Under the pieces are notes generated by a model, which was not told where the DNA came from, ran no database searches, and saw nothing but the letters and a program-made list of their open reading frames with translations. Positions 1-64,000 of a DNA stretch of 64,000 nucleotides are shown here, in pieces. Position 1 is the first letter of the stretch. Every line of letters begins with the position of its first letter. The DNA is from Janthinobacterium sp. PC23-8 (GTDB taxonomy: Bacteria; Pseudomonadota; Gammaproteobacteria; Burkholderiales; Burkholderiaceae_D). The translations under genes were made by a program, and so were the position numbers. The stretch spans positions 59,453-123,452 of the forward strand of contig NZ_NJGY01000004.1 of the NCBI RefSeq assembly GCF_002250505.1. Reading direction: 5' to 3'.

Positions 1-1252
1 CGGCCAGCGGCGCCAGCTCGCGCCGGCCCACCCGCAGGCGCCGGCAGGCGGCCGTGCCCACCACCAGCGCGCGCGCCAGCAAGGTACAAGCGGCGATCAG
101 CGCCACCGTGGCCGCGCCCTGCCGCGCAAACAACAACAGCATGGCGCCGGCCAGCACAATCAAGGGCAGCTGCAGCAGGCTTTCCAGATGCTTGCCGCCG
201 GTATTCCACAGGATAGGCGTCGACATGCCCCAGCTGATATAGGCCGGCATGGCCAGCGCCAGGATCGCCAGCACGATGCCGGACTCTTGCCAGACCTTGC
301 CGTACAGCACGCCGATCAGGGCCGGCGCCGTGACCGCCAGCAGCACGAACAGCGGCGCGATGACGATCCAGATCGTCGCCAGCACCGACAGATACATGTC
401 GCGCAGGCGCGGCAAGTCGTCCTGCAGCTTGGCGCCGGTGGCGAGAAACGCCGGCTGCAAGGCGCTCAGGAACAATCCGTTGGGCGTATTGGCCAGGTTG
501 TAGCCGACCGCATACACGCCGACCGCGTGGGCGGCCAGGAAACGACCGAGGAAGACCCGGTCCAGATTGTTCAGGAACCAGTTGCACAGATTGGTCACGA
601 ACACCGTCAGGCCCACATGGGTGGAGCGGCGCGCGCCCTCGTACCACAGCAGCGGACGCAGCGAAAAGCGCGTGCGCGCATAGGTCAGCAGCAACGCCGT
701 GGCGGCCTGGCCCAGCCAGGCCGCCACCAGGGTCCACACGCCGGCCCCGGCATACGCCATCGACAGGCCGATCAGCAGGTAGCCGACGATGTAACTGCTC
801 AATTGGATGATGTTGAGGGAGCGGAAATCGAGCTGGCGGCGCAGCAGGCCGCTGCCGGTAGCGGTCAGCGCATTGAGCACGCAGGTCAGGCTCATCCAGG
901 CGATCACGGGCCCGATGCGCGGCTCCCTGAAGTAGACGGCCACCCACGGCCCGACAAGGTACAGCAGCAGCATGGCCGCCAGCCCCGTCAGCGCCTGCCA
1001 GGTGACGGTAAAGCGCACGTCTTCCTCGCTCAGGGTCTGGTTTTGCACCAGCCCCCAGGAAAAGCCGAAATCGGCAAGAAAATTGCTGAACGTCATGACG
1101 AGCAAGCCCATCGCGAACAGGCCGTAGCTTTCCGGACCCAGCAGGCGCGCCAGCAGCACTTGCGTGACCAGTTGCAGGCCAAACATGAGGGCCGTGCCCA
1201 TCGCCGCCCATTTGACGGCGCTGACGCTTTTTTGATTGATATCGCTGCCCAT
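1..1252 (-). CDS. Wzx-like polysaccharide flippase (partial, runs off window start)
   Basis: The minus frame opens with ATG at 1252 (MGSDINQKSVSAVKWAAMGT) and stays open to base 1, giving about 417 residues without a stop. The protein is a chain of hydrophobic helices with the N-terminal pattern of the MOP-superfamily polysaccharide transporters (WzxC/RfbX type): an early LARLLGPESYGLFAMG segment, followed by repeated membrane spans. Such proteins flip lipid-linked oligosaccharide units across the inner membrane. It lies 46 bases downstream of epsI in the same direction, so it is probably the distal gene of the eps operon and moves the repeat unit begun by the glucose-1-P transferase encoded at 7400-8788. 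The C-terminus lies outside the window. Confidence 0.8.
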   Translation of the reverse strand, partial: MGSDINQKSVSAVKWAAMGTALMFGLQLVTQVLLARLLGPESYGLFAMGLLVMTFSNFLADFGFSWGLVQNQTLSEEDVRFTVTWQALTGLAAMLLLYLVGPWVAVYFREPRIGPVIAWMSLTCVLNALTATGSGLLRRQLDFRSLNIIQLSSYIVGYLLIGLSMAYAGAGVWTLVAAWLGQAATALLLTYARTRFSLRPLLWYEGARRSTHVGLTVFVTNLCNWFLNNLDRVFLGRFLAAHAVGVYAVGYNLANTPNGLFLSALQPAFLATGAKLQDDLPRLRDMYLSVLATIWIVIAPLFVLLAVTAPALIGVLYGKVWQESGIVLAILALAMPAYISWGMSTPILWNTGGKHLESLLQLPLIVLAGAMLLLFARQGAATVALIAACTLLARALVVGTAACRRLRVGRRELAPLA

Positions 1253-1298
1253 GATTCTCACTGTCTGCCCCGGGCGCGCGCGGCGCACCCTGGGCGCC

Positions 1299-1985
1299 TC
1301 AACCCGGCGGCGTGCCAATCAGGCGGCTGCGCTGTGCTTGCGGCATGCTGCCCAGCAGGCTGTTGACGAAGTTGGCCTGCAACTGATACGCGTGCGGCAA
1401 GTCGGTATCGATATTGGAAACACGAAACAGCATGGCGTCGGCGATGGTGCCCGTCAGCCCGTAGCGCAATTGCTCGAGCCGCTGCTGCAGGCCGACCTTG
1501 CTGATCTTGTTGCCAACCGTAATCCAGTACGTGATCGGTTCGCTGCGGTTGCCCGTCACCGCCAGCAGGCGCTTGACCGGCAACGGGCCATACGGCGTGG
1601 CAAGCGCGCCGTATTCGTCGCGCTCGACCTGGAAGCCTTGCGCCGCGTAACACACTTCCGGCTTGTGCACGCTCATGTTGTCGCTCTGGTCGCCGCCATA
1701 GGCGATCGACAGCATCACCCGTTCGCCGCGCGGATTGACATACGTGCGTGACAAAGTCTGGTTGTAGATCTTGTTCAGCCGCGACTGGGTTTCCGGATCG
1801 ACCTGCAAGGGCACCATGGTGGTGTCGAGACGCCACTCGCCAAACGCCTGCGGTATCGCCGTTTCCAGCGAAAAGACGGGGCGCTGGTCCGACATTTTCA
1901 CACTGGGCGCCACGGCGCGGCTGAGGACGGCTGCTGCCAGCAGCAAGGCGCCCAGCAGCAGGTTCATGCGTAACGAGGCATTCAT
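1299..1985 (-). CDS. epsI: EpsI family protein (exosortase-associated)
   Basis: A 228-residue protein with an N-terminal membrane anchor (residues 1-20) and a periplasmic domain. It carries the EpsI-family signature GGDQSDNMSVHKPEVCYAAQG, with a conserved His-Lys-Pro-Glu-Val-Cys-Tyr. EpsI proteins accompany, or are fused to, exosortases and are thought to act in exopolysaccharide processing or export; their reaction is unknown. I chose the ATG at 1985 because it overlaps the xrtB stop as ATGA, indicating translational coupling. A longer frame reaching 2039 lies inside xrtB and would lack this junction. Confidence 0.85.
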   Translation of the reverse strand: MNASLRMNLLLGALLLAAAVLSRAVAPSVKMSDQRPVFSLETAIPQAFGEWRLDTTMVPLQVDPETQSRLNKIYNQTLSRTYVNPRGERVMLSIAYGGDQSDNMSVHKPEVCYAAQGFQVERDEYGALATPYGPLPVKRLLAVTGNRSEPITYWITVGNKISKVGLQQRLEQLRYGLTGTIADAMLFRVSNIDTDLPHAYQLQANFVNSLLGSMPQAQRSRLIGTPPG

Positions 1986-2890
1986 GGCGATACTCCCGCA
2001 GCCGGCGCGCGCGGCGCGGCGCGCTTCCTGACGATCCATTGCAGCAAGGAATCAACGGCGAGGATCAACAGCAGGGCGCTGATGAACAGCACCATGCCGG
2101 CAAAGCCATGCAGGAAGCCCTGGCCGGCGGCGTCGCCGACGTGATAGGTGATCAGCGTCAGCACCATCACGCGGATGACGTTGGCGGTAAACGAAATCGG
2201 CACGATCAGCAGCGCCAGCACGATATTGCGAAACGGCGAGGTATGGCGCACCAGGTTCAGGTAAAACAGGCCCAGCGCCTCAAGCGTCAGCAGGGTCTGC
2301 AGGCCGGCGCAGGCGTCGGCCACCAGCAACTGGTACTGGCCGATCTGCAGGATCACGCCGGTGCGCGCGATCGGATAGCCGGCCAGGAAAAGGATGTGTT
2401 CGGTGACATAGGAGACGGCCATCTTCATCGGCATGGTCAGGGTGGTCACCAGCGGCAGCGGCAGCGGCACCATGAACAGCATGAAAAAGAAGGGGAACCA
2501 CAGCACGCGGGCAGCGGCGCCGCCGCGCTTGCTCAGCAGCAGCGCCAGACCGGTGCCGATCAGGGCCAGCAGTTCCAGCGACAGGATCTGCTGCGAACGG
2601 CCCAGCACATACAGCAGCAAGAAGGCCACCAGCAGCGGCCAGCCGGCGCGGCTGCCGGACGCGCCTTCGCTCCCGGCCAGCATCTCGGGCCACTTGCGGT
2701 AGATCAGCCACAGCGACAGCGCCAGGATGATCGGGCCATGGGCCTGCTCTTCGGTGGACCAGATGCCGCGAAACAGGCCGAGCAGACTGGGTAACAGCAT
2801 GGCCAGAAAGCCGGCCGCCAGCGGCAGCCAGTCGGGCAGCCGCTGGCGGCTGGCGCGGGCCGGCGGCATGGCGTGACCGGGGGCAACCAT
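1982..2890 (-). CDS. xrtB: Exosortase B
   Basis: A 302-residue polytopic membrane protein of the exosortase/archaeosortase family. The expected catalytic triad is visible: Cys194 in VADACAGLQTL, Arg240 in ANVIRVMVL and His261 in GFLHGFAGMVLF, each in or next to a membrane helix. Exosortases recognise C-terminal PEP-CTERM signals on exported proteins and cleave them. The B type is tied to eps loci. The start is the ATG at 2890, overlapping the epsG stop by one base (TGATG); a TTG one codon upstream is less likely. No PEP-CTERM substrate gene is seen in this window, so its targets must be elsewhere. Confidence 0.9.
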   Translation of the reverse strand: MVAPGHAMPPARASRQRLPDWLPLAAGFLAMLLPSLLGLFRGIWSTEEQAHGPIILALSLWLIYRKWPEMLAGSEGASGSRAGWPLLVAFLLLYVLGRSQQILSLELLALIGTGLALLLSKRGGAAARVLWFPFFFMLFMVPLPLPLVTTLTMPMKMAVSYVTEHILFLAGYPIARTGVILQIGQYQLLVADACAGLQTLLTLEALGLFYLNLVRHTSPFRNIVLALLIVPISFTANVIRVMVLTLITYHVGDAAGQGFLHGFAGMVLFISALLLILAVDSLLQWIVRKRAAPRAPAAGVSP

Positions 2891-3777
2891 CAAAAATCGA
2901 CCATCACGGAACCGACCACCTGGGCGCCGCTTTGCGTCATCTGCTCGGACATGGCGGCCACTTCGGCCATCGGCGTCTTGTTCTTGCGCGCCACCAGCAG
3001 CACGCCGCCGGCGCGCGCGGCCACCGCGATGGCGTCGGAACCGGTGGCGTAAGCCGGCACGTCGTAGAGCACCGCGTCATAGCGGCTTTCGAGCTGCTTG
3101 TTGAGCGTGACAAAGGAGCTACGGCTGAGCAACTCCTGAGGATTCGGCGGCAAGGTGCCCGCCGCCAGCACCGACAGGGCGACAAACGATTCCACCTTGG
3201 CGATGATGTCGAGCTCGGCACGCCCGGCCAGTACGTCCGACAGGCCCTGGCGCGTTTTCAGGTCGAAGATTTCATGCTGGCGCGGCTTGCGCAGGTTGGC
3301 GTCGACCAGCAATGTATGCTCGCCCAACTGGGAAAACACCACCGCCAGGTTGGCCGCGAACAGGCTGGCGCCGTCGCCCGGCTCCATGCCCAGCACCACC
3401 AGCGACTTGCTGCCGCGGGCAAACCAGCGCAGCATCAGCTGGCTGCGCACGGCGCGCAGGGTTTCCACTTGTGAACTGAACGGCTGGTAGGCGGCCACCA
3501 GTTCGGCCGGATACTTGCCGGCGCCCGGCTGCAGGTAGGGATAGTCGAACTGGCGCGCCAGCACCTGCTGGATATCCGCTTCCGTGATCAGACCCAGGCG
3601 CTGCGCCGCTTCGCCGAAACGGATGCCCAGTTCCTTTTGCATGCGCAGCACGCGCTCGGCATTTTCCGGCGTGATCTTGCCTGATTCGAGCAGCAGGCCG
3701 CCGATACTGGAGCCGGCGCCGCTGCTCTGGGGCGTACTGTTCAATACATGTGCACTTGATGTCATCTCGGTTTCCAT
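2890..3777 (-). CDS. epsG: EpsG-type chain-length determinant tyrosine kinase
   Basis: The protein has about 295 residues. Residues roughly 25-85 form a small helical domain (GGLLLESGKITPENAERVL) like the N-terminal domain of GspE/MshE ATPases. Residues 110-295 resemble the cytoplasmic BY-kinase/ParA-like domain. The A-type motif reads GMEPGDGASLFAANLA, so the usual Walker lysine is Ala; the A' motif (LLVDANLRKPRQ) and YDAVLYDVPAY are present. In this system EpsG pairs with the separate chain-length protein EpsF, encoded one base upstream, to control polymer length. The tyrosine cluster usual at BY-kinase tails is absent. The ATG at 3777 was chosen; the ATG at 3765 is an alternative, and the longer GTG frame to 3813 would overlap epsF. 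Confidence 0.8.
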   Translation of the reverse strand: METEMTSSAHVLNSTPQSSGAGSSIGGLLLESGKITPENAERVLRMQKELGIRFGEAAQRLGLITEADIQQVLARQFDYPYLQPGAGKYPAELVAAYQPFSSQVETLRAVRSQLMLRWFARGSKSLVVLGMEPGDGASLFAANLAVVFSQLGEHTLLVDANLRKPRQHEIFDLKTRQGLSDVLAGRAELDIIAKVESFVALSVLAAGTLPPNPQELLSRSSFVTLNKQLESRYDAVLYDVPAYATGSDAIAVAARAGGVLLVARKNKTPMAEVAAMSEQMTQSGAQVVGSVMVDF

Positions 3778-3778
3778 C

Positions 3779-5185
3779 TCAATTGAGGCGCAGGCGGCGC
3801 GGCAGCATGCCACGCAAGCCCCGCATGCGGTGCCGCTTCGGTTTCCAGTCGATCACACCGAAGACGGGAATCTGCAACACGTCACTCAAGTCCTGGTCCG
3901 AACGGATGCGGCGGTCCAGCAGTTCGGCCAGCATGGCCAGGCCGCAGCCGAGCATGATGCCGAGGAAAATCGACAGCAGCACATTGCGCGGGATATTCGG
4001 GCTGTCCGGCTGGATCGGCGCGACGGCGGGATTGAGCATGGCGATATCGGACTGCTCGGCCTGGCCTTCGATGCGCGTCTGCGACAGGCGCTGCGAGGTC
4101 ACGTCGAAGGCGCGCTGGGCGCTTTCCACATCCTTGCTCATCACGCCCATTTCATCGCGCGTGCGGTTCAGTTCCAGCACCTTGGCCTTTTGCGCGGCCA
4201 GGGCGGCGCGGATCGACGCTTCGCGCTGCTGCAGGATTTGCGCATTGTTGCCCACGCTCTGGGAGGTGGCGCGGGTCTGTTCGGCCAGGTCGCGGCGCAG
4301 CTTGTCCACTTCGGCCTTGGCGCTCTGGTATTGCGGGTGATTGCGGTCCAGGCGCTGGCCCAGTTCGGCCAGCTTGCCTTCGGCATTGCCCAGGCCCAGC
4401 TTGAGGCTCTGGATCAGCGGATTCGAGGCCACGTCGGGCGATTCGGAGGTGTTGCTGCCCGACGCCATGCGCTGGCGCGAGGTCGCTTCTATCGCCTGCG
4501 ACTGGGCCACGACCAGCTGCGCCGACAAGTCGTTCAGACGGTTCGATTCGACGTCGAGACGGTTGTCGAGGCTGACGATGCCATTGTCCTGCTGGTATTT
4601 CGACAAGCGGCTTTGCGCCTGTTCGACGTTGTCGCGCAGCAACTTGGTCTGGTCGTCGAAATAGGTGGTCGCCTTGCGCATCGGATCGACCTTCAGCTGG
4701 ATGCTGACCTTCTGGTATTGCTCGGCAAACGCATTCGACACGGCCGCCACGAATTGCGGATCGGCGCCCTTGAAGCTGATGTCGACCACGCTGCTTTCAC
4801 GCGAGGGCATCACCTCGAGCTTTCTCAGCAGCAAATCGGCCAGCCAGTCGCGCACCGTGCCCCTGCCTTTTGCCGCCTCATTGAACTGGGCAATGACGGC
4901 CGGGCTGCGCGCCAGTTCGAGCTGGTCGACCACGCGCAAGGCCACGTTCTTGCTGCCGATAATGTCCACCTGGGTGGCCATGTAGCCCGGCAGCAGCTGC
5001 CCGGGCAAGGTCACGCCGGTCAGCGGATCGATACCCTTGTAGTTCATCAGCAAGGTGCTGGTGGCCTTGTAGGTCTTGGGCAAGACCAGGCTGACACCGA
5101 GCGCCAGCGCGACGGTGATCAACAGGGTCAGCAGTACAATTTTCTTGCGTGCCCGCAGGATCAGCAACAGTTGGGAGAGATTCAT
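3779..5185 (-). CDS. epsF: EpsF-type chain-length determinant (Wzz domain)
   Basis: A 468-residue inner-membrane protein. One transmembrane segment lies near residues 16-36 (IVLLTLLITVALALGVSLV) and a second near 405-430, before a short basic tail. Between them is a long periplasmic coiled coil (residues about 165-380), the layout of polysaccharide co-polymerases with a Wzz domain. The residues next to the second span (DSPNIPRNVLLSIFLGIMLG) match the Pro/Gly-rich Wzz motif. It sets exopolysaccharide chain length together with EpsG. The ATG at 5185 gives the expected short cytoplasmic N-terminus (MNLSQLLLILRARKK). Confidence 0.88.
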   Translation of the reverse strand: MNLSQLLLILRARKKIVLLTLLITVALALGVSLVLPKTYKATSTLLMNYKGIDPLTGVTLPGQLLPGYMATQVDIIGSKNVALRVVDQLELARSPAVIAQFNEAAKGRGTVRDWLADLLLRKLEVMPSRESSVVDISFKGADPQFVAAVSNAFAEQYQKVSIQLKVDPMRKATTYFDDQTKLLRDNVEQAQSRLSKYQQDNGIVSLDNRLDVESNRLNDLSAQLVVAQSQAIEATSRQRMASGSNTSESPDVASNPLIQSLKLGLGNAEGKLAELGQRLDRNHPQYQSAKAEVDKLRRDLAEQTRATSQSVGNNAQILQQREASIRAALAAQKAKVLELNRTRDEMGVMSKDVESAQRAFDVTSQRLSQTRIEGQAEQSDIAMLNPAVAPIQPDSPNIPRNVLLSIFLGIMLGCGLAMLAELLDRRIRSDQDLSDVLQIPVFGVIDWKPKRHRMRGLRGMLPRRLRLN

Positions 5186-5227
5186 TTCAATGCTTTCAAT
5201 ACGGGCAAATACGGCGCAAAGGCGCGC

Positions 5228-6016
5228 TTAAAACAGGCTTTCCTGGACATACACGACATCGTCGACCAGCAGCAGATCGTCGTGCCTGGCCTCGATCACT
5301 TCGACCTGGCCGGCCGCATTGCGGCGCTTGATGCGCACGCCGCGTTCGGTGCCGCGCTGGGTCAGGCCGCCGCCGGCGGCCAGCGCCTGCAGCACCGTCA
5401 TGTTGCGTTCCAGGCGAAAGGCGCCCGGACGCTGGACTTCGCCGTAGATATAGAAGCGCGGCGCGCGTTCGACGTAGATGATATCGTTGCCCGTCACGTC
5501 GACATCGCCCTTCAGGTCGCCACTGCGCACGATGTCGAGGATATCGATCACTTCACGCGAGGGCTTGCCTGCGCGCTTGCGGATCAGGCTGACCTGGTCG
5601 GCGCCTTCCGGATTCATGCCGCCGGCCATGGCCAGCATGTCCATCACGGTACGCTTGCCTTCCAGCGGATAGCGGCCGGGGCGGTTGACCTGACCCAGTA
5701 CCGAAGCCTGCTGGCTTTGCAGGCTGGTGACGATGATGTTGACCTGTGCCTTGCGCAGGTAGCCACCGCTCTCCAACAGGCCGCCGAGTTTCTTTTCCGC
5801 CGCCGACGCCGACAGGCCGCCGACATCGACCGCGCCCACCAGAGGAAAGGTAATCTGGCCCGCCTCGCTCACGCGCGTCTCCAGGCCCAGGTCAGGGTTG
5901 CCGTAGACGGAGATTTTCAGGACATCGCCCGCACCGAGCGGCACATCGGCGGCCGATGCAAAACTTGCGGCCAGTGCCAGGAAGGCCGCCATCATCCAGT
6001 GTGCGAGTTGTTTCAT
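5228..6016 (-). CDS. epsE: EpsE-type polysaccharide export protein (SLBB domains)
   Basis: The protein has 262 residues with a Sec signal peptide (about residues 1-22, ending ASFASAADVP). A polysaccharide-export domain follows (residues 25-105, LGAGDVLKISVYGNPDLG), then SLBB-like ligand-binding repeats, including VLGQVNRPGRYPLEGKRTV and IYGEVQRPGAFRLERNMTV. Proteins of this type form the periplasmic/outer-membrane channel for the polymer. There is no lipobox Cys, unlike the E. coli Wza type, so membrane insertion probably relies on partners such as EpsL. It lies 42 bases upstream of epsF in the same operon. Confidence 0.87.
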   Translation of the reverse strand: MKQLAHWMMAAFLALAASFASAADVPLGAGDVLKISVYGNPDLGLETRVSEAGQITFPLVGAVDVGGLSASAAEKKLGGLLESGGYLRKAQVNIIVTSLQSQQASVLGQVNRPGRYPLEGKRTVMDMLAMAGGMNPEGADQVSLIRKRAGKPSREVIDILDIVRSGDLKGDVDVTGNDIIYVERAPRFYIYGEVQRPGAFRLERNMTVLQALAAGGGLTQRGTERGVRIKRRNAAGQVEVIEARHDDLLLVDDVVYVQESLF

Positions 6017-6080
6017 GATTGCTGATACCCATTGGTAAGTACTGCTATTGAAGTAAGGAATGTCGAATCGCCTGGCGCGC

Positions 6081-7052
6081 CTATTTCAAGCCGGCCACGC
6101 CACGCTCATTGGATTCGCTGGTGCTGCCCGACGGAGCGGCCGGGACCGGGACCGGGACCGGGACCGGGGCCGGGGCCGGGGCAGCTGGCGCCGGCGCTGC
6201 CGCCGTGGCAGACGCATCCTTGTTGAAGTACTCGATCCTGGCGCTGGCGCGCAGGCGCTTCAACTCGGCGTCGGCGGCATCCTTGCTTTTCTTATTGACG
6301 AGAAATTGCTCGATTTGCGGCGCGGCCGCGTCCAGGCCCACCGGCGTGTCCTTCACATCGGACAGCGACACGAGCAGGCTGCGCTCGCCTTCGCGCACGA
6401 TGAACAACTGCCCTTTCGACATCGCCGCCAGCTTGCGGCTCAGTTCCGGCGCCAGGTCGGCGCTGGTGCGCGACACCTGGCTGGGGGCATAGGCGACCTT
6501 GTGGCTGTCGAGCCATTGCGCCACGTCCCCGAGCGACCTGGCGCCGTCGATCACGGCCTTCAACTCGTCGTTGAGCGCGCTGGTCGGCAGGATCAGCTGG
6601 CGCATGTCGAACTGCTTGCGCTGGGTGAAAAACTGCGGATTTTGCGTGAAATACGCTTCCACTTCGGCCTTGCTCGGGCGCACGGCGGCGCCGATACGCT
6701 TTTGCATGTAGGCCTGGGCCAGGATCAGGGACTTGGCCCGCTCGATCGCCTGCATGACTTTCGGATCGCGATCAACCTTTTCCTTCTCCGCTTCATTTTG
6801 CAGCAGTTGGCGATCGATCAGCGACTCGAGCAACTGCTTGCTGGCCACCGCCTGCTGGGCCGACTGCACGCCGGCGCGCTGCAATTCTTCATTGAGCTGC
6901 AAGATGGTGATTTCCTTGCCATTGACGCTGGCCAGCGACTGGCCAGGTTTCTTGTCCTTGTCGCCACAGGCGGACAAGCCGGCGGCGGCCAGCAGGACGA
7001 GCGCGGCGCACAGCAGGCGTGGCGCGGGACGGGCGTAGATAGAGTGATTCAA
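6081..7052 (-). CDS. epsD: EpsD-type peptidyl-prolyl cis-trans isomerase lipoprotein
   Basis: The N-terminus reads LLAAAGLSAC, a lipobox with an acylatable Cys, so this is a periplasmic lipoprotein. The rest resembles SurA/PpiD-like chaperones: an N-terminal helical region (VNGKEITILQLNEELQ) and a parvulin-like middle (RQLILPTSALNDELKAVIDG). EpsD proteins are thought to help fold or assemble the exopolysaccharide secretion machinery. I place the start at a TTG (7052), because AAGGAG lies five bases upstream and a signal peptide then starts correctly; the upstream GTG at 7133 lacks this. The C-terminus is a Pro/Ala/Val tail encoded by a hexamer repeat. Confidence 0.8.
   Translation of the reverse strand: MNHSIYARPAPRLLCAALVLLAAAGLSACGDKDKKPGQSLASVNGKEITILQLNEELQRAGVQSAQQAVASKQLLESLIDRQLLQNEAEKEKVDRDPKVMQAIERAKSLILAQAYMQKRIGAAVRPSKAEVEAYFTQNPQFFTQRKQFDMRQLILPTSALNDELKAVIDGARSLGDVAQWLDSHKVAYAPSQVSRTSADLAPELSRKLAAMSKGQLFIVREGERSLLVSLSDVKDTPVGLDAAAPQIEQFLVNKKSKDAADAELKRLRASARIEYFNKDASATAAAPAPAAPAPAPVPVPVPVPAAPSGSTSESNERGVAGLK
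6142..6183. repeat. Hexamer repeat inside epsD (GGGACC/GGGGCC)
   Basis: On the plus strand GGGACC occurs four times in tandem, followed by GGGGCC variants. In the epsD frame this encodes alternating Pro-Val and Pro-Ala near the C-terminus. The unit is two codons, so slippage would change tail length without a frameshift. Confidence 0.85.
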
Positions 7053-7194
7053 GCATGCTCCTTGGCAAACGGGCCAGAAAATGGATACCTCAGTGACGAA
7101 ATCAACTGGCAACCCGGCGCTGGTGCGCGGCACGGTGAGCGCCAGATGTTCTCCTCAGGACATGGATATACATCAAACAATTAACAATATTGTA

Positions 7195-7223
7195 AATATA
7201 ATGCATCCAGCATAACTCAACAA
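7195..7223 (-). promoter_or_regulatory. Candidate sigma-70 promoter for epsD and downstream eps genes
   Basis: On the minus strand TTGTTG (7223-7218) is separated by 17 bases from TATATT (7200-7195), about 140 bases before the epsD start. Sequence match only. Confidence 0.4.
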
Positions 7224-7344
7224 GCAGAATATTTGCAAAAACAACTACTAACAAGATAAAAAAACAACTTTTTCCACCGTCTTTTTGATTGCAAATGATT
7301 ATGCATCATATGCAGCGCGAGTGCGGCTGGACGATGACTCATCT

Positions 7345-7362
7345 TGCATTGCAAGCAATGCA
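7345..7362. promoter_or_regulatory. 18-base palindrome, possible operator
   Basis: TGCATTGC-AA-GCAATGCA is a perfect inverted repeat with 8-base arms and a 2-base centre, lying 38 bases past the 3' end of the glucosyltransferase gene and upstream of the epsD promoter. The geometry fits a dimeric DNA-binding protein; the protein is unknown. Confidence 0.35.
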
Positions 7363-7399
7363 TAAGGCAACGCAAGCCCGGCAGGAGCAAGGCAGGCAA

Positions 7400-8788
7400 T
7401 CAATGGGCATTATCGCGCGCCAGCACTACTTTCACGGTACGGATGATAATCCACAAATCGAGCCAGAGTGACCAGTTGCGCAGGTAATCGAGGTCGAAAT
7501 GGATGCGCGCTTCCATCTTGTCGAGCGTTTCGGTTTCGCCACGCAGGCCGTTGACCTGGGCCCAGCCCGTGATGCCGGGCTTGACCTTGTGGCGCAGCAT
7601 GTAGCCTTTGATCAGCTTGCGATACTGCTCGTTGTGCACCACAGCATGCGGACGCGGGCCGACGATGCTCATGCTCCCCTGCAAGACGTTGAAAAACTGC
7701 GGCAATTCATCGAGCGAGCTGCGGCGCAGGAAAGCGCCGAGGCGGGTCACCCGCAGGTCATTCCTGGTCGCCTGCACCACCTGGTCGCCATCCTCGTCCA
7801 CCGTCATCGTGCGGAACTTGTAGACGACGATTTCTTCGCCATACAGCCCATAGCGGCGCTGGCGGAAAATCACCGGGCCTTTCGAGCTGAGCTTGACGGC
7901 AAGGGCGATCAGCAGCATCAGCGGCAGCAACAGGATCTGGATCAGCAAGCCCAGCAAGATATCACTGCCGCGCTTGATCATGCTGTTGTACCCGGTAAAC
8001 GGCGACTCGCGTATGGCGATCACGGGCATGCCGCCCACATTGTCGAAACGCGCCTGCATCAGGTCGAAGATATAAATATCGGGCAGGAAATAAACCGAAG
8101 CCGTCGTGTCCGCGAGGTCGTCGAGCAATTTGCGGATGCGCGGCTGCGCCGAAATCGGCTGGCTGATGAAGATCATCTTGATATGCTGTTCGCGCACATA
8201 GGTGGCGATATCATTCATGCGCCCCAGCATCGGTTCGCGCATTGTTTCCGGCCAGCGGTCATCGGTACGGTCGTCGAAAAAGCCGCGCACGTTCATGAAC
8301 AGGTTGGGATTGCGCGCCACGGTGGCGGCAAATTTCAGGCTGGCGTCATTGGCGCCGATGATCACCACCGAGCGCACTTCGCTATCGCCATCGGGGCGCA
8401 GGCTGAACTTGCGCGCCGCGAGGTGTGCAGCCAGCAAAACGAAGGGAGTCAGGATAAACCAGGCCATGACCACCTCGGTCTCGAAATGATAGGCCAGACC
8501 GGTGGCCGATCCGAGAAAGGCGAGGATCAGGGCAGTGATGGTCCAGCCGATCAGGATGTCGCGCGCATACGCCAGCATGCGTCCGCTGCGCCAGGTACGG
8601 TAGGGATCGATATGCGTAAACACGGTCGAGGAAATGAAAATGGCCAGTATCATCAGTACCAGCATGTAGCCGTTGAACGGTGAACCTGAAGCCAGCGTCA
8701 GCAAGTACAGCAGCCCCATGATGAGCAGGGGGTCGAGCACCCGTTGAAAGAAGGAAATCAAGGGAATATCGTTGACCGTCATGTTCAT
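7400..8788 (-). CDS. Undecaprenyl-phosphate glucose-1-phosphate transferase (WcaJ/EpsB type)
   Basis: The protein has 462 residues. Four N-terminal membrane spans (about residues 12-115) are followed by a Rossmann-like CoA_binding_3 domain (about 140-255, VVIIGANDASLKFAATVA). A fifth hydrophobic segment (275-300) leads into the C-terminal sugar-transferase domain, with the family motifs KFRTMTVDEDGD, SLDELPQFFNVLQGSMSIVG, PRPHAV and KPGITGWAQVNGLRG. It starts the repeat unit by moving a hexose-1-phosphate, typically glucose, onto undecaprenyl phosphate. The start is ATG 8788, 3 bases after the epsL stop, so the two genes are co-transcribed. Confidence 0.92.
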   Translation of the reverse strand: MNMTVNDIPLISFFQRVLDPLLIMGLLYLLTLASGSPFNGYMLVLMILAIFISSTVFTHIDPYRTWRSGRMLAYARDILIGWTITALILAFLGSATGLAYHFETEVVMAWFILTPFVLLAAHLAARKFSLRPDGDSEVRSVVIIGANDASLKFAATVARNPNLFMNVRGFFDDRTDDRWPETMREPMLGRMNDIATYVREQHIKMIFISQPISAQPRIRKLLDDLADTTASVYFLPDIYIFDLMQARFDNVGGMPVIAIRESPFTGYNSMIKRGSDILLGLLIQILLLPLMLLIALAVKLSSKGPVIFRQRRYGLYGEEIVVYKFRTMTVDEDGDQVVQATRNDLRVTRLGAFLRRSSLDELPQFFNVLQGSMSIVGPRPHAVVHNEQYRKLIKGYMLRHKVKPGITGWAQVNGLRGETETLDKMEARIHFDLDYLRNWSLWLDLWIIIRTVKVVLARDNAH

Positions 8789-8791
8789 TGC

Positions 8792-10030
8792 TTAAAACTG
8801 TACATTGCCATTGAAGGAAAGTCCTTTGGCGCGGTAGTTGCCGCTGTCGACGATGGACACGCCGGTGCGCCGCTCGCGGAACAGGCGCACGCCCAGCCGT
8901 ACCTTGGGATGGGGCGCATAGGTCAGGCCCAGCGAGGCGGTGCTGGTGCTGTCGCGGCCGTCGCCCGGCAAGACCAGGCCGCTGACGGCGGAAAAATCGC
9001 GCCGCACGCGGCGCAGTTGCGCTTCGGCGCTCACCTTGGACGTGACCGTCCAGACTGCGCCCAGGCTGGCGCCCGTATTGAGGCTGCTGGTGACGAGGGA
9101 ATTGTCGACCGAGCCAAATTCGCGCCAGGCCATGCCCGTGACGCGCAGCTTGCCCAGCGGCTGCCAGTACACGCTGAGGCGGCCGTTATTGCCGCTGCTG
9201 TCGCGGCCGGACAGCACCTTGTTGCGGTGGCGTACCCAGCCGCCAAGAAACTCGATCTGCGTGATGCCGCTCAGCGCCCAGAAGATATTGGCCTTGATTT
9301 CATCCTGGCGATAGCCATTGCCAAACACGGCAGCGGTGTCGCCAGTGCGGTTCGGATAGCTGCCGTCGAGTTTGCGCAACTGCAGGCCGAGGCGGCTGCC
9401 GCTGGGCGCCAGGTAGTCCAGCCCCAGTTCGGCCGCCTCTTCGGTCCAGTTGGAAAACGCCTGCACCGGCAGATCGTAGGTATAGCGGTCGCTCGTGAGG
9501 CCGCTGCGCACGCGCCAGCTGGGATGGAAGCGCCAGGCGCCATCGACATATGCGCGCCGCTCGGTGCGCAGGTTGCGCACATTGCTCTGGAAATCGCTGA
9601 ACGGCGTCAGGGTTTGCGCATAACTGGCGCCCGCATGGCCTTCCAGGTGATTGCCGAGATGCCATTCGAGATCGGCCAGGAAATCCTTGCCATCGTAATC
9701 GAACTGCTTGAAACGGTTGAAGCTGACCTTGGACCACTTGGCCTGGCCCGTCAGGATCTGGCGGCCGATGGGACGGTTGAACAGCAGACCGGCCTGCAGC
9801 AGACGCGAGGTATCGGAGCGCGGCGCGTCGAGACCCGTCATGTCGTCGGGCAAGCGCATCAGGTTGTCGTCGTAGGAATAGGTGGTGGCCACGAAAGGCT
9901 TGATCGTATCGCTGATATCGGCCCATGCGCAGGGGCTGGCCAGCGCGCCGAACAGCAGCGCCACGCCACTCAGGCCCGGCGCGGCCGTGATAGCGCTGGT
10001 AATTGCTTTTTTTTGCAAAAAGTTCAACAT
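8792..10030 (-). CDS. epsL: EpsL-type outer-membrane beta-barrel of the exopolysaccharide locus
   Basis: About 412 residues with a signal peptide ending near SPCAWA. The remainder alternates polar and hydrophobic residues and has repeated aromatic strand ends, finishing in a C-terminal Phe (LSFNGNVQF), the hallmark of outer-membrane barrels. Family members in PEP-CTERM loci are called EpsL and are proposed to be the outer-membrane exit for the polymer. The ATG at 10030 was chosen because it gives a clean signal peptide; an in-frame TTG at 10063 would add 11 residues. It is the first gene of the eps operon here. Confidence 0.75.
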   Translation of the reverse strand: MLNFLQKKAITSAITAAPGLSGVALLFGALASPCAWADISDTIKPFVATTYSYDDNLMRLPDDMTGLDAPRSDTSRLLQAGLLFNRPIGRQILTGQAKWSKVSFNRFKQFDYDGKDFLADLEWHLGNHLEGHAGASYAQTLTPFSDFQSNVRNLRTERRAYVDGAWRFHPSWRVRSGLTSDRYTYDLPVQAFSNWTEEAAELGLDYLAPSGSRLGLQLRKLDGSYPNRTGDTAAVFGNGYRQDEIKANIFWALSGITQIEFLGGWVRHRNKVLSGRDSSGNNGRLSVYWQPLGKLRVTGMAWREFGSVDNSLVTSSLNTGASLGAVWTVTSKVSAEAQLRRVRRDFSAVSGLVLPGDGRDSTSTASLGLTYAPHPKVRLGVRLFRERRTGVSIVDSGNYRAKGLSFNGNVQF

Positions 10031-10512
10031 AGATTTAATCTTTGACAAGTAATCAGTTGACAAACAATACTACCAGTAATTTCAATGCCGACCAGAAATT
10101 CTCCAGAATGCCCCACTGCGCCAGCCATCAACAAGGCGCGATGCGGCCATCGTTACGCGGATTACCATCGCCTGCCTTGCCGATGCTCATCAAGCCTGCG
10201 CCGACAACGTTCCACAGCAAAAAAACAACAGCCTGCCCTGCAATGCGTGTGGCGCAGGGCCGCAGCGGCCTGGCACAGCGACGGAAAAGAGGAGGAACAG
10301 ACAACCCGGGCATGGCGCTATCGGTGGCGGGGGCGCGCGCGGTCATGCCGGTGCGCAGGAGGGGAGCGTTGCCCGCGCCCGGCGCACTGGCCCGGGTCGC
10401 GCTTTCTTAATAGCAAACATACATCCCTTGATATAAAAAACATAATTATATCAAGCGCGATGGTTGGGCGGTAAACAATCGTGCTTCTAATTATAACAAG
10501 GGATAAAAACTG
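10031..10512. other. Non-coding region upstream of the eps operon
   Basis: I see no convincing gene. The part next to epsL is AT-rich, the middle (10130-10400) is GC-rich with only shadow reading frames, and 10400-10510 is again AT-rich with an inverted repeat (10427-10455). A minus-strand TATAAT at 10450-10445 could be part of the eps promoter, but no good -35 accompanies it. Confidence 0.5.
10427..10455. repeat. Inverted repeat with 10-base arms upstream of eps
   Basis: CTTGATATAA (10427-10436) and TTATATCAAG (10446-10455) are perfect inverted copies with a 9-base spacer. It could be a regulator site or a hairpin in the leader. It contains a TATAAT on the minus strand, which would place it over a promoter reading toward epsL. 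Confidence 0.5.
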
Positions 10513-12402
10513 TTAACTGTTGCCGCGCGCCTCGATCTGCTCCCATTTTTCCAGCGCATCGAGCAATTCGCCTTCGATTTCGGCCACGCGCGCATTCAGG
10601 CGCTTGCCTTCGGCCGGCGTCTTCTTGTAAAAATCCGGATGCGACAGCTCGGCCGCCAGCACCGATTGCTCGTCTTCCAGTCTGGCGATCAGCTTGGGCA
10701 ATTCCTCGAGTTCGCGCTGCTCTTTATAGCTGAGTTTTTTCCTGGCAGCCGGTGCGGCGGCCTCGGCCTTGACGACCGGCTTGCTGGCCGGCGCGGTGGC
10801 CACCGGCAAGCTACGCACGCGCTCCCAGTCCGTATAGCCGCCGACGAATTCGCGCCACTTGCCGGCGCCTTCGGCGACGATCACCTGCGTGACCACGTTA
10901 TCGAGGAAGGTGCGGTCATGGCTGACCAGAAACACGGTGCCCTTGTACTCTTCCAGCAACTCTTCGAGCAATTCCAGGGTGTCGATGTCGAGGTCATTGG
11001 TCGGCTCGTCGAGCACCAGCACGTTGGCCGGCTTGGCGAACAGGCGCGCCAGCAGCAGGCGGTTGCGCTCGCCACCGGACAGCGACTTGACGGGCGAACG
11101 GGCGCGTTCCGGCGCAAACAGGAAGTCGTTCAGATACGTCATCACGTGACGGCGCTGGCCGTTGATCTCGACCCAGTCGCTGCCCGGCGCGATGGTTTCC
11201 ATCAGGTTCGCCTCTTCGTTGAGCTGGGTGCGCATCTGGTCGAAATACGCCACCTGCAGCTTGGTGCCCAGGCGGATCGAACCGGTGTCCGAGGTCTCCT
11301 CGCCGAGGATCATTTTCAGCAAGGTGGTCTTGCCGGCACCGTTCGCGCCGATCAGGCCGACCTTGTCGCCGCGCAGGATGGTGGCGCTGAAGTCCTTGAC
11401 GATCACCTTGTCGCCATAGATCTTCGAGACGTTTTCCAGCTCCGCCACGATCTTGCCCGAGCGCTCGCCGGCCGACACGTCCAGCTTGACCTGTCCCTGC
11501 TGGTCGCGGCGCGCATTGCGCGTCAGGCGCAGCGCCTCGAGGCGGCGCACGCGGCCTTCGTCGCGCACGCGGCGCGCCTTGACGCCCTTGCGTATCCATA
11601 CTTCTTCCTGCGCCAGGAATTTGTCGAACTTGGCGTTTTCCACTTCCTCGATTTCCAGCTGCTCGGCCTTGCGCACCTGGTAGGCGGTGAAGTTGCCCGG
11701 ATACGACAGCAAGCGGCCGCGATCGAGCTCGATGATGCGCGTGGCGACATTGTCGAGGAAGGAGCGATCGTGGGTAATGAACAGCACGCTGCCCTTGAAG
11801 TCGCGCAGCAGGCCTTCGAGCCACAGGATCGAGGTGAAATCGAGATGGTTGGTTGGCTCATCGAGCAACAGCACGTCGGGCGCCGAGACCAGCGCGCGCG
11901 CCAGCGCCACGCGCTTTTGCATGCCGCCGGACAAAGTTTTCATCAGCATGTCGCCGGTCAGGTTCAAACGGTCGAGCACGGTTTCCACCTTGTTCGGCAA
12001 GCTCCACGCATCGGCCGCATCGAGCTTGACCTGGATGTCGTGCATGCGTTCCATCAATTCATCGTCATTGCCCTGGCCAAACTGGCCCGTCAGCTCGTCG
12101 TATTCCTTCAGCCAGGCCTGCGACTCGCCCATGCCGGAAGCGACCGCATTGAACACCGACATGTCCGGGTCAAACTGCGGTTCCTGCTCGACATACGCGA
12201 TCTTGATGCCTTGTTGCATGACCAGCAAGCCATCGTCGAGCTTGAACTTGCCGGAAATAACTTTCAGCAGCGACGATTTGCCGGTGCCGTTGCGGCCGAT
12301 CAGGCCGACCCGTTCCGTGGTTTCCAGTGAAAATTCCGCGTGATCGAGCAGCGCGACGTGACCGAACGCAAGTTGCGCCGATGAAAGAGAAATGACAGCC
12401 AT
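10513..12402 (-). CDS. uup: ABC-F family ATPase, Uup type
   Basis: A soluble protein of 629 residues with two ABC ATPase domains: first Walker A GRNGTGKSS, signature LSGGMQKR, Walker B VLLLDEPTNHLD; second Walker A GANGAGKTT, signature LSGGERNR, Walker B VLVLDEPTNDLD. The C-terminal coiled coil (about residues 545-629, beginning SYKEQRELEELPKLIARLE) identifies Uup rather than EttA, which lacks it. ABC-F proteins act on the ribosome; Uup is linked to DNA transposition frequency and ribosome assembly in E. coli. I chose ATG 12402 (MAVISLSSAQLAFG), the usual family start; the longer frame to 12540 has no family-like sequence. It is outside the eps operon and likely a housekeeping gene. Confidence 0.9.
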   Translation of the reverse strand: MAVISLSSAQLAFGHVALLDHAEFSLETTERVGLIGRNGTGKSSLLKVISGKFKLDDGLLVMQQGIKIAYVEQEPQFDPDMSVFNAVASGMGESQAWLKEYDELTGQFGQGNDDELMERMHDIQVKLDAADAWSLPNKVETVLDRLNLTGDMLMKTLSGGMQKRVALARALVSAPDVLLLDEPTNHLDFTSILWLEGLLRDFKGSVLFITHDRSFLDNVATRIIELDRGRLLSYPGNFTAYQVRKAEQLEIEEVENAKFDKFLAQEEVWIRKGVKARRVRDEGRVRRLEALRLTRNARRDQQGQVKLDVSAGERSGKIVAELENVSKIYGDKVIVKDFSATILRGDKVGLIGANGAGKTTLLKMILGEETSDTGSIRLGTKLQVAYFDQMRTQLNEEANLMETIAPGSDWVEINGQRRHVMTYLNDFLFAPERARSPVKSLSGGERNRLLLARLFAKPANVLVLDEPTNDLDIDTLELLEELLEEYKGTVFLVSHDRTFLDNVVTQVIVAEGAGKWREFVGGYTDWERVRSLPVATAPASKPVVKAEAAAPAARKKLSYKEQRELEELPKLIARLEDEQSVLAAELSHPDFYKKTPAEGKRLNARVAEIEGELLDALEKWEQIEARGNS

Positions 12403-12571
12403 AATGAGTAAAGGTGCTCGGGCGCTGCGCATTGCGAACGCCTGGGCGTGCAAGACAGCTGCCGATTGAATGAATGAAGCACGCATTGTACCGATAACCG
12501 GGACCCGTATCACAGGCGATCGGAAATTTGCCGCTGGCAAGGAACAGGCTGAGGAGGTCCGTTGCGTGAAT

Positions 12572-12646
12572 TGGTGTCGCCAGCAGGAATCGAACCTGCA
12601 TTTAAGTCTTAGGAGGACCTTGTACTATCCATTGTACGATGGCGAC
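12572..12646 (-). tRNA. tRNA-Arg (anticodon CCU)
   Basis: The minus strand from 12646 reads GTCGCCA, which pairs with TGGCGAC near the 3' end as a 7-base acceptor stem followed by A and an encoded CCA. The anticodon arm AGGTC-CTCCTAA-GACTT gives a 7-base loop with anticodon CCU, and the TTCGATTC T-loop is present. It would decode the AGG arginine codon. Confidence 0.95.
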
Positions 12647-12819
12647 ACGCGAACCGGCATTATACAGCCTGCCGACCTGGATTGACAGTGCGCAGCCGGT
12701 GCCGGCGCGGCCGGTGCGTGGAGCCCCGGATAACCATGCCGTTTTTTGGGCAAAATGGCACGTCAGCATGGTGACGCCGATGAGCGGCCAGGAAGTGCCG
12801 AGATCCGAGACGCCAACTG

Positions 12820-12903
12820 ATGACGCAGTTGCTTGAGGGCAAGCTGAGCCGAAAGGAGGCGTCAGAGCGGCTCGGCGTCAAGCGCCGCCGCCTCTCAGCA
12901 TGA
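12820..12903 (+). pseudogene. Possible remnant of a transposase N-terminus (helix-turn-helix)
   Basis: An ATG at 12820 starts a 27-codon frame, MTQLLEGKLSRKEASERLGV then KRRR and a stop. Leu-Ser-Arg-Lys-Glu-Ala-x-x-x-Leu-Gly-Val is the typical recognition motif at the start of many insertion-sequence transposases, where a helix-turn-helix reads the element end. Nothing of a catalytic domain follows: the frame stops at the 3' end of the adjacent ligase gene. I read it as a deletion scar between the tRNA gene and the catabolic cluster; it may instead be chance similarity. Confidence 0.35.
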
Positions 12904-14472
12904 GTACGCGTCCGTTTTCGTCGATTGCTGAAGGCGACGCTGCTCTTCCTTGACGACGCGATGCAGCAATTTCCCCGTCAGCGTCCGGGGCAGCGTCCCG
13001 AACGAGACACGCCTGGGGCATTTGAAGTGGCTGAGGTGCTCTCGGCAATAGCTGATGAGCTCAGCCGCCAGCGCCTCATTGCCTTCGTATCCAGGCTTGA
13101 GTTCGACCACGGCAACGACATCTTCGCCAAATTCGGCACTTGGCACGCCGACCACCGCGACGTCCAGCACCGCCAGGTGTTGCTGCAAGACGTCTTCGGT
13201 TTCACGCGGATAGATATTTACGCCCCCAGAGATAATCAGGTCGGTTCTACGGTCCGACAGGAAGAGGTAGCCTTCGGCGTCAACGTAGCCATAGTCCCCC
13301 AGGGTGCTCCACCCCTTCCCGTTACGTACTGCAAGCGTTTTCTCCGCGTCATTGTGGTACTCGAACGCTGGCGTACCGCCGAAATAGACGGTGCCAATTT
13401 CGCCGGCAGGCAATTGCTCACCCGCATCGTCCAGGATATGAATTTGCCCGAAAATTGCCTTGCCGACGGTGCCGGGACGCGCCAGCCATTCTTGCGGACC
13501 GACTGCACAGAAGCCGTTTCCTTCGCTTCCCGCATAGTATTCATGAATGACCGGCCCGAACCATTCGAACATCCGGTGCTTGACGGCGACCGGACACGGC
13601 GCCGCAGCATGGGCGACCAATTTCAGGCTTGACAGGTCATAGCCGTTTCTGACTTCCTCCGGCAGGTTCAGCATCCGTACGAACATGGTCGGCACAAAAT
13701 GCCCGTGGGTGACGCGGTAGCACTCGACCAGACGCAGCACCTCGACCGGTTCATATTTTTCCATGACCACCACGCAGGCGCCCAGGCGCAGGGCGCCCAT
13801 GGCCCACACCAGCGGCGCGCCATGATAAAGCGGTGCCGGGCAAAGCAATACCACCGACGCATCGAACTGGTAGAGACCACCGACGATGCGGTCCGATGCA
13901 CCGAGGGTTCCCATTGGCGCGCCAGAGAGCGGCCGCTTGATGCCCTTGGGCCTGCCCGTGGTGCCGGACGAATACATCATGCTCATGCCTTCGCACTGCG
14001 CCAGCGGCGCGACCGGCGCCGCAGCGCCATACACTGCCGCCAGGCTCTGATAGTTCGGTCGCGCAGCGCCTGACACCAGACGCAGCGTGACCTTTGGAAA
14101 CCTGGCCTCACAGGCGTCGAGGACCGTAGCCAGGGTGGGCGAGGCAATCACGCATTTCGCATCGCAGTCCTCGATGATATACGCGATCTCATCGGCAGCC
14201 AGGTGCCAGTTGACGGGCGTAAAATAGAGTCCGGAGCGCTGCGCGGCCCAACACGCGATCAGGTAGTCCGCAGAATTTTCCATGACGATTGCAATATGAT
14301 CGCCAGGTGCGTAGCCTTGGTCGCTCAGGAACGCGGCGAGTTTGTAAGAGCGCTCATCGAGCTGGCCATACGTTATGGTTTCACCAGAGGCGCCCATAAT
14401 GATTGCCGGCCGCTCCGGGTCACGCTGCGCATGCGTGCCGACGTGCTGCAACGCGTTAAGGTCAATTGCCAT
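12895..14472 (-). CDS. Acyl-CoA ligase (AMP-binding), first of four
   Basis: The protein has 525 residues of the ANL superfamily. Adenylation motifs are A3 MMYSSGTTGRPKG, A5 YYAGSEGNG and A7/A8 GDYGYVDAEGYLFLSDRRTD. The lid lysine is in RTLTGKLLHRVVKEE. It activates a carboxylic acid to its acyl-CoA with ATP. The substrate cannot be read from sequence; the A5 form (SEGNG) resembles ligases of lipid and bile-acid-type catabolic clusters. The start is ATG 14472, with AGGAGA eight bases upstream. It is the last gene of the thiolase (16695) - fusion (14495) - ligase operon downstream of an operator at 18001. Confidence 0.88.
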   Translation of the reverse strand: MAIDLNALQHVGTHAQRDPERPAIIMGASGETITYGQLDERSYKLAAFLSDQGYAPGDHIAIVMENSADYLIACWAAQRSGLYFTPVNWHLAADEIAYIIEDCDAKCVIASPTLATVLDACEARFPKVTLRLVSGAARPNYQSLAAVYGAAAPVAPLAQCEGMSMMYSSGTTGRPKGIKRPLSGAPMGTLGASDRIVGGLYQFDASVVLLCPAPLYHGAPLVWAMGALRLGACVVVMEKYEPVEVLRLVECYRVTHGHFVPTMFVRMLNLPEEVRNGYDLSSLKLVAHAAAPCPVAVKHRMFEWFGPVIHEYYAGSEGNGFCAVGPQEWLARPGTVGKAIFGQIHILDDAGEQLPAGEIGTVYFGGTPAFEYHNDAEKTLAVRNGKGWSTLGDYGYVDAEGYLFLSDRRTDLIISGGVNIYPRETEDVLQQHLAVLDVAVVGVPSAEFGEDVVAVVELKPGYEGNEALAAELISYCREHLSHFKCPRRVSFGTLPRTLTGKLLHRVVKEEQRRLQQSTKTDAYSC

Positions 14473-14494
14473 CACTTGTCTCCTGTTGATTGTA

Positions 14495-16660
14495 TTATTT
14501 GGCGTGGGCGGACATCGAACCGAGCAGACGTTTGCCGCCCGCGGCACGCTCCTTCAGCCATGGCGACGGCTGGAAGCGCGGACCATATAACAGCGCCAGG
14601 CGTTCCGCTTCGGCGACAAACGCCGTCAGGCCGACCGTCTCGATGAACGAGATTGTGCCGCCGGTCCAGGCCGGATAGCCAATGCCGAGAATGGAACCGA
14701 TGTCGGCATCTTCTGCGCTGACGATGCCCTCTTCGACGCAGCGGGCCGCTTCCATCGCCTGCACATACAGGACGCGTTGCTTGACTTCGTCGACGTCGGG
14801 TTGGGTCGCCACTATCGGAAAATGCTGTCCGAGTTGCGGCCATAGAAACTTTTTCCCCTCTTTCGGGTAATCGTAAAAGCCGGCTCCCGATGCCCGCCCT
14901 TTGCGGTCGAAACTGTGCACCATGGTCTTGATCGCATTGACCGACAGCGCCGGCTCGAACGGCGGTGGCGTGCCATCACTTACCCATTGATCGTAGACCT
15001 TGAGCGTGATATCGAGCGACACTTCGTCGAGCACCGCCAATGGCCCGATCGGCATGCCGGCCTGGCGCGCGCCGTTTTCTATGAGCGCCGGCAAGATGCC
15101 CTCTTGCATCATCGCGACGCCCTCCTTGATATAGGTACCAAAGACCCGGCTCGTAAAGAAGCCACGGCTATCCTTGACGACAATCGGCGTCTTGCGCAAT
15201 TGCTCGACAAAGTCCAATGTTCTCGCCAGCGCCACGTCGCTGGTTGCGGCCCCCGTGATAATCTCGATCAGTGGCATGCGCTCTACCGGCGAGAAAAAAT
15301 GGATGCCAATGAAATTGCCAGGCCGCGCGGAGGTCTCGGCCAGCCCGGTGATCGGCAGCGTCGAGGTATTGCTGCCAAACACAGCATCAGCCCCGATGAC
15401 AGCCTCTGCCTTCCGGGTTGCCTCAGCCTTGATGGCGCGGTTTTCAAATACAGCCTCGACGACATAGTCGCAGCCGGCAAGATCACTGTAATCGATGGTG
15501 GGCGCGATGCGCGCGAGGATGGCGTCCGCCTTGTCGCGGGTGATCCTGTTTTTGCCCAGGTCCTTTTCCAGCAATTTGGCGGAATACTGTTTACCTCGTT
15601 CGGCCGCCTCGATTGTGGTGTCGAGCAAGACGGTGTGTATACCGGCCTTGGCCGCGCTATAGGCGATGCCCGCGCCCATCATGCCGGCGCCAAGAACGCC
15701 GAGTTTTCTCACCGCCGACTTTGGCACGTGTGGCGGGCGCTTGACCAGCCTGTCGGCCTCTCCCTTGTTGACAAACATCGTGCGCATCAAATTGCGCGCC
15801 ACCGGCCCGGCAAGCAACTGCCCGAAATAATTGGCCTCGATGCGCAGCCCCGTCCCGAGCGGTACCTGGGTCCCTTCAAACAGCGCGGAGGCAATCGCCA
15901 GCGGCGCAGGATAATTGCGCTGTGTTTGCTGGGCCAGAAGCGAGGTGCCGGCGGTGAACGTACGCGGCGCATGGCTGGCCAGCGGCCCGACGCCGCCGGG
16001 AATGCGAAATCCCTTCACGTCCCACGGCTGCGCGGCAGACGGGCGCCCGCGCAGCCAGGCCGCTGCGGTCTCGACCGTGTCAGACTCGCTGGCCAAGGCG
16101 TTGACGATGCCAAGCTTGAGTGCTTCCTGCGGCCCGATCTGCTTGCCCGTCAGCAGCAGGCCGGCCGCCTTTTCAATGCCGATCATGCGCGGCAGCCGCT
16201 GTGTGCCTCCGCCGCCAGGCAGCAAGCCGAGCCCGACCTCAGGGAGCCCGACAACTGCTTTCGGATGATCGGCAAGCACCCGATAATGGCAGGCCAGTGC
16301 CAGTTCAAGCCCGCCACCGAGCGCCAGCCCATTGATGGCCGCCGCAAACGGCTTGCCGCAGGTTTCCATCCGGCGCATCAGCCCCGACAGTTTGTCGCCT
16401 ATCCTGGAGGCGTCGACGGCGCTGATGCCCTTCTCGAAGATATCGAGCAGGTGCGTGATATCCGCGCCGGCCACAAAACTGCCGACTTTTCCTGAAGTCA
16501 CCACCGCTCCCAGCACCGTGGTATCGGTCGCAACCTGTTCCACTACCGTAATGAGTTCGTCGATGAGTTGCGGCGTCAGGACATTCATCGACCGATTTGG
16601 CAAATCGATCACGATGCTTGCTATGCCATCTTCCGCAATAGAAAATTTCAAGGTTTCCAT
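14495..16660 (-). CDS. Enoyl-CoA hydratase/3-hydroxyacyl-CoA dehydrogenase fusion (FadB/FadJ-like)
   Basis: The protein has 721 residues. Residues 1-190 form a crotonase domain with the oxyanion loop (FVAGADITHL), GGGLELALAC and GLPEVGLGLLPGGGGTQRLP, which keep both catalytic Glu positions. From about residue 315 a Rossmann domain starts ([20 protein letters not shown]), with catalytic His in [15 protein letters not shown], then the C-terminal helical domains. It would carry out hydration and oxidation in beta-oxidation. A homologue with the same layout lies at 39675-41810, so the two are paralogues. The stop of the thiolase gene is 34 bases upstream. Confidence 0.92.
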   Translation of the reverse strand: METLKFSIAEDGIASIVIDLPNRSMNVLTPQLIDELITVVEQVATDTTVLGAVVTSGKVGSFVAGADITHLLDIFEKGISAVDASRIGDKLSGLMRRMETCGKPFAAAINGLALGGGLELALACHYRVLADHPKAVVGLPEVGLGLLPGGGGTQRLPRMIGIEKAAGLLLTGKQIGPQEALKLGIVNALASESDTVETAAAWLRGRPSAAQPWDVKGFRIPGGVGPLASHAPRTFTAGTSLLAQQTQRNYPAPLAIASALFEGTQVPLGTGLRIEANYFGQLLAGPVARNLMRTMFVNKGEADRLVKRPPHVPKSAVRKLGVLGAGMMGAGIAYSAAKAGIHTVLLDTTIEAAERGKQYSAKLLEKDLGKNRITRDKADAILARIAPTIDYSDLAGCDYVVEAVFENRAIKAEATRKAEAVIGADAVFGSNTSTLPITGLAETSARPGNFIGIHFFSPVERMPLIEIITGAATSDVALARTLDFVEQLRKTPIVVKDSRGFFTSRVFGTYIKEGVAMMQEGILPALIENGARQAGMPIGPLAVLDEVSLDITLKVYDQWVSDGTPPPFEPALSVNAIKTMVHSFDRKGRASGAGFYDYPKEGKKFLWPQLGQHFPIVATQPDVDEVKQRVLYVQAMEAARCVEEGIVSAEDADIGSILGIGYPAWTGGTISFIETVGLTAFVAEAERLALLYGPRFQPSPWLKERAAGGKRLLGSMSAHAK

Positions 16661-16694
16661 TTTTTTCCTTCTCTATTTTTCGCCAACGCCAGCG

Positions 16695-17903
16695 TTAGAC
16701 GCGTTCGATGATGGTGGCCGTCGCTTGGCCAATTGCTGCGCACAGGGTGATGACGGCAGTGTTGCGATCGCGGCGCTCGAGCTCATCGAGTACCGTCCCG
16801 AGTATCATTGCACCGGTGGCCCCAAGCGGATGCCCCATCGCGATCGCGCCGCCATTGACATTGACGCGGTCATGCGGCAGATCCAGCGCCCGCATATAGC
16901 GCAATACGACGGAAGAAAACGCCTCGTTGATTTCGAACAGGTCGATGTCATTGATCGACATGCCCGCGTTCCTGAGCGCCTTCAGCGTGGCCGGCGCGGG
17001 GCCCGTCAGCATCACCGTCGGATCACTGCCGATAGAGGCAAACGAGACAATTCTGGCGCGTGGCTTGAGGCCCGCCATCTGGCCGAATTCTTTGGACCCC
17101 ACCAGGATCGCGGCGGCACCATCGACGATGCCGCTCGAAGAACCCGGCGTATGCCAGTGCCTGACCGCTTCGATCTGTGGATACCGTTGCAGGGCGACTG
17201 CGTCAAAGCCGCCCTGCTCGCCCATCACGTCGAAGGCGGGCTTGAGCGCCGCCAGACTCTCCGCAGTGGCGTCCGGACGAGGATACTCGTCGCGCGCCAG
17301 CACCACCTGTCCCAGCATGTCACGCACCGGCAACACGGACCGGTCGAAGCGCCCTTGCGCCCAGGCGAGCGCAGTGCGTTGCTGGCTGGCCAGGGCGTAG
17401 CCATCGAGCTGCGCACGCGTGTAGCCGTCCAGCGTGGCCAGCAGATCGGCTGACACCCCGGTCGGATTGAAATATGACTTCCAGATCGCCTGCGGATCGT
17501 TGGTCCACGCGCCCCCGCCCGACATCGGCGGCACCCTGGACATCGACTCCACGCCGCCAGCGACGATCGCCTGCGCCTGCCCCATGGCGATTTGGGCCGC
17601 CGCGAGATTGACCGCTTCGAGACCGGACGCGCAAAACCGGTCGATCTGCAAGCCCGTAACGCGTTCGTCGAAATTGGCCATGATCGCGGCCATGCGCGCA
17701 ATATCGGCGCCTTGCTCGCCCACCGGACTGACGCAGCCGAGGATCACGTCGTCAACCAGCCCGGTATCGAACCGGTTGCGGTCGCGGATTGCGGCCAGTG
17801 TTTGCGCCGCCAATTGAACCGGCGTGATCTGGTGCAAGGCACCGTCCGGCCGGCCCTTCCCGCGTGGCGTGCGCACGTGATCGTAAATGAATGCTTCCTT
17901 CAC
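16695..17903 (-). CDS. Acetyl-CoA C-acyltransferase (thiolase)
   Basis: A 402-residue thiolase. The nucleophile is Cys91 in DRFCASGLEAVNL, and the His motif is [18 protein letters not shown] near residue 350. The final motif, usually CxGGGxG around the second catalytic Cys, reads ITLCAAIGQATA. The Cys is kept but the glycines around it are replaced, unlike the paralogue at 38419. It would cleave 3-ketoacyl-CoA with CoA. The start is a GTG at 17903 preceded by GGGAGG at good spacing, giving MKEAFIYDHVRTPRGKG. First gene of its operon; an operator-promoter lies at 17995-18023. Confidence 0.9.
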   Translation of the reverse strand: MKEAFIYDHVRTPRGKGRPDGALHQITPVQLAAQTLAAIRDRNRFDTGLVDDVILGCVSPVGEQGADIARMAAIMANFDERVTGLQIDRFCASGLEAVNLAAAQIAMGQAQAIVAGGVESMSRVPPMSGGGAWTNDPQAIWKSYFNPTGVSADLLATLDGYTRAQLDGYALASQQRTALAWAQGRFDRSVLPVRDMLGQVVLARDEYPRPDATAESLAALKPAFDVMGEQGGFDAVALQRYPQIEAVRHWHTPGSSSGIVDGAAAILVGSKEFGQMAGLKPRARIVSFASIGSDPTVMLTGPAPATLKALRNAGMSINDIDLFEINEAFSSVVLRYMRALDLPHDRVNVNGGAIAMGHPLGATGAMILGTVLDELERRDRNTAVITLCAAIGQATATIIERV

Positions 17904-17994
17904 TATTTCCTCCCTTTAGCAACGTCTCGGTTACTGTCTATGTGATGCGGAATGGATCGAATGCCGATTCACATCCGCCATCAATCCACCTTTT

Positions 17995-18023
17995 ATTATA
18001 CCGACGCGTCGGACTATTTATAA
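17995..18023 (-). promoter_or_regulatory. Promoter of the thiolase-fusion-ligase operon, containing the operator
   Basis: On the minus strand a perfect -10 TATAAT (18000-17995) lies 17 bases from a weak -35 TTATAA (18023-18018). The palindrome at 18001-18012 fills the spacer, so a bound repressor would block RNA polymerase. Confidence 0.5.
18001..18012. promoter_or_regulatory. TetR-type operator copy 1 (CCGACGCGTCGG)
   Basis: A perfect 12-base palindrome, identical to the copies at 29834 and 38252, in A/T-rich flanks. It is 97 bases before the GTG start of the thiolase gene (17903). Confidence 0.7.
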
Positions 18024-18127
18024 GTTACACCAACATCCGTGCCGCGTCAATCAACTCCTCAGGGCATCCGCCTCAGGCCGATTCCACCCGAGCCGGAATC
18101 GTGCTCGGCTTGCGACCGGACCCGGAC

Positions 18128-19264
18128 TTACAGGCTGCGGCCAATCAGCTCTTTCATGATTTCGCTGCTGCCGCCATACACGCGCTGCACGCGCGCATCG
18201 GCCCAGGCGCGCGTGATCGGGTATTCCCACATATATCCATATCCGCCATGCAACTGCACACACCGGTCGAGGGCGCGGAACTGCATCTCGGTAGTCCAGT
18301 ATTTGGCCATCGATGCCGTCGCCGCATCGAGTTTTTTCTCGAGCAGCAATTCGATGCAGCGATCGACGAACACCCGGCCCAGCTGCAACTCGGTCTTGAT
18401 ATCGGCCAGTGCATGGCTGACGGTCTGAAATTCGGCGATCGGACGCTGGAACGCCTTGCGCTCGCGCGTGTAGCGCAAGGTCCAATCAAGGGCCGCCTCG
18501 ACGGACGCGATCGCCAGGATCGAGATCTGCAGGCGTTCCCACGGCAGATCCTGCATCAGATACTGGAAGCCGCGTCCTTCTTCGCCCAGCAGATTGGCAG
18601 CGGGAACGCGCACGTTGTCAAAGAACAGTTCGGACGTGTCCTGGGCTTTCATCCCGGCTTTCTTGAGACGCTTGCCTTTTGTAAATCCAGGCATCGAGGT
18701 ATCGACCACGAACAGGCTGATGCCTTTCGAGCCCGCAGCCGGATCGGTCTTGGCGACCACGATCACCAGATCGGCATGCCAGCCGTTGGTGATGAAGGTC
18801 TTGGAACCATTCAAGATATAGCTGTCGCCGTCGCGTACTGCGGACGTGGTCACACCCTGCAGGTCGGAACCGGTGCCGGGCTCGCTCATCGCGATCGCAC
18901 TGATCATTTCGCCGGTTGCCATTTTCGGCAAATAGGTCGATTTGAGGTGCTCATTGCCATAATGAAGGAGATAAGGCGCGACGATTTCCGAATGCAAGGG
19001 GAAACCGAGGCCGGAGGCGCCGATCCGCGATTGCTCTTCCATCAGCACCACGCTGTGGAGGATATCGCCGCCGGCGCCACCGTATTGCTCCGGCATGCTG
19101 GCGCAAAGAAATCCCGCCGCGCCCGCCTTCAACCAGATGTCGCGATCGACATAACCCTGTTCCTCCCAGCGCTCGTGGTGTGGCGCGACTTCGGCTTGCA
19201 TGAAGTGGCGTGCGGTTTCACGCAGCATGTTGTGTTCTTCAGTAAATATCGTGCGTGGAATCAT
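18128..19264 (-). CDS. Acyl-CoA dehydrogenase, long-chain/isovaleryl-like
   Basis: The protein has 378 residues with the standard order: helical N-terminal domain, flavin-binding middle (AIAMSEPGTGSDLQG and NGSKTFITNG), then a helical C-terminal domain. The C-terminal motif is RVYGGSSEIMKELIGR: Gly sits where medium-chain enzymes have the catalytic Glu. Long-chain and isovaleryl enzymes share this and place the base in helix G, here probably the Glu in ASVEAALDWTLRY (inference from family knowledge). It forms the trans-2 double bond and passes electrons to ETF. It follows the hydratase gene by 104 bases. Confidence 0.9.
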   Translation of the reverse strand: MIPRTIFTEEHNMLRETARHFMQAEVAPHHERWEEQGYVDRDIWLKAGAAGFLCASMPEQYGGAGGDILHSVVLMEEQSRIGASGLGFPLHSEIVAPYLLHYGNEHLKSTYLPKMATGEMISAIAMSEPGTGSDLQGVTTSAVRDGDSYILNGSKTFITNGWHADLVIVVAKTDPAAGSKGISLFVVDTSMPGFTKGKRLKKAGMKAQDTSELFFDNVRVPAANLLGEEGRGFQYLMQDLPWERLQISILAIASVEAALDWTLRYTRERKAFQRPIAEFQTVSHALADIKTELQLGRVFVDRCIELLLEKKLDAATASMAKYWTTEMQFRALDRCVQLHGGYGYMWEYPITRAWADARVQRVYGGSSEIMKELIGRSL

Positions 19265-19368
19265 GTATCAGCTCCAGGTTTAACAATCGAACAAGCGTTC
19301 ACGCCATCGAACGGGGCAGGCAGCGCTGCGGCCGATGGATGCCGGCACCATCATTGCAAATGACGACT

Positions 19369-20130
19369 TCAGCGTCCCATCCAGACCGGCGCCCTCTTTT
19401 CGAGAAAGGCGCGCAGACCTTCCTGGACATCGTCACTTGCGGCGATGGCGGCGAGTGCGGCCGCCGTGACGTCCCAGCCATGGGCGTCGTTGACGGCAAG
19501 CAGGCCGTTCATCGCTCCCAGGCACGCCTGTACCGACAGCGGTGCGTTTGCCGCGATGCGGTGCGCCATCGCCAGGGCGCCGGCCAGCGAGTCGCCGGGT
19601 GGCGCCAGCACGTTGACCAGGCCGAGCGCGTGGGCGCGCACGGCATCCATCGGCTCGCCGGTGAGCACCAGTTCGCGGGCGATATTGGGCGGCAAGGCAT
19701 GCAAGGCGCGAAACAGCGCGCCGCAGGTCGGCAGCACACCGCGCACCACCTCGGGCAAGCCGAAGCGGGCGTTGTCCGCAGCAACGAGCAAATCGCACGC
19801 CAACACGATCTCCATGCCGCCGCCCAGCGCCGCACCCTCCACGGCCGCGATCAGCGGCTTGCGCCGGCGGCGCCGGATGATGCCGTACTCGCCGCCGCGC
19901 TCGGTAACGTAATCGCCACCCGAGGTGAGATCGCTGCCGGCACAGAATATCTTGTCGCCCCCCGTCAGCACGCCGACGAAGAGCTCGGGATCGTCCTCCA
20001 GGGTGTTGAAAGCGACGTCGAGTGCGTCGGCCAGCGCCCGGTCCACCGCGTTTCGCTTGTGTTCGCGCTGCATCGTGATCAGCAACACCCGGCCCTCGCG
20101 CCGCACCTGCACCAGGGCCTGCGGCGCCAT
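19369..20130 (-). CDS. Enoyl-CoA hydratase/isomerase family protein
   Basis: A crotonase-fold protein of about 253 residues with oxyanion-hole segments (IFCAGSDLTSGGD, EGAALGGGMEIVLACD) and GLPEVVRGVLPTCGALFRAL, which keeps the second catalytic Glu. An unusual run of four or five arginines (IIRRRRRKPLIAA) precedes the active-site helix. It probably hydrates or isomerises an unsaturated acyl-CoA made by the neighbouring dehydrogenase. ATG 20130 gives a normal N-terminus; ATG 20172 would overlap the nitroreductase by 16 bases and is also possible. A longer frame to 20682 is a shadow of that gene. Confidence 0.85.
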   Translation of the reverse strand: MAPQALVQVRREGRVLLITMQREHKRNAVDRALADALDVAFNTLEDDPELFVGVLTGGDKIFCAGSDLTSGGDYVTERGGEYGIIRRRRRKPLIAAVEGAALGGGMEIVLACDLLVAADNARFGLPEVVRGVLPTCGALFRALHALPPNIARELVLTGEPMDAVRAHALGLVNVLAPPGDSLAGALAMAHRIAANAPLSVQACLGAMNGLLAVNDAHGWDVTAAALAAIAASDDVQEGLRAFLEKRAPVWMGR

Positions 20131-20156
20131 GTCCGCGCCGCGCTCAACGAGCGGCT

Positions 20157-20846
20157 TCACGCGTCCACCCATCGAACGCTCTGTTCCAGGGTGGCGCGGG
20201 TCGTACGGAAACGATTGGCGGGATGCGCCGGATCTTCGTAGCCGAACGAGATGCCGCACACGATCTGGCGGTCCTCCGGAATCTCGAACCACTGGTGCAG
20301 GAACGGCGAGCGCATCGCGATCGCCGCCTGCGCGATACTGGCCACGCCAACGCTGCGCGCGGCCAGCATGAAGTTGTTGACATAGGCGCCGCAATCGACC
20401 GCGCCATAGGTGCCGAGCAAGGCCTCCGTGGTGATGAGCGCCATGTGCGGAGCGCCGAAGAACTTGAAGTTCTCCATGGTCTGCCGCATGGATGAGGCGC
20501 GGTCGTCCGCCGCGATGCCCAGACTGTCGTAGAGCTGCTTGCCGCATTCGCGCCGGCGCTCGCGATACACGCCGCGGTACTCGAGCGGCGGCGCAATATC
20601 CGAGCTGGCCTCGGCCTGCTCCAATTGCAGCGCCTGGCGCAGACGTTCGGTCGCTGTGGCGCCGGTCACGATGACCTGCCATGGCTGCGAGTTACACCAG
20701 GAAGGGGTGCGTTGGGCCAAGCCCAAAATCGCCTCGATGGTGCCGCGTTCCACCGGCCGGTCAAGGTAGCCGCGGCAGCTGTAACGTGCGTCCAGCACGG
20801 CTTCGAAAGTGAGCAAGGACGTTGGGGAGGAAGGTCTGTGTGTCAT
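20157..20846 (-). CDS. Nitroreductase family protein
   Basis: About 229 residues with the FMN-dependent nitroreductase fold: an N-terminal RYSCRGYLDRPV motif (FMN phosphate contacts), RTPSWCNSQPWQVIVTG (substrate/FMN loop) and a C-terminal CGISFGYEDPAHPANRFRT. Many members reduce quinones, enones or nitro groups with NAD(P)H; the substrate is unknown. It sits between a quinone-oxidoreductase-like gene and a hydratase gene, which suggests reduction of an intermediate double bond. The start could also be ATG 20855 or 20852; ribosome-binding sites are weak for all. Confidence 0.82.
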   Translation of the reverse strand: MTHRPSSPTSLLTFEAVLDARYSCRGYLDRPVERGTIEAILGLAQRTPSWCNSQPWQVIVTGATATERLRQALQLEQAEASSDIAPPLEYRGVYRERRRECGKQLYDSLGIAADDRASSMRQTMENFKFFGAPHMALITTEALLGTYGAVDCGAYVNNFMLAARSVGVASIAQAAIAMRSPFLHQWFEIPEDRQIVCGISFGYEDPAHPANRFRTTRATLEQSVRWVDA

Positions 20847-20916
20847 GGGCATCATCCGTAGCAGGAAAAGAAAACTGTCCGCGCAGGCGCGTTGCCGCAA
20901 GCGCGGACGGAGTGGT

Positions 20917-21885
20917 TCATGGGCACAGCAGAATCCGGCCGATGGTGTTGCGGTCCCGCACCCTGGCGGTCGCCTCGGCAAACTGCGCCAGCGGCAGCGC
21001 CGCAGCGACGCGCGGCCGGATCCTGGCGTCCCCGTGGAGCGCGGCGACTTCCTCCATCAGTGCGCTGGCCCGTGCCGGTTCGCGTGCTCCGAACTGCCGG
21101 ATGTCCACCCCGACCAGGGACGCGCCTTTCATGATCGCGAGGTTGCTGCGCAGCGCGCCGATCTGGCCCCCAGCGAAGCCGACCATCAAATGCCGGCCAC
21201 CCCAGCCAAGAGTGCGAAAGGCAGCATCGGTCATGTCGCCGCCGACGGTGTCGAAGACGACATCCACGCCGCCCGCAGCCAGCAACTTGACCTGATTCTT
21301 CCATTCAGGATCACCGGCGTCGACCACTTCATCGGCGCCGGATTCGAGCGCCGCCGTGCGCTTGAGCTCGCCAGACACGGCAGCGATCACCCGCGCGCCC
21401 AGCAGCTTGCCCAGCTGAACGGCTGCATGGCCGACACTGCCGGTGGCGCCCAGTACGAGCAGCGTCTCGCCGCGCTGCAGGTGGCCGCGCTCGCGCAGTC
21501 CATACAGGGCAGTGGCATACGGCACGTTGAGCACGGCGGCCTCCTCGATCGGCACGCTGGCGGCGACGCTGGTGAGCCCGGTTGGCGGCACGCAGGCATA
21601 CTGCGTCCACGCACCGATGGCGCCCGAACCGCTGACCCGGTCACCGACGGCGAACCTGCTGCCGACGCCGTCGCCCAGGGCGTCCACCACACCGGCAAAT
21701 TCACTGCCCGCAACAAACGGCAATGGCGGACGCAACTGATAGCCGCCGCCCGCCACCAGAAGGTCGACAAACGACACGCCACAGGCCTGCACCCGAACCC
21801 GGATCTCGCCAGGACCGGGGCTGAGCAGCGGCATCGTGTCGAGCCGTATGCCTTCATCGTAGTCATGAATTCGCAGTGCTTGCAT
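20917..21885 (-). CDS. Zinc-independent NADPH:quinone oxidoreductase / enoyl reductase (MDR family)
   Basis: A medium-chain dehydrogenase/reductase of 322 residues: GroES-like N-terminal part (PGPGEIRVRVQACGVSFVDL) and Rossmann part with LLVLGATGSVGHAAVQLGK for NADPH binding. The zinc-ligand residues of alcohol dehydrogenases are absent, as in the quinone oxidoreductase/zeta-crystallin group. It could reduce a quinone or an alpha,beta-unsaturated carbonyl group. The start is ATG 21885 with GAGAGA upstream. It is the first gene of a minus-strand operon (20917, 20157, 19369, 18128), divergent from the LuxR-type regulator gene. Confidence 0.87.
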   Translation of the reverse strand: MQALRIHDYDEGIRLDTMPLLSPGPGEIRVRVQACGVSFVDLLVAGGGYQLRPPLPFVAGSEFAGVVDALGDGVGSRFAVGDRVSGSGAIGAWTQYACVPPTGLTSVAASVPIEEAAVLNVPYATALYGLRERGHLQRGETLLVLGATGSVGHAAVQLGKLLGARVIAAVSGELKRTAALESGADEVVDAGDPEWKNQVKLLAAGGVDVVFDTVGGDMTDAAFRTLGWGGRHLMVGFAGGQIGALRSNLAIMKGASLVGVDIRQFGAREPARASALMEEVAALHGDARIRPRVAAALPLAQFAEATARVRDRNTIGRILLCP

Positions 21886-22134
21886 TTCTGATTCTCTCTC
21901 GTTGGTTGTGATGTTGTTGCGCAGCGTCTGAACATTTCCCGACCGATTGTGCTCCGGCATCGGCGCACTCGCATCGTCAAAATTGATGATTCGTCTTTCC
22001 TGGCGGTCGAAGATCATGCCGTCCGATATGTGCTGCCCCGGCTTTGCATGTGCAAGGTGTCTCAGTATTGCAGCGCTTTGCGTGTATCCTGTCAGGCATC
22101 GCGAATGCATTACTTGTTACTGTCAACCTGACCG

Positions 22135-24852
22135 ATGACTACTTCTTCCTGGAATTCCGCGCGCAAGGTTCTCGGCGCAAAACTGGCACCCCCGCCCGTC
22201 AACCCCGCGCAGGTCCTGCGCCAGGCGCTGATCAATCGCGTCTGCACCTCGCACACCACCAAGCTGGTGCTCATTCGTGCCCCCGCCGGCTTCGGCAAGA
22301 CGACGCTGATGGAACAATGCCGGCACAGCTTCGCCGCCATGGGCGTGGCGACCTCCTGGCTCAACCTCGACGGCTCGGACAACGACCCGCCACGCTTCCT
22401 GAATTGCTTGCGGGCCGCGATCGGCCAGTTGACGGGCGATGAACCGCTGCCCGATGCCACTGACGGAGCATCGGAACGCGCCGTGGGCGAAACCGCGCTC
22501 TCGGTGCTCGACAGCTTGACCAGCGGCGGCCATCCCTATGCGCTGTTTCTCGACGAATTCGAGCTGATACAGGATCCGACCGTGCTTGGGCTGGTACGCC
22601 AATTGATCGATCAGTTGCCCCCCCAGGGCCGGCTGGTGATCGGCTCGCGCATGAACCCGGATCTGCCGCTCAGCCGCTTGCGCGCACGAGGACAACTGTT
22701 CGAAATCGATGCCCAGCACTTGCGCTTTTCCCTTGAAGAAACCGCCGCCTTCTTTACCGGCAACCGGCAACTGGCGCTCAGTGCCGAGGATCTCGCACTG
22801 CTGCACCGGCGCACCGAAGGCTGGGTCGCCGCGCTCTGGCTCGCATCACTGGCATTGGAGCGGCAGCAGGACCGGCACGGCTTTATCGTTCGCTTCTCCG
22901 GCTCGCACGACACCATCGATGCTTACCTGACTGACAGCGTGCTGGCGCACCAGGCACCGCAGATCCGGCACTTCCTGTTGCGTACCAGCATACTCAAGCA
23001 GCTCAGTGTGCCGCTTTGCCAAGCCCTGGTACCGGAGGCCGACGCCGAAAGCCTGCTGGCTGAACTCCAGTCGGCCGACATCTTGTTGACACCGGTGGAA
23101 GGCGAGGAACGCTGGTACCGTTACCACAGCCTGTTCTCGGGCTTTCTGCAGGCGCACCTGAAGCGCGAGGCGCCGGAAGAACTGCCCCACCTGCATCGGG
23201 TCGCGTCGGCGTGGTACGCCGAGCAGCAGCGGCCGGTCCCTGCGATCGACCATGCCATGGCAGGGGAGGATTTCGCGCGCGCGTCCGAACTGCTCGAAGG
23301 CCATGCGCCACGCTTGTTGGCGGAAGGCCGCATGCGGCTGCTGGCACGCTGGTTCGTCGACATGCCGCCTGAACTGCTGCGGCTGCAGCCGCGACTGCAA
23401 GCCATCCAGCTGTGGGCGGTGGCCTACACGCGCGGCGCGCAGGAGGCCACTGCGCTGATGAGCAGTACCGGCCTTGAACACACCAGGGATCCAGCGCTGC
23501 AGTCTTATGTGTTGCCGCTGCGGATACTATTGCCGGCGATGATGGACCGGGTGGAAGATGCGCTGGCGGTTGGCCGGCAGTGCATTACCGAATTGCCCAC
23601 CGGGTCGGCGTTCACCGACGCGGTGCTGCTCAGCACCGTGGCCAGCATCTATGCCAACACGGGCGATTTCGACAACGCCCGCGCGTTGCTCGAAGTGGCA
23701 CGCCGCACGCACTGGGACAAGCTGACGGGGTTCACGGAAATGTATTCCGAATCGGTCGAAGGCGTGATCGACATGCAGCAAGGCCGCTTGCGCCAGGCGC
23801 GGGCACGCATGAAGATGGCTCTGGCGGCCAGCCTCAGGGCTGGCCGCAGCGAATCGAACGGCAATGCGTGGGCCGGCGTGCTGTATGCCTGCACCCTGTA
23901 CGAAGGCAATGAGCTCGATACCGTCGAACAGCTGCTACGCGCTTACGTGCCGCTGGTGTGTGATCTGGGCCTGGCCGATCTGGTGATTGTCGTCCACGTC
24001 ATGCAGGCACGCATTGCCTTCCAGCGCGGCGACGTGGACCGGGCATTTCAGACGCTCACCGATCTGGAATATCTGGGGCGCCGGCGCAAGCTGACGCGTA
24101 TCGTGGCCTGCGCCAAGCTGGAACGTTCCCGCGTGTTGTTGCTGCAAGGCCATGCGCAGGCGGCGCGTGAGGAACTCGACCGCGCCGAGGATGCGGCCTT
24201 GTGGGAACGCGTGGCCGGCAAGCGCATGTTCGCCAATGAGCTGGAGGACATGGCGATCGGGCGGCTGCGCTGGGAGGTCGCGGCCGGCGACGCCGCGAAG
24301 TGCCTGCCGCAGCTTGAGCACGCAATTGGCGAGGCCACCGCGACGTCGCACCATTTGCGCGGCCTGAAACTGCGCCTGCTGCAGGCTATGGCCCTGGTGC
24401 GCTCGGGCCAGCAACGGGCCAGCCACGCCGTGCTCGGCACGCTGCTCAGGCAGACCTGCAATGAAGGGTTCGTGCGCCTGATCGTCGACGAAGGTCCCGA
24501 TGCCGGCTTGCTACTGAGCAACTTCATGTCAGCGATGCGGAAAGACGACATTCGCCGCACCTCGCCCATTTTTTCCGAGTATCTGCAGCGCCTGCTGCAG
24601 GCCTTTGGCAGTCTGTCGCACCTTGAAACGGCCGCCGCTGAGGATACCCTGCCCCCGCAGGGACAGCTCTCGCGCAAGGAAATCAGCGTGCTGCAGCTCG
24701 TCGCCGATGGCTACTCCGACACCGCGATGGCGGAAAAGCTGTTCGTGTCGGCCAGCACCGTGCGTACGCACTTGCGCAGTATCTACGCCAAGCTGGCGGT
24801 CCACAGCCGCATGCAGGCGGTGCTGGAAGCGCGCCGCATCGGCGCCATCTGA
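22135..24852 (+). CDS. MalT-like LuxR-family ATP-dependent transcriptional regulator (LAL)
   Basis: The protein has 905 residues. An N-terminal STAND-type ATPase has Walker A APAGFGKTT (49-57) and Walker B LFLDE (about 137-141). A long array of helical TPR-like repeats makes up the middle, and a LuxR helix-turn-helix ends the protein (about 840-900, QLSRKEISVLQLVADGYSDT then VRTHLRSIYAKL). MalT and AlkS have this layout and activate transcription on binding a small ligand and ATP. It is divergent from the reductase operon and upstream of a ligase gene, so it is probably an activator of the pathway. No copy of the CCGWCGCGTCGG palindrome lies before it. Confidence 0.9.
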   Translation: MTTSSWNSARKVLGAKLAPPPVNPAQVLRQALINRVCTSHTTKLVLIRAPAGFGKTTLMEQCRHSFAAMGVATSWLNLDGSDNDPPRFLNCLRAAIGQLTGDEPLPDATDGASERAVGETALSVLDSLTSGGHPYALFLDEFELIQDPTVLGLVRQLIDQLPPQGRLVIGSRMNPDLPLSRLRARGQLFEIDAQHLRFSLEETAAFFTGNRQLALSAEDLALLHRRTEGWVAALWLASLALERQQDRHGFIVRFSGSHDTIDAYLTDSVLAHQAPQIRHFLLRTSILKQLSVPLCQALVPEADAESLLAELQSADILLTPVEGEERWYRYHSLFSGFLQAHLKREAPEELPHLHRVASAWYAEQQRPVPAIDHAMAGEDFARASELLEGHAPRLLAEGRMRLLARWFVDMPPELLRLQPRLQAIQLWAVAYTRGAQEATALMSSTGLEHTRDPALQSYVLPLRILLPAMMDRVEDALAVGRQCITELPTGSAFTDAVLLSTVASIYANTGDFDNARALLEVARRTHWDKLTGFTEMYSESVEGVIDMQQGRLRQARARMKMALAASLRAGRSESNGNAWAGVLYACTLYEGNELDTVEQLLRAYVPLVCDLGLADLVIVVHVMQARIAFQRGDVDRAFQTLTDLEYLGRRRKLTRIVACAKLERSRVLLLQGHAQAAREELDRAEDAALWERVAGKRMFANELEDMAIGRLRWEVAAGDAAKCLPQLEHAIGEATATSHHLRGLKLRLLQAMALVRSGQQRASHAVLGTLLRQTCNEGFVRLIVDEGPDAGLLLSNFMSAMRKDDIRRTSPIFSEYLQRLLQAFGSLSHLETAAAEDTLPPQGQLSRKEISVLQLVADGYSDTAMAEKLFVSASTVRTHLRSIYAKLAVHSRMQAVLEARRIGAI

Positions 24853-24930
24853 CTTGCCGCCCCCTCGCGGGCAAAAAAAACCTTCTGAAAAACCGTCCGA
24901 AACGTCGACTAATGTGTATTATATATTTAG

Positions 24931-24944
24931 ACCGTCGTGACGGT
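24931..24944. promoter_or_regulatory. TetR-type operator copy 2 (ACCGTCGTGACGGT)
   Basis: A perfect 14-base palindrome, ACCGTC-GT-GACGGT, in A/T-rich sequence (TATTATATATTTAG before, TTATAAATTAAAT after). It is 127 bases before the leader ORF and 168 before the ligase start at 25112. Confidence 0.6.
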
Positions 24945-25070
24945 TTATAAATTAAATACGCACAATGCATGATTACTTCGAAGCAGTCACGGCGGAGAAA
25001 TGCTCAAGGTGGGATTGCTGGCGCCCTGGCATGCCTGACCTTGGGTTTGCAAACACATCATGGAGGAGAT

Positions 25071-25115
25071 ATGTCGAATACCAGTCAAAGCCAGGTACAA
25101 GGAGCAAGCAGATGA
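25071..25115 (+). CDS. 14-codon leader ORF coupled to the acyl-CoA ligase gene
   Basis: ATG at 25071 opens MSNTSQSQVQGASR and a stop. GGAGGAG lies five bases upstream, the strongest ribosome-binding site in this stretch. The stop TGA overlaps the ligase start as ATGA (25112-25115), and the ligase's own AAGGAG lies inside this ORF. It may be a leader peptide that couples translation, or the tip of a deleted gene. No similarity to a known peptide is recognised. Confidence 0.45.
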   Translation: MSNTSQSQVQGASR

Positions 25116-26665
25116 CAACCAACCATGTGCACGCCTCGCCGACCGTCGGCGCCTGGACGCTGCGGGTGCTGGCACGGCACCCGGCGGCGACCGCATTCGC
25201 CTGGGACGGGGGAACGCTCAGTTACGCTGCCGCAGCCCAGCTCATCGGCCGCATGCAAGCCGTGTTGAGCGGCGCCGGCCTCTGTCGGCCTGATCGGGTG
25301 GCGCTGCTGTCGGCCAATCGCGCCGATGTCTGGTGCGCCGGCGTCGCGGTGCAGGCGCTCGGCATGAGCACGGTCTGGCTGCATCCGCTGGGCGCATTGC
25401 CGGATCAACTCGGGCAGCTCGATCAAGTTGAAGCCGACGCGCTGATCGTCGATATCGCAAGCTTCGGTGCGCGTGGCGCTGAAATTGCCGCCCGCACGGC
25501 GCGCTTGCGCCACGTATTCACGCTCGGCCCGAGCGACTTCGGCATCGATCTGCTGGCCGCTGCGGAACAGATGGGCGACTGCCCTGCGCGCGATCTCGCG
25601 CAGCCGGATGACATCGCGACCCTCACCTTCACCGGCGGCACGACGGGCAAGTCCAAGGCAGGCGTGCGCGACCATGGTTCGATGGCCGCAATCTTCACCA
25701 CGGTGCTGTCCGATTTCGACTTGCCGGCGACGCCGCGCTTTCTCGTCAACGCCCCGATCAGCCATGTCGCGGGCAGCATGGTCTTGCCGGTGCTGGCACG
25801 CGGCGGCACGGTGCATCTTGCCAGGGGCTTCGAGCCGGAACGGGAACTGGCTTACATACAGCGCGAGCGCATCAACGCCATGCTGCTGGTGCCGACCATG
25901 ATCTATGCCCTGCTCGATCACCCTGCCCTCGACCAGACCGACCTCTCTTGCCTGGAGATACTGTACTACGGCGCCTCGCCCATGGCGCCGGCGCGGCTGC
26001 TCGAAGGCATCGAACGCATCGGTCCGGTATTCGCGCAGTTCTATGGCCAGACCGAATGCTATCCGATCACTGTCCTGCCCAGGCGCGACCATGATCCGCA
26101 GCGCCCGGAGTTGTTCCATGCCTGCGGCTTTCCTGCTACCGGCGTCGATGTGCGGCTGGTCGACGCCGACGACCGGCCGGTGGGCACGGGCGAGGCGGGG
26201 GAAATCTGCGTGCGCGCCCCCAGCGTGATCCGTGAGTACTGGGGCCAACCGGAGCTGACCGCCACGGCGATGCGCGATGGCTGGCTGCATACAGGCGACG
26301 TCGCACGAATGGATGCGGAAGGACGCCTGTACATCGTCGACCGGCGCTCGGACCTGATCATTACCGGCGGCTTCAATGTGTATCCGCGCGAGGTCGAGGA
26401 TGCGCTCGCCACGCATTGCGCCGTCGCCATGTCTGCGGTGTTCGGCGTGCCGCACGAACGCTGGGGCGAAGCGGTGACAGCCTTCGTCGTACGACGCCCG
26501 GAGAGCGAGGTCTCCGAAGAGGACCTGATCGACTGGGTCCGGCAAATGAAAGGGAAAGTATATGCGCCCAAGCGCCTGGTTTTCGTTGCCGAGCTGCCGC
26601 TGACGTCGGTCGGCAAGATCGACAAGAAGCAGCTGCGCGCGGCCGCGCTGGGCACTGTGTCATGA
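25112..26665 (+). CDS. Acyl-CoA ligase (AMP-binding), second of four
   Basis: The protein has 517 residues of the ANL superfamily. Motifs: A3 LTFTGGTTGKSKAG (the usual PKG is SKA), A5 FYGQTECYPI, A7/A8 TGDVARMDAEGRLYIVDRRS with ITGGFNVYPREVE, and the lid lysine in TSVGKIDKKQLR. It activates an unidentified acid. The start is ATG 25112 with AAGGAG eight bases upstream; an in-frame extension to 24965 has no family sequence. It shares ATGA with the flavoenzyme gene that follows, so both are made together, and an operator lies upstream at 24931. Confidence 0.9.
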   Translation: MTTNHVHASPTVGAWTLRVLARHPAATAFAWDGGTLSYAAAAQLIGRMQAVLSGAGLCRPDRVALLSANRADVWCAGVAVQALGMSTVWLHPLGALPDQLGQLDQVEADALIVDIASFGARGAEIAARTARLRHVFTLGPSDFGIDLLAAAEQMGDCPARDLAQPDDIATLTFTGGTTGKSKAGVRDHGSMAAIFTTVLSDFDLPATPRFLVNAPISHVAGSMVLPVLARGGTVHLARGFEPERELAYIQRERINAMLLVPTMIYALLDHPALDQTDLSCLEILYYGASPMAPARLLEGIERIGPVFAQFYGQTECYPITVLPRRDHDPQRPELFHACGFPATGVDVRLVDADDRPVGTGEAGEICVRAPSVIREYWGQPELTATAMRDGWLHTGDVARMDAEGRLYIVDRRSDLIITGGFNVYPREVEDALATHCAVAMSAVFGVPHERWGEAVTAFVVRRPESEVSEEDLIDWVRQMKGKVYAPKRLVFVAELPLTSVGKIDKKQLRAAALGTVS

Positions 26666-27636
26666 GCGCCTTGCCACCCTCGATTGCGCGGCGGCTGCGG
26701 CTGCCGCTGATCGCCGCCCCGATGTTCCTGGTGTCGGGTCCGGATCTGGTCATCGCCGCTTGCAGGGCCGGCGTGATCGGCTCCTTTCCGACGGCAAACT
26801 GCCGCACCGTCGACGAGCTCGAACACTGGCTCGATCGCATCAACACCGCGCTGACGCCGCAGGACGCCCCCTTTTGCCCGAATCTGATCATGCGCCGCGA
26901 AGATCTGCGCCAGCATCTCGATTGTCTGCTGCGCCACAAGGTGGAAATGGTCATCACCAGCGTCGGCTCTCCGCAAGCGGTGGTCGGCCCGCTGCACGAC
27001 ATCGGCTGCCTGGTATTCGCCGATGTCGCCTCGGTACAGCATGCCAGGAAAGCGATCGCGGCGGGGGTCGATGGCCTGATCCTGCTCACCGCCGGCGCCG
27101 GCGGCCAGACAGGGTGGGCAAACGGCTTCGCGTTCGCGCGCGCGGTCCGTGAATTCTTCTCCGGTCCCATGGTGCTCGCCGGCGGCATTGCCGATGGCCA
27201 GGCGCTGTGGGCCGCGCAAGTGCTCGGCTGCGACCTGGCCTATATGGGCACCAAGTTCATCGCCACGCGCGAGAGCCTTGCCACCACTGCCTATCGCGAG
27301 ATGCTGGTGCGCAGCAGTGTCGATGACATCCTGCTCACGACGGCCGTGACGGGGCTCGAAACCAATATGCTGCGTCCCTCGCTCGAGGCCGCCGGCCTCG
27401 ACCCGGCGCAGCTATCAGGCGCCATCGGCCAGGAGCCTGCGGCCATGCTGTTTGCCAGCAAGCCCGAGGGGCCGTCGGGCGCCTCGCGCTGGCGCGATAT
27501 CTGGAGCGCCGGGCACTCCGTATCCGGGGTGCGAGCCATCGGCGACGTGTCGGAACTGGTCAATTGCACGCGCGCCGAATACGAGGCCGCACGCGCCGCC
27601 ACGCAACAACTGATGACCTTCGGAGAGGACGCCTGA
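26662..27636 (+). CDS. Nitronate monooxygenase-like FMN protein
   Basis: A TIM-barrel flavoprotein of 324 residues with PLIAAPMFLVSGPDLVIAAC at the N-terminus, then LLTAGAGGQTGWAN (FMN-binding region) and VLAGGIADGQALWAAQVLGC with GTKFIATRES. These match the nitronate monooxygenase/2-nitropropane dioxygenase family, whose members include enoyl-reductase-like enzymes. Whether this one handles nitronates is unknown; beside an acyl-CoA ligase, a role as an oxidase or reductase of the acyl substrate is as likely. The ATG overlaps the ligase stop as ATGA. It converges with the fadH-like gene, 58 bases away. Confidence 0.85.
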   Translation: MSALPPSIARRLRLPLIAAPMFLVSGPDLVIAACRAGVIGSFPTANCRTVDELEHWLDRINTALTPQDAPFCPNLIMRREDLRQHLDCLLRHKVEMVITSVGSPQAVVGPLHDIGCLVFADVASVQHARKAIAAGVDGLILLTAGAGGQTGWANGFAFARAVREFFSGPMVLAGGIADGQALWAAQVLGCDLAYMGTKFIATRESLATTAYREMLVRSSVDDILLTTAVTGLETNMLRPSLEAAGLDPAQLSGAIGQEPAAMLFASKPEGPSGASRWRDIWSAGHSVSGVRAIGDVSELVNCTRAEYEAARAATQQLMTFGEDA

Positions 27637-27694
27637 TCGCAGCAGCGACCGCACTGCGGCCGGTGTCGCCACCGCGCCGCATGCCGAAACTGTC

Positions 27695-29855
<2,161 letters not shown>

Positions 29856-29907
29856 TAACTGCTCAGAATCTGACCGGCGCCGCAGTTGCGCCACATTGTC
29901 CTTGACT

Positions 29908-29935
29908 TTGACTTGCCACCCGATTAAGTTATAGT
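29908..29935 (+). promoter_or_regulatory. Promoter of the chemoreceptor gene
   Basis: TTGACT (29908-29913), a 16-base spacer and TATAGT (29930-29935) make a good sigma-70 match. The operator at 29936 begins directly after the -10 box, over the expected start of transcription. Confidence 0.6.
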
Positions 29936-29947
29936 CCGACCAGTCGG
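29936..29947. promoter_or_regulatory. TetR-type operator copy 4 (CCGACCAGTCGG)
   Basis: Palindrome with perfect 5-base arms around a CA centre, one of the less conserved centres in the set. Lies just after the -10 box of the chemoreceptor promoter. Confidence 0.65.
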
Positions 29948-30048
29948 TCTTATTATAAAATCAGATGGCGCCCCGCCAGACTGGCACGACCTGTCGTGAT
30001 AATGAACAGATCAGTTCCGCCCGATCCTATCGAAGGGAATGAATATAT

Positions 30049-31746
30049 ATGCGCAATCTTTCCATCAAGCTGAAGCTGACCATGTTCGCCGGCGCAACGC
30101 TCGCGTTACTCTTGCTGGTGGCCATTTCCGGCCGGCTCGCCACGCTCGCGATCGGCGACAAGCTCAATGCGCTAAGCGAGCAAACACTGCCTGCGGTCAC
30201 CAACCTGATGCACATGAGGACCTGGCAACTGACCTCCATCGCCGAAGGCAAGGCGTCCATGACCTGGGATGGCGCAGAATTCGACGCGCCGAATAGTCAG
30301 TCCGACGGCATCGAGGAGGGCCACGCCTATTTTGCCGAAGTGCTGAAGGCAAAGCTGGCTGCGGATCAACTGGCGCAACGGTACTTCGACAGCTACGCCA
30401 AATTGCCCAAGACGCCGGAAGAGGCAAAGACCTGGACATTGCTGCAGCACGCGTGGCAAGGCTATCTGACGTCGAACGCGGAACAGGTGGAGAACCTCAA
30501 GCGTGTCAGCGAAGAAGCGGACTGGAATCGCATGGCCACCGAAATCAAGGGCTTCTGGCGCGCGGACTATCAATTGCAGCGCTCGAGCAAACAGATCCAG
30601 ACCTTGCTCGACACGCTGATCACACTCAACCTGACCTACGCCGAGCACGCCACGAGCGACGGCCGCGACACCCGGCAGCGCGCCGGCTGGCTGACGCTCC
30701 TGGTCGGCGGCGCCGCCTTGCTGATCTGCGCCGGCGGCTCATGGTGGGTCACGCGCAGCATCACGGTACCATTGGGACATGCCGTCAGAATCGCCCGCAT
30801 TGTCGCCGATGGCGATCTCAGCACGACCGTCGAGGTCCTGTCAACGGACGAAACTGGAAGACTGATGCTTGCCTTGCGCGACATGAACGGCAGCCTGGAA
30901 CGTATCGTCGCGGACGTGCGCTCCGATACCGAATCGATCGCGAGCGCCTCGCGTCAAATTGCCGCTGGCAACCTCGATCTGTCCGCACGCACCGAGCAAC
31001 AAAGCGCAACCCTGGAAGAAACCTCGGCCGCCTTGCAAGATCTCACCGTCACGGTCAAACACAATGCCGATAGCGCGCACCACGCAAACGCGCTGGCGCG
31101 CTCGGCCACCGACGTGGCCAGCAGAGGCGGCGCCGTCGTCGCCCAAGTCGTCGACACCATGAACTCGATCCACGCCTCCGCCCAAAAAATCGTCAACATC
31201 ATCGCCGTGATCGATGGCATCGCGTTCCAGACCAATATTCTGGCCTTGAACGCGGCAGTGGAAGCGGCGCGCGCTGGCGAGCAAGGACGGGGCTTTGCCG
31301 TGGTGGCAGCGGAAGTGCGCAGTCTTGCGCAGCGCTCGGCCAGCGCGGCAAAGGAAATCAAAGATCTCATTGGCGATTCCAGCGACAAGGTTGAGGCCGG
31401 CAGGAAACTGGTGGGCCAGGCCGGCATGACCATGACCGACATCGTCGACAGCGTCAAACAGGTCACGGACATCGTCAACGACATCGCGGTGGCGAGTGCC
31501 GCGCAAACGGACGGACTTGAGCAGATCAACCTGGCCATTCAAGGCATGGACGAAGTCACTCAGCAAAACGCGGCTTTGGTCGAAGAGGCGGCGGCCGCAT
31601 CGAGTTCGATGCAGCAATTGGCGCAAAGGCTGACGCAAGGGGTGAGCCTGTTCAAATTAAAGCCAACACTGGCACTCGATTCTGTTCCCGCACTTGGGCT
31701 GCCAGGCGACCCAACCCGGTCGCATCTGGTGCGCGCGCTGGTATGA
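30049..31746 (+). CDS. Methyl-accepting chemotaxis protein
   Basis: The protein has 565 residues. A first membrane span (about 10-32) is followed by a periplasmic four-helix-bundle-like sensor (about 33-205), a second span (about 207-228, VGGAALLICAGGSWWVTRSI), a HAMP domain and the long cytoplasmic signalling coil with the conserved hairpin ALNAAVEAARAGEQGRGFAV. The C-terminus lacks an obvious NWETF-type pentapeptide for CheR/CheB. It would steer swimming toward or away from a compound. Its promoter carries the same operator as the catabolic operons, so I infer it senses the pathway substrate or the energy state it produces. The next gene, a quinone reductase, lies 49 bases downstream. Confidence 0.92.
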   Translation: MRNLSIKLKLTMFAGATLALLLLVAISGRLATLAIGDKLNALSEQTLPAVTNLMHMRTWQLTSIAEGKASMTWDGAEFDAPNSQSDGIEEGHAYFAEVLKAKLAADQLAQRYFDSYAKLPKTPEEAKTWTLLQHAWQGYLTSNAEQVENLKRVSEEADWNRMATEIKGFWRADYQLQRSSKQIQTLLDTLITLNLTYAEHATSDGRDTRQRAGWLTLLVGGAALLICAGGSWWVTRSITVPLGHAVRIARIVADGDLSTTVEVLSTDETGRLMLALRDMNGSLERIVADVRSDTESIASASRQIAAGNLDLSARTEQQSATLEETSAALQDLTVTVKHNADSAHHANALARSATDVASRGGAVVAQVVDTMNSIHASAQKIVNIIAVIDGIAFQTNILALNAAVEAARAGEQGRGFAVVAAEVRSLAQRSASAAKEIKDLIGDSSDKVEAGRKLVGQAGMTMTDIVDSVKQVTDIVNDIAVASAAQTDGLEQINLAIQGMDEVTQQNAALVEEAAAASSSMQQLAQRLTQGVSLFKLKPTLALDSVPALGLPGDPTRSHLVRALV

Positions 31747-31795
31747 CAGCAATGTGCATTCTTGCGCCATTAGTATTGTTTCGGAGAAAACATCA

Positions 31796-32527
31796 ATGAA
31801 AATCCTGATTGTCCATGCCCATCATGAGCCCCAGTCATTCAACGCGGCACTGCTCCATCGCGCGCTCGACACGCTCCCGGCACTAGGACACGAAGTCAAG
31901 GTATCGGACCTCCATGCAATGGATTTCAATCCTGTCGCGACCGCCGCCGACTTTCATGCACGGCGCTTTCCCGAAGCGCTCCAATACGACCGCGAGCAAA
32001 AATACGCCCATCAGCACAACGGCTTTTCCGCCGACATACAAGACGAGATCGACAAAGTGATCTGGTGCGATTTTTTGATCCTTCAATTTCCACTTTGGTG
32101 GTATTCGGTCCCCGCCATCATGAAGGGCTGGATCGACCGGGTTTTCGTCAACGGCGTCGCCTACGGCAAAGGCATGCGCATGGATAGTGGTGGTCTGAAG
32201 GGGCGGCGCGCCATGCTGACGATGACTACCGGCTGTTACCCGGAGATGGTGGCACCGGGCGGATTGCTCGGCAGTCTGGATGTCCTTCTGTGGCATCTGC
32301 AGGCCGGCACGCTCGCCTACGCCGGATTTGAAGTCTTGCCGCCATTTGCTGCCTGGTCGATCCACTATACTGACCAGGAACAACGCGCCCAATATCTCGA
32401 ACAGTACACGGCCCGCTTGTCCACACTCGCAACGACGGAATCGATGTACTTCCACCCGCTCGCTGACTTTGGCACGGATTGGCAGCTCAAACCGGGAATC
32501 GCGCCGCGCGCGGCAGGACAAAAATAG
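31796..32527 (+). CDS. NAD(P)H dehydrogenase (quinone), flavodoxin-like fold
   Basis: The protein has 243 residues with MKILIVHAHHEPQSFNAALL at the start, the FMN/FAD-binding loop of the NQO1/MdaB/KefF group, plus FQFPLWWYSVPAIMKGWIDRV-type active-site sequence. It reduces quinones by two electrons, avoiding radical semiquinones. ATG 31796 has GGAGA nine bases upstream; a longer frame to 31694 overlaps the chemoreceptor gene. It follows the chemoreceptor in the same direction, so it is probably under operator copy 4. Confidence 0.88.
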   Translation: MKILIVHAHHEPQSFNAALLHRALDTLPALGHEVKVSDLHAMDFNPVATAADFHARRFPEALQYDREQKYAHQHNGFSADIQDEIDKVIWCDFLILQFPLWWYSVPAIMKGWIDRVFVNGVAYGKGMRMDSGGLKGRRAMLTMTTGCYPEMVAPGGLLGSLDVLLWHLQAGTLAYAGFEVLPPFAAWSIHYTDQEQRAQYLEQYTARLSTLATTESMYFHPLADFGTDWQLKPGIAPRAAGQK

Positions 32528-32534
32528 AGGCATT

Positions 32535-32560
32535 GCGGCGGCGCTTGCGGCAGCCGCCGC
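32535..32560. terminator. Possible hairpin between convergent genes
   Basis: GCGGCGGC (32535-32542) and GCCGCCGC (32553-32560) form an 8-base GC stem with a 10-base loop between the quinone reductase gene and etfA, which converge. There is no T-run on either side, so intrinsic termination is uncertain. Confidence 0.3.
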
Positions 32561-32613
32561 CCCGCTCCCGATAGAGAGTCGACGACGGCGCCAGCGCCGG
32601 GCAAGGGGAACCG

Positions 32614-33543
32614 TCAGGCAAGCTGCGCGGTCATCTGCGGCACGATATCAAACAAGTCACCGACGAGACCGTAGTCGGCAACCGCGAAGATGGGCGCCTC
32701 CGGGTCCTTGTTCACGGCGACAATGACTTTCGACTCCTTCATGCCGGCCAGATGCTGGATCGCGCCGGAAATGCCAACCGCGATATACAGCTGGGGAGCG
32801 ACGATCTTGCCGGTCTGCCCTATTTGCCAGTCATTCGGCACATAGCCCGCATCGACCGCTGCGCGTGAGGCGCCTACCGCAGCGCCGAGCCGCCCTGCCA
32901 GGGCCTCGATGAGCGCGAAATTCTCCCCGCTCCCCATGCCGCGCCCGCCTGAAACAATCACCTTGGCGGCAGTCAGCTCCGGCCGGTCCGAGGTGGCCAG
33001 CGCATGGCTGACGAATGCCGACCTGGCAAAATCGGCCACCGCCGCGACCGATGCAATGGGTGCGGCGCCACCCGGGGCGGCGGCGGCGAAGGCCGTGCCG
33101 CGCACCGTGAGCACCTTGACCGTATCATCCGATTGCACGGTTGCGACGGCGTTGCCGGCATAGATGGGGCGCTCGAATGTGTCGGGCGCCACGACCCTGG
33201 TGATTTCCGAAATCTGATCAACGCCCAGCAGTGCGGCGACGCGCGGCATGAAGTTCTTGCCGAACGCCGTCGCCGGCGCCAGGACATGGCTATACCCGCT
33301 GGCCATCGCCAGCACCTGTCCGGCAAGATTTTCGGCCAGGCCATGGGCCAGGTGTGTGTCGTCTGCCACAAACACCCTGGCAACGCCGCTGATCGACGCG
33401 GCAGCTGTGGCTGCCAAAGCGCACTGGTGCCCGACGATGAGGACATGGACCTCGCCACCGCAGGCGAGCGCGGCGGTCAAGGTAGGGAGCGTACTTCCTT
33501 TAATGGAGACGTTATCGTGTTCAGCAATGACGAGAGCGGTCAT
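32614..33543 (-). CDS. etfA: Electron transfer flavoprotein alpha subunit
   Basis: The protein has 309 residues. The C-terminal FAD domain shows the family motifs [18 protein letters not shown], then [35 protein letters not shown] and [20 protein letters not shown]. With EtfB it accepts electrons from acyl-CoA dehydrogenases and passes them to ETF:quinone oxidoreductase. The usual order etfB-etfA is kept, but a small ORF lies between. As the window holds four acyl-CoA dehydrogenases, this is likely the cluster's own ETF rather than the housekeeping pair (inference). Confidence 0.95.
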
Positions 33544-33760
33544 GATTTCCTGGATTGGTGGGCTTGCAATGGAAGGGAACGGGTGGTTTACCCGTCAATA
33601 ATTGAACGAATTGGCAGGCCGCGTTGCCTGGCGCCGACACGCCAGCACTGGGCGCCCTGATCTGCATTTGGAGTTGCGCCAAATCCGGCAAGGGCGCTCG
33701 CTGGGCCTGGCGCCGCATGAGCCATGCGCGCACTTCTTCCTTGGTCGGTTGCCGGTTCAT
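33521..33760 (-). CDS. Small hypothetical protein between etfB and etfA
   Basis: A 79-codon frame with ATG at 33760 and AAAGGAG nine bases upstream, 24 bases after the etfB stop. Its 3' end overlaps the etfA start by 23 bases. The protein is hydrophilic at the N-terminus (MNRQPTKEEVRAWLMRRQAQ), with a charged helix followed by Pro-Asp, and its C-terminal half looks less constrained. I do not recognise a function. The good ribosome-binding site and position argue that it is real. Confidence 0.45.
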   Translation of the reverse strand: MNRQPTKEEVRAWLMRRQAQRAPLPDLAQLQMQIRAPSAGVSAPGNAACQFVQLLTGKPPVPFHCKPTNPGNHDRSRHC

Positions 33761-33784
33761 GGCACACTCCTTTCATCACAGCGG

Positions 33785-34534
33785 TCAGATGACCTTGGCT
33801 TCGTTCCGCAACTTGTCCAACAGCGTGGCGACATCTTTCACGATCACGCCGGCAGGCCGCGTGGACGGCGCCGCGACCTTCAGCGTGCTGACGCGCGAGG
33901 CGACATCGACACCAAGCTCGTCTGGTGTCAGCACGGCCAGCGGTTTCTTCTTCGCCTTCATGATGTTCGGCAAGGTCACATAGCGCGGCACGTTCAGGCG
34001 CAAATCCGTCGTGACAATCGCCGGCAGGCGCAGGTTCAATGTTTCAAGGCCACCGTCCACTTCACGGGTGACGATGGCGGCGCCATCGGCCAGGGCAAGC
34101 TGCGACGCAAACGTCGCTTGCGGCCAACCGAGCAGCGCGGCGAGCATCTGGCCGGTCTGGTTGCAGTCGTCGTCGATGGCCTGCTTGCCAAGCAAAATCA
34201 GCGCCGGCTGCTCGCGCATGGCAATTGCCGCAAGCAAACGCGCCACCGCCAATGGGCGCAACTGGGCGTCGGTCTCGACCAGAATCGCGCGGTCCGCGCC
34301 CGCCGCCATTGCGGCGCGCAAGGTTTCCTGGCACGCGCTGGCGCCACACGACACGGCGACAAGTTCGCTCACCGCACCGGCCTCCTTGAGACGCAGCGCT
34401 TCTTCCAGCGCGATTTCATCGAACGGATTCATGGACATCTTGACATTGGCCGTCTCGACGCCGCTGCCGTCCGCCTTGACATGCACGCGGATGGCGGAAT
34501 CGACGACACGTTTAACTGCGATCAATACTTTCAT
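33785..34534 (-). CDS. etfB: Electron transfer flavoprotein beta subunit
   Basis: A 249-residue protein beginning [20 protein letters not shown], with [18 protein letters not shown] and the AMP-binding-type loop region [20 protein letters not shown]. These are standard EtfB features. It forms the heterodimer with EtfA and holds the structural AMP. Its promoter (34625-34652) has perfect -35 and -10 boxes overlapped by an operator copy, so strong expression when derepressed is expected. Confidence 0.95.
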
Positions 34535-34624
34535 TTTTTAACCGTTCCAGATTGTTGATTCAAGAAGGCCGCCGAGCCACCGCCGGCCGTGCCCGCCAAG
34601 ACGAGTTGGTGTCTCGCATGCCGT

Positions 34625-34652
34625 ATTATAAATAGTCCGACGCGTCTGTCAA
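34625..34652 (-). promoter_or_regulatory. etfBA promoter, consensus sigma-70
   Basis: On the minus strand a perfect TTGACA (34652-34647) and a perfect TATAAT (34630-34625) are 16 bases apart. Operator copy 5 overlaps the -35 box and spacer. Confidence 0.7.
34637..34648. promoter_or_regulatory. TetR-type operator copy 5 (CCGACGCGTCTG)
   Basis: Matches the consensus with one change in the right arm, where the sequence also has to form the minus-strand -35 TTGACA. Upstream of etfB. Confidence 0.6.
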
Positions 34653-34768
34653 TTAAAAGATAGTGATTGACTGCTGACATGCCACCGCTGGCGGCGCATG
34701 AGCAGCCGCTGCCGCCCCTTCAGGCGAATACAAGCATTGCATTTGCCTGCCACACGTCATACAATAAA

Positions 34769-34780
34769 CCGACAGGGCGG
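34769..34780. promoter_or_regulatory. TetR-type operator copy 6 (CCGACAGGGCGG), degenerate
   Basis: The ends (ACCG...CGGT with CTATAAATT after) match the set; the centre does not. It lies between the tetR terminator and the etf promoter, 232 bases before etfB, where no clear promoter is seen. Confidence 0.45.
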
Positions 34781-34794
34781 TCTATAAATTAGAT

Positions 34795-34830
34795 TGAAAA
34801 AAGCCCGGCCGCGCGCAGCGCAGCCGGGCT
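34795..34830 (-). terminator. Intrinsic terminator of the tetR gene
   Basis: On the minus strand AGCCCGGC and GCCGGGCT form an 8-base GC-rich stem with a 13-base loop, immediately followed by six T. It begins 19 bases after the tetR stop codon. Confidence 0.85.
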
Positions 34831-34848
34831 GGTGGCGGACCAAGCCGA

Positions 34849-35439
34849 TTATTTCTCGGCAAGGAACCCGCGCAGAAACAAGCGCGATATCCGCTCAACG
34901 AGCTCTTGCGGCTTGATGGCTCCGGTGGGCTTATACCAGGTATCGGTCCAGTTCATCATGCCTATCAGGAGCATCCCGTAGGGCTTGTACAAGGAATCGT
35001 CCAGAGTGGGATTCACGGCGCGCAAATACTCCGTGACCAGATCGAGCACTTTGGTTTCCAATTTCTGAATCGGGTCGAGCATCGCTTTTGGCAGGAATTT
35101 TACATCGTTCATTGCAACAACATGTCGCCGGCGCGTCTGTGCCGACTTTTGGGTGAAGGTCTGCACCATTGCCAGGAAGCGTACTTGCGGATCGGATCCG
35201 CTCGTTTCGATGCTCATGATGGCGGAAATGACGGAATCGAGATGATCTTTGAGAATGGCAAACAAAATCTCGTCTTTGGTGGGGAAGTAATGGTACAACA
35301 TCGATTTCGACGCTTTGCAGTTCTTGGCAATCTGCTCCATTTTCACGCCAGGATAGCCGGTCTTGGCGAACAAGGCAGCTGCCGCATCCATGATTTGCTT
35401 CATCTTGAGATCGTAATCATCAGCACGAACGCGTGACAT
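34849..35439 (-). CDS. TetR-family transcriptional regulator
   Basis: The protein has 196 residues. The N-terminal helix-turn-helix (about residues 12-58) reads IMDAAAALFAKTGYPGVKME then CKASKSMLYHYFPTKDEIL, the standard TetR recognition helix. The rest is a helical ligand-binding domain with no signature I can assign. It is divergent from the P450-bioF pair, with operator copy 7 between them, and sits beside etfBA. Because eleven similar palindromes lie before the operons around it, I infer that it is their repressor and that an acyl-CoA or related intermediate releases it. That it binds these sites is not shown by sequence alone. Confidence 0.9.
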   Translation of the reverse strand: MSRVRADDYDLKMKQIMDAAAALFAKTGYPGVKMEQIAKNCKASKSMLYHYFPTKDEILFAILKDHLDSVISAIMSIETSGSDPQVRFLAMVQTFTQKSAQTRRRHVVAMNDVKFLPKAMLDPIQKLETKVLDLVTEYLRAVNPTLDDSLYKPYGMLLIGMMNWTDTWYKPTGAIKPQELVERISRLFLRGFLAEK

Positions 35440-35579
35440 ATTCTAATTTCCTAACTTAAATTACAGAGTGGTATGCCGGTGCTCGACCGGGTAAATGTGC
35501 AAGGAAGATGGCTTCGCCATAGGCTGCGGTAACAGCGGACCGGCTCGGCGACAACGCGTAACGGCGGCCCATTCATAAA

Positions 35580-35591
35580 CCGTCGCGGCGG
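35580..35591. promoter_or_regulatory. TetR-type operator copy 7 (CCGTCGCGGCGG)
   Basis: Lies 141 bases before tetR and 134 before the P450 gene. AAACCGTCGCGGCGGTAGTTT has symmetric A/T ends. Weak -10-like TATCAT (35597-35602, plus) and TATGAA (minus) on either side would let it control both directions, including autorepression. Confidence 0.6.
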
Positions 35592-35724
35592 TAGTTTATC
35601 ATGAATTGCTTGACTTTCGCCCCGATTCTTGCATCGGATTCGCCAGCATGTCCGAATGCGCGCTACCGCCCTCTCCTTTTCATGCGGCCATACACATCGA
35701 CTCAAGCTCTTTACGGAGAAACTC

Positions 35725-37011
35725 ATGCAAACATTCGTTCCGACCAGCGCTGCTCCGGCTTCGGCCATGGTCACCGATCAATTCTACGCCGATCCCTATC
35801 CTGCCTATCAGGCTTTGCGGGTGGCGGGGCCACTGCACTGGAGCACGCAATTTTGCGGCGGCGCGTGGCTGTTGCCAAACTACTCAGACGTCGCTTCGGT
35901 GCTGCGCGATGCGCGCTTCTCGGTACGCCGCGCCGGCGGCTGGGCCAACAGCAGCGGGCCCGATGCCCTTGCCGAATTACGTGAATTCAAGCGTATTTTT
36001 TCGCGCTCCCTACTGTTTGTCGATGCCCCCCAACATACCCGCTTGCGTCAAGCCATGAACGGTGGCTTCAAGCCGGCGGCCATACAGGCGTTGGCGCCGC
36101 AGATTCAAGTCATCGTCGATGACCTGCTCGACAAGATACTTGCCACGCCGTCGGGCCGGTTCGACTTTATGCGGGACTTTGCCCGCCCCCTGCCGGCGCT
36201 GGTGATTGCGACGATGCTCGACATCGACGGCAACGACCGGGCCGCATTTGTCGCGTGGTCAGACGACATCGCCGCCTTCATTGGCAGCCCGACCCCCACC
36301 ATCGAGATTGCCCGCCGCGCCCAAACCAGCTTGTTGGCAATGAATGACTATTTTCGCGCCCTGCTGCCGGCGCGCCGCGCGCGTCCGGGCCATGACCTTG
36401 TCAGCCAACTGATCCTTGCAGAAGCGCAAGGCGGCATCGTCACCACCAAGCAATTGCTGGCGCAATGCTGCACCCTTTTGTTTGCCGGGCATGAGACCAC
36501 CCGCAACCTGCTCGGCAATGGCATGCTGGCGCTACTGCAGCATCCGCAACAGTGGCATGCGCTGCGGCACAATCCGTCGCTGCTGCCAAACGCGATCAAG
36601 GAGCTATTGCGTTTCGACAGCCCGGTGCAATACAGCGGCCGGCGCCTCGCCACGGACGTCTGCCTGCATGGGCAGACGATGAAGAAGGGACAGCTGGTGA
36701 TTGCGCTGATCGGCGCGGCCAACCGCGACCCCGCAAAGTTCGCCGTTCCCGACGCCTTGAATATTGTGCGCAATGAGGGCAGCCACCTGTCATTCGGCCA
36801 CGGCCCGCATGTCTGCATCGGCGCAACGCTGACCTATATGGAAGCGGAAATTGCGTTGCGCACTATCATGCGGCGCATGCCCCAACTGGCGTTGCACGGC
36901 GCCGTACCGGCGTGGGGGAACAATGCGGTTTATCGCAGCCTGCAGGCGCTGCCGCTGTGTTTTGCCGCAGCGCCTGCAATGGCGCAGCCGGAGTGCATGC
37001 TCCATGAGTAA
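35725..37011 (+). CDS. Cytochrome P450
   Basis: A soluble bacterial P450 of 428 residues. The oxygen-binding I-helix is FAGHETTRN (253-261), the E-x-x-R pair is in KELLRFDSPVQYSGR, and the heme ligand is Cys364 in FGHGPHVCIGA. There is no membrane anchor and no fused reductase, and no ferredoxin gene is near. ATG 35725 has GGAG nine bases upstream. The bioF start lies inside its last codons, so the two proteins are coupled. This pairing suggests a BioI-like role, cutting a long acyl chain to pimelate, but a hydroxylase for the pathway substrate is equally possible. Confidence 0.92.
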   Translation: MQTFVPTSAAPASAMVTDQFYADPYPAYQALRVAGPLHWSTQFCGGAWLLPNYSDVASVLRDARFSVRRAGGWANSSGPDALAELREFKRIFSRSLLFVDAPQHTRLRQAMNGGFKPAAIQALAPQIQVIVDDLLDKILATPSGRFDFMRDFARPLPALVIATMLDIDGNDRAAFVAWSDDIAAFIGSPTPTIEIARRAQTSLLAMNDYFRALLPARRARPGHDLVSQLILAEAQGGIVTTKQLLAQCCTLLFAGHETTRNLLGNGMLALLQHPQQWHALRHNPSLLPNAIKELLRFDSPVQYSGRRLATDVCLHGQTMKKGQLVIALIGAANRDPAKFAVPDALNIVRNEGSHLSFGHGPHVCIGATLTYMEAEIALRTIMRRMPQLALHGAVPAWGNNAVYRSLQALPLCFAAAPAMAQPECMLHE

Positions 37012-38173
37012 GCTGACCCATGACATCGGCGCCCAGTTACAGCAGTTAAAGGAACAGGCGCTGTTGCGCCAGAGGCGCATCGTCGACGGTCCGCAAGGCC
37101 CCCTCTTGAGCATCGACGGCCGGCAGTATCTGGCGTTCAGCAGCAACGACTATCTCGGCTTGGCCAACCACCCGGCGCTGGTTGCCGCCGCCCACGAGGG
37201 CCTGCGGCGGTTTGGCGTTGGCGCCGCCTCGTCGGCGCTTATTAGCGGCCACAGCAGCATTTATGAGACGCTCGAAGTTGCCCTGGCAAACTTTGTCGGC
37301 ATGCCAAGGGCCTTGCATTTTTCCAATGGCTATATGGCCAACCTGGGCATCCTTCCCGCCCTGGCCGGTCCCGGCGACACCATTTTTTCCGACCGTCTGA
37401 ACCATGCATGTCTGATCGATGGCGCGCGCCTTTCCAGAGCCGAGTTTCGCGTCTATCCCCACAACGATGTCGGGCGCCTGGCGCAACAGCTCGGCAAGAG
37501 CCGCAGCGGCCGCAAGCTGATCGTGACCGACGGCGTGTTCAGCATGGACGGCGATCTTGCACCACTGGCCGAGCTGGTGGCACTGTGCGAGCGCCACGAC
37601 GCCTGGCTGCTGGTCGACGACGCGCACGGCTTCGGCGTGCTCGGTCCGCAGGGACGCGGAAGCCTTGCGCACCTCGGGCTAAGCTCGCCGCGAGTGCTCT
37701 ACATGGGAACGCTCGGCAAGGCCGCTGGCGTTGCCGGCGCCTTTGTCGCCGGGGATGCGGTGCTGATCGAATGGTTGCTGCAGCGCGCCCGCACCTATGT
37801 CTTCACCACGGCCAGTCCACCATTGCTGGCCAGTGCGCTGCTGGCGACACTGACGCTGCTGCAAACCGAAACATGGCGCCAGCAGCATCTGCGCCAGCTG
37901 ATCGCGCAATTGCAAAACGGCCTGGCCGGTCTGCCATGGACCCTGCTTGACTCCGAGACAGCAATCCAGGCTCTGGTGGTGGGCAACAATCAATTGGCGC
38001 TCGATCTGATGGCGCGCCTGCGCGAGGCCGGCATTTGGGTTCCCGCCATCCGCCCCCCCACTGTACCGAAGGGAACTGCCCGCCTGCGCATTTCGCTGTC
38101 TGCGGCCCACAGCACCGACCAGGTGGCGCAACTCATCGCCGCCATCTGCGCGGCGGCCGCCGCCATGGCATGA
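37004..38173 (+). CDS. bioF: 8-amino-7-oxononanoate synthase
   Basis: The protein has 389 residues of the alpha-oxoamine synthase family. The PLP lysine is Lys239 in GTLGKAAGVAGAF, with LVDDAHGFGVLG and LNHACLIDGARLSRAEFRV nearby. The C-terminal stretch SETAIQALVVGNNQLALDL and WVPAIRPPTVPKGTARLRIS fits BioF itself better than serine palmitoyltransferase-like relatives. It condenses pimeloyl-CoA/ACP with alanine in biotin synthesis. The start overlaps the P450 stop by 8 bases. No bioA, bioD, bioC or bioH is visible here; bioB is at 44385. Confidence 0.88.
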   Translation: MSKLTHDIGAQLQQLKEQALLRQRRIVDGPQGPLLSIDGRQYLAFSSNDYLGLANHPALVAAAHEGLRRFGVGAASSALISGHSSIYETLEVALANFVGMPRALHFSNGYMANLGILPALAGPGDTIFSDRLNHACLIDGARLSRAEFRVYPHNDVGRLAQQLGKSRSGRKLIVTDGVFSMDGDLAPLAELVALCERHDAWLLVDDAHGFGVLGPQGRGSLAHLGLSSPRVLYMGTLGKAAGVAGAFVAGDAVLIEWLLQRARTYVFTTASPPLLASALLATLTLLQTETWRQQHLRQLIAQLQNGLAGLPWTLLDSETAIQALVVGNNQLALDLMARLREAGIWVPAIRPPTVPKGTARLRISLSAAHSTDQVAQLIAAICAAAAAMA

Positions 38174-38241
38174 GTCGCCAGCCGTGTTGCCTGGGCACCC
38201 AATGACCATGCCAGGCCGTGCCAGGCAATCGAGACAAGCCA

Positions 38242-38271
38242 TTGACTTTGACCGACGCGTCGGTTTATTAT
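38242..38271 (+). promoter_or_regulatory. Promoter of the thiolase-fusion-racemase operon
   Basis: TTGACT (38242-38247), an 18-base spacer and TATTAT (38266-38271). The operator lies wholly in the spacer, as at fadH. Confidence 0.6.
38251..38264. promoter_or_regulatory. TetR-type operator copy 8 (ACCGACGCGTCGGT)
   Basis: A perfect 14-base palindrome identical to copy 3, followed by TTATTATAAAT. It is 155 bases before the thiolase start. Confidence 0.75.
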
Positions 38272-38418
38272 AAATACGTCGCCGGATTGAACTCACGGCA
38301 GCGCCAGACGCCCCGCTACGACGTGCGGGGCGGCACCGTAGCGCCATGGACAGCAGCATGCCGGGCCGCCATACGCGCTGGCGTATCTTTACATTGTGGA
38401 TTGAGAAAAGGTAGAAAA

Positions 38419-39624
38419 ATGACTGAAGCCTACATTTTTGACGCAGTACGCACGCCCCGAGGACGCGGTCGCGCTTCCGGTGCCCTGCATGAAGTCCCGT
38501 CGGCCCGGCTGGCGGCGAACGTGTTGCGCGAAATACGTGATCGCAACAATCTCGACACATCGCAACTCAATGATGTCATCCTGGGCTGCGTCGAAGCGGT
38601 CAACGAACAGGCATCCAACATTGCCAAGGCCGCCGTGTTCGCCTCCGGCTTCGATCCCAAGGTCCCCGGCCTTCAGCTTAACCGCTTCTGCGGCTCCGGT
38701 CTGGAAGCCTGCAACTTCGCCGCTGCCATGGTGAAGGCCGGCCAGGCCGAGCTGATCATCGGTGGCGGCGTGGAAAGCATGTCGCGGGTACCGATGTTCA
38801 CCTCGGGCGCGCCATGGGTGACCGATCCGCAGATTACCCTCGGCCATCGCATGATCCCGCAAGGTATTTCGGCCGATCTCATCGCCACCCTGTATGGGCA
38901 CAGCCGGCGTGACGTCGATGCCTACGCCGTCGAAAGCCAGCGGCGCGCCGCTGCCGCGTGGGCCAACGGCTACTTCACATCGGTCGTGCCGGTACGCGAC
39001 GTCAATGGCATCGTGATCCTGGACCGGGACGAACATTTCCGGGCCGATACGACGCTCGAGACGCTGGCGGCCCTCGCTCCCTCTTTCCTGACCCTGGGCG
39101 AAAAGCTCGGCTTCGACGGGGTCGCCCTGCAGCGTTATCCACACCTGGCGGGCATCGAGCATGTGCACCACGCCGGCAATTCCTCAGGCATCGTCGATGG
39201 GGCGGCGGCGGTGCTGATTGGCAGCGCAGAGGCGGGCAAGGCTCAGGGCTTGAAGCCGCGCGCACGCATCGTCTCGTTCGGCACGGTCGGCTCGGAACAC
39301 ACGATCATGCTGACCGGCCCCGCTCCCGCTGCGGAAATGGCGCTGCGCCGCGCCGGCATGAACGCCAGCGATGTCGACCTGTTCGAATGCAACGAAGCAT
39401 TCGCTTCGGTGGTCCTGCGCTTCATGGACGCGCTTGGCGTCCCCCACGACAAGGTCAACGTCAACGGTGGCGCGATCGCCCTGGGCCATCCGCTTGGCGC
39501 GACCGGCGCCATGCTGATCGGCACCGTTCTCGATGAACTCGAACGGCGCGATCTCGCCACCGGCCTGATCACCATGTGCGTGGGCGGTGGCATGGGTTCG
39601 GTGATGGTGATCGAGCGCCTGTAA
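38419..39624 (+). CDS. Acetyl-CoA C-acyltransferase (thiolase), second copy
   Basis: The protein has 401 residues: Cys91 in [34 protein letters not shown] and the closing motif [13 protein letters not shown] with the usual second catalytic Cys and glycines. It is a standard degradative thiolase, clearly related to the one at 16695. ATG 38419 follows GGTAGAAAA. It heads a plus-strand operon with the fusion protein, racemase homologue and DUF2889 genes, controlled by operator copy 8. Confidence 0.92.
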
Positions 39625-39674
39625 GGCGCACGCATCGCCCCCACTGACGAACATAATTTATTGAAGGAACAGGC

Positions 39675-41810
39675 ATGATTGATTACCGAGTAGATGAGGA
39701 TGGCATCGCGACCCTGGCATGGAACGTTGCCGATCGCCCCATGAACGTATTGAACGCCGCATCGATCCTGGCCTTTGGCGAGGCCGTGCAACGCGCGATC
39801 GCCGATGCCGCGGTCAAGGGTGTGATCGTCACGTCGAGCCGCCCGGAATTCGTGGCCGGCGGCGATCTGGCCCTGCTGGGCGCCATCAAGACGGCGCAAG
39901 AGTCGATGGCGACAAGCGGCCCGATCAGCCGCATTTTGCGCGATCTGGAGCGCTGCGGCAAACCGTTTGTCGCGGCCATCAATGGCACCGCACTGGGCGG
40001 TGGTTTCGAACTCTGCCTGGCCTGCCACCGGCGCATCGCGGCGGACAATCCCAAAGCACAGTTCGGTTTGCCGGAAGTGTCGCTGGGCCTGCTGCCGGCC
40101 GCCGGCGGCACGCAACGGCTGCCGCGCATGATCGGCATTCAACAGGCGTTGCCATTTTTGACGGAAGGACGCAAGGTGGCGCCGGCCGCCGCGCTGGCCG
40201 CCGGACTGGTCGATGAAGTGGTGCCGGCCGACCAGCTGCTGGTCCGCGCCAAGCAATGGCTGCTCGCCGAAGGTCCGCGCAGCGCCATCCGGCCGTGGGA
40301 CGCCAAGGGATTCAAGTTTCCCGGCGGCACAGTCCAGACGCCCGCAGTGCAACAGCTGTTCGCCGCCATCGGCGGGGGCGTGCTCAACAAGACCCAGGGG
40401 CTTTACCCGGCGATCGAGGCGATCCTCGCCAGCGTCCATGATGGCTGCCAGGTCGATCTGGACACCGGCCTGAAGATCGAGCAGCGCCAGTTCGCGCGAC
40501 TGTCCACGTCCGCCACCACCAAGAACATGATACGCACCCTGTTCTATTCGATCGGCGCCGCCAACGCTCTGGCCGAGCGTCCGCGCGACGTGCCTTCCAT
40601 GCGCTACAGCAAGATTGCGGTGATTGGAGCGGGCATGATGGGTGCCGGCCTGGCGTACGTCGCCGCGCGCGCCGGTCTGCCCGTCGTCTTGCTCGACGTC
40701 TCGCTCGACGCTGCGGAAAAGGGCAAATCCTACGCCGCCAAATCCATGGACGCCCAAGTGGCGAAGGGCCGGCTGACCGCGCAGGCCCGTGACCAGACCT
40801 TGTCGCTCATCACCGCAAGCGCCGACTTCAGCACGCTCAAGGATTGCGAACTGGTGATCGAAGCGGTCTTTGAAAGCCGTGAGGTCAAGGTGGAAGTGAT
40901 CCGCAAGGCCGAGCAATTTTTATCCGACAGCGCCATCTTTGCGACGAACACCTCCACCCTTCCCATCAGTAGCCTGGCCGAATTTTCATCGCGTCCACAG
41001 CAATATGTCGGCATGCACTTTTTCTCGCCGGTCGAGCGCATGCCGCTGGTGGAAGTCATCCGTGGCAAGCAGACCAGCGACCGCACCATCGCCCTGGCGA
41101 TGGACCTCGTGAAACAGCTGCGCATGACGCCGATCATCGTCAATGACTGCCGCTCGTTCTACTGCAACCGGGCCTTTGCGCTGTTCCCCTACGAAGCCAT
41201 GGCCATGCTCGACGAAGGGGTCAATCCCATCCTGATCGAAAACGCGGCGCGGATGGCTGGCATGCCCATGTCGCCACTGGCCCTGGTCGATGAATTCTCC
41301 ATCGAGCTGATGTACAAGACCCTGCAGGCCGCGAAGGCCGACCTTGGCGAGAGCTACGTCCGGCAGCCGCAGGACCCGGTACTTGAAAAAATGATCGAGC
41401 AGTTCGACCGTGTCGGCAAGAAGAGCGGGCGCGGCTTTTACGATCACCCGGCCGGCGGCAAGAAGCAATTGTGGCCCGGCCTGGCCCAACATTTTCCGGT
41501 CGCCGATGAACAACCCGATGTCGACGAGGTGCGCAAGCGCATGATGTACGTGCAATCGGTGGAAGCGGCGCGCTGCGTGGCCGAAGGCATCGTCAGCGCC
41601 CGCAACGCGGACGTCGGCTCGATCCTGGCCTGGGGCTTCCCGGCGGCGCTGGGCGGCGCCATCAGCCAGATCGACACTATCGGCGCGGCCCGCTTCGTGG
41701 CCGAGTGCGATCGCCTGGCCGCCTTGCATGGCCCGCGCTTTGCGGTGCCGCCCCAGTTGCGCGAGATGGCGGCGCGCGGCGCGCGCTATCTCGACGACAT
41801 TCCATCGTGA
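39675..41810 (+). CDS. Enoyl-CoA hydratase/3-hydroxyacyl-CoA dehydrogenase fusion, second copy
   Basis: The protein has 711 residues laid out like the one at 14495: crotonase part with [26 protein letters not shown] and [20 protein letters not shown], then the NAD part from about residue 310 ([20 protein letters not shown]) with catalytic-His segment [15 protein letters not shown]. It should carry out two successive beta-oxidation steps. The linker between the domains (about 210-300, [20 protein letters not shown]) is conserved between the copies. The thiolase stop is 50 bases upstream and the racemase-like gene 22 bases downstream. Confidence 0.92.
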
Positions 41811-41832
41811 TCTCATCAGAAAAGGACATACC

Positions 41833-42999
41833 ATGGCTGGACCACTGACAGGAGTGACAGTAGTCGAATTGGCCGGCATCGGCCCTGGCCCCTTTGCCGG
41901 CATGATCCTGGCCGATATGGGCGCGACGGTGATCCGCATCGACCGCAGACCATCGAGCCAGCCGGGAGCGCTGGACGAGATGATGATCAATGACGGCATC
42001 GTCGACCGCGGCCGCGCCTCCATTGCCCTGGACTTGAAGGACCCGCGCGCCATCGATGTGGTGCTGCGCCTGGTCGAACGGGCCGACATCCTCATCGAAG
42101 GCTATCGCCCGGGCGTTACCGAGAAACTCGGACTCGGTCCCGAGCGCTGCCTGGAACGCAATCCCAAACTGGTGTACGGGCGCATGACAGGATGGGGCCA
42201 GTCCGGTCCGCTGGCGCAAGCGGCCGGACATGACATCAACTACATCGCCTTGTCCGGCGCACTGCATGCGATGGGCCCGGCCGACCGTCCGCCCGCCCCG
42301 CCCCTCAACCTGGTCGGCGACTATGGCGGCGGCGGCATGTTGCTGGCGCTTGGCGTGCTTGCTGCGGTGCTTGAATCCGGGCGCTCCGGGCAAGGGCAAG
42401 TAGTGGATGCGGCGATGACCGATGGCGCGGCTTTGCTGATGGCCACGCTCTATGGACTGAAAGCGAAAGGGCAGTGGCACACCGAACGCTCCAGCAACTT
42501 CCTCGACGGCACGGCGCATTTCTACGGCGTCTATGAATGCGCCGACGCCAAATTCGTGTCGATAGGCCCGATCGAGCCGCAATTCTACAAGCTCTTGCTA
42601 CAGAAATGCGGCATCGACGATCCGCAATTCCGGCATCAATGGAATCCGGCCGAATGGGAGGCCTTGAAGGTCAAACTGGCCCTGCTGTTCAAATCGCGCA
42701 CACGGCAAGCCTGGTGTGAGCTGCTCGAGGGCAGCGATGTCTGTTTCGCCCCGGTGCTCGATATGGACGAAGCGCCGCACCACCCGCACAATGTGGCGCG
42801 CGCGACCTTTGTTCCCTACCAGGACACCATGCAGCCGGCGCCGGCGCCGCGCTTCGGACGGACCCCGAGCGACGTGCCCGCGCCGGCGCCGGCGACCGGA
42901 CGGGACACCGTGCGCCTATTGGAAACCTGCGGCTACTCGCCAGAGGAAATTGCCGCATTGCTGCTGGCCAATGTGGCGCACGCGGCGCAAGGCACGTAG
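41833..42999 (+). CDS. Alpha-methylacyl-CoA racemase-like (CaiB/BaiF family)
   Basis: The protein has 388 residues of the family III CoA-transferase fold. GRMTGWGQSGPLAQAAGHDI with His133 and LVGDYGGGG with Asp163 match the His/Asp pair of alpha-methylacyl-CoA racemases, with the same 30-residue spacing as in the mycobacterial enzyme. Such racemases turn (2R)-methylacyl-CoA into the (2S) form that dehydrogenases accept, which would point to a 2-methyl-branched substrate. A CoA-transferase role is the alternative. ATG 41833 follows AAAGGA. Confidence 0.87.
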   Translation: MAGPLTGVTVVELAGIGPGPFAGMILADMGATVIRIDRRPSSQPGALDEMMINDGIVDRGRASIALDLKDPRAIDVVLRLVERADILIEGYRPGVTEKLGLGPERCLERNPKLVYGRMTGWGQSGPLAQAAGHDINYIALSGALHAMGPADRPPAPPLNLVGDYGGGGMLLALGVLAAVLESGRSGQGQVVDAAMTDGAALLMATLYGLKAKGQWHTERSSNFLDGTAHFYGVYECADAKFVSIGPIEPQFYKLLLQKCGIDDPQFRHQWNPAEWEALKVKLALLFKSRTRQAWCELLEGSDVCFAPVLDMDEAPHHPHNVARATFVPYQDTMQPAPAPRFGRTPSDVPAPAPATGRDTVRLLETCGYSPEEIAALLLANVAHAAQGT

Positions 43000-43069
43000 C
43001 GGCACTGGCGCCGCATGCGACGCGGCGCCAGCGCGTACGCGGGCCGACACAACACGAAAGGCATCGAAG

Positions 43070-43648
43070 ATGAATAGCACCGACCATAGCCCGGAACGCC
43101 GCGTATTGCACGTTCGACGTATCACCTGCATCGCCTATGCGCGCGACGATGACTGCATCGACGTCGAAGGCACACTGATCGACACCAAGCCCTACGGCGT
43201 CAGATTGCCCGAACGCGGCGAACTGCAGCCTGATGAAAAAATCCACGAAATGACGCTGCGCCTGACGATCGACAAGAACATGACGATCCGCGACGCGGTG
43301 GCATTGACCACGCACAGCCCGTACAAGATCTGCGGCGCCATCGCCGCCAACTACCGGCAACTCATCGGCATACGCATTGAACCGGGCTTCGTGCAGCGTA
43401 TCAAGCGCCTGTTCCGGGGCACGGCCGGTTGCTCGCACATGACTGAATTGCTGCCGCCCATCGCGACCACCATGTTCCAGGCGCTCTGGGGCGACTCGAC
43501 GCAGTTCGATCCCGACGCGCCAGGCGATGCGGGCCGCGGTCTGTCTCCGCTCAACGGCTGCCACGCTTTGCGCACTGACGGCGAGATCGTCAGGCAGTAT
43601 TTCCCGAACAGTTACCGCCCCCTCGACAAGGCCCCGGACGAGGCTTGA
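43070..43648 (+). CDS. DUF2889 family protein
   Basis: A soluble 192-residue protein with no signal peptide or membrane segment. The region VEGTLIDTKPYGVRLPERG and CRTLT-like blocks around KICGAIAANYRQLIGIRI, plus GCSHMTELLPPIATTMFQAL, match the DUF2889 family, whose function is unknown. GCSHMTEL, with Cys and His close together, could be a metal or catalytic site (inference). It is the last gene of the operon starting at 38419. DUF2889 genes are often found beside acyl-CoA catabolic genes. Confidence 0.8.
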   Translation: MNSTDHSPERRVLHVRRITCIAYARDDDCIDVEGTLIDTKPYGVRLPERGELQPDEKIHEMTLRLTIDKNMTIRDAVALTTHSPYKICGAIAANYRQLIGIRIEPGFVQRIKRLFRGTAGCSHMTELLPPIATTMFQALWGDSTQFDPDAPGDAGRGLSPLNGCHALRTDGEIVRQYFPNSYRPLDKAPDEA

Positions 43649-43689
43649 GCACCGGCGATGGCGGCGCACCTGGCGCCGCGCGCGGCCGG

Positions 43690-44370
43690 TCAGGGCACGA
43701 AATCATGAGCGGCATCGCCATTGGCCACGGCCAAATTCGGGTAAGCGGCCAGCATTTCCGCTGAAAATTTCTCAAAGGGAAGGTCCGACCAGACACCGTG
43801 ATCGGCGACATAGCTCATATGCTGCCGATGGTGCTGGTCGAACTCCTGCAAAATGGCGTCGGCGCGGCCATCAAATTCGGTCGGCATCACGCCAAAGCGC
43901 TGGCACAATTGGATGTTGAAGGCGGGAGCGGCCTTGCGCCACCTGCCGGCGATATGCAGCAAGGCATAACCATGATTGATGAACAAGGTCGAGCCGCCCA
44001 TCCACTGCTTCAACTTCTCGCTCGTCAAGTGATTCGTCACGTCCGCCAGGCCGATGGCACTGGGAATGCCTGCGGCGCGCGCCGCCGCGCACAACAGCAG
44101 CGCTTTCGAGACACAGTAGCCGCGATCCCCAGCCAGCACCTGGCTGGCGACATGCGCGTCGGCGCTCATCGTCACGCCAAAGGGATCATAGCGCCAACCG
44201 TCGCGCACCCAGTAGAACAGGCGTACCGCGCGCTCGGTATCGTCGAGCGCTCCCGCGCAAACGGTGCTGACCGCCGTGCGCAGCGCCACATCATCGATAT
44301 CAAAAAATCGCGTCGCGGCCAGATAACGGGGGCCAGGCTGCGGAAAAGCGCCAGACGGTGTATGAATCAT
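43690..44370 (-). CDS. Transglutaminase-like cysteine protease-fold protein
   Basis: The protein has 226 residues. The transglutaminase core is seen in YWVRDGWRYDPFG, then DRGYCVSKALLLCAAARAAG with the candidate nucleophile Cys86, and NHGYALLHIAGRWRKAAPAF with His133. The third triad position is Asn152 rather than Asp, a form I recall in a subgroup of these proteins. No signal peptide is seen. The substrate is unknown. It starts 14 bases after the bioB stop, so both are probably on one mRNA. The ATG at 44370 has AAGGA at better spacing than ATG 44373. Confidence 0.82.
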   Translation of the reverse strand: MIHTPSGAFPQPGPRYLAATRFFDIDDVALRTAVSTVCAGALDDTERAVRLFYWVRDGWRYDPFGVTMSADAHVASQVLAGDRGYCVSKALLLCAAARAAGIPSAIGLADVTNHLTSEKLKQWMGGSTLFINHGYALLHIAGRWRKAAPAFNIQLCQRFGVMPTEFDGRADAILQEFDQHHRQHMSYVADHGVWSDLPFEKFSAEMLAAYPNLAVANGDAAHDFVP

Positions 44371-44384
44371 CATATTTTCCTTGA

Positions 44385-45467
44385 TTAATATTGTCGTGCA
44401 TTGGGCCGCATCGGGTTTGCCTCGCTGCGCTCCTGGCCCCCACAATCGGACTTGCGCACTTCGCCCGGCACCGTGGCGCGGGTGTGCAGGCCGAGCTTTC
44501 CAAGCAGCGCACGGTCGTCATGCGCCTCCGGGTTGTCGGTGGTCAAGAGCTTGTCGCCATAGAAAATCGAGTTGGCGCCGGCCAGGAAGCACATCGCCTG
44601 CACCGCTTCGCCCATCTGGCGGCGGCCGGCCGACAGGCGCACGCGCGCCTGCGGCATGGTGATGCGGGCGACCGCAATGGTGCGCACGAATTCAAACGGA
44701 TCGAGCGGCTCCAGACCGTGCAGCGGCGTGCCTTCGACCTGCACCAGATGGTTGACGGGCACCGATTCAGGATACGGATTGAGGTTGGCCAACTGGGCGA
44801 TCAGGCCGGCGCGCTGCAGGCGCGTCTCGCCCATGCCGACGATGCCGCCGCAGCAGACCTTCAGGCCGGCACCGCGCACGCGCCCCAGGGTATCCAGGCG
44901 GTCCTGGTAGGCGCGGGTCGAGATCACGTTGTCGTAGAACTCGGGCGCCGTATCGAGGTTATGGTTGTAGAAATCGAGGCCGGCGTTTTTCAGGCGGTCG
45001 GCCTGGCCTTCTTCCAGCATGCCCAGGGTGGCGCAGGTTTCCAGGCCGAGAGCCTTGACCTGACTGACCATTTCTTCGACTTTTTCCATGTCGCGCTCCT
45101 TCGGGCTGCGCCACGCCGCGCCCATGCAAAAGCGCGTCGCGCCGTTGGCCTTGGCCTGGCGCGCCGCGTCGAGCACCGCTTCAATGCCCAGGATCTTGCT
45201 CGCTTCGACCCCGGTGTCGTAGCGCGCGGCCTGCGGGCAGTAGCCGCAATCCTCCTCGCAGCCGCCGGTCTTGATCGACAGCAGCGTCGCCAGCTCGACG
45301 TCGCCCGCCGGGAAATTGGCGCGGTGCGATTGCTGGGCCCGGAACATCAGCTCATTGAAGGGCAGCTCGAACAGGGCCAGCACCTCGGCCAGCGGCCACG
45401 TCGCCGCCTCCGGCAAGGTGACCGGTGCGACGCGCGGGTGAAAGGAGACAGCGTGGGATGGAGTCAT
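44385..45467 (-). CDS. bioB: Biotin synthase
   Basis: A radical-SAM enzyme of 360 residues. The 4Fe-4S cluster motif C-x3-C-x2-C is Cys70-Cys74-Cys77 in [12 protein letters not shown]. Family blocks [18 protein letters not shown], then [20 protein letters not shown] and [10 protein letters not shown] follow. It inserts sulfur into dethiobiotin. The C-terminal 20 residues extend past the usual end. The gene starts at ATG 45467 with AAGGAA upstream and has no copy of the palindrome before it, so it may be constitutive rather than in the TetR regulon. Confidence 0.95.
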
Positions 45468-45648
45468 GTGGGTTCCTTATGCAATCAAGTTTGAACGTGC
45501 GGCCGCAGCCGACCGCAATGTCGTCGGGCATCAAGTGGCGCTGGCAGCGGCCGCGCGGCCGCGCGTACCAGCGTCAGGTACAGCTGATCATGCACATTGC
45601 ACCAGCGGCTCGATGACGATGGCGCCGAGCCGCTGTGCTAGACAGTTC

Positions 45649-45692
45649 TTGGTACTTACTTGGTACTTACTTGGTACTTACTTGGTACTTAC
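45649..45692. repeat. Four tandem copies of an 11-base unit (TTGGTACTTAC)
   Basis: Four perfect head-to-tail copies lie directly after the 3' end of the hydratase gene (stop 45695-45693) and before bioB. The unit is not a codon multiple and lies outside genes. It looks like a minisatellite that could vary in copy number; it is not a CRISPR array, since there are no spacers. Confidence 0.9.
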
Positions 45693-46502
45693 TTAGACAG
45701 GTCCCTCCGGCACGATCTGATCCCTGCCGCGGCTGATCACGGACCGGCGGGTGGCGCCAAATCGGGCCGCGTCAAACCGGCGCACGGATTGCTTGGCCAG
45801 CTCGGCTTCGAGCAGCAAGCCTTGACAAACAGTCTGGTGCAGGCCAACGCGCATCGCGGCACGGACATCGCGCACCGTCCTCGGGTCGCAGCCGATGATG
45901 TCCCTGGCGAGCTTGCGGCAGTACGGCATCAACTCGCCGGGCGCCAGAACGTCGAGCACCATGCCCCAGTCCTTGGCCGTCGCGGCATCCAGATAATTTC
46001 CCGTAAAGCTCAAATAGCGGGCGCGCACCGGACCGATCAGCATGGCCAGGTATTGCGTCAGGCCCCAGGCGGGCACAACGCCAACGCGCGCATGGGTGTC
46101 GGCGAAGCTTGCGTTCGTCGAGGCCACCAGGATATCGCAATTGACCGCCAGCTCGAAGCCGCCGGTCACGGCATAGCCATTGATGGCCGCGATCGTGGGC
46201 TTGCGCAGCTTCTCGAATGCCTGCATGATCGGGCAGTCGACCCCCATCTCTTCCGGCTGCAGCGGCGCCACCTCAAACTCCTTCAGGTCGGCGCCGACCG
46301 AGAACGCCTTGTCGCCGGCGCCGGTAAAAATGATCACGGCGACGTCGTCGTCGTCATCGAGTGCCTGCAATGCAATGAGAAGATTGCCGCGCAGCTCGCG
46401 CGACAGCGCATTGTGTTGACATGGCCTGTTCAGGGTGACCGTTGCGATCTTGTCAAAAACATCGATCAGCAAGCTGTCGCCGGCCAGCGGGTAACGTTTC
46501 AT
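45693..46502 (-). CDS. Enoyl-CoA hydratase/isomerase family protein
   Basis: A crotonase-fold protein of 269 residues with FSVGADLKEFE and INGYAVTGGFELAVNCD. The second block reads ADTHARVGVVPAWGLTQYL. In hydratases this position carries the second catalytic Glu (PE motif); here it is Thr-His, as in a broad subgroup of crotonases whose reactions vary. Hydratase activity is therefore not certain. It follows the acyl-CoA dehydrogenase gene by 50 bases, under operator copy 9. AAGGAAG lies before ATG 46502. Confidence 0.85.
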   Translation of the reverse strand: MKRYPLAGDSLLIDVFDKIATVTLNRPCQHNALSRELRGNLLIALQALDDDDDVAVIIFTGAGDKAFSVGADLKEFEVAPLQPEEMGVDCPIMQAFEKLRKPTIAAINGYAVTGGFELAVNCDILVASTNASFADTHARVGVVPAWGLTQYLAMLIGPVRARYLSFTGNYLDAATAKDWGMVLDVLAPGELMPYCRKLARDIIGCDPRTVRDVRAAMRVGLHQTVCQGLLLEAELAKQSVRRFDAARFGATRRSVISRGRDQIVPEGPV

Positions 46503-46552
46503 AGTAGAACTTCCTTCAACGATTCCAGTTTATCCACGCTGGCGCAGTCTTT

Positions 46553-47713
46553 TCACATCCGCTTGGCGACCTCTTCAAGCATCACCTCGGTCGCTCCGCC
46601 GCCGAAGGTCAGAATGCGCGCATCGCGCGTCATGCGCTCGATCGGTGTGCCGATGATAAAGCCGGTGCCGCCATGCAGCTGCAGGCAACCATGCACGACT
46701 TCTTGCAGCGTTTCGCACGCATACGCCTTGAGCATCGACACTTCGCGCACCGTATCTTTTCCCTCGTCTATCATCTGCGCGCAGGAATAGACCAGCGCGC
46801 GCGCGGCCGCAGCCTTGGCCGCCAGCCAGGCAAGCTTGTTGCGCACGACGGGCTGATCCCATAGCGTCTTGCCAAACGCCTGCCGGGTCTTCATGTAGTC
46901 CGCAGTCAATTCGATTGCCTTCGCACATTGCCCCACGCTCATTGCGCCAGCGACCAGGCGCTCGTTCTGGAAGGTGCTCATGATGTAGTAGAAGCCCTTG
47001 CCTTCTTCGCCGAGCAGATTTTCCGCAGGCAAACGCAGATCGTCGAAGAACAACTCCGCCGTGTCCGATGCGCGCCAGCCATGCTTGTCAAATTTCGTCC
47101 CGACCGTGAAGCCCGGCATGCCCTTTTCGACGATGAACAGCGAAATGCCGCGACTGCCCTTGGCCTCGATGTCCGTCTTGGCGGCCACCACGTAGATGTC
47201 GCCATAGACGCCATTGGTGATAAACGTCTTGCCACCGTTGAGGATCCAACCATCGCCATCCCGAACCGCCCGCGTCTTGATCCCCGCCACATCGGACCCG
47301 GCATGCGGTTCTGTCACACAAATCGCGCCGATCTTGTCGCCTGCGCACGCCGCCGGCAAAAAGCGCTCCTTTTGCTCGGGCGTGCCACGGTGGGCAATGT
47401 GGGCTATCGACATGTCGCTGTGCACGGTGATGGCTGCGGCAACGCCGCCGTAGCTGCAACGCGCCAGCTCCTCGCCGAGGATGACCGACGCCATTGAGCC
47501 CATATCGCCACCACCGTATTGGCTCGCATGGCGCATTCCCAGAAACCCGAGCGCGCCGAGTTCCTGGAACAGTTCGCGCGGAATATGGCCGCTTTGCTCC
47601 CATGCATCGGCGCGCGGCGTAATGCGCTCGTCGACGAAGCGGCGAATCTGGGCCCGTATCATGAGCAATTCCTCGCTGAGAATATTCGGTTCGTTAAATT
47701 CAAAGATGTTCAT
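46553..47713 (-). CDS. Acyl-CoA dehydrogenase
   Basis: The protein has 386 residues with CVTEPHAGSDVAG and NGGKTFITNGVYGD (flavin/substrate loops) and the C-terminal motif RILTFGGGATEVMLEEVAKR. As in the enzyme at 18128, a Gly replaces the medium-chain catalytic Glu, so the base probably lies in helix G near NERLVAGAMSVGQCAKAIEL. Its closest character is that of short/branched-chain enzymes. ATG 47713 gives MNIFEFNEP; a longer frame to 47746 is unlikely. The promoter and operator copy 9 are about 90 bases upstream. Confidence 0.9.
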   Translation of the reverse strand: MNIFEFNEPNILSEELLMIRAQIRRFVDERITPRADAWEQSGHIPRELFQELGALGFLGMRHASQYGGGDMGSMASVILGEELARCSYGGVAAAITVHSDMSIAHIAHRGTPEQKERFLPAACAGDKIGAICVTEPHAGSDVAGIKTRAVRDGDGWILNGGKTFITNGVYGDIYVVAAKTDIEAKGSRGISLFIVEKGMPGFTVGTKFDKHGWRASDTAELFFDDLRLPAENLLGEEGKGFYYIMSTFQNERLVAGAMSVGQCAKAIELTADYMKTRQAFGKTLWDQPVVRNKLAWLAAKAAAARALVYSCAQMIDEGKDTVREVSMLKAYACETLQEVVHGCLQLHGGTGFIIGTPIERMTRDARILTFGGGATEVMLEEVAKRM

Positions 47714-47796
47714 ATGATGGATCCTATTTTGAATGGAGCAGCGCAAGCCAATTCCCGCAATGTCGAAACGATTCCAGCTGGACGCCGGCCATCTTT

Positions 47797-47826
47797 ATTA
47801 TATACCGACACGTCGGTTTATGTAAT
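47797..47826 (-). promoter_or_regulatory. Promoter of the dehydrogenase-hydratase pair with operator copy 9
   Basis: On the minus strand a perfect -10 TATAAT (47802-47797) lies 18 bases from ATTACA (47826-47821). The operator fills the spacer. The -35 box overlaps the 3' end of the RND gene. Confidence 0.5.
47804..47817. promoter_or_regulatory. TetR-type operator copy 9 (ACCGACACGTCGGT)
   Basis: A 14-base palindrome with one central change, squeezed between the RND stop codon (47818) and the dehydrogenase start (47713). Confidence 0.7.
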
Positions 47827-50277
47827 GCGAATTTCAGCGCCTGCGGCAGCCTGTGATGACTTCGGGTTGAGCAAAAAATGGGACAGGGCCGGTATCAGCA
47901 CCAGGGCGCCGAGCATATTCCAAAGGAACATAAAGGTGAGCAAGATACCCATATCTGCCTGAAACTTGATCGGCGACCATACCCAGATGATGACGGCGGT
48001 GCCCAGCGTGCATCCCACCAGCGCCACCACCCGACCGGTGAACTGGACCGCCTGCTTGTAAGCTGCAGCCAGCGGCCACCCTTTGCGCTGATAGGCCAGT
48101 TGCACCGATAGCAGATACAGGGCGTAGTCGACACCGATACCGACCCCGAGCGCGACCACCGGCAGCGTCGCCACCTTGACGCCCAAGCCCAGTGCGACCA
48201 TCAGCGCCTCGCACAGCACGGAGGTGATCGCCAGTGGCAAAACGGCGACGACGACCGCGCGCCAGCTGCGAAACGTCAAAAAGCACAAAGCGATGACGGC
48301 GGCATACACATACAGCAGCATGGTGCGGTTTGCCTCCTTGACCACAATATTGGTCGCCGCTTCGATGCCGGCGTTGCCGGCCGCCAGCAGGAACTGGCGC
48401 TCGCCGGTGCCATGTTTTTTCGCGAAGTCGGCGGCGACGCTGGTGACCCGAGCGAGCGTATCGGCCTTGTGATCGGTCAGGTAGGCGATGACCGGCAGCA
48501 CGGAACAATCGCGGTTGGTCAGGTCCGGATTATTCATCAGCGCCTGGTTACCGGCGAAATTGATCGTTTCCCGATTGCGCGGGATGGTCTGCCACTTCGG
48601 ATTTCCCTCGTAGCCGCCGGCGGTCGTCAGGCGCACGGCGTCGGCCAGCGATACCGTCGCCTGCACGCCTGGCACTTGCTGCAGCGCCCATCCAAGCCGG
48701 TCCGCCTCGACCAGTGTCTTGAAATCGAGGCAGCCATCGCGCGGCGTCTTGACGATCACCGCGAATTGATCGCTCGATAGCGCGAAATGATCGGTAATAA
48801 AGGCATTGTCGCGGTTATAGCGCGATTCGGGACGCAGTTCGGGCGCCCCGGCATCGAGATCGCCGATCTGCAGATGCAGACTGACAGCAAAGCCGGCCGC
48901 AGTCGCCACTGCGGCGCCGGCGAGCACCACGCTCGCCCATTTGCGCTCCGTCAGGTGGTCGAGCGACGCCCACAGCCGGCCCATGCCCTTGCCTGCGGAT
49001 TCGGCCTGTTCCGCCCGCAGGCTGCGCGCGGCGGCCCGGGGGCTGACACCGGTATAGGACAGGACCACAGGCAACAGGATCAGGTTGGTGAAAATGAGGA
49101 CCCCCACGCCTATGCTCGCCGTCAAGGCGAGGTACCTGATGACCGGAATGTCGATCACCATCAACACGGCGAAGCCGACGGCGTCGGCCAGCAAGGCCGT
49201 CATGCCCGCCAGGAACAGGCGGCGGAAGGTATAGCGGGCGGCCACCAGGCGATGGGTGCCGCGTCCCACGTCCTGCATGATGCCATTCATTTTTTGGGCG
49301 CCATGCGACACGCCAATGGCGAAGATCAGGAAGGGCACCAGGACCGAATAGGGATCGATCTCGAATCCCAATGCCGAGATGCATCCCAATTCCCACAGGA
49401 CGGCAATGATGGAACAGGCAATCACCAGTAGCGTACTGCGAAGGCAACGCGTATAAAAGAAAATGAACGCCATCGAAATGAGGACAGCGGCGCCAAAATA
49501 GGCCGCCACTTTGACCACCCCTTCGATCAAATCCCCCATCAGTTTGGCAAAGCCGATAATGTGGATACGGACCTCGCCGGCGGGCTTGCCCGCCCCCGCC
49601 CCTGTCTCGTATTTGGCGCGTATATCGCGTTCGAGGCCAAGCGAAAACGCCCGGTAGTCGAGACGCTCGGTAGCGCGGGCGCCCTTCTCGAGCAACGGGA
49701 CCACGATCATGCTCGAGCGTTGATCGGCGGCGATCAAATTCTGCGCGGTCGCCGATTTGGCTATATTTGTCCGCAACAGGTCGATACTCTGCGGCGAGCC
49801 ATTGTAACTCTCCGCGACCACCGGCCCGCCCTGGAATCCTTCCTCCGTCACCTCGGTCCAGCGTACCGACGGCATCCACAGCGACTTTACCCATGCGCGG
49901 TCCACGCCCGGCATCAGCGTCAGATCATCGGTGATGCGCCTGAGCGTGTCGAGATAGCGGGCATCGTAAATCATGCCGTCCGGATTTTCAACGACGACCC
50001 GCACGGCATTGCCCAAGCCCGCCAGTTCGCTCCGGTTATCCAGGTAATTCTGAATATACGGGTGCCCCTGGGGCAGCATTTTCTCGAAACTGGCGTTCAG
50101 TACCAGTCTGGTTGCCATGAAATACGCCGCGACAGCCGTCACGGCCACGCAGGCGAGAATCACCACCAGTCGGTTGTTGAATATTATGCGTTCGAGCCAG
50201 GAACCGGAGTTTGCATCAAAATCGTGCAATTGCGCCACGACCGGCATATCATCGAATTCAGTCATCGCATGCGCCAT
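47818..50277 (-). CDS. RND-superfamily (MMPL-type) transporter
   Basis: The protein has 819 residues with twelve predicted membrane spans in two groups of six. Each group follows one span and a large periplasmic loop (roughly residues 60-250 and 465-640). Typical RND sequences are FLIFAIGVSHGAQKMNGIM in helix 4 of the first half and VALGVGIGVDYALYLLSV in the second, with charged residues in the membrane for proton coupling. MMPL-type members move lipids or hydrophobic acids. It is co-transcribed with the YCF48-like gene 45 bases upstream, a pairing that is common beside DUF1302/DUF1329 genes and suggests export or uptake of the lipophilic substrate. Confidence 0.9.
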   Translation of the reverse strand: MAHAMTEFDDMPVVAQLHDFDANSGSWLERIIFNNRLVVILACVAVTAVAAYFMATRLVLNASFEKMLPQGHPYIQNYLDNRSELAGLGNAVRVVVENPDGMIYDARYLDTLRRITDDLTLMPGVDRAWVKSLWMPSVRWTEVTEEGFQGGPVVAESYNGSPQSIDLLRTNIAKSATAQNLIAADQRSSMIVVPLLEKGARATERLDYRAFSLGLERDIRAKYETGAGAGKPAGEVRIHIIGFAKLMGDLIEGVVKVAAYFGAAVLISMAFIFFYTRCLRSTLLVIACSIIAVLWELGCISALGFEIDPYSVLVPFLIFAIGVSHGAQKMNGIMQDVGRGTHRLVAARYTFRRLFLAGMTALLADAVGFAVLMVIDIPVIRYLALTASIGVGVLIFTNLILLPVVLSYTGVSPRAAARSLRAEQAESAGKGMGRLWASLDHLTERKWASVVLAGAAVATAAGFAVSLHLQIGDLDAGAPELRPESRYNRDNAFITDHFALSSDQFAVIVKTPRDGCLDFKTLVEADRLGWALQQVPGVQATVSLADAVRLTTAGGYEGNPKWQTIPRNRETINFAGNQALMNNPDLTNRDCSVLPVIAYLTDHKADTLARVTSVAADFAKKHGTGERQFLLAAGNAGIEAATNIVVKEANRTMLLYVYAAVIALCFLTFRSWRAVVVAVLPLAITSVLCEALMVALGLGVKVATLPVVALGVGIGVDYALYLLSVQLAYQRKGWPLAAAYKQAVQFTGRVVALVGCTLGTAVIIWVWSPIKFQADMGILLTFMFLWNMLGALVLIPALSHFLLNPKSSQAAAGAEIRIT

Positions 50278-50322
50278 GATTGTGTCTCCCCAATTAAATT
50301 GCTAACAGTGCGCACAGTTTGC

Positions 50323-51489
50323 TCAGCGCTTCAGGCGTTCGGTGCGTACGCCGCCGGCGCCGACCACCACCAGTTCGTTGGCGCCGGTGGCGACCAGTGC
50401 GCTGGTCGGCAGACTGGCGGGCGTCACCAGGCGCTCAAACTGGCGGCCATCGGACGACACCAGCATCTCGCCCCGTTGACTGACGACCACAATGCGTCCG
50501 TCGGCAGTCGCGGTGGCGCCGACCAGGGCGCCGACGACATTGCTCGGCACCGCCTCCCAGCGTTCGCCGCCATCCTGACTCCTTAACAAGGTCCCGCGCA
50601 GCCCAAATGCCAGCAACACCTTGCCGGTTCCGGCAAGGCCGAAGAGTGTCCCTTTGTAGTCAACAGCAAGACGACGAAAGCGCCGCGCCGCCGGATCGAA
50701 ACGCAGCACCATGCCTTGTTCTCCGCCGAGAAACAATTGACCGCCAATCCGGCGCACCGCATAAAAATTGAGTGCCTGCGGATTGTCCGTACTGTGCATC
50801 CACGGGCTCCAGTGCAGGCCGCCATCGCTGGTATGGAAGATCTGATTGAACAAGCCCACCGCATACCCGGTCTGCGCGTCATCGAACCAGACATCGAGAA
50901 ACGATTTGTCGGCGCCGTCACTGACAAAATGCTCGGCATCGGCGCGCTGCCGTTGCCAGGCCTGGGCATCGACGCCCAATTGCGCCTGTGACGCAGCTGC
51001 GTAGTAGGCCGTCACGCTGGCCATCGCCATGCGCGCGTCGAATTGCCTGGTCCACGTCGCCCCACTGTCCTTGCTCACCAGGATCACGCCGTCGTGGCCC
51101 ACCGCCCAACCCTGGGTGGGTGTCGGAAAACACACCGCAGTCAGATCGACACTGACTGGCACCTTGGCCTGCAGCCAATGCACGCCGCCGTCATCGGACA
51201 GCAGAATATGGCCACGCTGTCCGACAGCGACCAGGCGCGTCCCCGCCAGGACGATGGCGTTCAACTGTTTTTTAGGGGCGAGCGCGCTGGCGGCGGCGGG
51301 GACATCGAGCCGGTCTTCGAACGCCGCGCACGGACCTGCAACGCACAACATAACGCCGCCTGCGATCCACACCGCGCAAGATCGCCGCAGCGCCGCAAGC
51401 AACAAACGCAGACCCGTTCGCCACCGGGCCAGCGAGCCGGCGGCGCGGCCGCCGTGCCGCAGCTGCCAACACAGATTTATCATTCGCAT
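50323..51489 (-). CDS. YCF48/BNR-repeat protein, exported
   Basis: The protein has 388 residues with a long basic N-terminus, then a signal sequence ending near CVAGPCAAFED. Several repeats follow of the form GxxGxxLxSxDGGxxW, including RGHILLSDDGGVHWLQ, DGVILVSKDSGATWTR and RGTLLRSQDGGERWEA, which predict a seven-bladed beta-propeller as in the photosystem II stability factor YCF48. In bacteria such proteins accompany RND transporters and may act as periplasmic assembly factors (inference). ATG 51489 has AGGAG eight bases upstream. Confidence 0.87.
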   Translation of the reverse strand: MRMINLCWQLRHGGRAAGSLARWRTGLRLLLAALRRSCAVWIAGGVMLCVAGPCAAFEDRLDVPAAASALAPKKQLNAIVLAGTRLVAVGQRGHILLSDDGGVHWLQAKVPVSVDLTAVCFPTPTQGWAVGHDGVILVSKDSGATWTRQFDARMAMASVTAYYAAASQAQLGVDAQAWQRQRADAEHFVSDGADKSFLDVWFDDAQTGYAVGLFNQIFHTSDGGLHWSPWMHSTDNPQALNFYAVRRIGGQLFLGGEQGMVLRFDPAARRFRRLAVDYKGTLFGLAGTGKVLLAFGLRGTLLRSQDGGERWEAVPSNVVGALVGATATADGRIVVVSQRGEMLVSSDGRQFERLVTPASLPTSALVATGANELVVVGAGGVRTERLKR

Positions 51490-51617
51490 AACTATCTCCT
51501 TTTATCAGGCGGCCACGCGCTGTCGCCGCCTGTGCAGTCCCGTGTATCGTCCACTTCCGGTCACAATGATGATCGGGGGAAAAACCGGGCTGCTTGTTTA
51601 TTATATTAACTTATATT

Positions 51618-51629
51618 CCGTCGCGTCGG
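51618..51629. promoter_or_regulatory. TetR-type operator copy 10 (CCGTCGCGTCGG)
   Basis: Lies 128 bases before the YCF48-like gene, followed by TCTATTTAATAAA. On the minus strand TATAAG (51615-51610) could be the -10 box; the -35 is poor. Confidence 0.7.
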
Positions 51630-51668
51630 TCTATTTAATAAACCGGATAGTGGCACTTCCGATACCGC

Positions 51669-52442
51669 CTAACGACCGGTAAATGCCGGTTTTTGTTTTT
51701 TCAGGAACGCCCGAATGCCTTCGGCGGCATCGGCCGTCGCAAACGCCTGTGTCTGCGCATCGGCTTCGGCACGCATCATGGCGTGGAAGCTGCCGCCGGC
51801 CTGCAGCACCTGCTTGGACAAGCGAAATGCCGCCGTCGGGCCGCTGGCGATGCCATGGGCCAGTTTCAGCGCTTCGGCCACCACCGATCCGGTTGGCACC
51901 GCTTGATTGATCAAGCCAATTGCCGCCGCTTCCGAGCCTTTGAGAATTTTTCCGGTGTAGATCAATTCGAGCGCCTTGTTCAGACCTAGCCGCTCCAGAA
52001 AGTAATAATGCGCCCCGGTGTCGGGCACCAGGCCGATATGACGGAATGGACTGCCGAAACTGGCGTCGTCATCGGCAATGCATATGTCGCACGACAACGC
52101 CAGCCCGAGACCGAAACCGAGCGCCGGACCGGCGACGGCCGAGATGGTCGGAACAGGCAATTCGCGCAACAGCTGGCAAAATGGCGCCACGACATTGGTG
52201 ATGACCTCGAAAGGATTGTCATCGGCCACGCTGACCGAGGCGAGATCCCATCCGGCCGAGAAGACGCTGGCGGCGCCGCGAATGACGATACAGCGCGCGC
52301 CATCGCGCATCGCCGCCTCCAGCTGCGCCGCAACCAGATCGACGTACTGGGCTTGAAAACAATTCATGCTCGTCGGCAGGTTCAGGACAATCTCGCTCAC
52401 GCCATCGCGTTGCAGGCGTGCTACCGCATTTTTTTCTGTCAT
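51669..52442 (-). CDS. Enoyl-CoA hydratase/isomerase, PaaG-like
   Basis: The protein has 257 residues. Crotonase blocks VFSAGWDLASVSV and GPALGFGLGLALSCD are followed by RHIGLVPDTGAHYYFLERLG, where Asp replaces the hydratase Glu in the way seen in PaaG-type isomerases. It probably shifts a double bond or acts on an unusual enoyl-CoA. It is the last gene of the minus-strand operon DUF1302-DUF1329-ligase-hydratase, 77 bases after the ligase stop. Confidence 0.85.
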   Translation of the reverse strand: MTEKNAVARLQRDGVSEIVLNLPTSMNCFQAQYVDLVAAQLEAAMRDGARCIVIRGAASVFSAGWDLASVSVADDNPFEVITNVVAPFCQLLRELPVPTISAVAGPALGFGLGLALSCDICIADDDASFGSPFRHIGLVPDTGAHYYFLERLGLNKALELIYTGKILKGSEAAAIGLINQAVPTGSVVAEALKLAHGIASGPTAAFRLSKQVLQAGGSFHAMMRAEADAQTQAFATADAAEGIRAFLKKQKPAFTGR

Positions 52443-52519
52443 GGGACTGGTTCCTTTTCGATTACAAATTAAGCGCCCGCGCCGACGGCCGGCATGGCGT
52501 GTGCGGCGCGGCGATTTCT

Positions 52520-54067
52520 TTACTTCCGAGCACTTCCCTGGTACGCCGCCCGCAATTGCGCCTTGAGCAATTTACCCGTGGATGAAACCGGTAACGCGGA
52601 CCTGAATTCGACACTGCGGGGGCACTTGTAAGCGGCAATCTGCGCCCTGCAATGCATCTGCAGCTCGCCGGCGCTGACCAGCGCTCCCGCCTTCAGCACC
52701 ACCACCGCGTGCACCGCCTCACCCCACTTGTCGTCGGCGATGCCGATCACGGCGCACTGTGCGACGCCTGGATGGGTGACAAGACAATTTTCCACCTCGC
52801 AGGAATACACATTCTCGCCGCCCGTGATGATCATATCCTTGATACGATCAACCACATAGACGAAGCCGTTTTCTTCCATATAGCCAAAATCGCCGGTATG
52901 CATCCAGCCATCGACCACGGCCATATTGGTCTCGTCAGGCCGATTCCAGTAACCCGACATGACGGACGGGCCACGCACCACCAGCTCGCCCGGCTGCCCC
53001 CATGCGCACTCCATCCCATCCTGGTCCACCACTTTGAGCTCGGCGGCCGGGGTGACCAGTCCGGCAGCCTTGCGCACCGCGCGCCCATGCGGCCCCGGCT
53101 TGTGATAGCGCGCCGGCAGCATCACCGTCAACGCTGTTTCAGTCATGCCATAACCCTGCACGAAATCAGTCGTCGGCAGCGCCGCCATGGCCTGTTCGAG
53201 CAAGGCGTCGGTGATCGGCGCCGCACCGTAAAATATCGTTCGCAGGCTCGACAGATCACGTTGTGCGAGACCCGGTTGATCAAGCAATAGCCGCAGCATG
53301 GTCGGCACCAGCACGACGTCCGTGACCCGGTCGCGCTCAATCGCATCGGCGACCCCGCCCGGACTGAATCCGGGAATGAAGGCATGGGTACCCGCATGCA
53401 GGAAATGGCAGAATGCGAGCTGCAGATCCGCCATATGGAACATCGGCGCCGCGTGCAAGAAGATATCGGCGGTCGAACAGCCCGCCGCCGCCATGCCCAG
53501 TGCGGCCGCACAGAGATTGGCGTGGCTCAGCATGACCCCCTTCGGCAATCCCGTGGTGCCGCCGGTGTAGAGCACCATCGCCAGCTGCGCTCCGCTGCGC
53601 AGCGCGTCCTTGACCGGCGCGCACTCCTTGATGAGCTGCTCGATGGAACGCGCTTCGGCTGGAGCATTGCCTTCACCGGCATACAAGACGTGTCGAACGG
53701 AAGCCGCTTGCGCCAGGATCGCGGGCAGCCGCGCCACAAAATGTTCGTCAACCACCAGGATCGATGGTGCGCAGTCGGCTAGCGCATGGGAAATTTCGGC
53801 ATCGCTCCAACGGGTATTGATGGGCATGACCGCCGCACCGCCCCAGAACGATGCCATCACGACTTCCAGATAGCGGTCCGAATTCATCGCCAGTATCGCC
53901 ACGCGATCGCCCGGCGCGATCCCCGTCGCCAGGATGGCGCCAGCCAGGCGCGCCACACGATCAATAAAGGTCCGGTAGGTGTGTCGTCTTCCCTGAAAAA
54001 TTGTTGCAATCCTTTCCGGGGCAGCCCGCAATGCCCGGTGCAAACTTTGAGTCAAATACAAGTCCAT
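52520..54067 (-). CDS. Acyl-CoA ligase (AMP-binding), third of four
   Basis: The protein has 515 residues: A3 VLYTGGTTGLPKGVMLSH, A5 GYGMTETALTV, A8 VVDRIKDMIITGGENVYSCE and the lid lysine in SSTGKLLKAQLR. It resembles long-chain or aromatic acid ligases of the FadD/FadK kind and is similar to the ligase at 57629. ATG 54067 follows a strong GGGGAGG; a frame to 54211 is unsupported. The gene lies in one operon with DUF1302 and DUF1329, which fits activation of the substrate straight after it enters the cell. Confidence 0.9.
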   Translation of the reverse strand: MDLYLTQSLHRALRAAPERIATIFQGRRHTYRTFIDRVARLAGAILATGIAPGDRVAILAMNSDRYLEVVMASFWGGAAVMPINTRWSDAEISHALADCAPSILVVDEHFVARLPAILAQAASVRHVLYAGEGNAPAEARSIEQLIKECAPVKDALRSGAQLAMVLYTGGTTGLPKGVMLSHANLCAAALGMAAAGCSTADIFLHAAPMFHMADLQLAFCHFLHAGTHAFIPGFSPGGVADAIERDRVTDVVLVPTMLRLLLDQPGLAQRDLSSLRTIFYGAAPITDALLEQAMAALPTTDFVQGYGMTETALTVMLPARYHKPGPHGRAVRKAAGLVTPAAELKVVDQDGMECAWGQPGELVVRGPSVMSGYWNRPDETNMAVVDGWMHTGDFGYMEENGFVYVVDRIKDMIITGGENVYSCEVENCLVTHPGVAQCAVIGIADDKWGEAVHAVVVLKAGALVSAGELQMHCRAQIAAYKCPRSVEFRSALPVSSTGKLLKAQLRAAYQGSARK

Positions 54068-54232
54068 CACGCCTCCCCATCCCATCATCGGTCGCATCGC
54101 CGACCAGTTCTTCCGTGAACGACCCCGCCCGCGCCACGGCCAACACGTCCTCGCTGCCGAGAGACGCGTCGAGCCTGCATGCTGGTCTATCATACGCCGC
54201 CCGGCCATCACGGCCGAGCGGCAAATGGCGAA

Positions 54233-55585
54233 TCAGCGCACCCCGCCACCGGCCAGTCCGTCAGCCGACCATGCACTTTCCGGCAAGCCATCGTTGAAAC
54301 GGAAGCCCCCCGTCTCGGCGGTGTACATATTGAGGGTGTACACGCCAGAAATCAGATCGTAATGTCCGTGCAGATCCGCCGTCGGCGCCGGCACTTCATA
54401 GCTGGGCGTCATGTAGGCAAAGCCGGCGCGATACAGTTTCCCCTGCCCATCGTATTGATCGCTGGCCAAGGCCGCCCATGAATCCTCGTCAACATAGAAG
54501 ATGCGTTTGCTATAGAGGTGGCGTTTGCCTTCCGCCAATGTCGCCTCCACCACCCACACGCGATGCAATTCCCAGCGCACATAATCGGGATTTAAATGAT
54601 TGGGCTTGAACAGGTCCACCGCCTTCGAGCCATACGCCATCTTGTAGTCGTTATAGGGCACCAGCATCTCTTTCTTTCCCACCAACTTGAAGTCGAAGCG
54701 CTCCATTGATCCCAGGAAAATATAGATATCGTCGTACGTGGATGCGCCACCGGTCGATGCATTGGGCGTATCGAATGCCAGGCTGGGCGCCAGACGAACG
54801 CGGCGCTGGCCAGGCAAATAAATCCACGCGCGCCGCCCGGCCTCACCGTAGTTCAGCGGATCGTTCAGCATCATGATCTCGCCCGAACGGCGCGCCGGCC
54901 CCGTGTAGCTCGCCTTGGCCCGGTAAAACACATCGGACCCCGCCTTTTGGGGATCCCAGTAAGGGTAATTATTGTTCGCTATGCCTTGTGTCGACAGAAT
55001 GTATTTCCCGGCGGCGTCAACGTAAGCGCCCTTGTATTCCTCTGTATTGTTCACGGAATTGAAGCGCGTGGTGTGATTCCACATGACCTCGAAGCCGGTC
55101 TTGGGAATCGGAAACGGAACGCCTGCGTGGCATCCCTCCAGCGAGCGCCCGCCATGCGTGGTCTTGGCGGCGAGCGCGCACTTGCGCGTATTGTCCTGCA
55201 CATATTTCGGAAAGGCGACCGTGCGATGGGCCGGGTACACATCCATCCGGTACGACGGATATTTTTTCAGCAAGGCCTTGGCGCCTTCGGTCAGCTTGTC
55301 CGCATATTGACCGGCATTTTTCGCATCAACCGTAAACAACGGCTTTTCATCGGCAAACGGATCGGGCCGGATACCATCGCCCTTCTTGTAGGCGGCCGGC
55401 GCCTTCGTCAAGCCACCCGTGTATTCGGGTATCGTGCCTTCCTTGTTGCCGGCCTTTTCGGCGCCTGTCGCCGTCAGCGTGGTCCCCAGTTTTGCCGCCT
55501 CTTCATTCGTGACGGCGGCGTGCAGCGTGCCGGCCCAGCCAAGGGCGAGCGCCATCGCGCCGATTGCAAATTTATTGTGGTTCAT
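54233..55585 (-). CDS. DUF1329 family exported protein
   Basis: The protein has 450 residues with a signal peptide (residues 1-24, ending AGTLHAAVT). DUF1329 features include EYTGGLTKAPAAYKKGDGIR, the GEIMMLNDPLNYGEAGRRAW block and WELHRVWVVEATLAEGKRH. The fold is related to outer-membrane lipoprotein carriers such as LolA/LolB (known of the family), so a periplasmic lipid-shuttling role is likely. It follows the DUF1302 gene by 19 bases; the two are almost always adjacent in proteobacteria. Confidence 0.88.
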   Translation of the reverse strand: MNHNKFAIGAMALALGWAGTLHAAVTNEEAAKLGTTLTATGAEKAGNKEGTIPEYTGGLTKAPAAYKKGDGIRPDPFADEKPLFTVDAKNAGQYADKLTEGAKALLKKYPSYRMDVYPAHRTVAFPKYVQDNTRKCALAAKTTHGGRSLEGCHAGVPFPIPKTGFEVMWNHTTRFNSVNNTEEYKGAYVDAAGKYILSTQGIANNNYPYWDPQKAGSDVFYRAKASYTGPARRSGEIMMLNDPLNYGEAGRRAWIYLPGQRRVRLAPSLAFDTPNASTGGASTYDDIYIFLGSMERFDFKLVGKKEMLVPYNDYKMAYGSKAVDLFKPNHLNPDYVRWELHRVWVVEATLAEGKRHLYSKRIFYVDEDSWAALASDQYDGQGKLYRAGFAYMTPSYEVPAPTADLHGHYDLISGVYTLNMYTAETGGFRFNDGLPESAWSADGLAGGGVR

Positions 55586-55604
55586 ATCTGTGCTTCCTCT
55601 CAAA

Positions 55605-57347
55605 TCAGAAGGTGGTCTTGACGGTCATGGCGATGAAACCCCGGTCCTTTAACAGCGTACTGAGGCCGTTGACCGACGTCACCTGAGTCGTTCCCGGCAC
55701 CACGCCCGGACCTTCCGTGACATGGCCAAAATAATCGACATACTTGATATCGATGCGATACTTCGCGTCAATATCGAATGCCAGACCGACGCTGTAGCTG
55801 CCATTGTCCTCGTTGCCCCCCAATTGCACCGGAGCGTTGCCACGCAAGGTACGCGAATAGGACAAGGGCGCGAAGACATCGACGCCCGGGAACACTTGCA
55901 GCCAGCTTGGTGTGAAATTGATCGCCAGCCCGGTCGAGTCGCGATTGGCGCAGCCATCCGACTTGTCCTTGAAGCGGGTGCCAAGCGCCGCCTTGCGGTC
56001 CGCATTGCACACACCGTAGCCCAGGCCAAAATACATATCCTGGTTGGCCGTGAGCTTGTTGAGGCGCACATAGGTGACCTCAGCGGCCCAGCTGGCAGCG
56101 TCGAACAACGGCGTATTGCCGATGACACCGACGGCGTTGATCAATGCATGAAAGGTGTTGCCGCGGGCTTGGTAGGTATTGCCGATCAAGCTCGGCTCCC
56201 CATGCGGGAACAGCAATGGAGTCAAGGCGGGCGCGCCGCCGGCAAAGCCCAGCGTCTGCGCGACCAGCGGCATATTGGTGCGGTAAGAAGCTTCCATGCC
56301 GACGCTGAGATCGCCAATTTGCTTGGCCAGGCTCAGGCCATACAGGTTGATCCCCTCCCCGAAGTAATCACCATAGCGGGTGCCGCCGGTCACCAGCATC
56401 CCCGGGATCTTGTCCGTCACCCTGCGATAGTAGAGGCCTGCCGTACCATCGAGCCAGGCCGGCGACCAGCGCGCATTCACCCCCCAGTCGCCCGCCTTCT
56501 TCGGTTCCCTGGCGTGGGTGTTAATCAGGGTCGCGCTGGCGCGGTCGCTACCGTACAGGAAAAAGTCGGCCGGCCCCAGATAGGTGCCGCCCTCGGGCAT
56601 GCGCGTTGCGCCCCAATCAAAGAAATACTGGGCGCCAAGTGTCAACTCGTTCGATGCGACCAGCTGGGCAGAGAGCTGGTTCAAGGGGCGAAACAGCTCC
56701 TTGGCCTCAACGCCGGGGGTGGCGAATCCTTTAGCCAAATCGAGTGGCGCCTGGGAATAGTTAATGCCGTGCACTGCCGAGAACAGTGACTCGCCCCAGT
56801 AGACGGTGTGACGCCCCAGCTTGAGCGCCAGCGGACTGCCGCCGATGTCAAAGGTGCCGAAAATGAAGGCGTCGAGCCATTCGCCCGAAGGACCGCGGTA
56901 ATAGCGCTTCGTATAGTTGCTGTATTGGTCGCCAATATAGCTGCCCGCAATGCTCGCGGGCAAATCCGGATTGCGCTTCGAACTGGTGTTCGAATATGCA
57001 TTGTCATACCACCCTGCCGCGCTGACCCGAAAGCCATACCGCTGGCGCCATGTGAAATCAAATTCACTCAGAAGATCAACACGATTGGTAACGATGTCAC
57101 CGCGATTGAATTTGTACTCACTCTCATCGAAATTGGGATTGTTGCCAATTGCGGTGCGCTGGTCGGCACGCACACCGAGGTTGTAGCGCACCGTGTTATC
57201 CCACCGCATCGAGATATCAGGATTGTCGGACGGGATTTCCACGGCCTGCGCCGCCCCACCGATCCCCGCTCCCGCCGCCAATGCCAGCAGCAAACGGCGC
57301 ATATCCAGGGCGCCGGACGTATTGCAGCCCAAAGAATTATTTGACAT
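55605..57347 (-). CDS. DUF1302 family outer-membrane barrel
   Basis: The protein has 580 residues with a signal peptide (residues about 1-34, GAGIGGAAQAVEIP). Alternating beta strands follow and the protein ends in Phe (FIAMTVKTTF). DUF1302 blocks include RWDNTVRYNLGVRADQRTA, GDIVTNRVDLLSEFDFTW and KLGRHTVYWGESLFSAVHG. Probably a porin-like entry route for a hydrophobic compound (inference). GGAGGAG stands directly before ATG 57347. It heads the four-gene operon and operator copy 11 is about 120 bases upstream. Confidence 0.9.
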   Translation of the reverse strand: MSNNSLGCNTSGALDMRRLLLALAAGAGIGGAAQAVEIPSDNPDISMRWDNTVRYNLGVRADQRTAIGNNPNFDESEYKFNRGDIVTNRVDLLSEFDFTWRQRYGFRVSAAGWYDNAYSNTSSKRNPDLPASIAGSYIGDQYSNYTKRYYRGPSGEWLDAFIFGTFDIGGSPLALKLGRHTVYWGESLFSAVHGINYSQAPLDLAKGFATPGVEAKELFRPLNQLSAQLVASNELTLGAQYFFDWGATRMPEGGTYLGPADFFLYGSDRASATLINTHAREPKKAGDWGVNARWSPAWLDGTAGLYYRRVTDKIPGMLVTGGTRYGDYFGEGINLYGLSLAKQIGDLSVGMEASYRTNMPLVAQTLGFAGGAPALTPLLFPHGEPSLIGNTYQARGNTFHALINAVGVIGNTPLFDAASWAAEVTYVRLNKLTANQDMYFGLGYGVCNADRKAALGTRFKDKSDGCANRDSTGLAINFTPSWLQVFPGVDVFAPLSYSRTLRGNAPVQLGGNEDNGSYSVGLAFDIDAKYRIDIKYVDYFGHVTEGPGVVPGTTQVTSVNGLSTLLKDRGFIAMTVKTTF

Positions 57348-57460
57348 GTCTCCTCCAGTTTTTATTAATTTTCATTTTCAGTGCCATTTGAATGGCATCT
57401 GCCCTCCCGCTGGCGCATTGCGCTGACCATCGACCGACAGTCGCCGCACGGCGCCTCCCA

Positions 57461-57490
57461 GCAATAGACCGTCGCGTCGGTCTATGTGAA
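57461..57490 (-). promoter_or_regulatory. Promoter of the DUF1302 operon
   Basis: On the minus strand TTCACA (57490-57485), an 18-base spacer and a weak TATTGC (57466-57461). The operator lies in the spacer. Confidence 0.4.
57465..57484. promoter_or_regulatory. TetR-type operator copy 11 (20-base palindrome)
   Basis: The longest match in the set: arms TAGACCGTCG and CGTCGGTCTA pair with a single mismatch. Core CCGTCGCGTCGG is 57469-57480. Confidence 0.75.
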
Positions 57491-57628
57491 GAATAGCAGA
57501 CAAACCGACTCGACAGACTATCTTTAGTACAAATTAATTCCTTGCTTTTTTCGCCGCGCCATCCTGTCGTCAAGCGGCATCGCCCGTTGGTACGATGACA
57601 GCAGCACGCGTCATGCAATCGGGCCGGA

Positions 57629-59188
57629 TTAATTGACCTTGCGCACGTGTTGCTTCCAGAACTGTTCCCGCAAAAGATGCTTTTGCAGTTTGCCGGCTGC
57701 CGACATCGGCAATTCGCATGCGAAATCCACGCTGCGGGGACACTTGTAGCCAGCGATCAAGGTCTTGCAATGATCAATCAGTTCCGCCGCCACCAGCTGT
57801 ACGTGTTGATGCAACACCACCACGGCATGCACGCTCTCCCCCCAGCGTTCATCGGGTATCCCGATCACGGCGCACTGTGCCACGTACGGATGACTCGCAA
57901 TTGCCTTTTCGACTTCAGCCGAATACACGTTCTCGCCACCGGACACGATCATGTCCTTGACCCGATCGACAATGTAGATGAATCCTTCGTCATCCATATA
58001 CGCCAGATCCCCGGTGTGTATCCACCCCTTGCGCACTGTCGCCGCCATATCGGCGGGCCGATTCCAATAACCGAGCATTGCCGTTGCACCGCGCGCCACA
58101 ATCTCTCCGACCTGGCCTCTCGGCAATTCTTCGCCAGCGGCATCGACCACCGCCACTTCCGACATCACTGCGGCATACCCCGCCGAACCGAGTCTGTCGG
58201 GGTGGCACGCTTGCCTGCCGTGGTATCGGGCCGGCAGAAACGTGACGCACCCACTGAGCTCGGTCATGCCAAATCCTTGCATCAGGCGCAGATCGGGCAA
58301 CGCCTCCATCAATCGATCCTGCAGCGCCGGCGAGATGGGCGCTCCGCCATACACCACATGTTTGAAACTTGCCAGATTGAAGTCGGCCCGCTGTGGATGG
58401 TCCAGGATCATCTGGATCATCGTCGGCACGATCAGCGTGTCGGTCACCTGTTCGCGCTCGATCAGCGCCATCGCCGCGCGCGGCTCAAACGAAGGCAGAA
58501 ATACGTGGGTGCCGCCCTTCGCCAGCTGTGACCACATGCCGAGCGCACCGGCCAGATGAAACAGCGGCGCGGCATGGAGCGAAATGGCGCCAGGCCCCTG
58601 GTCCGCCGCGATGCGGTTGATCACCGCTGCACCAATACTGCCGTGGCTGAGCATCACTCCTTTTGGAAAGCCGGTCGTACCACCCGTATAAAAAATGCCG
58701 GCCAGGTCATCGTCGCAGCGAAATGCATCCTCGATCGGCGCCGAATCGCGCACCAGGTCCTCATACGCATGCATGCCCGACGGCGTCGCGCCATCGCCCA
58801 TATAGATGACGTGGCGTAACGTTGATGCGCTGGCGCGCAGCCGTATCCCCATGGCGCAAAACGCTTCGTCGACCAGCAGTATCGTGGCCGCGCAGTCATC
58901 GAGTGAAAATAGAATTTCCTTTTCACTCCAGCGCGTATTGACCGGGTTGACTGCGGCGCCGGCCCAGAACACGGCCAGCTGGGATTCGAGGTAGCGGTCG
59001 CAGTTGAGCGACAACAGCGCCACCCGATCATCCCTGTCCACGCCGAGAAGCTTCAATCCGCCTGCCAGCCGCGCCACCCGCTGGCCCAGTTCCGCATAGC
59101 TCACGCGGCGCTCATTGAATATCGTCGCGGTACACCGCGGTGCATGCCGCATCGCGCGATGCAGGTGTATCGTCAGGCTGCCAGCCAT
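57629..59188 (-). CDS. Acyl-CoA ligase (AMP-binding), fourth of four
   Basis: The protein has 519 residues: A3 IFYTGGTTGFPKGVMLSHG, A5 GFGMTELSGCV, A8 VDRVKDMIVSGGENVYSAEV and the lid lysine in AAGKLQKHLLR. Its layout is very close to the ligase at 52520, so the two may be paralogues for related acids. ATG 59188 has AGGAAAC upstream. It is the last gene of a minus-strand run that enters the window at 64000: dehydrogenase, CoA-transferase, two acyl-CoA dehydrogenases, hydratase, ligase. Confidence 0.9.
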   Translation of the reverse strand: MAGSLTIHLHRAMRHAPRCTATIFNERRVSYAELGQRVARLAGGLKLLGVDRDDRVALLSLNCDRYLESQLAVFWAGAAVNPVNTRWSEKEILFSLDDCAATILLVDEAFCAMGIRLRASASTLRHVIYMGDGATPSGMHAYEDLVRDSAPIEDAFRCDDDLAGIFYTGGTTGFPKGVMLSHGSIGAAVINRIAADQGPGAISLHAAPLFHLAGALGMWSQLAKGGTHVFLPSFEPRAAMALIEREQVTDTLIVPTMIQMILDHPQRADFNLASFKHVVYGGAPISPALQDRLMEALPDLRLMQGFGMTELSGCVTFLPARYHGRQACHPDRLGSAGYAAVMSEVAVVDAAGEELPRGQVGEIVARGATAMLGYWNRPADMAATVRKGWIHTGDLAYMDDEGFIYIVDRVKDMIVSGGENVYSAEVEKAIASHPYVAQCAVIGIPDERWGESVHAVVVLHQHVQLVAAELIDHCKTLIAGYKCPRSVDFACELPMSAAGKLQKHLLREQFWKQHVRKVN

Positions 59189-59247
59189 AATCGCAGTTTC
59201 CTCAGTTGACCACTCGTTGACGTCGATAAGTGCATGAATATGGGCCG

Positions 59248-60039
59248 CTACTCGAACCGGGGCGGGCGCTTTTCGATGAAGGCGGCGACGGCCTCTTCAT
59301 GCTGCGACGTTTTGTGGGCCATTGCCTGAAACGCCGCCGACAACTCCAGCAGCGTGTCGAGCCGCACATGCTGGCCCTCTCGCAGCAGGCGTTTCGTCAG
59401 GCGCAGCGTCGGCCCCGGGTTGGCCGCGATGCGGGCGGCCAGCGCCCGCGCTGCGGCCATCAATTGGTCCTCTGGCACGACTTGGCTCACCAGGCCGCAT
59501 GCCAGCGCCGCCTGGGCGTCGACGGCGTCGCCCGTAAATGACATCTCGGCCGCCTTTGAGGCGCCTACAATGCGCGGCAACAACCAGGCGCCGCCATCGC
59601 CCGGCACAATGCCGACCTTGATGAAGCTCTCGGCAAACTTCGCGCTCTCGGAGGCGATCCGAATGTCGCACATGCAGGCGAGGTCGCAACCGGCGCCGAT
59701 TGCCGCGCCATTGACCGCGGCGATGGTCGGCACTTCCAGGTTATACAGGGCCAGCGGCAAGCGCTGAATGCCATGGCGGTATTCGTCGCGAATCGGCATG
59801 GGCGCTATCGCATCACGCGAATAGCGTTGCATGTCCTTGACGTTGCCTCCAGAACAGAACGCGGCGCCGGCGCCCGTGATGATGACCACCTTGATGGTCG
59901 GATCGGCCTCGATCTGCTGGCATGCAGCCAGGAACTCCGCAATCGCGGTATTGCCGGTCAGCGGATTGCGGTTCTCCGGCTGGTTCATCGTGAGCGTCAT
60001 GACAGCCCCGTCACGCTCGCATTTCAAGAATTTTTCCAT
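59248..60039 (-). CDS. Enoyl-CoA hydratase/isomerase family protein
   Basis: A crotonase-fold protein of 263 residues with AFCSGGNVKDMQRYSR and NGAAIGAGCDLACMCD. The second block, AESFIKVGIVPGDGGAWLLP, has no Glu at the hydratase position but has the Asp of the PGDGG loop, as in isomerase-type crotonases. Double-bond isomerisation is therefore as likely as hydration. ATG 60039 follows TTGGAG; a short extension to 60051 is possible. It starts 15 bases after the small acyl-CoA dehydrogenase subunit gene. Confidence 0.85.
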   Translation of the reverse strand: MEKFLKCERDGAVMTLTMNQPENRNPLTGNTAIAEFLAACQQIEADPTIKVVIITGAGAAFCSGGNVKDMQRYSRDAIAPMPIRDEYRHGIQRLPLALYNLEVPTIAAVNGAAIGAGCDLACMCDIRIASESAKFAESFIKVGIVPGDGGAWLLPRIVGASKAAEMSFTGDAVDAQAALACGLVSQVVPEDQLMAAARALAARIAANPGPTLRLTKRLLREGQHVRLDTLLELSAAFQAMAHKTSQHEEAVAAFIEKRPPRFE

Positions 60040-60054
60040 ACAACACTCCAATTA

Positions 60055-61098
60055 TCAGATAGGGGTCGTCGCGTGCCGATGCGCGAGATTTTTTTGAATA
60101 AACTGCAGCGCCGTGTCCTGCGCCTCCAGCACGCACTGGCCCAGCTTGGCGTTCCAGAACGACTCGCTGCCGTATTGCATGCGCCATTCATGCAGCCGCC
60201 GCGTGTAGAGCTGCAAGTCATATTCTTCTGTCACGCCGATGGCACCATGCACCGAATGGCTCAAGGCGGCGACGATGACTGCGGCCTCGCTGGTGCGCGC
60301 CTTGGCCACGGCGGCGCGCAGCGGATCGACGTGCGTATCGCCGCTCGCCAGGCCGAGCAAGGCGGCACTGCGCGCGGCAAACGTCTGTTCCGCCATCACG
60401 CTGATTTGCTGCTGAATGATCTGGAGCTTGCTGATCGGCTTGCCAAATTGCGAGCGCTCATTGGCATACGCGATCGTCATCTCGGTGAGTTTTTCCATGG
60501 CGCCGGCCATCTGCGCCGCCATCAGCGCGCCACCGATCGCCTGCCAATCGCAAGCCATCACTTGCCCGTGGCGGGACAACTCGATAGCCTGCTCCGGCAA
60601 GGTGTGCCACACCGCACTGGCCATCAGACTGCCGTGTCCCCCCGCCGGTATCCGCTCGGCCGCAGCGAGCGGCATCAACCAATCGTCGCCGGCGATGTTG
60701 AGCAGAACCCAGTCGGCGACAGCGCCATACGGCACGTTCGATGCCGTCACCGTGCGCGCGCTGTCCGTGTCCGTCCATGACACTTGCGACGCAATGCTGA
60801 TCGAGCCGCTTGGAGACGCGATGCCGGCGGCACCGAGCGCCGCGCGCACCACCATCGTCTGGGCCAACGGCAGCGGCATGGCATGGCGCCCGCAGCACAG
60901 GACGAGGGGCGCAACGTCGGCCATGCACAGGCCGGCGCCGTCCTGCTCGACCACGACCAGGGCGTCGACAAATCCCGATTCCAGCATTTCCTGCCACAGC
61001 CTGTCAGCCGATTCACCGGCCTCGATGGCGCGAACCTGATGTGCAGTGCAATGACCTGAAAGAAATTGATCAAATGATTCAGTTAATAACGCATCCAT
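60055..61098 (-). CDS. Acyl-CoA dehydrogenase, short partner subunit
   Basis: A 347-residue protein with the dehydrogenase fold. The flavin loop is degenerate, with no recognisable EPxAGSD motif, while the C-terminal domain is kept (AYANERSQFGKPISKLQIIQ and HGAIGVTEEYDLQLYTRR). The usual catalytic-Glu motif is missing at the end. This pattern is known from heteromeric acyl-CoA dehydrogenases (ChsE1/E2 type in actinobacteria), in which two different chains build each active site. The larger partner lies 19 bases upstream. A stand-alone enzyme is unlikely. Confidence 0.83.
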   Translation of the reverse strand: MDALLTESFDQFLSGHCTAHQVRAIEAGESADRLWQEMLESGFVDALVVVEQDGAGLCMADVAPLVLCCGRHAMPLPLAQTMVVRAALGAAGIASPSGSISIASQVSWTDTDSARTVTASNVPYGAVADWVLLNIAGDDWLMPLAAAERIPAGGHGSLMASAVWHTLPEQAIELSRHGQVMACDWQAIGGALMAAQMAGAMEKLTEMTIAYANERSQFGKPISKLQIIQQQISVMAEQTFAARSAALLGLASGDTHVDPLRAAVAKARTSEAAVIVAALSHSVHGAIGVTEEYDLQLYTRRLHEWRMQYGSESFWNAKLGQCVLEAQDTALQFIQKNLAHRHATTPI

Positions 61099-61117
61099 AC
61101 TATTTTTTCCTGGTCGA

Positions 61118-62269
61118 TTATCGGAGGCCGAGTCCGCGGGCTATCATGCCGCGCAAAATCTCGCGGGTTCCACCCCGCAAAGAAAACGTCGGTGCCACTT
61201 GGGTCAAATAGGCCAGGGTCGCAAGCAATGGCGCATCGGCGCCGGCATCGGGCAGCGCCCCCAGCGCGTCGGCAATCAGGGACGGCACGCTTTGTTCGAA
61301 TTCGGTGCCAAGGTCCTTCACCAACGCCGCTTCCACCACCGGGCTATCGCCATTGGCCAGCTTGCTGGTGACAGAAATCGACATTTCACGCAAGACGGCC
61401 AAATGGCTGATGAAACGGCCCATCAGCCGCACATTGGCGCTGTCGCGTGGCGCCGCCTTGCGCAGATAGTTCAACCATTCGTCGAGCAGGACAATGCTGG
61501 AATAGAGGCGTTCCGGACCGCTGCGCTCGAACGCCAGTTCGGCCGTCACCTGTTCCCAGCCAGCGCCTTCGGCCCCGATCAAGGCGTGTTCATCGAGTTC
61601 CACATCGTCGAAGAAGATTTCAGAGAAATGGGCGTCTCCGGCCAGGTCGCGTATCGGCCGCACCGATACACCCGGTGCGGCAAGATCGACGATAAATTGG
61701 GACAAACCCTTTTGCCGGTCGGCAGGCGAGCCCGAGGTACGCACCAGCACGATCACATAATGCGAATGCGGTGCATTGGTGGTCCAGATCTTGCGCCCGT
61801 TGAGCTTCCAGCCAGCGGCGGTTGGTTCGGCGCGGCTGCCCACGCTGGCCAGGTCCGATCCGGCATTGGGTTCGCTCATGCCGATGCAGAAAAACGCTTC
61901 CGCCTTGCAGATCTTGGGGAGATAGAACTGCTTTTGCGTTTCCGTGCCGTACTTCGCAATCAAAGGCCCGCTTTGCCTGTCGGCGATCCAGTGCGCCGAC
62001 ACCGGCGCGCCCGCAGCGAGCAGTTCTTCGACCACCACGAAGCGGGCAAAATGCCCGCGCGCCTGGCCGCCGTATTGCGTGGGCAAGGTCATGCCGAGCC
62101 AACCGCGATCGGCAAGCTGCCGGCTGAAAGCGGCATCGAAGCCCAGCCAGGTACGCGCCCTGACCTCGGGCGCCACGTCTTTCATGGCGGTGGCGAGAAA
62201 CGCCCGCACCGGGGCACGCAAGGCCTCGTCGGCGGCGGGAATGGTTGCCAAAGGCAGTACACTGATCAT
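61118..62269 (-). CDS. Acyl-CoA dehydrogenase, larger partner subunit
   Basis: The protein has 383 residues with flavin/substrate loops FFCIGMSEPNAGSDLASVG and KLNGRKIWTTNAPHSHYV and the closing RGGTREILRGMIARGL. It resembles FadE-type subunits that pair with a shorter chain. It would dehydrogenate an acyl-CoA with a bulky or branched chain. The ATG overlaps the CoA-transferase stop as ATGA, and the next gene in the operon encodes the presumed partner subunit. Confidence 0.88.
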   Translation of the reverse strand: MISVLPLATIPAADEALRAPVRAFLATAMKDVAPEVRARTWLGFDAAFSRQLADRGWLGMTLPTQYGGQARGHFARFVVVEELLAAGAPVSAHWIADRQSGPLIAKYGTETQKQFYLPKICKAEAFFCIGMSEPNAGSDLASVGSRAEPTAAGWKLNGRKIWTTNAPHSHYVIVLVRTSGSPADRQKGLSQFIVDLAAPGVSVRPIRDLAGDAHFSEIFFDDVELDEHALIGAEGAGWEQVTAELAFERSGPERLYSSIVLLDEWLNYLRKAAPRDSANVRLMGRFISHLAVLREMSISVTSKLANGDSPVVEAALVKDLGTEFEQSVPSLIADALGALPDAGADAPLLATLAYLTQVAPTFSLRGGTREILRGMIARGLGLR

Positions 62270-63552
62270 GGCTCAAGTTCCGTACAAAAATGGTTAACGA
62301 ATTCGCGTTCGAGTGCTTCGCGGCAGTCAGGATGGGCGATGGCGATCAGGCCGCGCGCACGCGCTTTCGGCGGCGTCCCGCGTATCGGTGCGATCCCGTA
62401 TTCGGTGACGACATAGTCGATGTGTTCCGCACCGACCGTGACGGGCGTGCCGGCGCCCAGAGAGGCGACGATATTGCTATGCTGGCCATTGCGGAACGAC
62501 GAACGCAGGGCGAGGATACTGAGGCCCCGCTTGGCCTCGGTGGCGCCGGCGGCGAAGTCGGGCAGACCGCCGGGCAGCGCAATTTTCCTGCCCTGCACCT
62601 GCTCGGCATTGGCACGCCCGGACAAATCCACCTGCAGCACGCTGTTGATGGCGCAAAAGCCCTCGATTCGAGCCAAGACGGCCCGGTCATGGGTGAGCGA
62701 ACACGGGTGAAACTCGACTGCGGCATTGCAATTTAAAAAATCGTAGAAATCCTGCGTTCCAGCGGCCATCGTGGCGACGCTGACGCCTTGCCGCTCGCGC
62801 TTGCTGGAATTGTCGATCACGCCGCTTTCGATCAGGGGCCGCACCGCCGCCGTCACAATGCCGCTGTGCAGGCCCAAATGCCGCAAATGGCCAACCTTGG
62901 CCAAGACCATGTCCGGCAGGGCGCCTATGCCGATCTGCAAGACGGCGCCGTCGCGCAGCAACGATGCGACATGCTCGGCAATTCGACCGTCGACCGTGTC
63001 CCCTGCCGCAGCGAGCACGGTTTGCGGCGCCTCGATCGCGTCCACGAACCAGTCGATGGCATCGACATGCACGCGCGTATCGCCGCAGGTGTGCGGCATC
63101 GCGGGGTTGACCTCCGCGATAACGCGTGGCTGGCGCCGCAACGCAGCGTGCATATAGTCGACCGAGACGCCGAGCGACACATAGCCGGCGGCGTCGGGCG
63201 GCGACACCTGCAACAGCAACAGGTCGACCGCGCAGCGGCGCTGCGCAAACAGATTCGGGATGGCCGACAATGCATGGCGCTGCGCCGTCACGCGCCCGGC
63301 ATTGAATGCCTCGCGCAGTCCGCGGCCGGGAAAAAAGGTGTTGAGATGCAGGTGCCGCGCCGGCGCTGGCGCCGCATACGGGGAATCGCCCATCGGCATC
63401 AAGGTATGCACCAGCACGCCGTCCATGAACGGCGCGCTGGCGGCCAACTCGCTGGCCAGGCGCTTCGGTTCCGCGCAGGCGGAATGGATCACGATCGATT
63501 TGCCGGCACCAAGATCGGCGAAATGAGCGGCAACATCGTGCAGATATTTCAT
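62266..63552 (-). CDS. Acetyl-CoA hydrolase/CoA-transferase family protein
   Basis: A 428-residue protein with LHLNTFFPGRGLREAF and LLQVSPPDAAGYVSLGVSVD, then DGAVLQIGIGALPDMV and VTEYGIAPIRG near the end. These match the acetyl-CoA hydrolase/4-hydroxybutyrate CoA-transferase family. In the stretch INSVLQVDLSGRANAE, Gln307 stands where, as I recall, many CoA-transferases of this family have the glutamate that forms the acyl intermediate; this needs an alignment. The role may be to recycle CoA from a product acid. ATG 63552 has AAGGGG upstream. Confidence 0.85.
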   Translation of the reverse strand: MKYLHDVAAHFADLGAGKSIVIHSACAEPKRLASELAASAPFMDGVLVHTLMPMGDSPYAAPAPARHLHLNTFFPGRGLREAFNAGRVTAQRHALSAIPNLFAQRRCAVDLLLLQVSPPDAAGYVSLGVSVDYMHAALRRQPRVIAEVNPAMPHTCGDTRVHVDAIDWFVDAIEAPQTVLAAAGDTVDGRIAEHVASLLRDGAVLQIGIGALPDMVLAKVGHLRHLGLHSGIVTAAVRPLIESGVIDNSSKRERQGVSVATMAAGTQDFYDFLNCNAAVEFHPCSLTHDRAVLARIEGFCAINSVLQVDLSGRANAEQVQGRKIALPGGLPDFAAGATEAKRGLSILALRSSFRNGQHSNIVASLGAGTPVTVGAEHIDYVVTEYGIAPIRGTPPKARARGLIAIAHPDCREALEREFVNHFCTELEP

Positions 63553-63583
63553 TTTTATCAACCCCTTGAAATGGCCGGGCGCA

Positions 63584-64000
63584 TTACTTCTGCGGGTAGG
63601 TGTAGAAGCCCTTGCCAGACTTCTTTCCCCAAGTGCCGCGCTCGTACATTTGCTTGAGTATCGGGTTCGGTTTGGCACTCTCGACGCCAGTCTCGAGGTA
63701 CTCGTCCATCCGGGCAAGATAGGACACGTCGATGCCGGTCGCGTCGAGCAGGCGCAAGGGACCCATCGGATGGCCAAGCCCTTTCACCACCGCCAGGTCA
63801 ATATCTTCCGCCGTCGCATAGCCGCCTTCATAGAGGCTGATCGCTTCGCGCGTCAGCGCACGGAAAATCCGGTTCACGATAAAGCCCGGAATCTCTTTGC
63901 GCATCAAGACCGGCGCCTTGCCGATGGCCCGGCAAAATTCCATCGCCGCGTCAATCACCTGTTCCGACACGGCCGGATGGACCACCACCTCGACCAGTTC
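63584..64000 (-). CDS. 3-hydroxyacyl-CoA dehydrogenase (partial, runs off window end)
   Basis: The C-terminal 138 residues are visible. They contain the helical dimerisation domain of 3-hydroxyacyl-CoA dehydrogenases: EIPGFIVNRIFRALTREAIS, then GHPMGPLRLLDATGIDV and the end GKKSGKGFYTYPQK. The frame is open through base 64000 (ELVEVVVHPAVSEQ at the edge), so the NAD-binding part lies outside. A stand-alone enzyme, unlike the two fusions. The CoA-transferase gene starts 31 bases after its stop. Confidence 0.9.
   Translation of the reverse strand, partial: ELVEVVVHPAVSEQVIDAAMEFCRAIGKAPVLMRKEIPGFIVNRIFRALTREAISLYEGGYATAEDIDLAVVKGLGHPMGPLRLLDATGIDVSYLARMDEYLETGVESAKPNPILKQMYERGTWGKKSGKGFYTYPQK

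Follow-up and report, generated by a model that had tools for sequence, protein, structure and literature searches.

A cytochrome P450–bioF pair among TetR-associated acyl-CoA degradation genes of Janthinobacterium sp. PC23-8 may tie biotin supply to demand

A cytochrome P450 gene overlaps a bioF gene within a group of acyl-CoA degradation genes in Janthinobacterium sp. PC23-8, and the favoured explanation, to which we would give a probability of roughly two in three, is one of supply on demand, in which a biotin-synthesis pair has come to lie inside an acquired, TetR-controlled acyl-CoA degradation regulon. The new observation here is that the operator of the P450–bioF pair also precedes a carboxylase operon and a putative operon with a second bioB. 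The analysis concerns a stretch of 64,000 nucleotides, referred to as the window, in which the pair and its regulator are arranged as follows.

34849–35439, − strand: TetR-family regulator gene (TetR_N and TetR_C_24), divergent from the P450 gene
35579–35592, unstranded: operator-like palindrome ACCGTCGCGGCGGT in the tetR/P450 gap, 13 of 14 matches to ACCGWCGCGWCGGT, with AT-rich flanks
35725–37011, + strand: cytochrome P450 gene, 428 amino acids (open reading frame, Pfam p450)
37004–38173, + strand: bioF (open reading frame, NCBIfam TIGR00858)
37004–37011, + strand: 8-nt overlap of the P450 end and the bioF start, ATGAGTAA

The layout agrees with the preliminary description, which had correctly placed the bioF start inside the P450 stop region with an overlap of eight bases, the pair divergent from tetR with an operator between them, and a bioB gene about 6 kb away (6.2 kb past the bioF end). 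The palindrome is placed about midway between the two divergent starts, at 140 bp from that of tetR and 133 bp from that of the P450 gene, and a GGAG-type stretch is found a few bases 5′ of the starts of both P450 and bioF. The bioF product scores 483.9 bits against TIGR00858, above the equivalog cut-off of 426.45, and stays below the cut-offs of the NCBIfam models for KBL, SPT, ALAS and the autoinducer synthase. Aligned with the E. coli BioF (1bs0), it keeps the PLP lysine and the DDAHG stretch. The P450 matches Pfam p450 with an intact heme region, as judged by alignment and by fold search, and an alignment with 13 sequences shows its conserved P450 motifs to be kept, including the heme-cysteine region, the AGHETT motif and the ExxR motif.

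A sequence was counted as an operator site if 11 or more of its 14 positions matched ACCGWCGCGWCGGT and its flanks were AT-rich. The window holds 11 of these, against a mean of 0.2 and a maximum of 2 in 40 first-order Markov shuffles, and all three exact sites of the genome and 9 of its 19 one-mismatch sites fall inside the same 62 kb (C7:77–140 kb, ~1% of the genome), so by count the operator is real. With two mismatches allowed, the genome shows no excess of the pattern (174 forward versus 388 for the backwards-read control), and the case for the operator is therefore made by the sites with no or one mismatch and by the AT-rich flanks. Besides the palindrome between tetR and the P450 gene, the window contains the following copies.

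18000–18013, unstranded: operator, 13/14
24931–24944, unstranded: operator, 13/14, 5′ of an acyl-CoA ligase gene
29833–29846, unstranded: operator, 14/14, with a weaker copy (11/14) at 29935
34636–34649, unstranded: operator, 12/14, 5′ of etfB and etfA, with another copy (11/14) at 34768
38251–38264, unstranded: operator, 14/14, 5′ of the thiolase gene, filling the spacer of a promoter-like TTGACT-18-TATTAT (38242–38271)
47804–47817, unstranded: operator, 13/14, 5′ of the acyl-CoA dehydrogenase–enoyl-CoA hydratase–bioB group
51617–51630, unstranded: operator, 13/14
57468–57481, unstranded: operator, 14/14, with less AT-rich flanks, 5′ of DUF1302 and DUF1329 genes, with a weaker copy (11/14) at 57504

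The operator was absent from all 14 other bio loci scanned, the main biotin operon of the same genome included, which makes this the only place where the regulatory tie is observed. A search of the 39 remaining genomes of the genus for the TetR protein gave nothing at E ≤ 1e-40. The genes downstream of the pair include genes of acyl-CoA degradation, together with a second biotin synthase gene.

38419–39624, + strand: acyl-CoA thiolase gene, the first after the operator at 38251
39675–41810, + strand: FadB/FadJ-like hydratase-dehydrogenase gene
44385–45467, − strand: second bioB (biotin synthase), TIGR00433 401 bits, cut-off 225
45693–46502, − strand: enoyl-CoA hydratase gene, 5′ of bioB
46553–47746, − strand: acyl-CoA dehydrogenase gene, first of the putative operon that ends with bioB

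The last three genes may well be transcribed together, and a scan of 45350–46560 found no promoter- or terminator-like site. Genes for bioA and bioD are not among the window's gene group. To the right of the window, operators are found at 74336 and 74436 (window numbering), 47 and 147 bp 5′ of a biotin carboxylase gene that is followed by genes for an HMG-CoA lyase, a hydratase, a carboxyltransferase, a 103-codon biotinyl-like frame and an acetoacetate-CoA ligase. This operon for a biotin-dependent acyl-CoA carboxylase, a little beyond the window, is apparently complete, the biotinyl domain being recognised in the 103-codon frame by motif alone, and its gene set is what family knowledge would lead one to expect for methyl-branched acyl-CoA compounds, as in leucine or isoprenoid breakdown. 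Still further right, operators at 80195 and 80283 lie near dehydrogenase, hydratase and thiolase genes. Since the same operator stands before the carboxylase operon and before the putative second-bioB operon, the regulon appears to combine an enzyme that needs biotin with genes for biotin synthesis.

The genomic surroundings of related P450s provide the clearest indication of what the pair does. Relatives were gathered by P450 similarity from four sources and comprise 27 places of at least 44% identity, the window included; four P450s in other contexts (L039–L042, 28–36% identity) were left out. Among the relatives' genomes the P450 is present in 4 of 120 and among the genomes of the order in 7 of 399, the own genome being counted both times, and it was found in none of the 39 further genus members. 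A genome-contig scan gave 16 P450 loci, with identities of at least 61% in 12 of these, and a plasmid search gave six P450s at 49–55% identity among the 20 matches listed of 231 records. The P450 adjoins bioF or bioB in 21 of the 27 places, the plasmid part referring to the matches listed. These are the window, L022/L025, L023, L024, L026, L027–L035, L037, L038, L102, L104, L105, L112 and L129, with hosts that include Collimonas, Paralcaligenes, Cupriavidus and Polaromonas plasmids and a 1.2-Mb genome. All four bio genes lie within the stretch fetched in 16 of the 27, and L105 has the four with broken frames. The 27 places are not independent, because several rows are close kin, as in Collimonas. 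In the remaining six (L036, L101, L103, L113–L115) the P450 lies away from the bio genes; that of L101 adjoins a pyruvate carboxylase gene.

The arrangements vary and the association of the P450 with bio genes stays. All eight Collimonas-type loci that were compared, a set without L029, L031 and L032, share the order carboxyltransferase, hydratase, P450, bioF, bioA, bioD, bioB, carboxylase, most with space for an extra gene between carboxyltransferase and hydratase. The order is bioB, P450, bioF, bioA, bioD in L026, L033 and L037, bioA, bioF, bioD, bioB, P450 in two Cupriavidus plasmids, and P450, bioF, bioA, bioD in the 1.2-Mb genome, and in L025 bioB and a P450 come after genes for a biotin carboxylase and a urea-amidolyase-like protein. 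Thirteen genomes, with the linkage checked for each, have no bioF over the cut-off other than the P450-linked one; two of the thirteen are small or partial bins, and the count is weaker where bins are incomplete (G124 1.7 Mb, G129 3.0 Mb). Because complete biotin operons of other genomes contain the same pair, a role in biotin synthesis is the most likely one for the pair of the window as well.

The descent of both proteins is consistent with such a role. The trees were built without L104, the P450 of which is split, and with the stop carried by L024, L031 and L042 shown as X. In the P450 tree, one group (SH-aLRT 99) unites 26 rows from betaproteobacteria, of which 20 are bio-linked, and within it the window protein groups with those of Collimonas, Paralcaligenes and G052. 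The BioF tree places the window protein in the same company, in a group of 13 rows that are all P450-linked (97) and of which all but the window's sit with bioA and bioD. The pairs L026–L112 and L102–L105 recur in it, and its main groups agree with those of the P450 tree. The end branches for P450 and BioF are 0.23 and 0.15 in the window, 0.15 and 0.15 in L023, and 0.18 and 0.19 in L033. The bioB of the window has a different affinity, being 87% identical to the bioB of its own genome's main operon and about 77% to that of Collimonas. As the two bioF copies of the genome share about 55–56% identity, the regulon seems, judged by these identities, to hold biotin genes drawn from two sources.

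The same genome carries a complete bioA-bioF-bioD-bioB operon on contig C4, with carboxylase genes on both sides, the bioF of which scores 453.6 bits against TIGR00858, and it also has a BioC-like gene (175 bits, cut-off 185) next to a gene that we take to be comF-like. The preliminary description had made much depend on whether bioC and a second bioF set were missing, and neither is. These genes rule out that the pair is the sole pimelate route and leave it as an extra one, the need for which is not obvious, given the full operon and the BioC-like gene. BioC is the best NCBIfam model for the BioC-like genes in four of four tested, all of them below its cut-off. Such a gene is found in 19 of the 20 genomes examined and in 14 of the 15 among them with the P450, the miss being a 1.7-Mb bin, and also in four of four further P450 genomes, including that of 1.2 Mb, three of which have the P450 away from bio genes; altogether, 18 of 19 P450 genomes examined have one. 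A bypass of BioC and BioH of the BioI type would be expected to go with the absence of bioC, and BioC-like genes are present; a plain bypass does not predict this retention. The P450 as a replacement of bioC in Collimonas and others finds no support, on the same grounds. For BioH (TIGR01738), none of the 20 genomes, including the own genome and five controls without the P450, gave a match over the cut-off, and the search is uninformative, because the P450-free controls also fail it.

The retained BioC-like genes bring up a different role for the P450, which might work with BioC and remove the methyl group of the pimeloyl-ACP methyl ester oxidatively, in place of the esterase BioH. The BioC-like genes in 14 of 15 P450 genomes and in four of four more, that of 1.2 Mb included, and the fact that no BioH passes the cut-off in any of 20 genomes would fit such a role; however, five P450-free control genomes have no BioH over the cut-off either, and precedent exists for cleavage of the BioI type, while we know of none for a P450 acting on the pimeloyl-ACP methyl ester. 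Other hydrolases, moreover, stand in for BioH, as stated in the available part of PMC12915131. Nothing strongly favours the P450 acting after BioC in the place of BioH, and such a role is considered unlikely. An elaboration, by which the betaproteobacterial P450 would be a second, independently recruited biotin P450 that completes the work of BioC oxidatively and ties an O2-dependent step to the biotin supply of the carboxylases, is held to be equally doubtful. Should the P450 instead be a catabolic hydroxylase for the substrate of the regulon, with bioF present by chance or for supply only, the operators common to the P450 and the acyl-CoA degradation genes and the six of 27 relatives away from bio genes would be readily explained. 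Yet relatives of the P450 sit in bio operons, and the remaining genes in the stretch from the 1.2-Mb genome look non-catabolic when judged by eye. The P450 branch of the window is the longest among those of the window, L023 and L033, but the end branches of the window are near those of these two operon members and give no strong sign of a changed task, which leaves a catabolic hydroxylase with little probability.

Enzymes of the BioF superfamily accept several acyl-CoAs, and the pair could in principle make another alpha-oxoamine from an acyl-CoA of the pathway, as the preliminary description had offered as an alternative. This bioF passes its own equivalog cut-off and falls short of those of KBL, SPT and ALAS, which disfavours such a product, as do the linkage of the same pair to bioA, bioD and bioB in relatives and the position of the protein within the 13 P450-linked BioF sequences, the others of which go with bioA and bioD, and this alternative appears very improbable. 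Finally, the pair and bioB might be redundant hitch-hikers of a transferred island that bring no benefit. The complete second set of biotin genes in the genome and the failure to find TetR and the P450 elsewhere in the genus, among 39 genomes, are what one would expect of such an island, but the frames and key motifs are intact, and the lineage of bioB appears to differ from that of P450–bioF, which would suit repeated acquisition of biotin genes; mere hitch-hiking is accordingly judged improbable.

Supply on demand thus remains the preferred reading. In such a model, the P450 would make or mature a seven-carbon (pimeloyl) precursor that is used by BioF, the pair being related to the betaproteobacterial biotin operons that contain a P450. 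The degraded compound or its CoA ester would free the TetR repressor from its operators, upon which the degradation enzymes, the biotin-dependent acyl-CoA carboxylase, P450–BioF and the second BioB would be made together, with BioA and BioD presumably supplied by the main operon. As the P450 of the relatives is usually found with biotin genes, the cell probably makes extra biotin when the biotin-needing breakdown enzymes are on. The preliminary description had envisaged a BioI-like pair that ties biotin to acyl catabolism as the source of the precursor. Of this idea, the likely biotin role of the pair and the operators common to the acyl-CoA degradation genes are supported, and membership in BioI and the part of sole precursor source are not. 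It had further named fatty acid availability as the link, for which demand appears to be the better candidate, because the regulon includes a biotin-dependent carboxylase.

With one operator sequence preceding the carboxylase, P450–bioF and the bioB group, the window adds a case in which the synthesis of a cofactor seems to be controlled by the pathway that consumes it. A P450 coupled to a bioF that is the only one over the cut-off in 13 genomes would also give a system for testing the P450 biotin route, and both the purpose of the biotin P450 and the site of BioH function in these bacteria become directly testable.

Among known proteins, BioI (CYP107H1) is, by small margins, the first solved match of the P450 by family profile, with 343.3 versus 338.7 bits for the next, and also by predicted fold (Foldseek, VIA-align 2), with a Z of 45.5 versus 44.4 for the next protein and a model mean pLDDT of 78. 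With the single window sequence as query, PikC outscores BioI, and the identity of 34% to BioI is no higher than that to PksS (35%). In the P450 tree, BioI lies outside the betaproteobacterial clade, although a tree constrained to include it there is not rejected (p 0.10). The P450 is, as far as these comparisons of sequence and fold go, BioI-like in its setting and is not called a BioI orthologue. The available portions of published reports describe BioI as unique to B. subtilis (PMC12915131, 2025), as cleaving acyl-ACP (PMC8024396), and as redundant in B. subtilis (PMC11089781), according to PMC12915131 because the BioF there cannot use pimeloyl-ACP. Like BioI in the biotin operon of Bacillus subtilis, the P450 of the window is encoded with biotin genes, whereas the genome of the window, unlike the BioI system, has a BioC-like gene, a TetR operator and an acyl-CoA regulon. 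Among the titles and abstract openings searched, with few subscription journals, none named a P450 in biotin operons of betaproteobacteria, which does not establish that no such report exists, and the same literature gave no lead for a connection of LiuR with biotin. In contrast to the P450, the diiron oxygenase BioE of Elizabethkingia and Chryseobacterium, reported also in Burkholderiaceae in the accessible text of PMC12915131, is a ferritin-like non-heme iron enzyme. With respect to regulation, the accessible part of PMC12543098 presents FadP as a TetR repressor of several beta-oxidation operons in Ralstonia and other Burkholderiales, which, by description, the TetR-family gene and the beta-oxidation operons of the window's regulon resemble; unlike in the window, no biotin genes are named for FadP in that part. 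The closest counterpart is the Collimonas operon, which has a P450 and bioF of the same lineage (73–78% identity) in the same order, P450 then bioF, and from which the window differs in being without bioA and bioD, in having bioB apart and resembling another lineage, and in its TetR operators.

The main biotin operon, both in this genome and in one congener, is flanked on both sides by acyl-CoA carboxylase subunit genes, in the order carboxyltransferase, hydratase, bioA-bioF-bioD-bioB, carboxylase, with the P450 absent.
L121 6086-15002 and L122 5693-14721, main biotin operon and flanking carboxylase genes

Bio operons that do contain the P450 are found on Polaromonas and Cupriavidus plasmids, where the frames of bioF and the P450 are split in one (L104) and those of bioA, bioD and bioB in the other (L105); the plasmid operons look as if they were decaying. 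A bioB split over two reading frames is also present at L025 (G052:C9), where biotin carboxylase and urea-amidolyase/PxpC-like genes are followed by bioB and, downstream of it, a second P450 (68%). In three genomes of one genus (L113, L114 and L115), P450s from the clade of the window P450 (44-47% identity) are not near bio genes, and the neighbours of that in L113 include a pabB-like gene (aminodeoxychorismate synthase).

The operators to the right of the window are paired, with approximately 90-100 bp between members, whereas most window sites are not.
L124 (right of the window) 10336/10436 and 16195/16283, operator pairs

Several further genes lie in the window, the DUF2889 gene and the MMPL, YCF48-like, DUF1329 and DUF1302 genes in the acyl-CoA degradation cluster.
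43690-44445, same strand as bioB and downstream of it, transglutaminase-like gene apparently overlapping bioB
42716-43648, DUF2889 gene
47818-57347, MMPL, YCF48-like, DUF1329 and DUF1302 genes

A gene similar (47%) to the transglutaminase-like gene lies close to an unrelated P450 at L040. The MMPL, YCF48-like, DUF1329 and DUF1302 set is a frequent companion of hydrophobic compound degradation.
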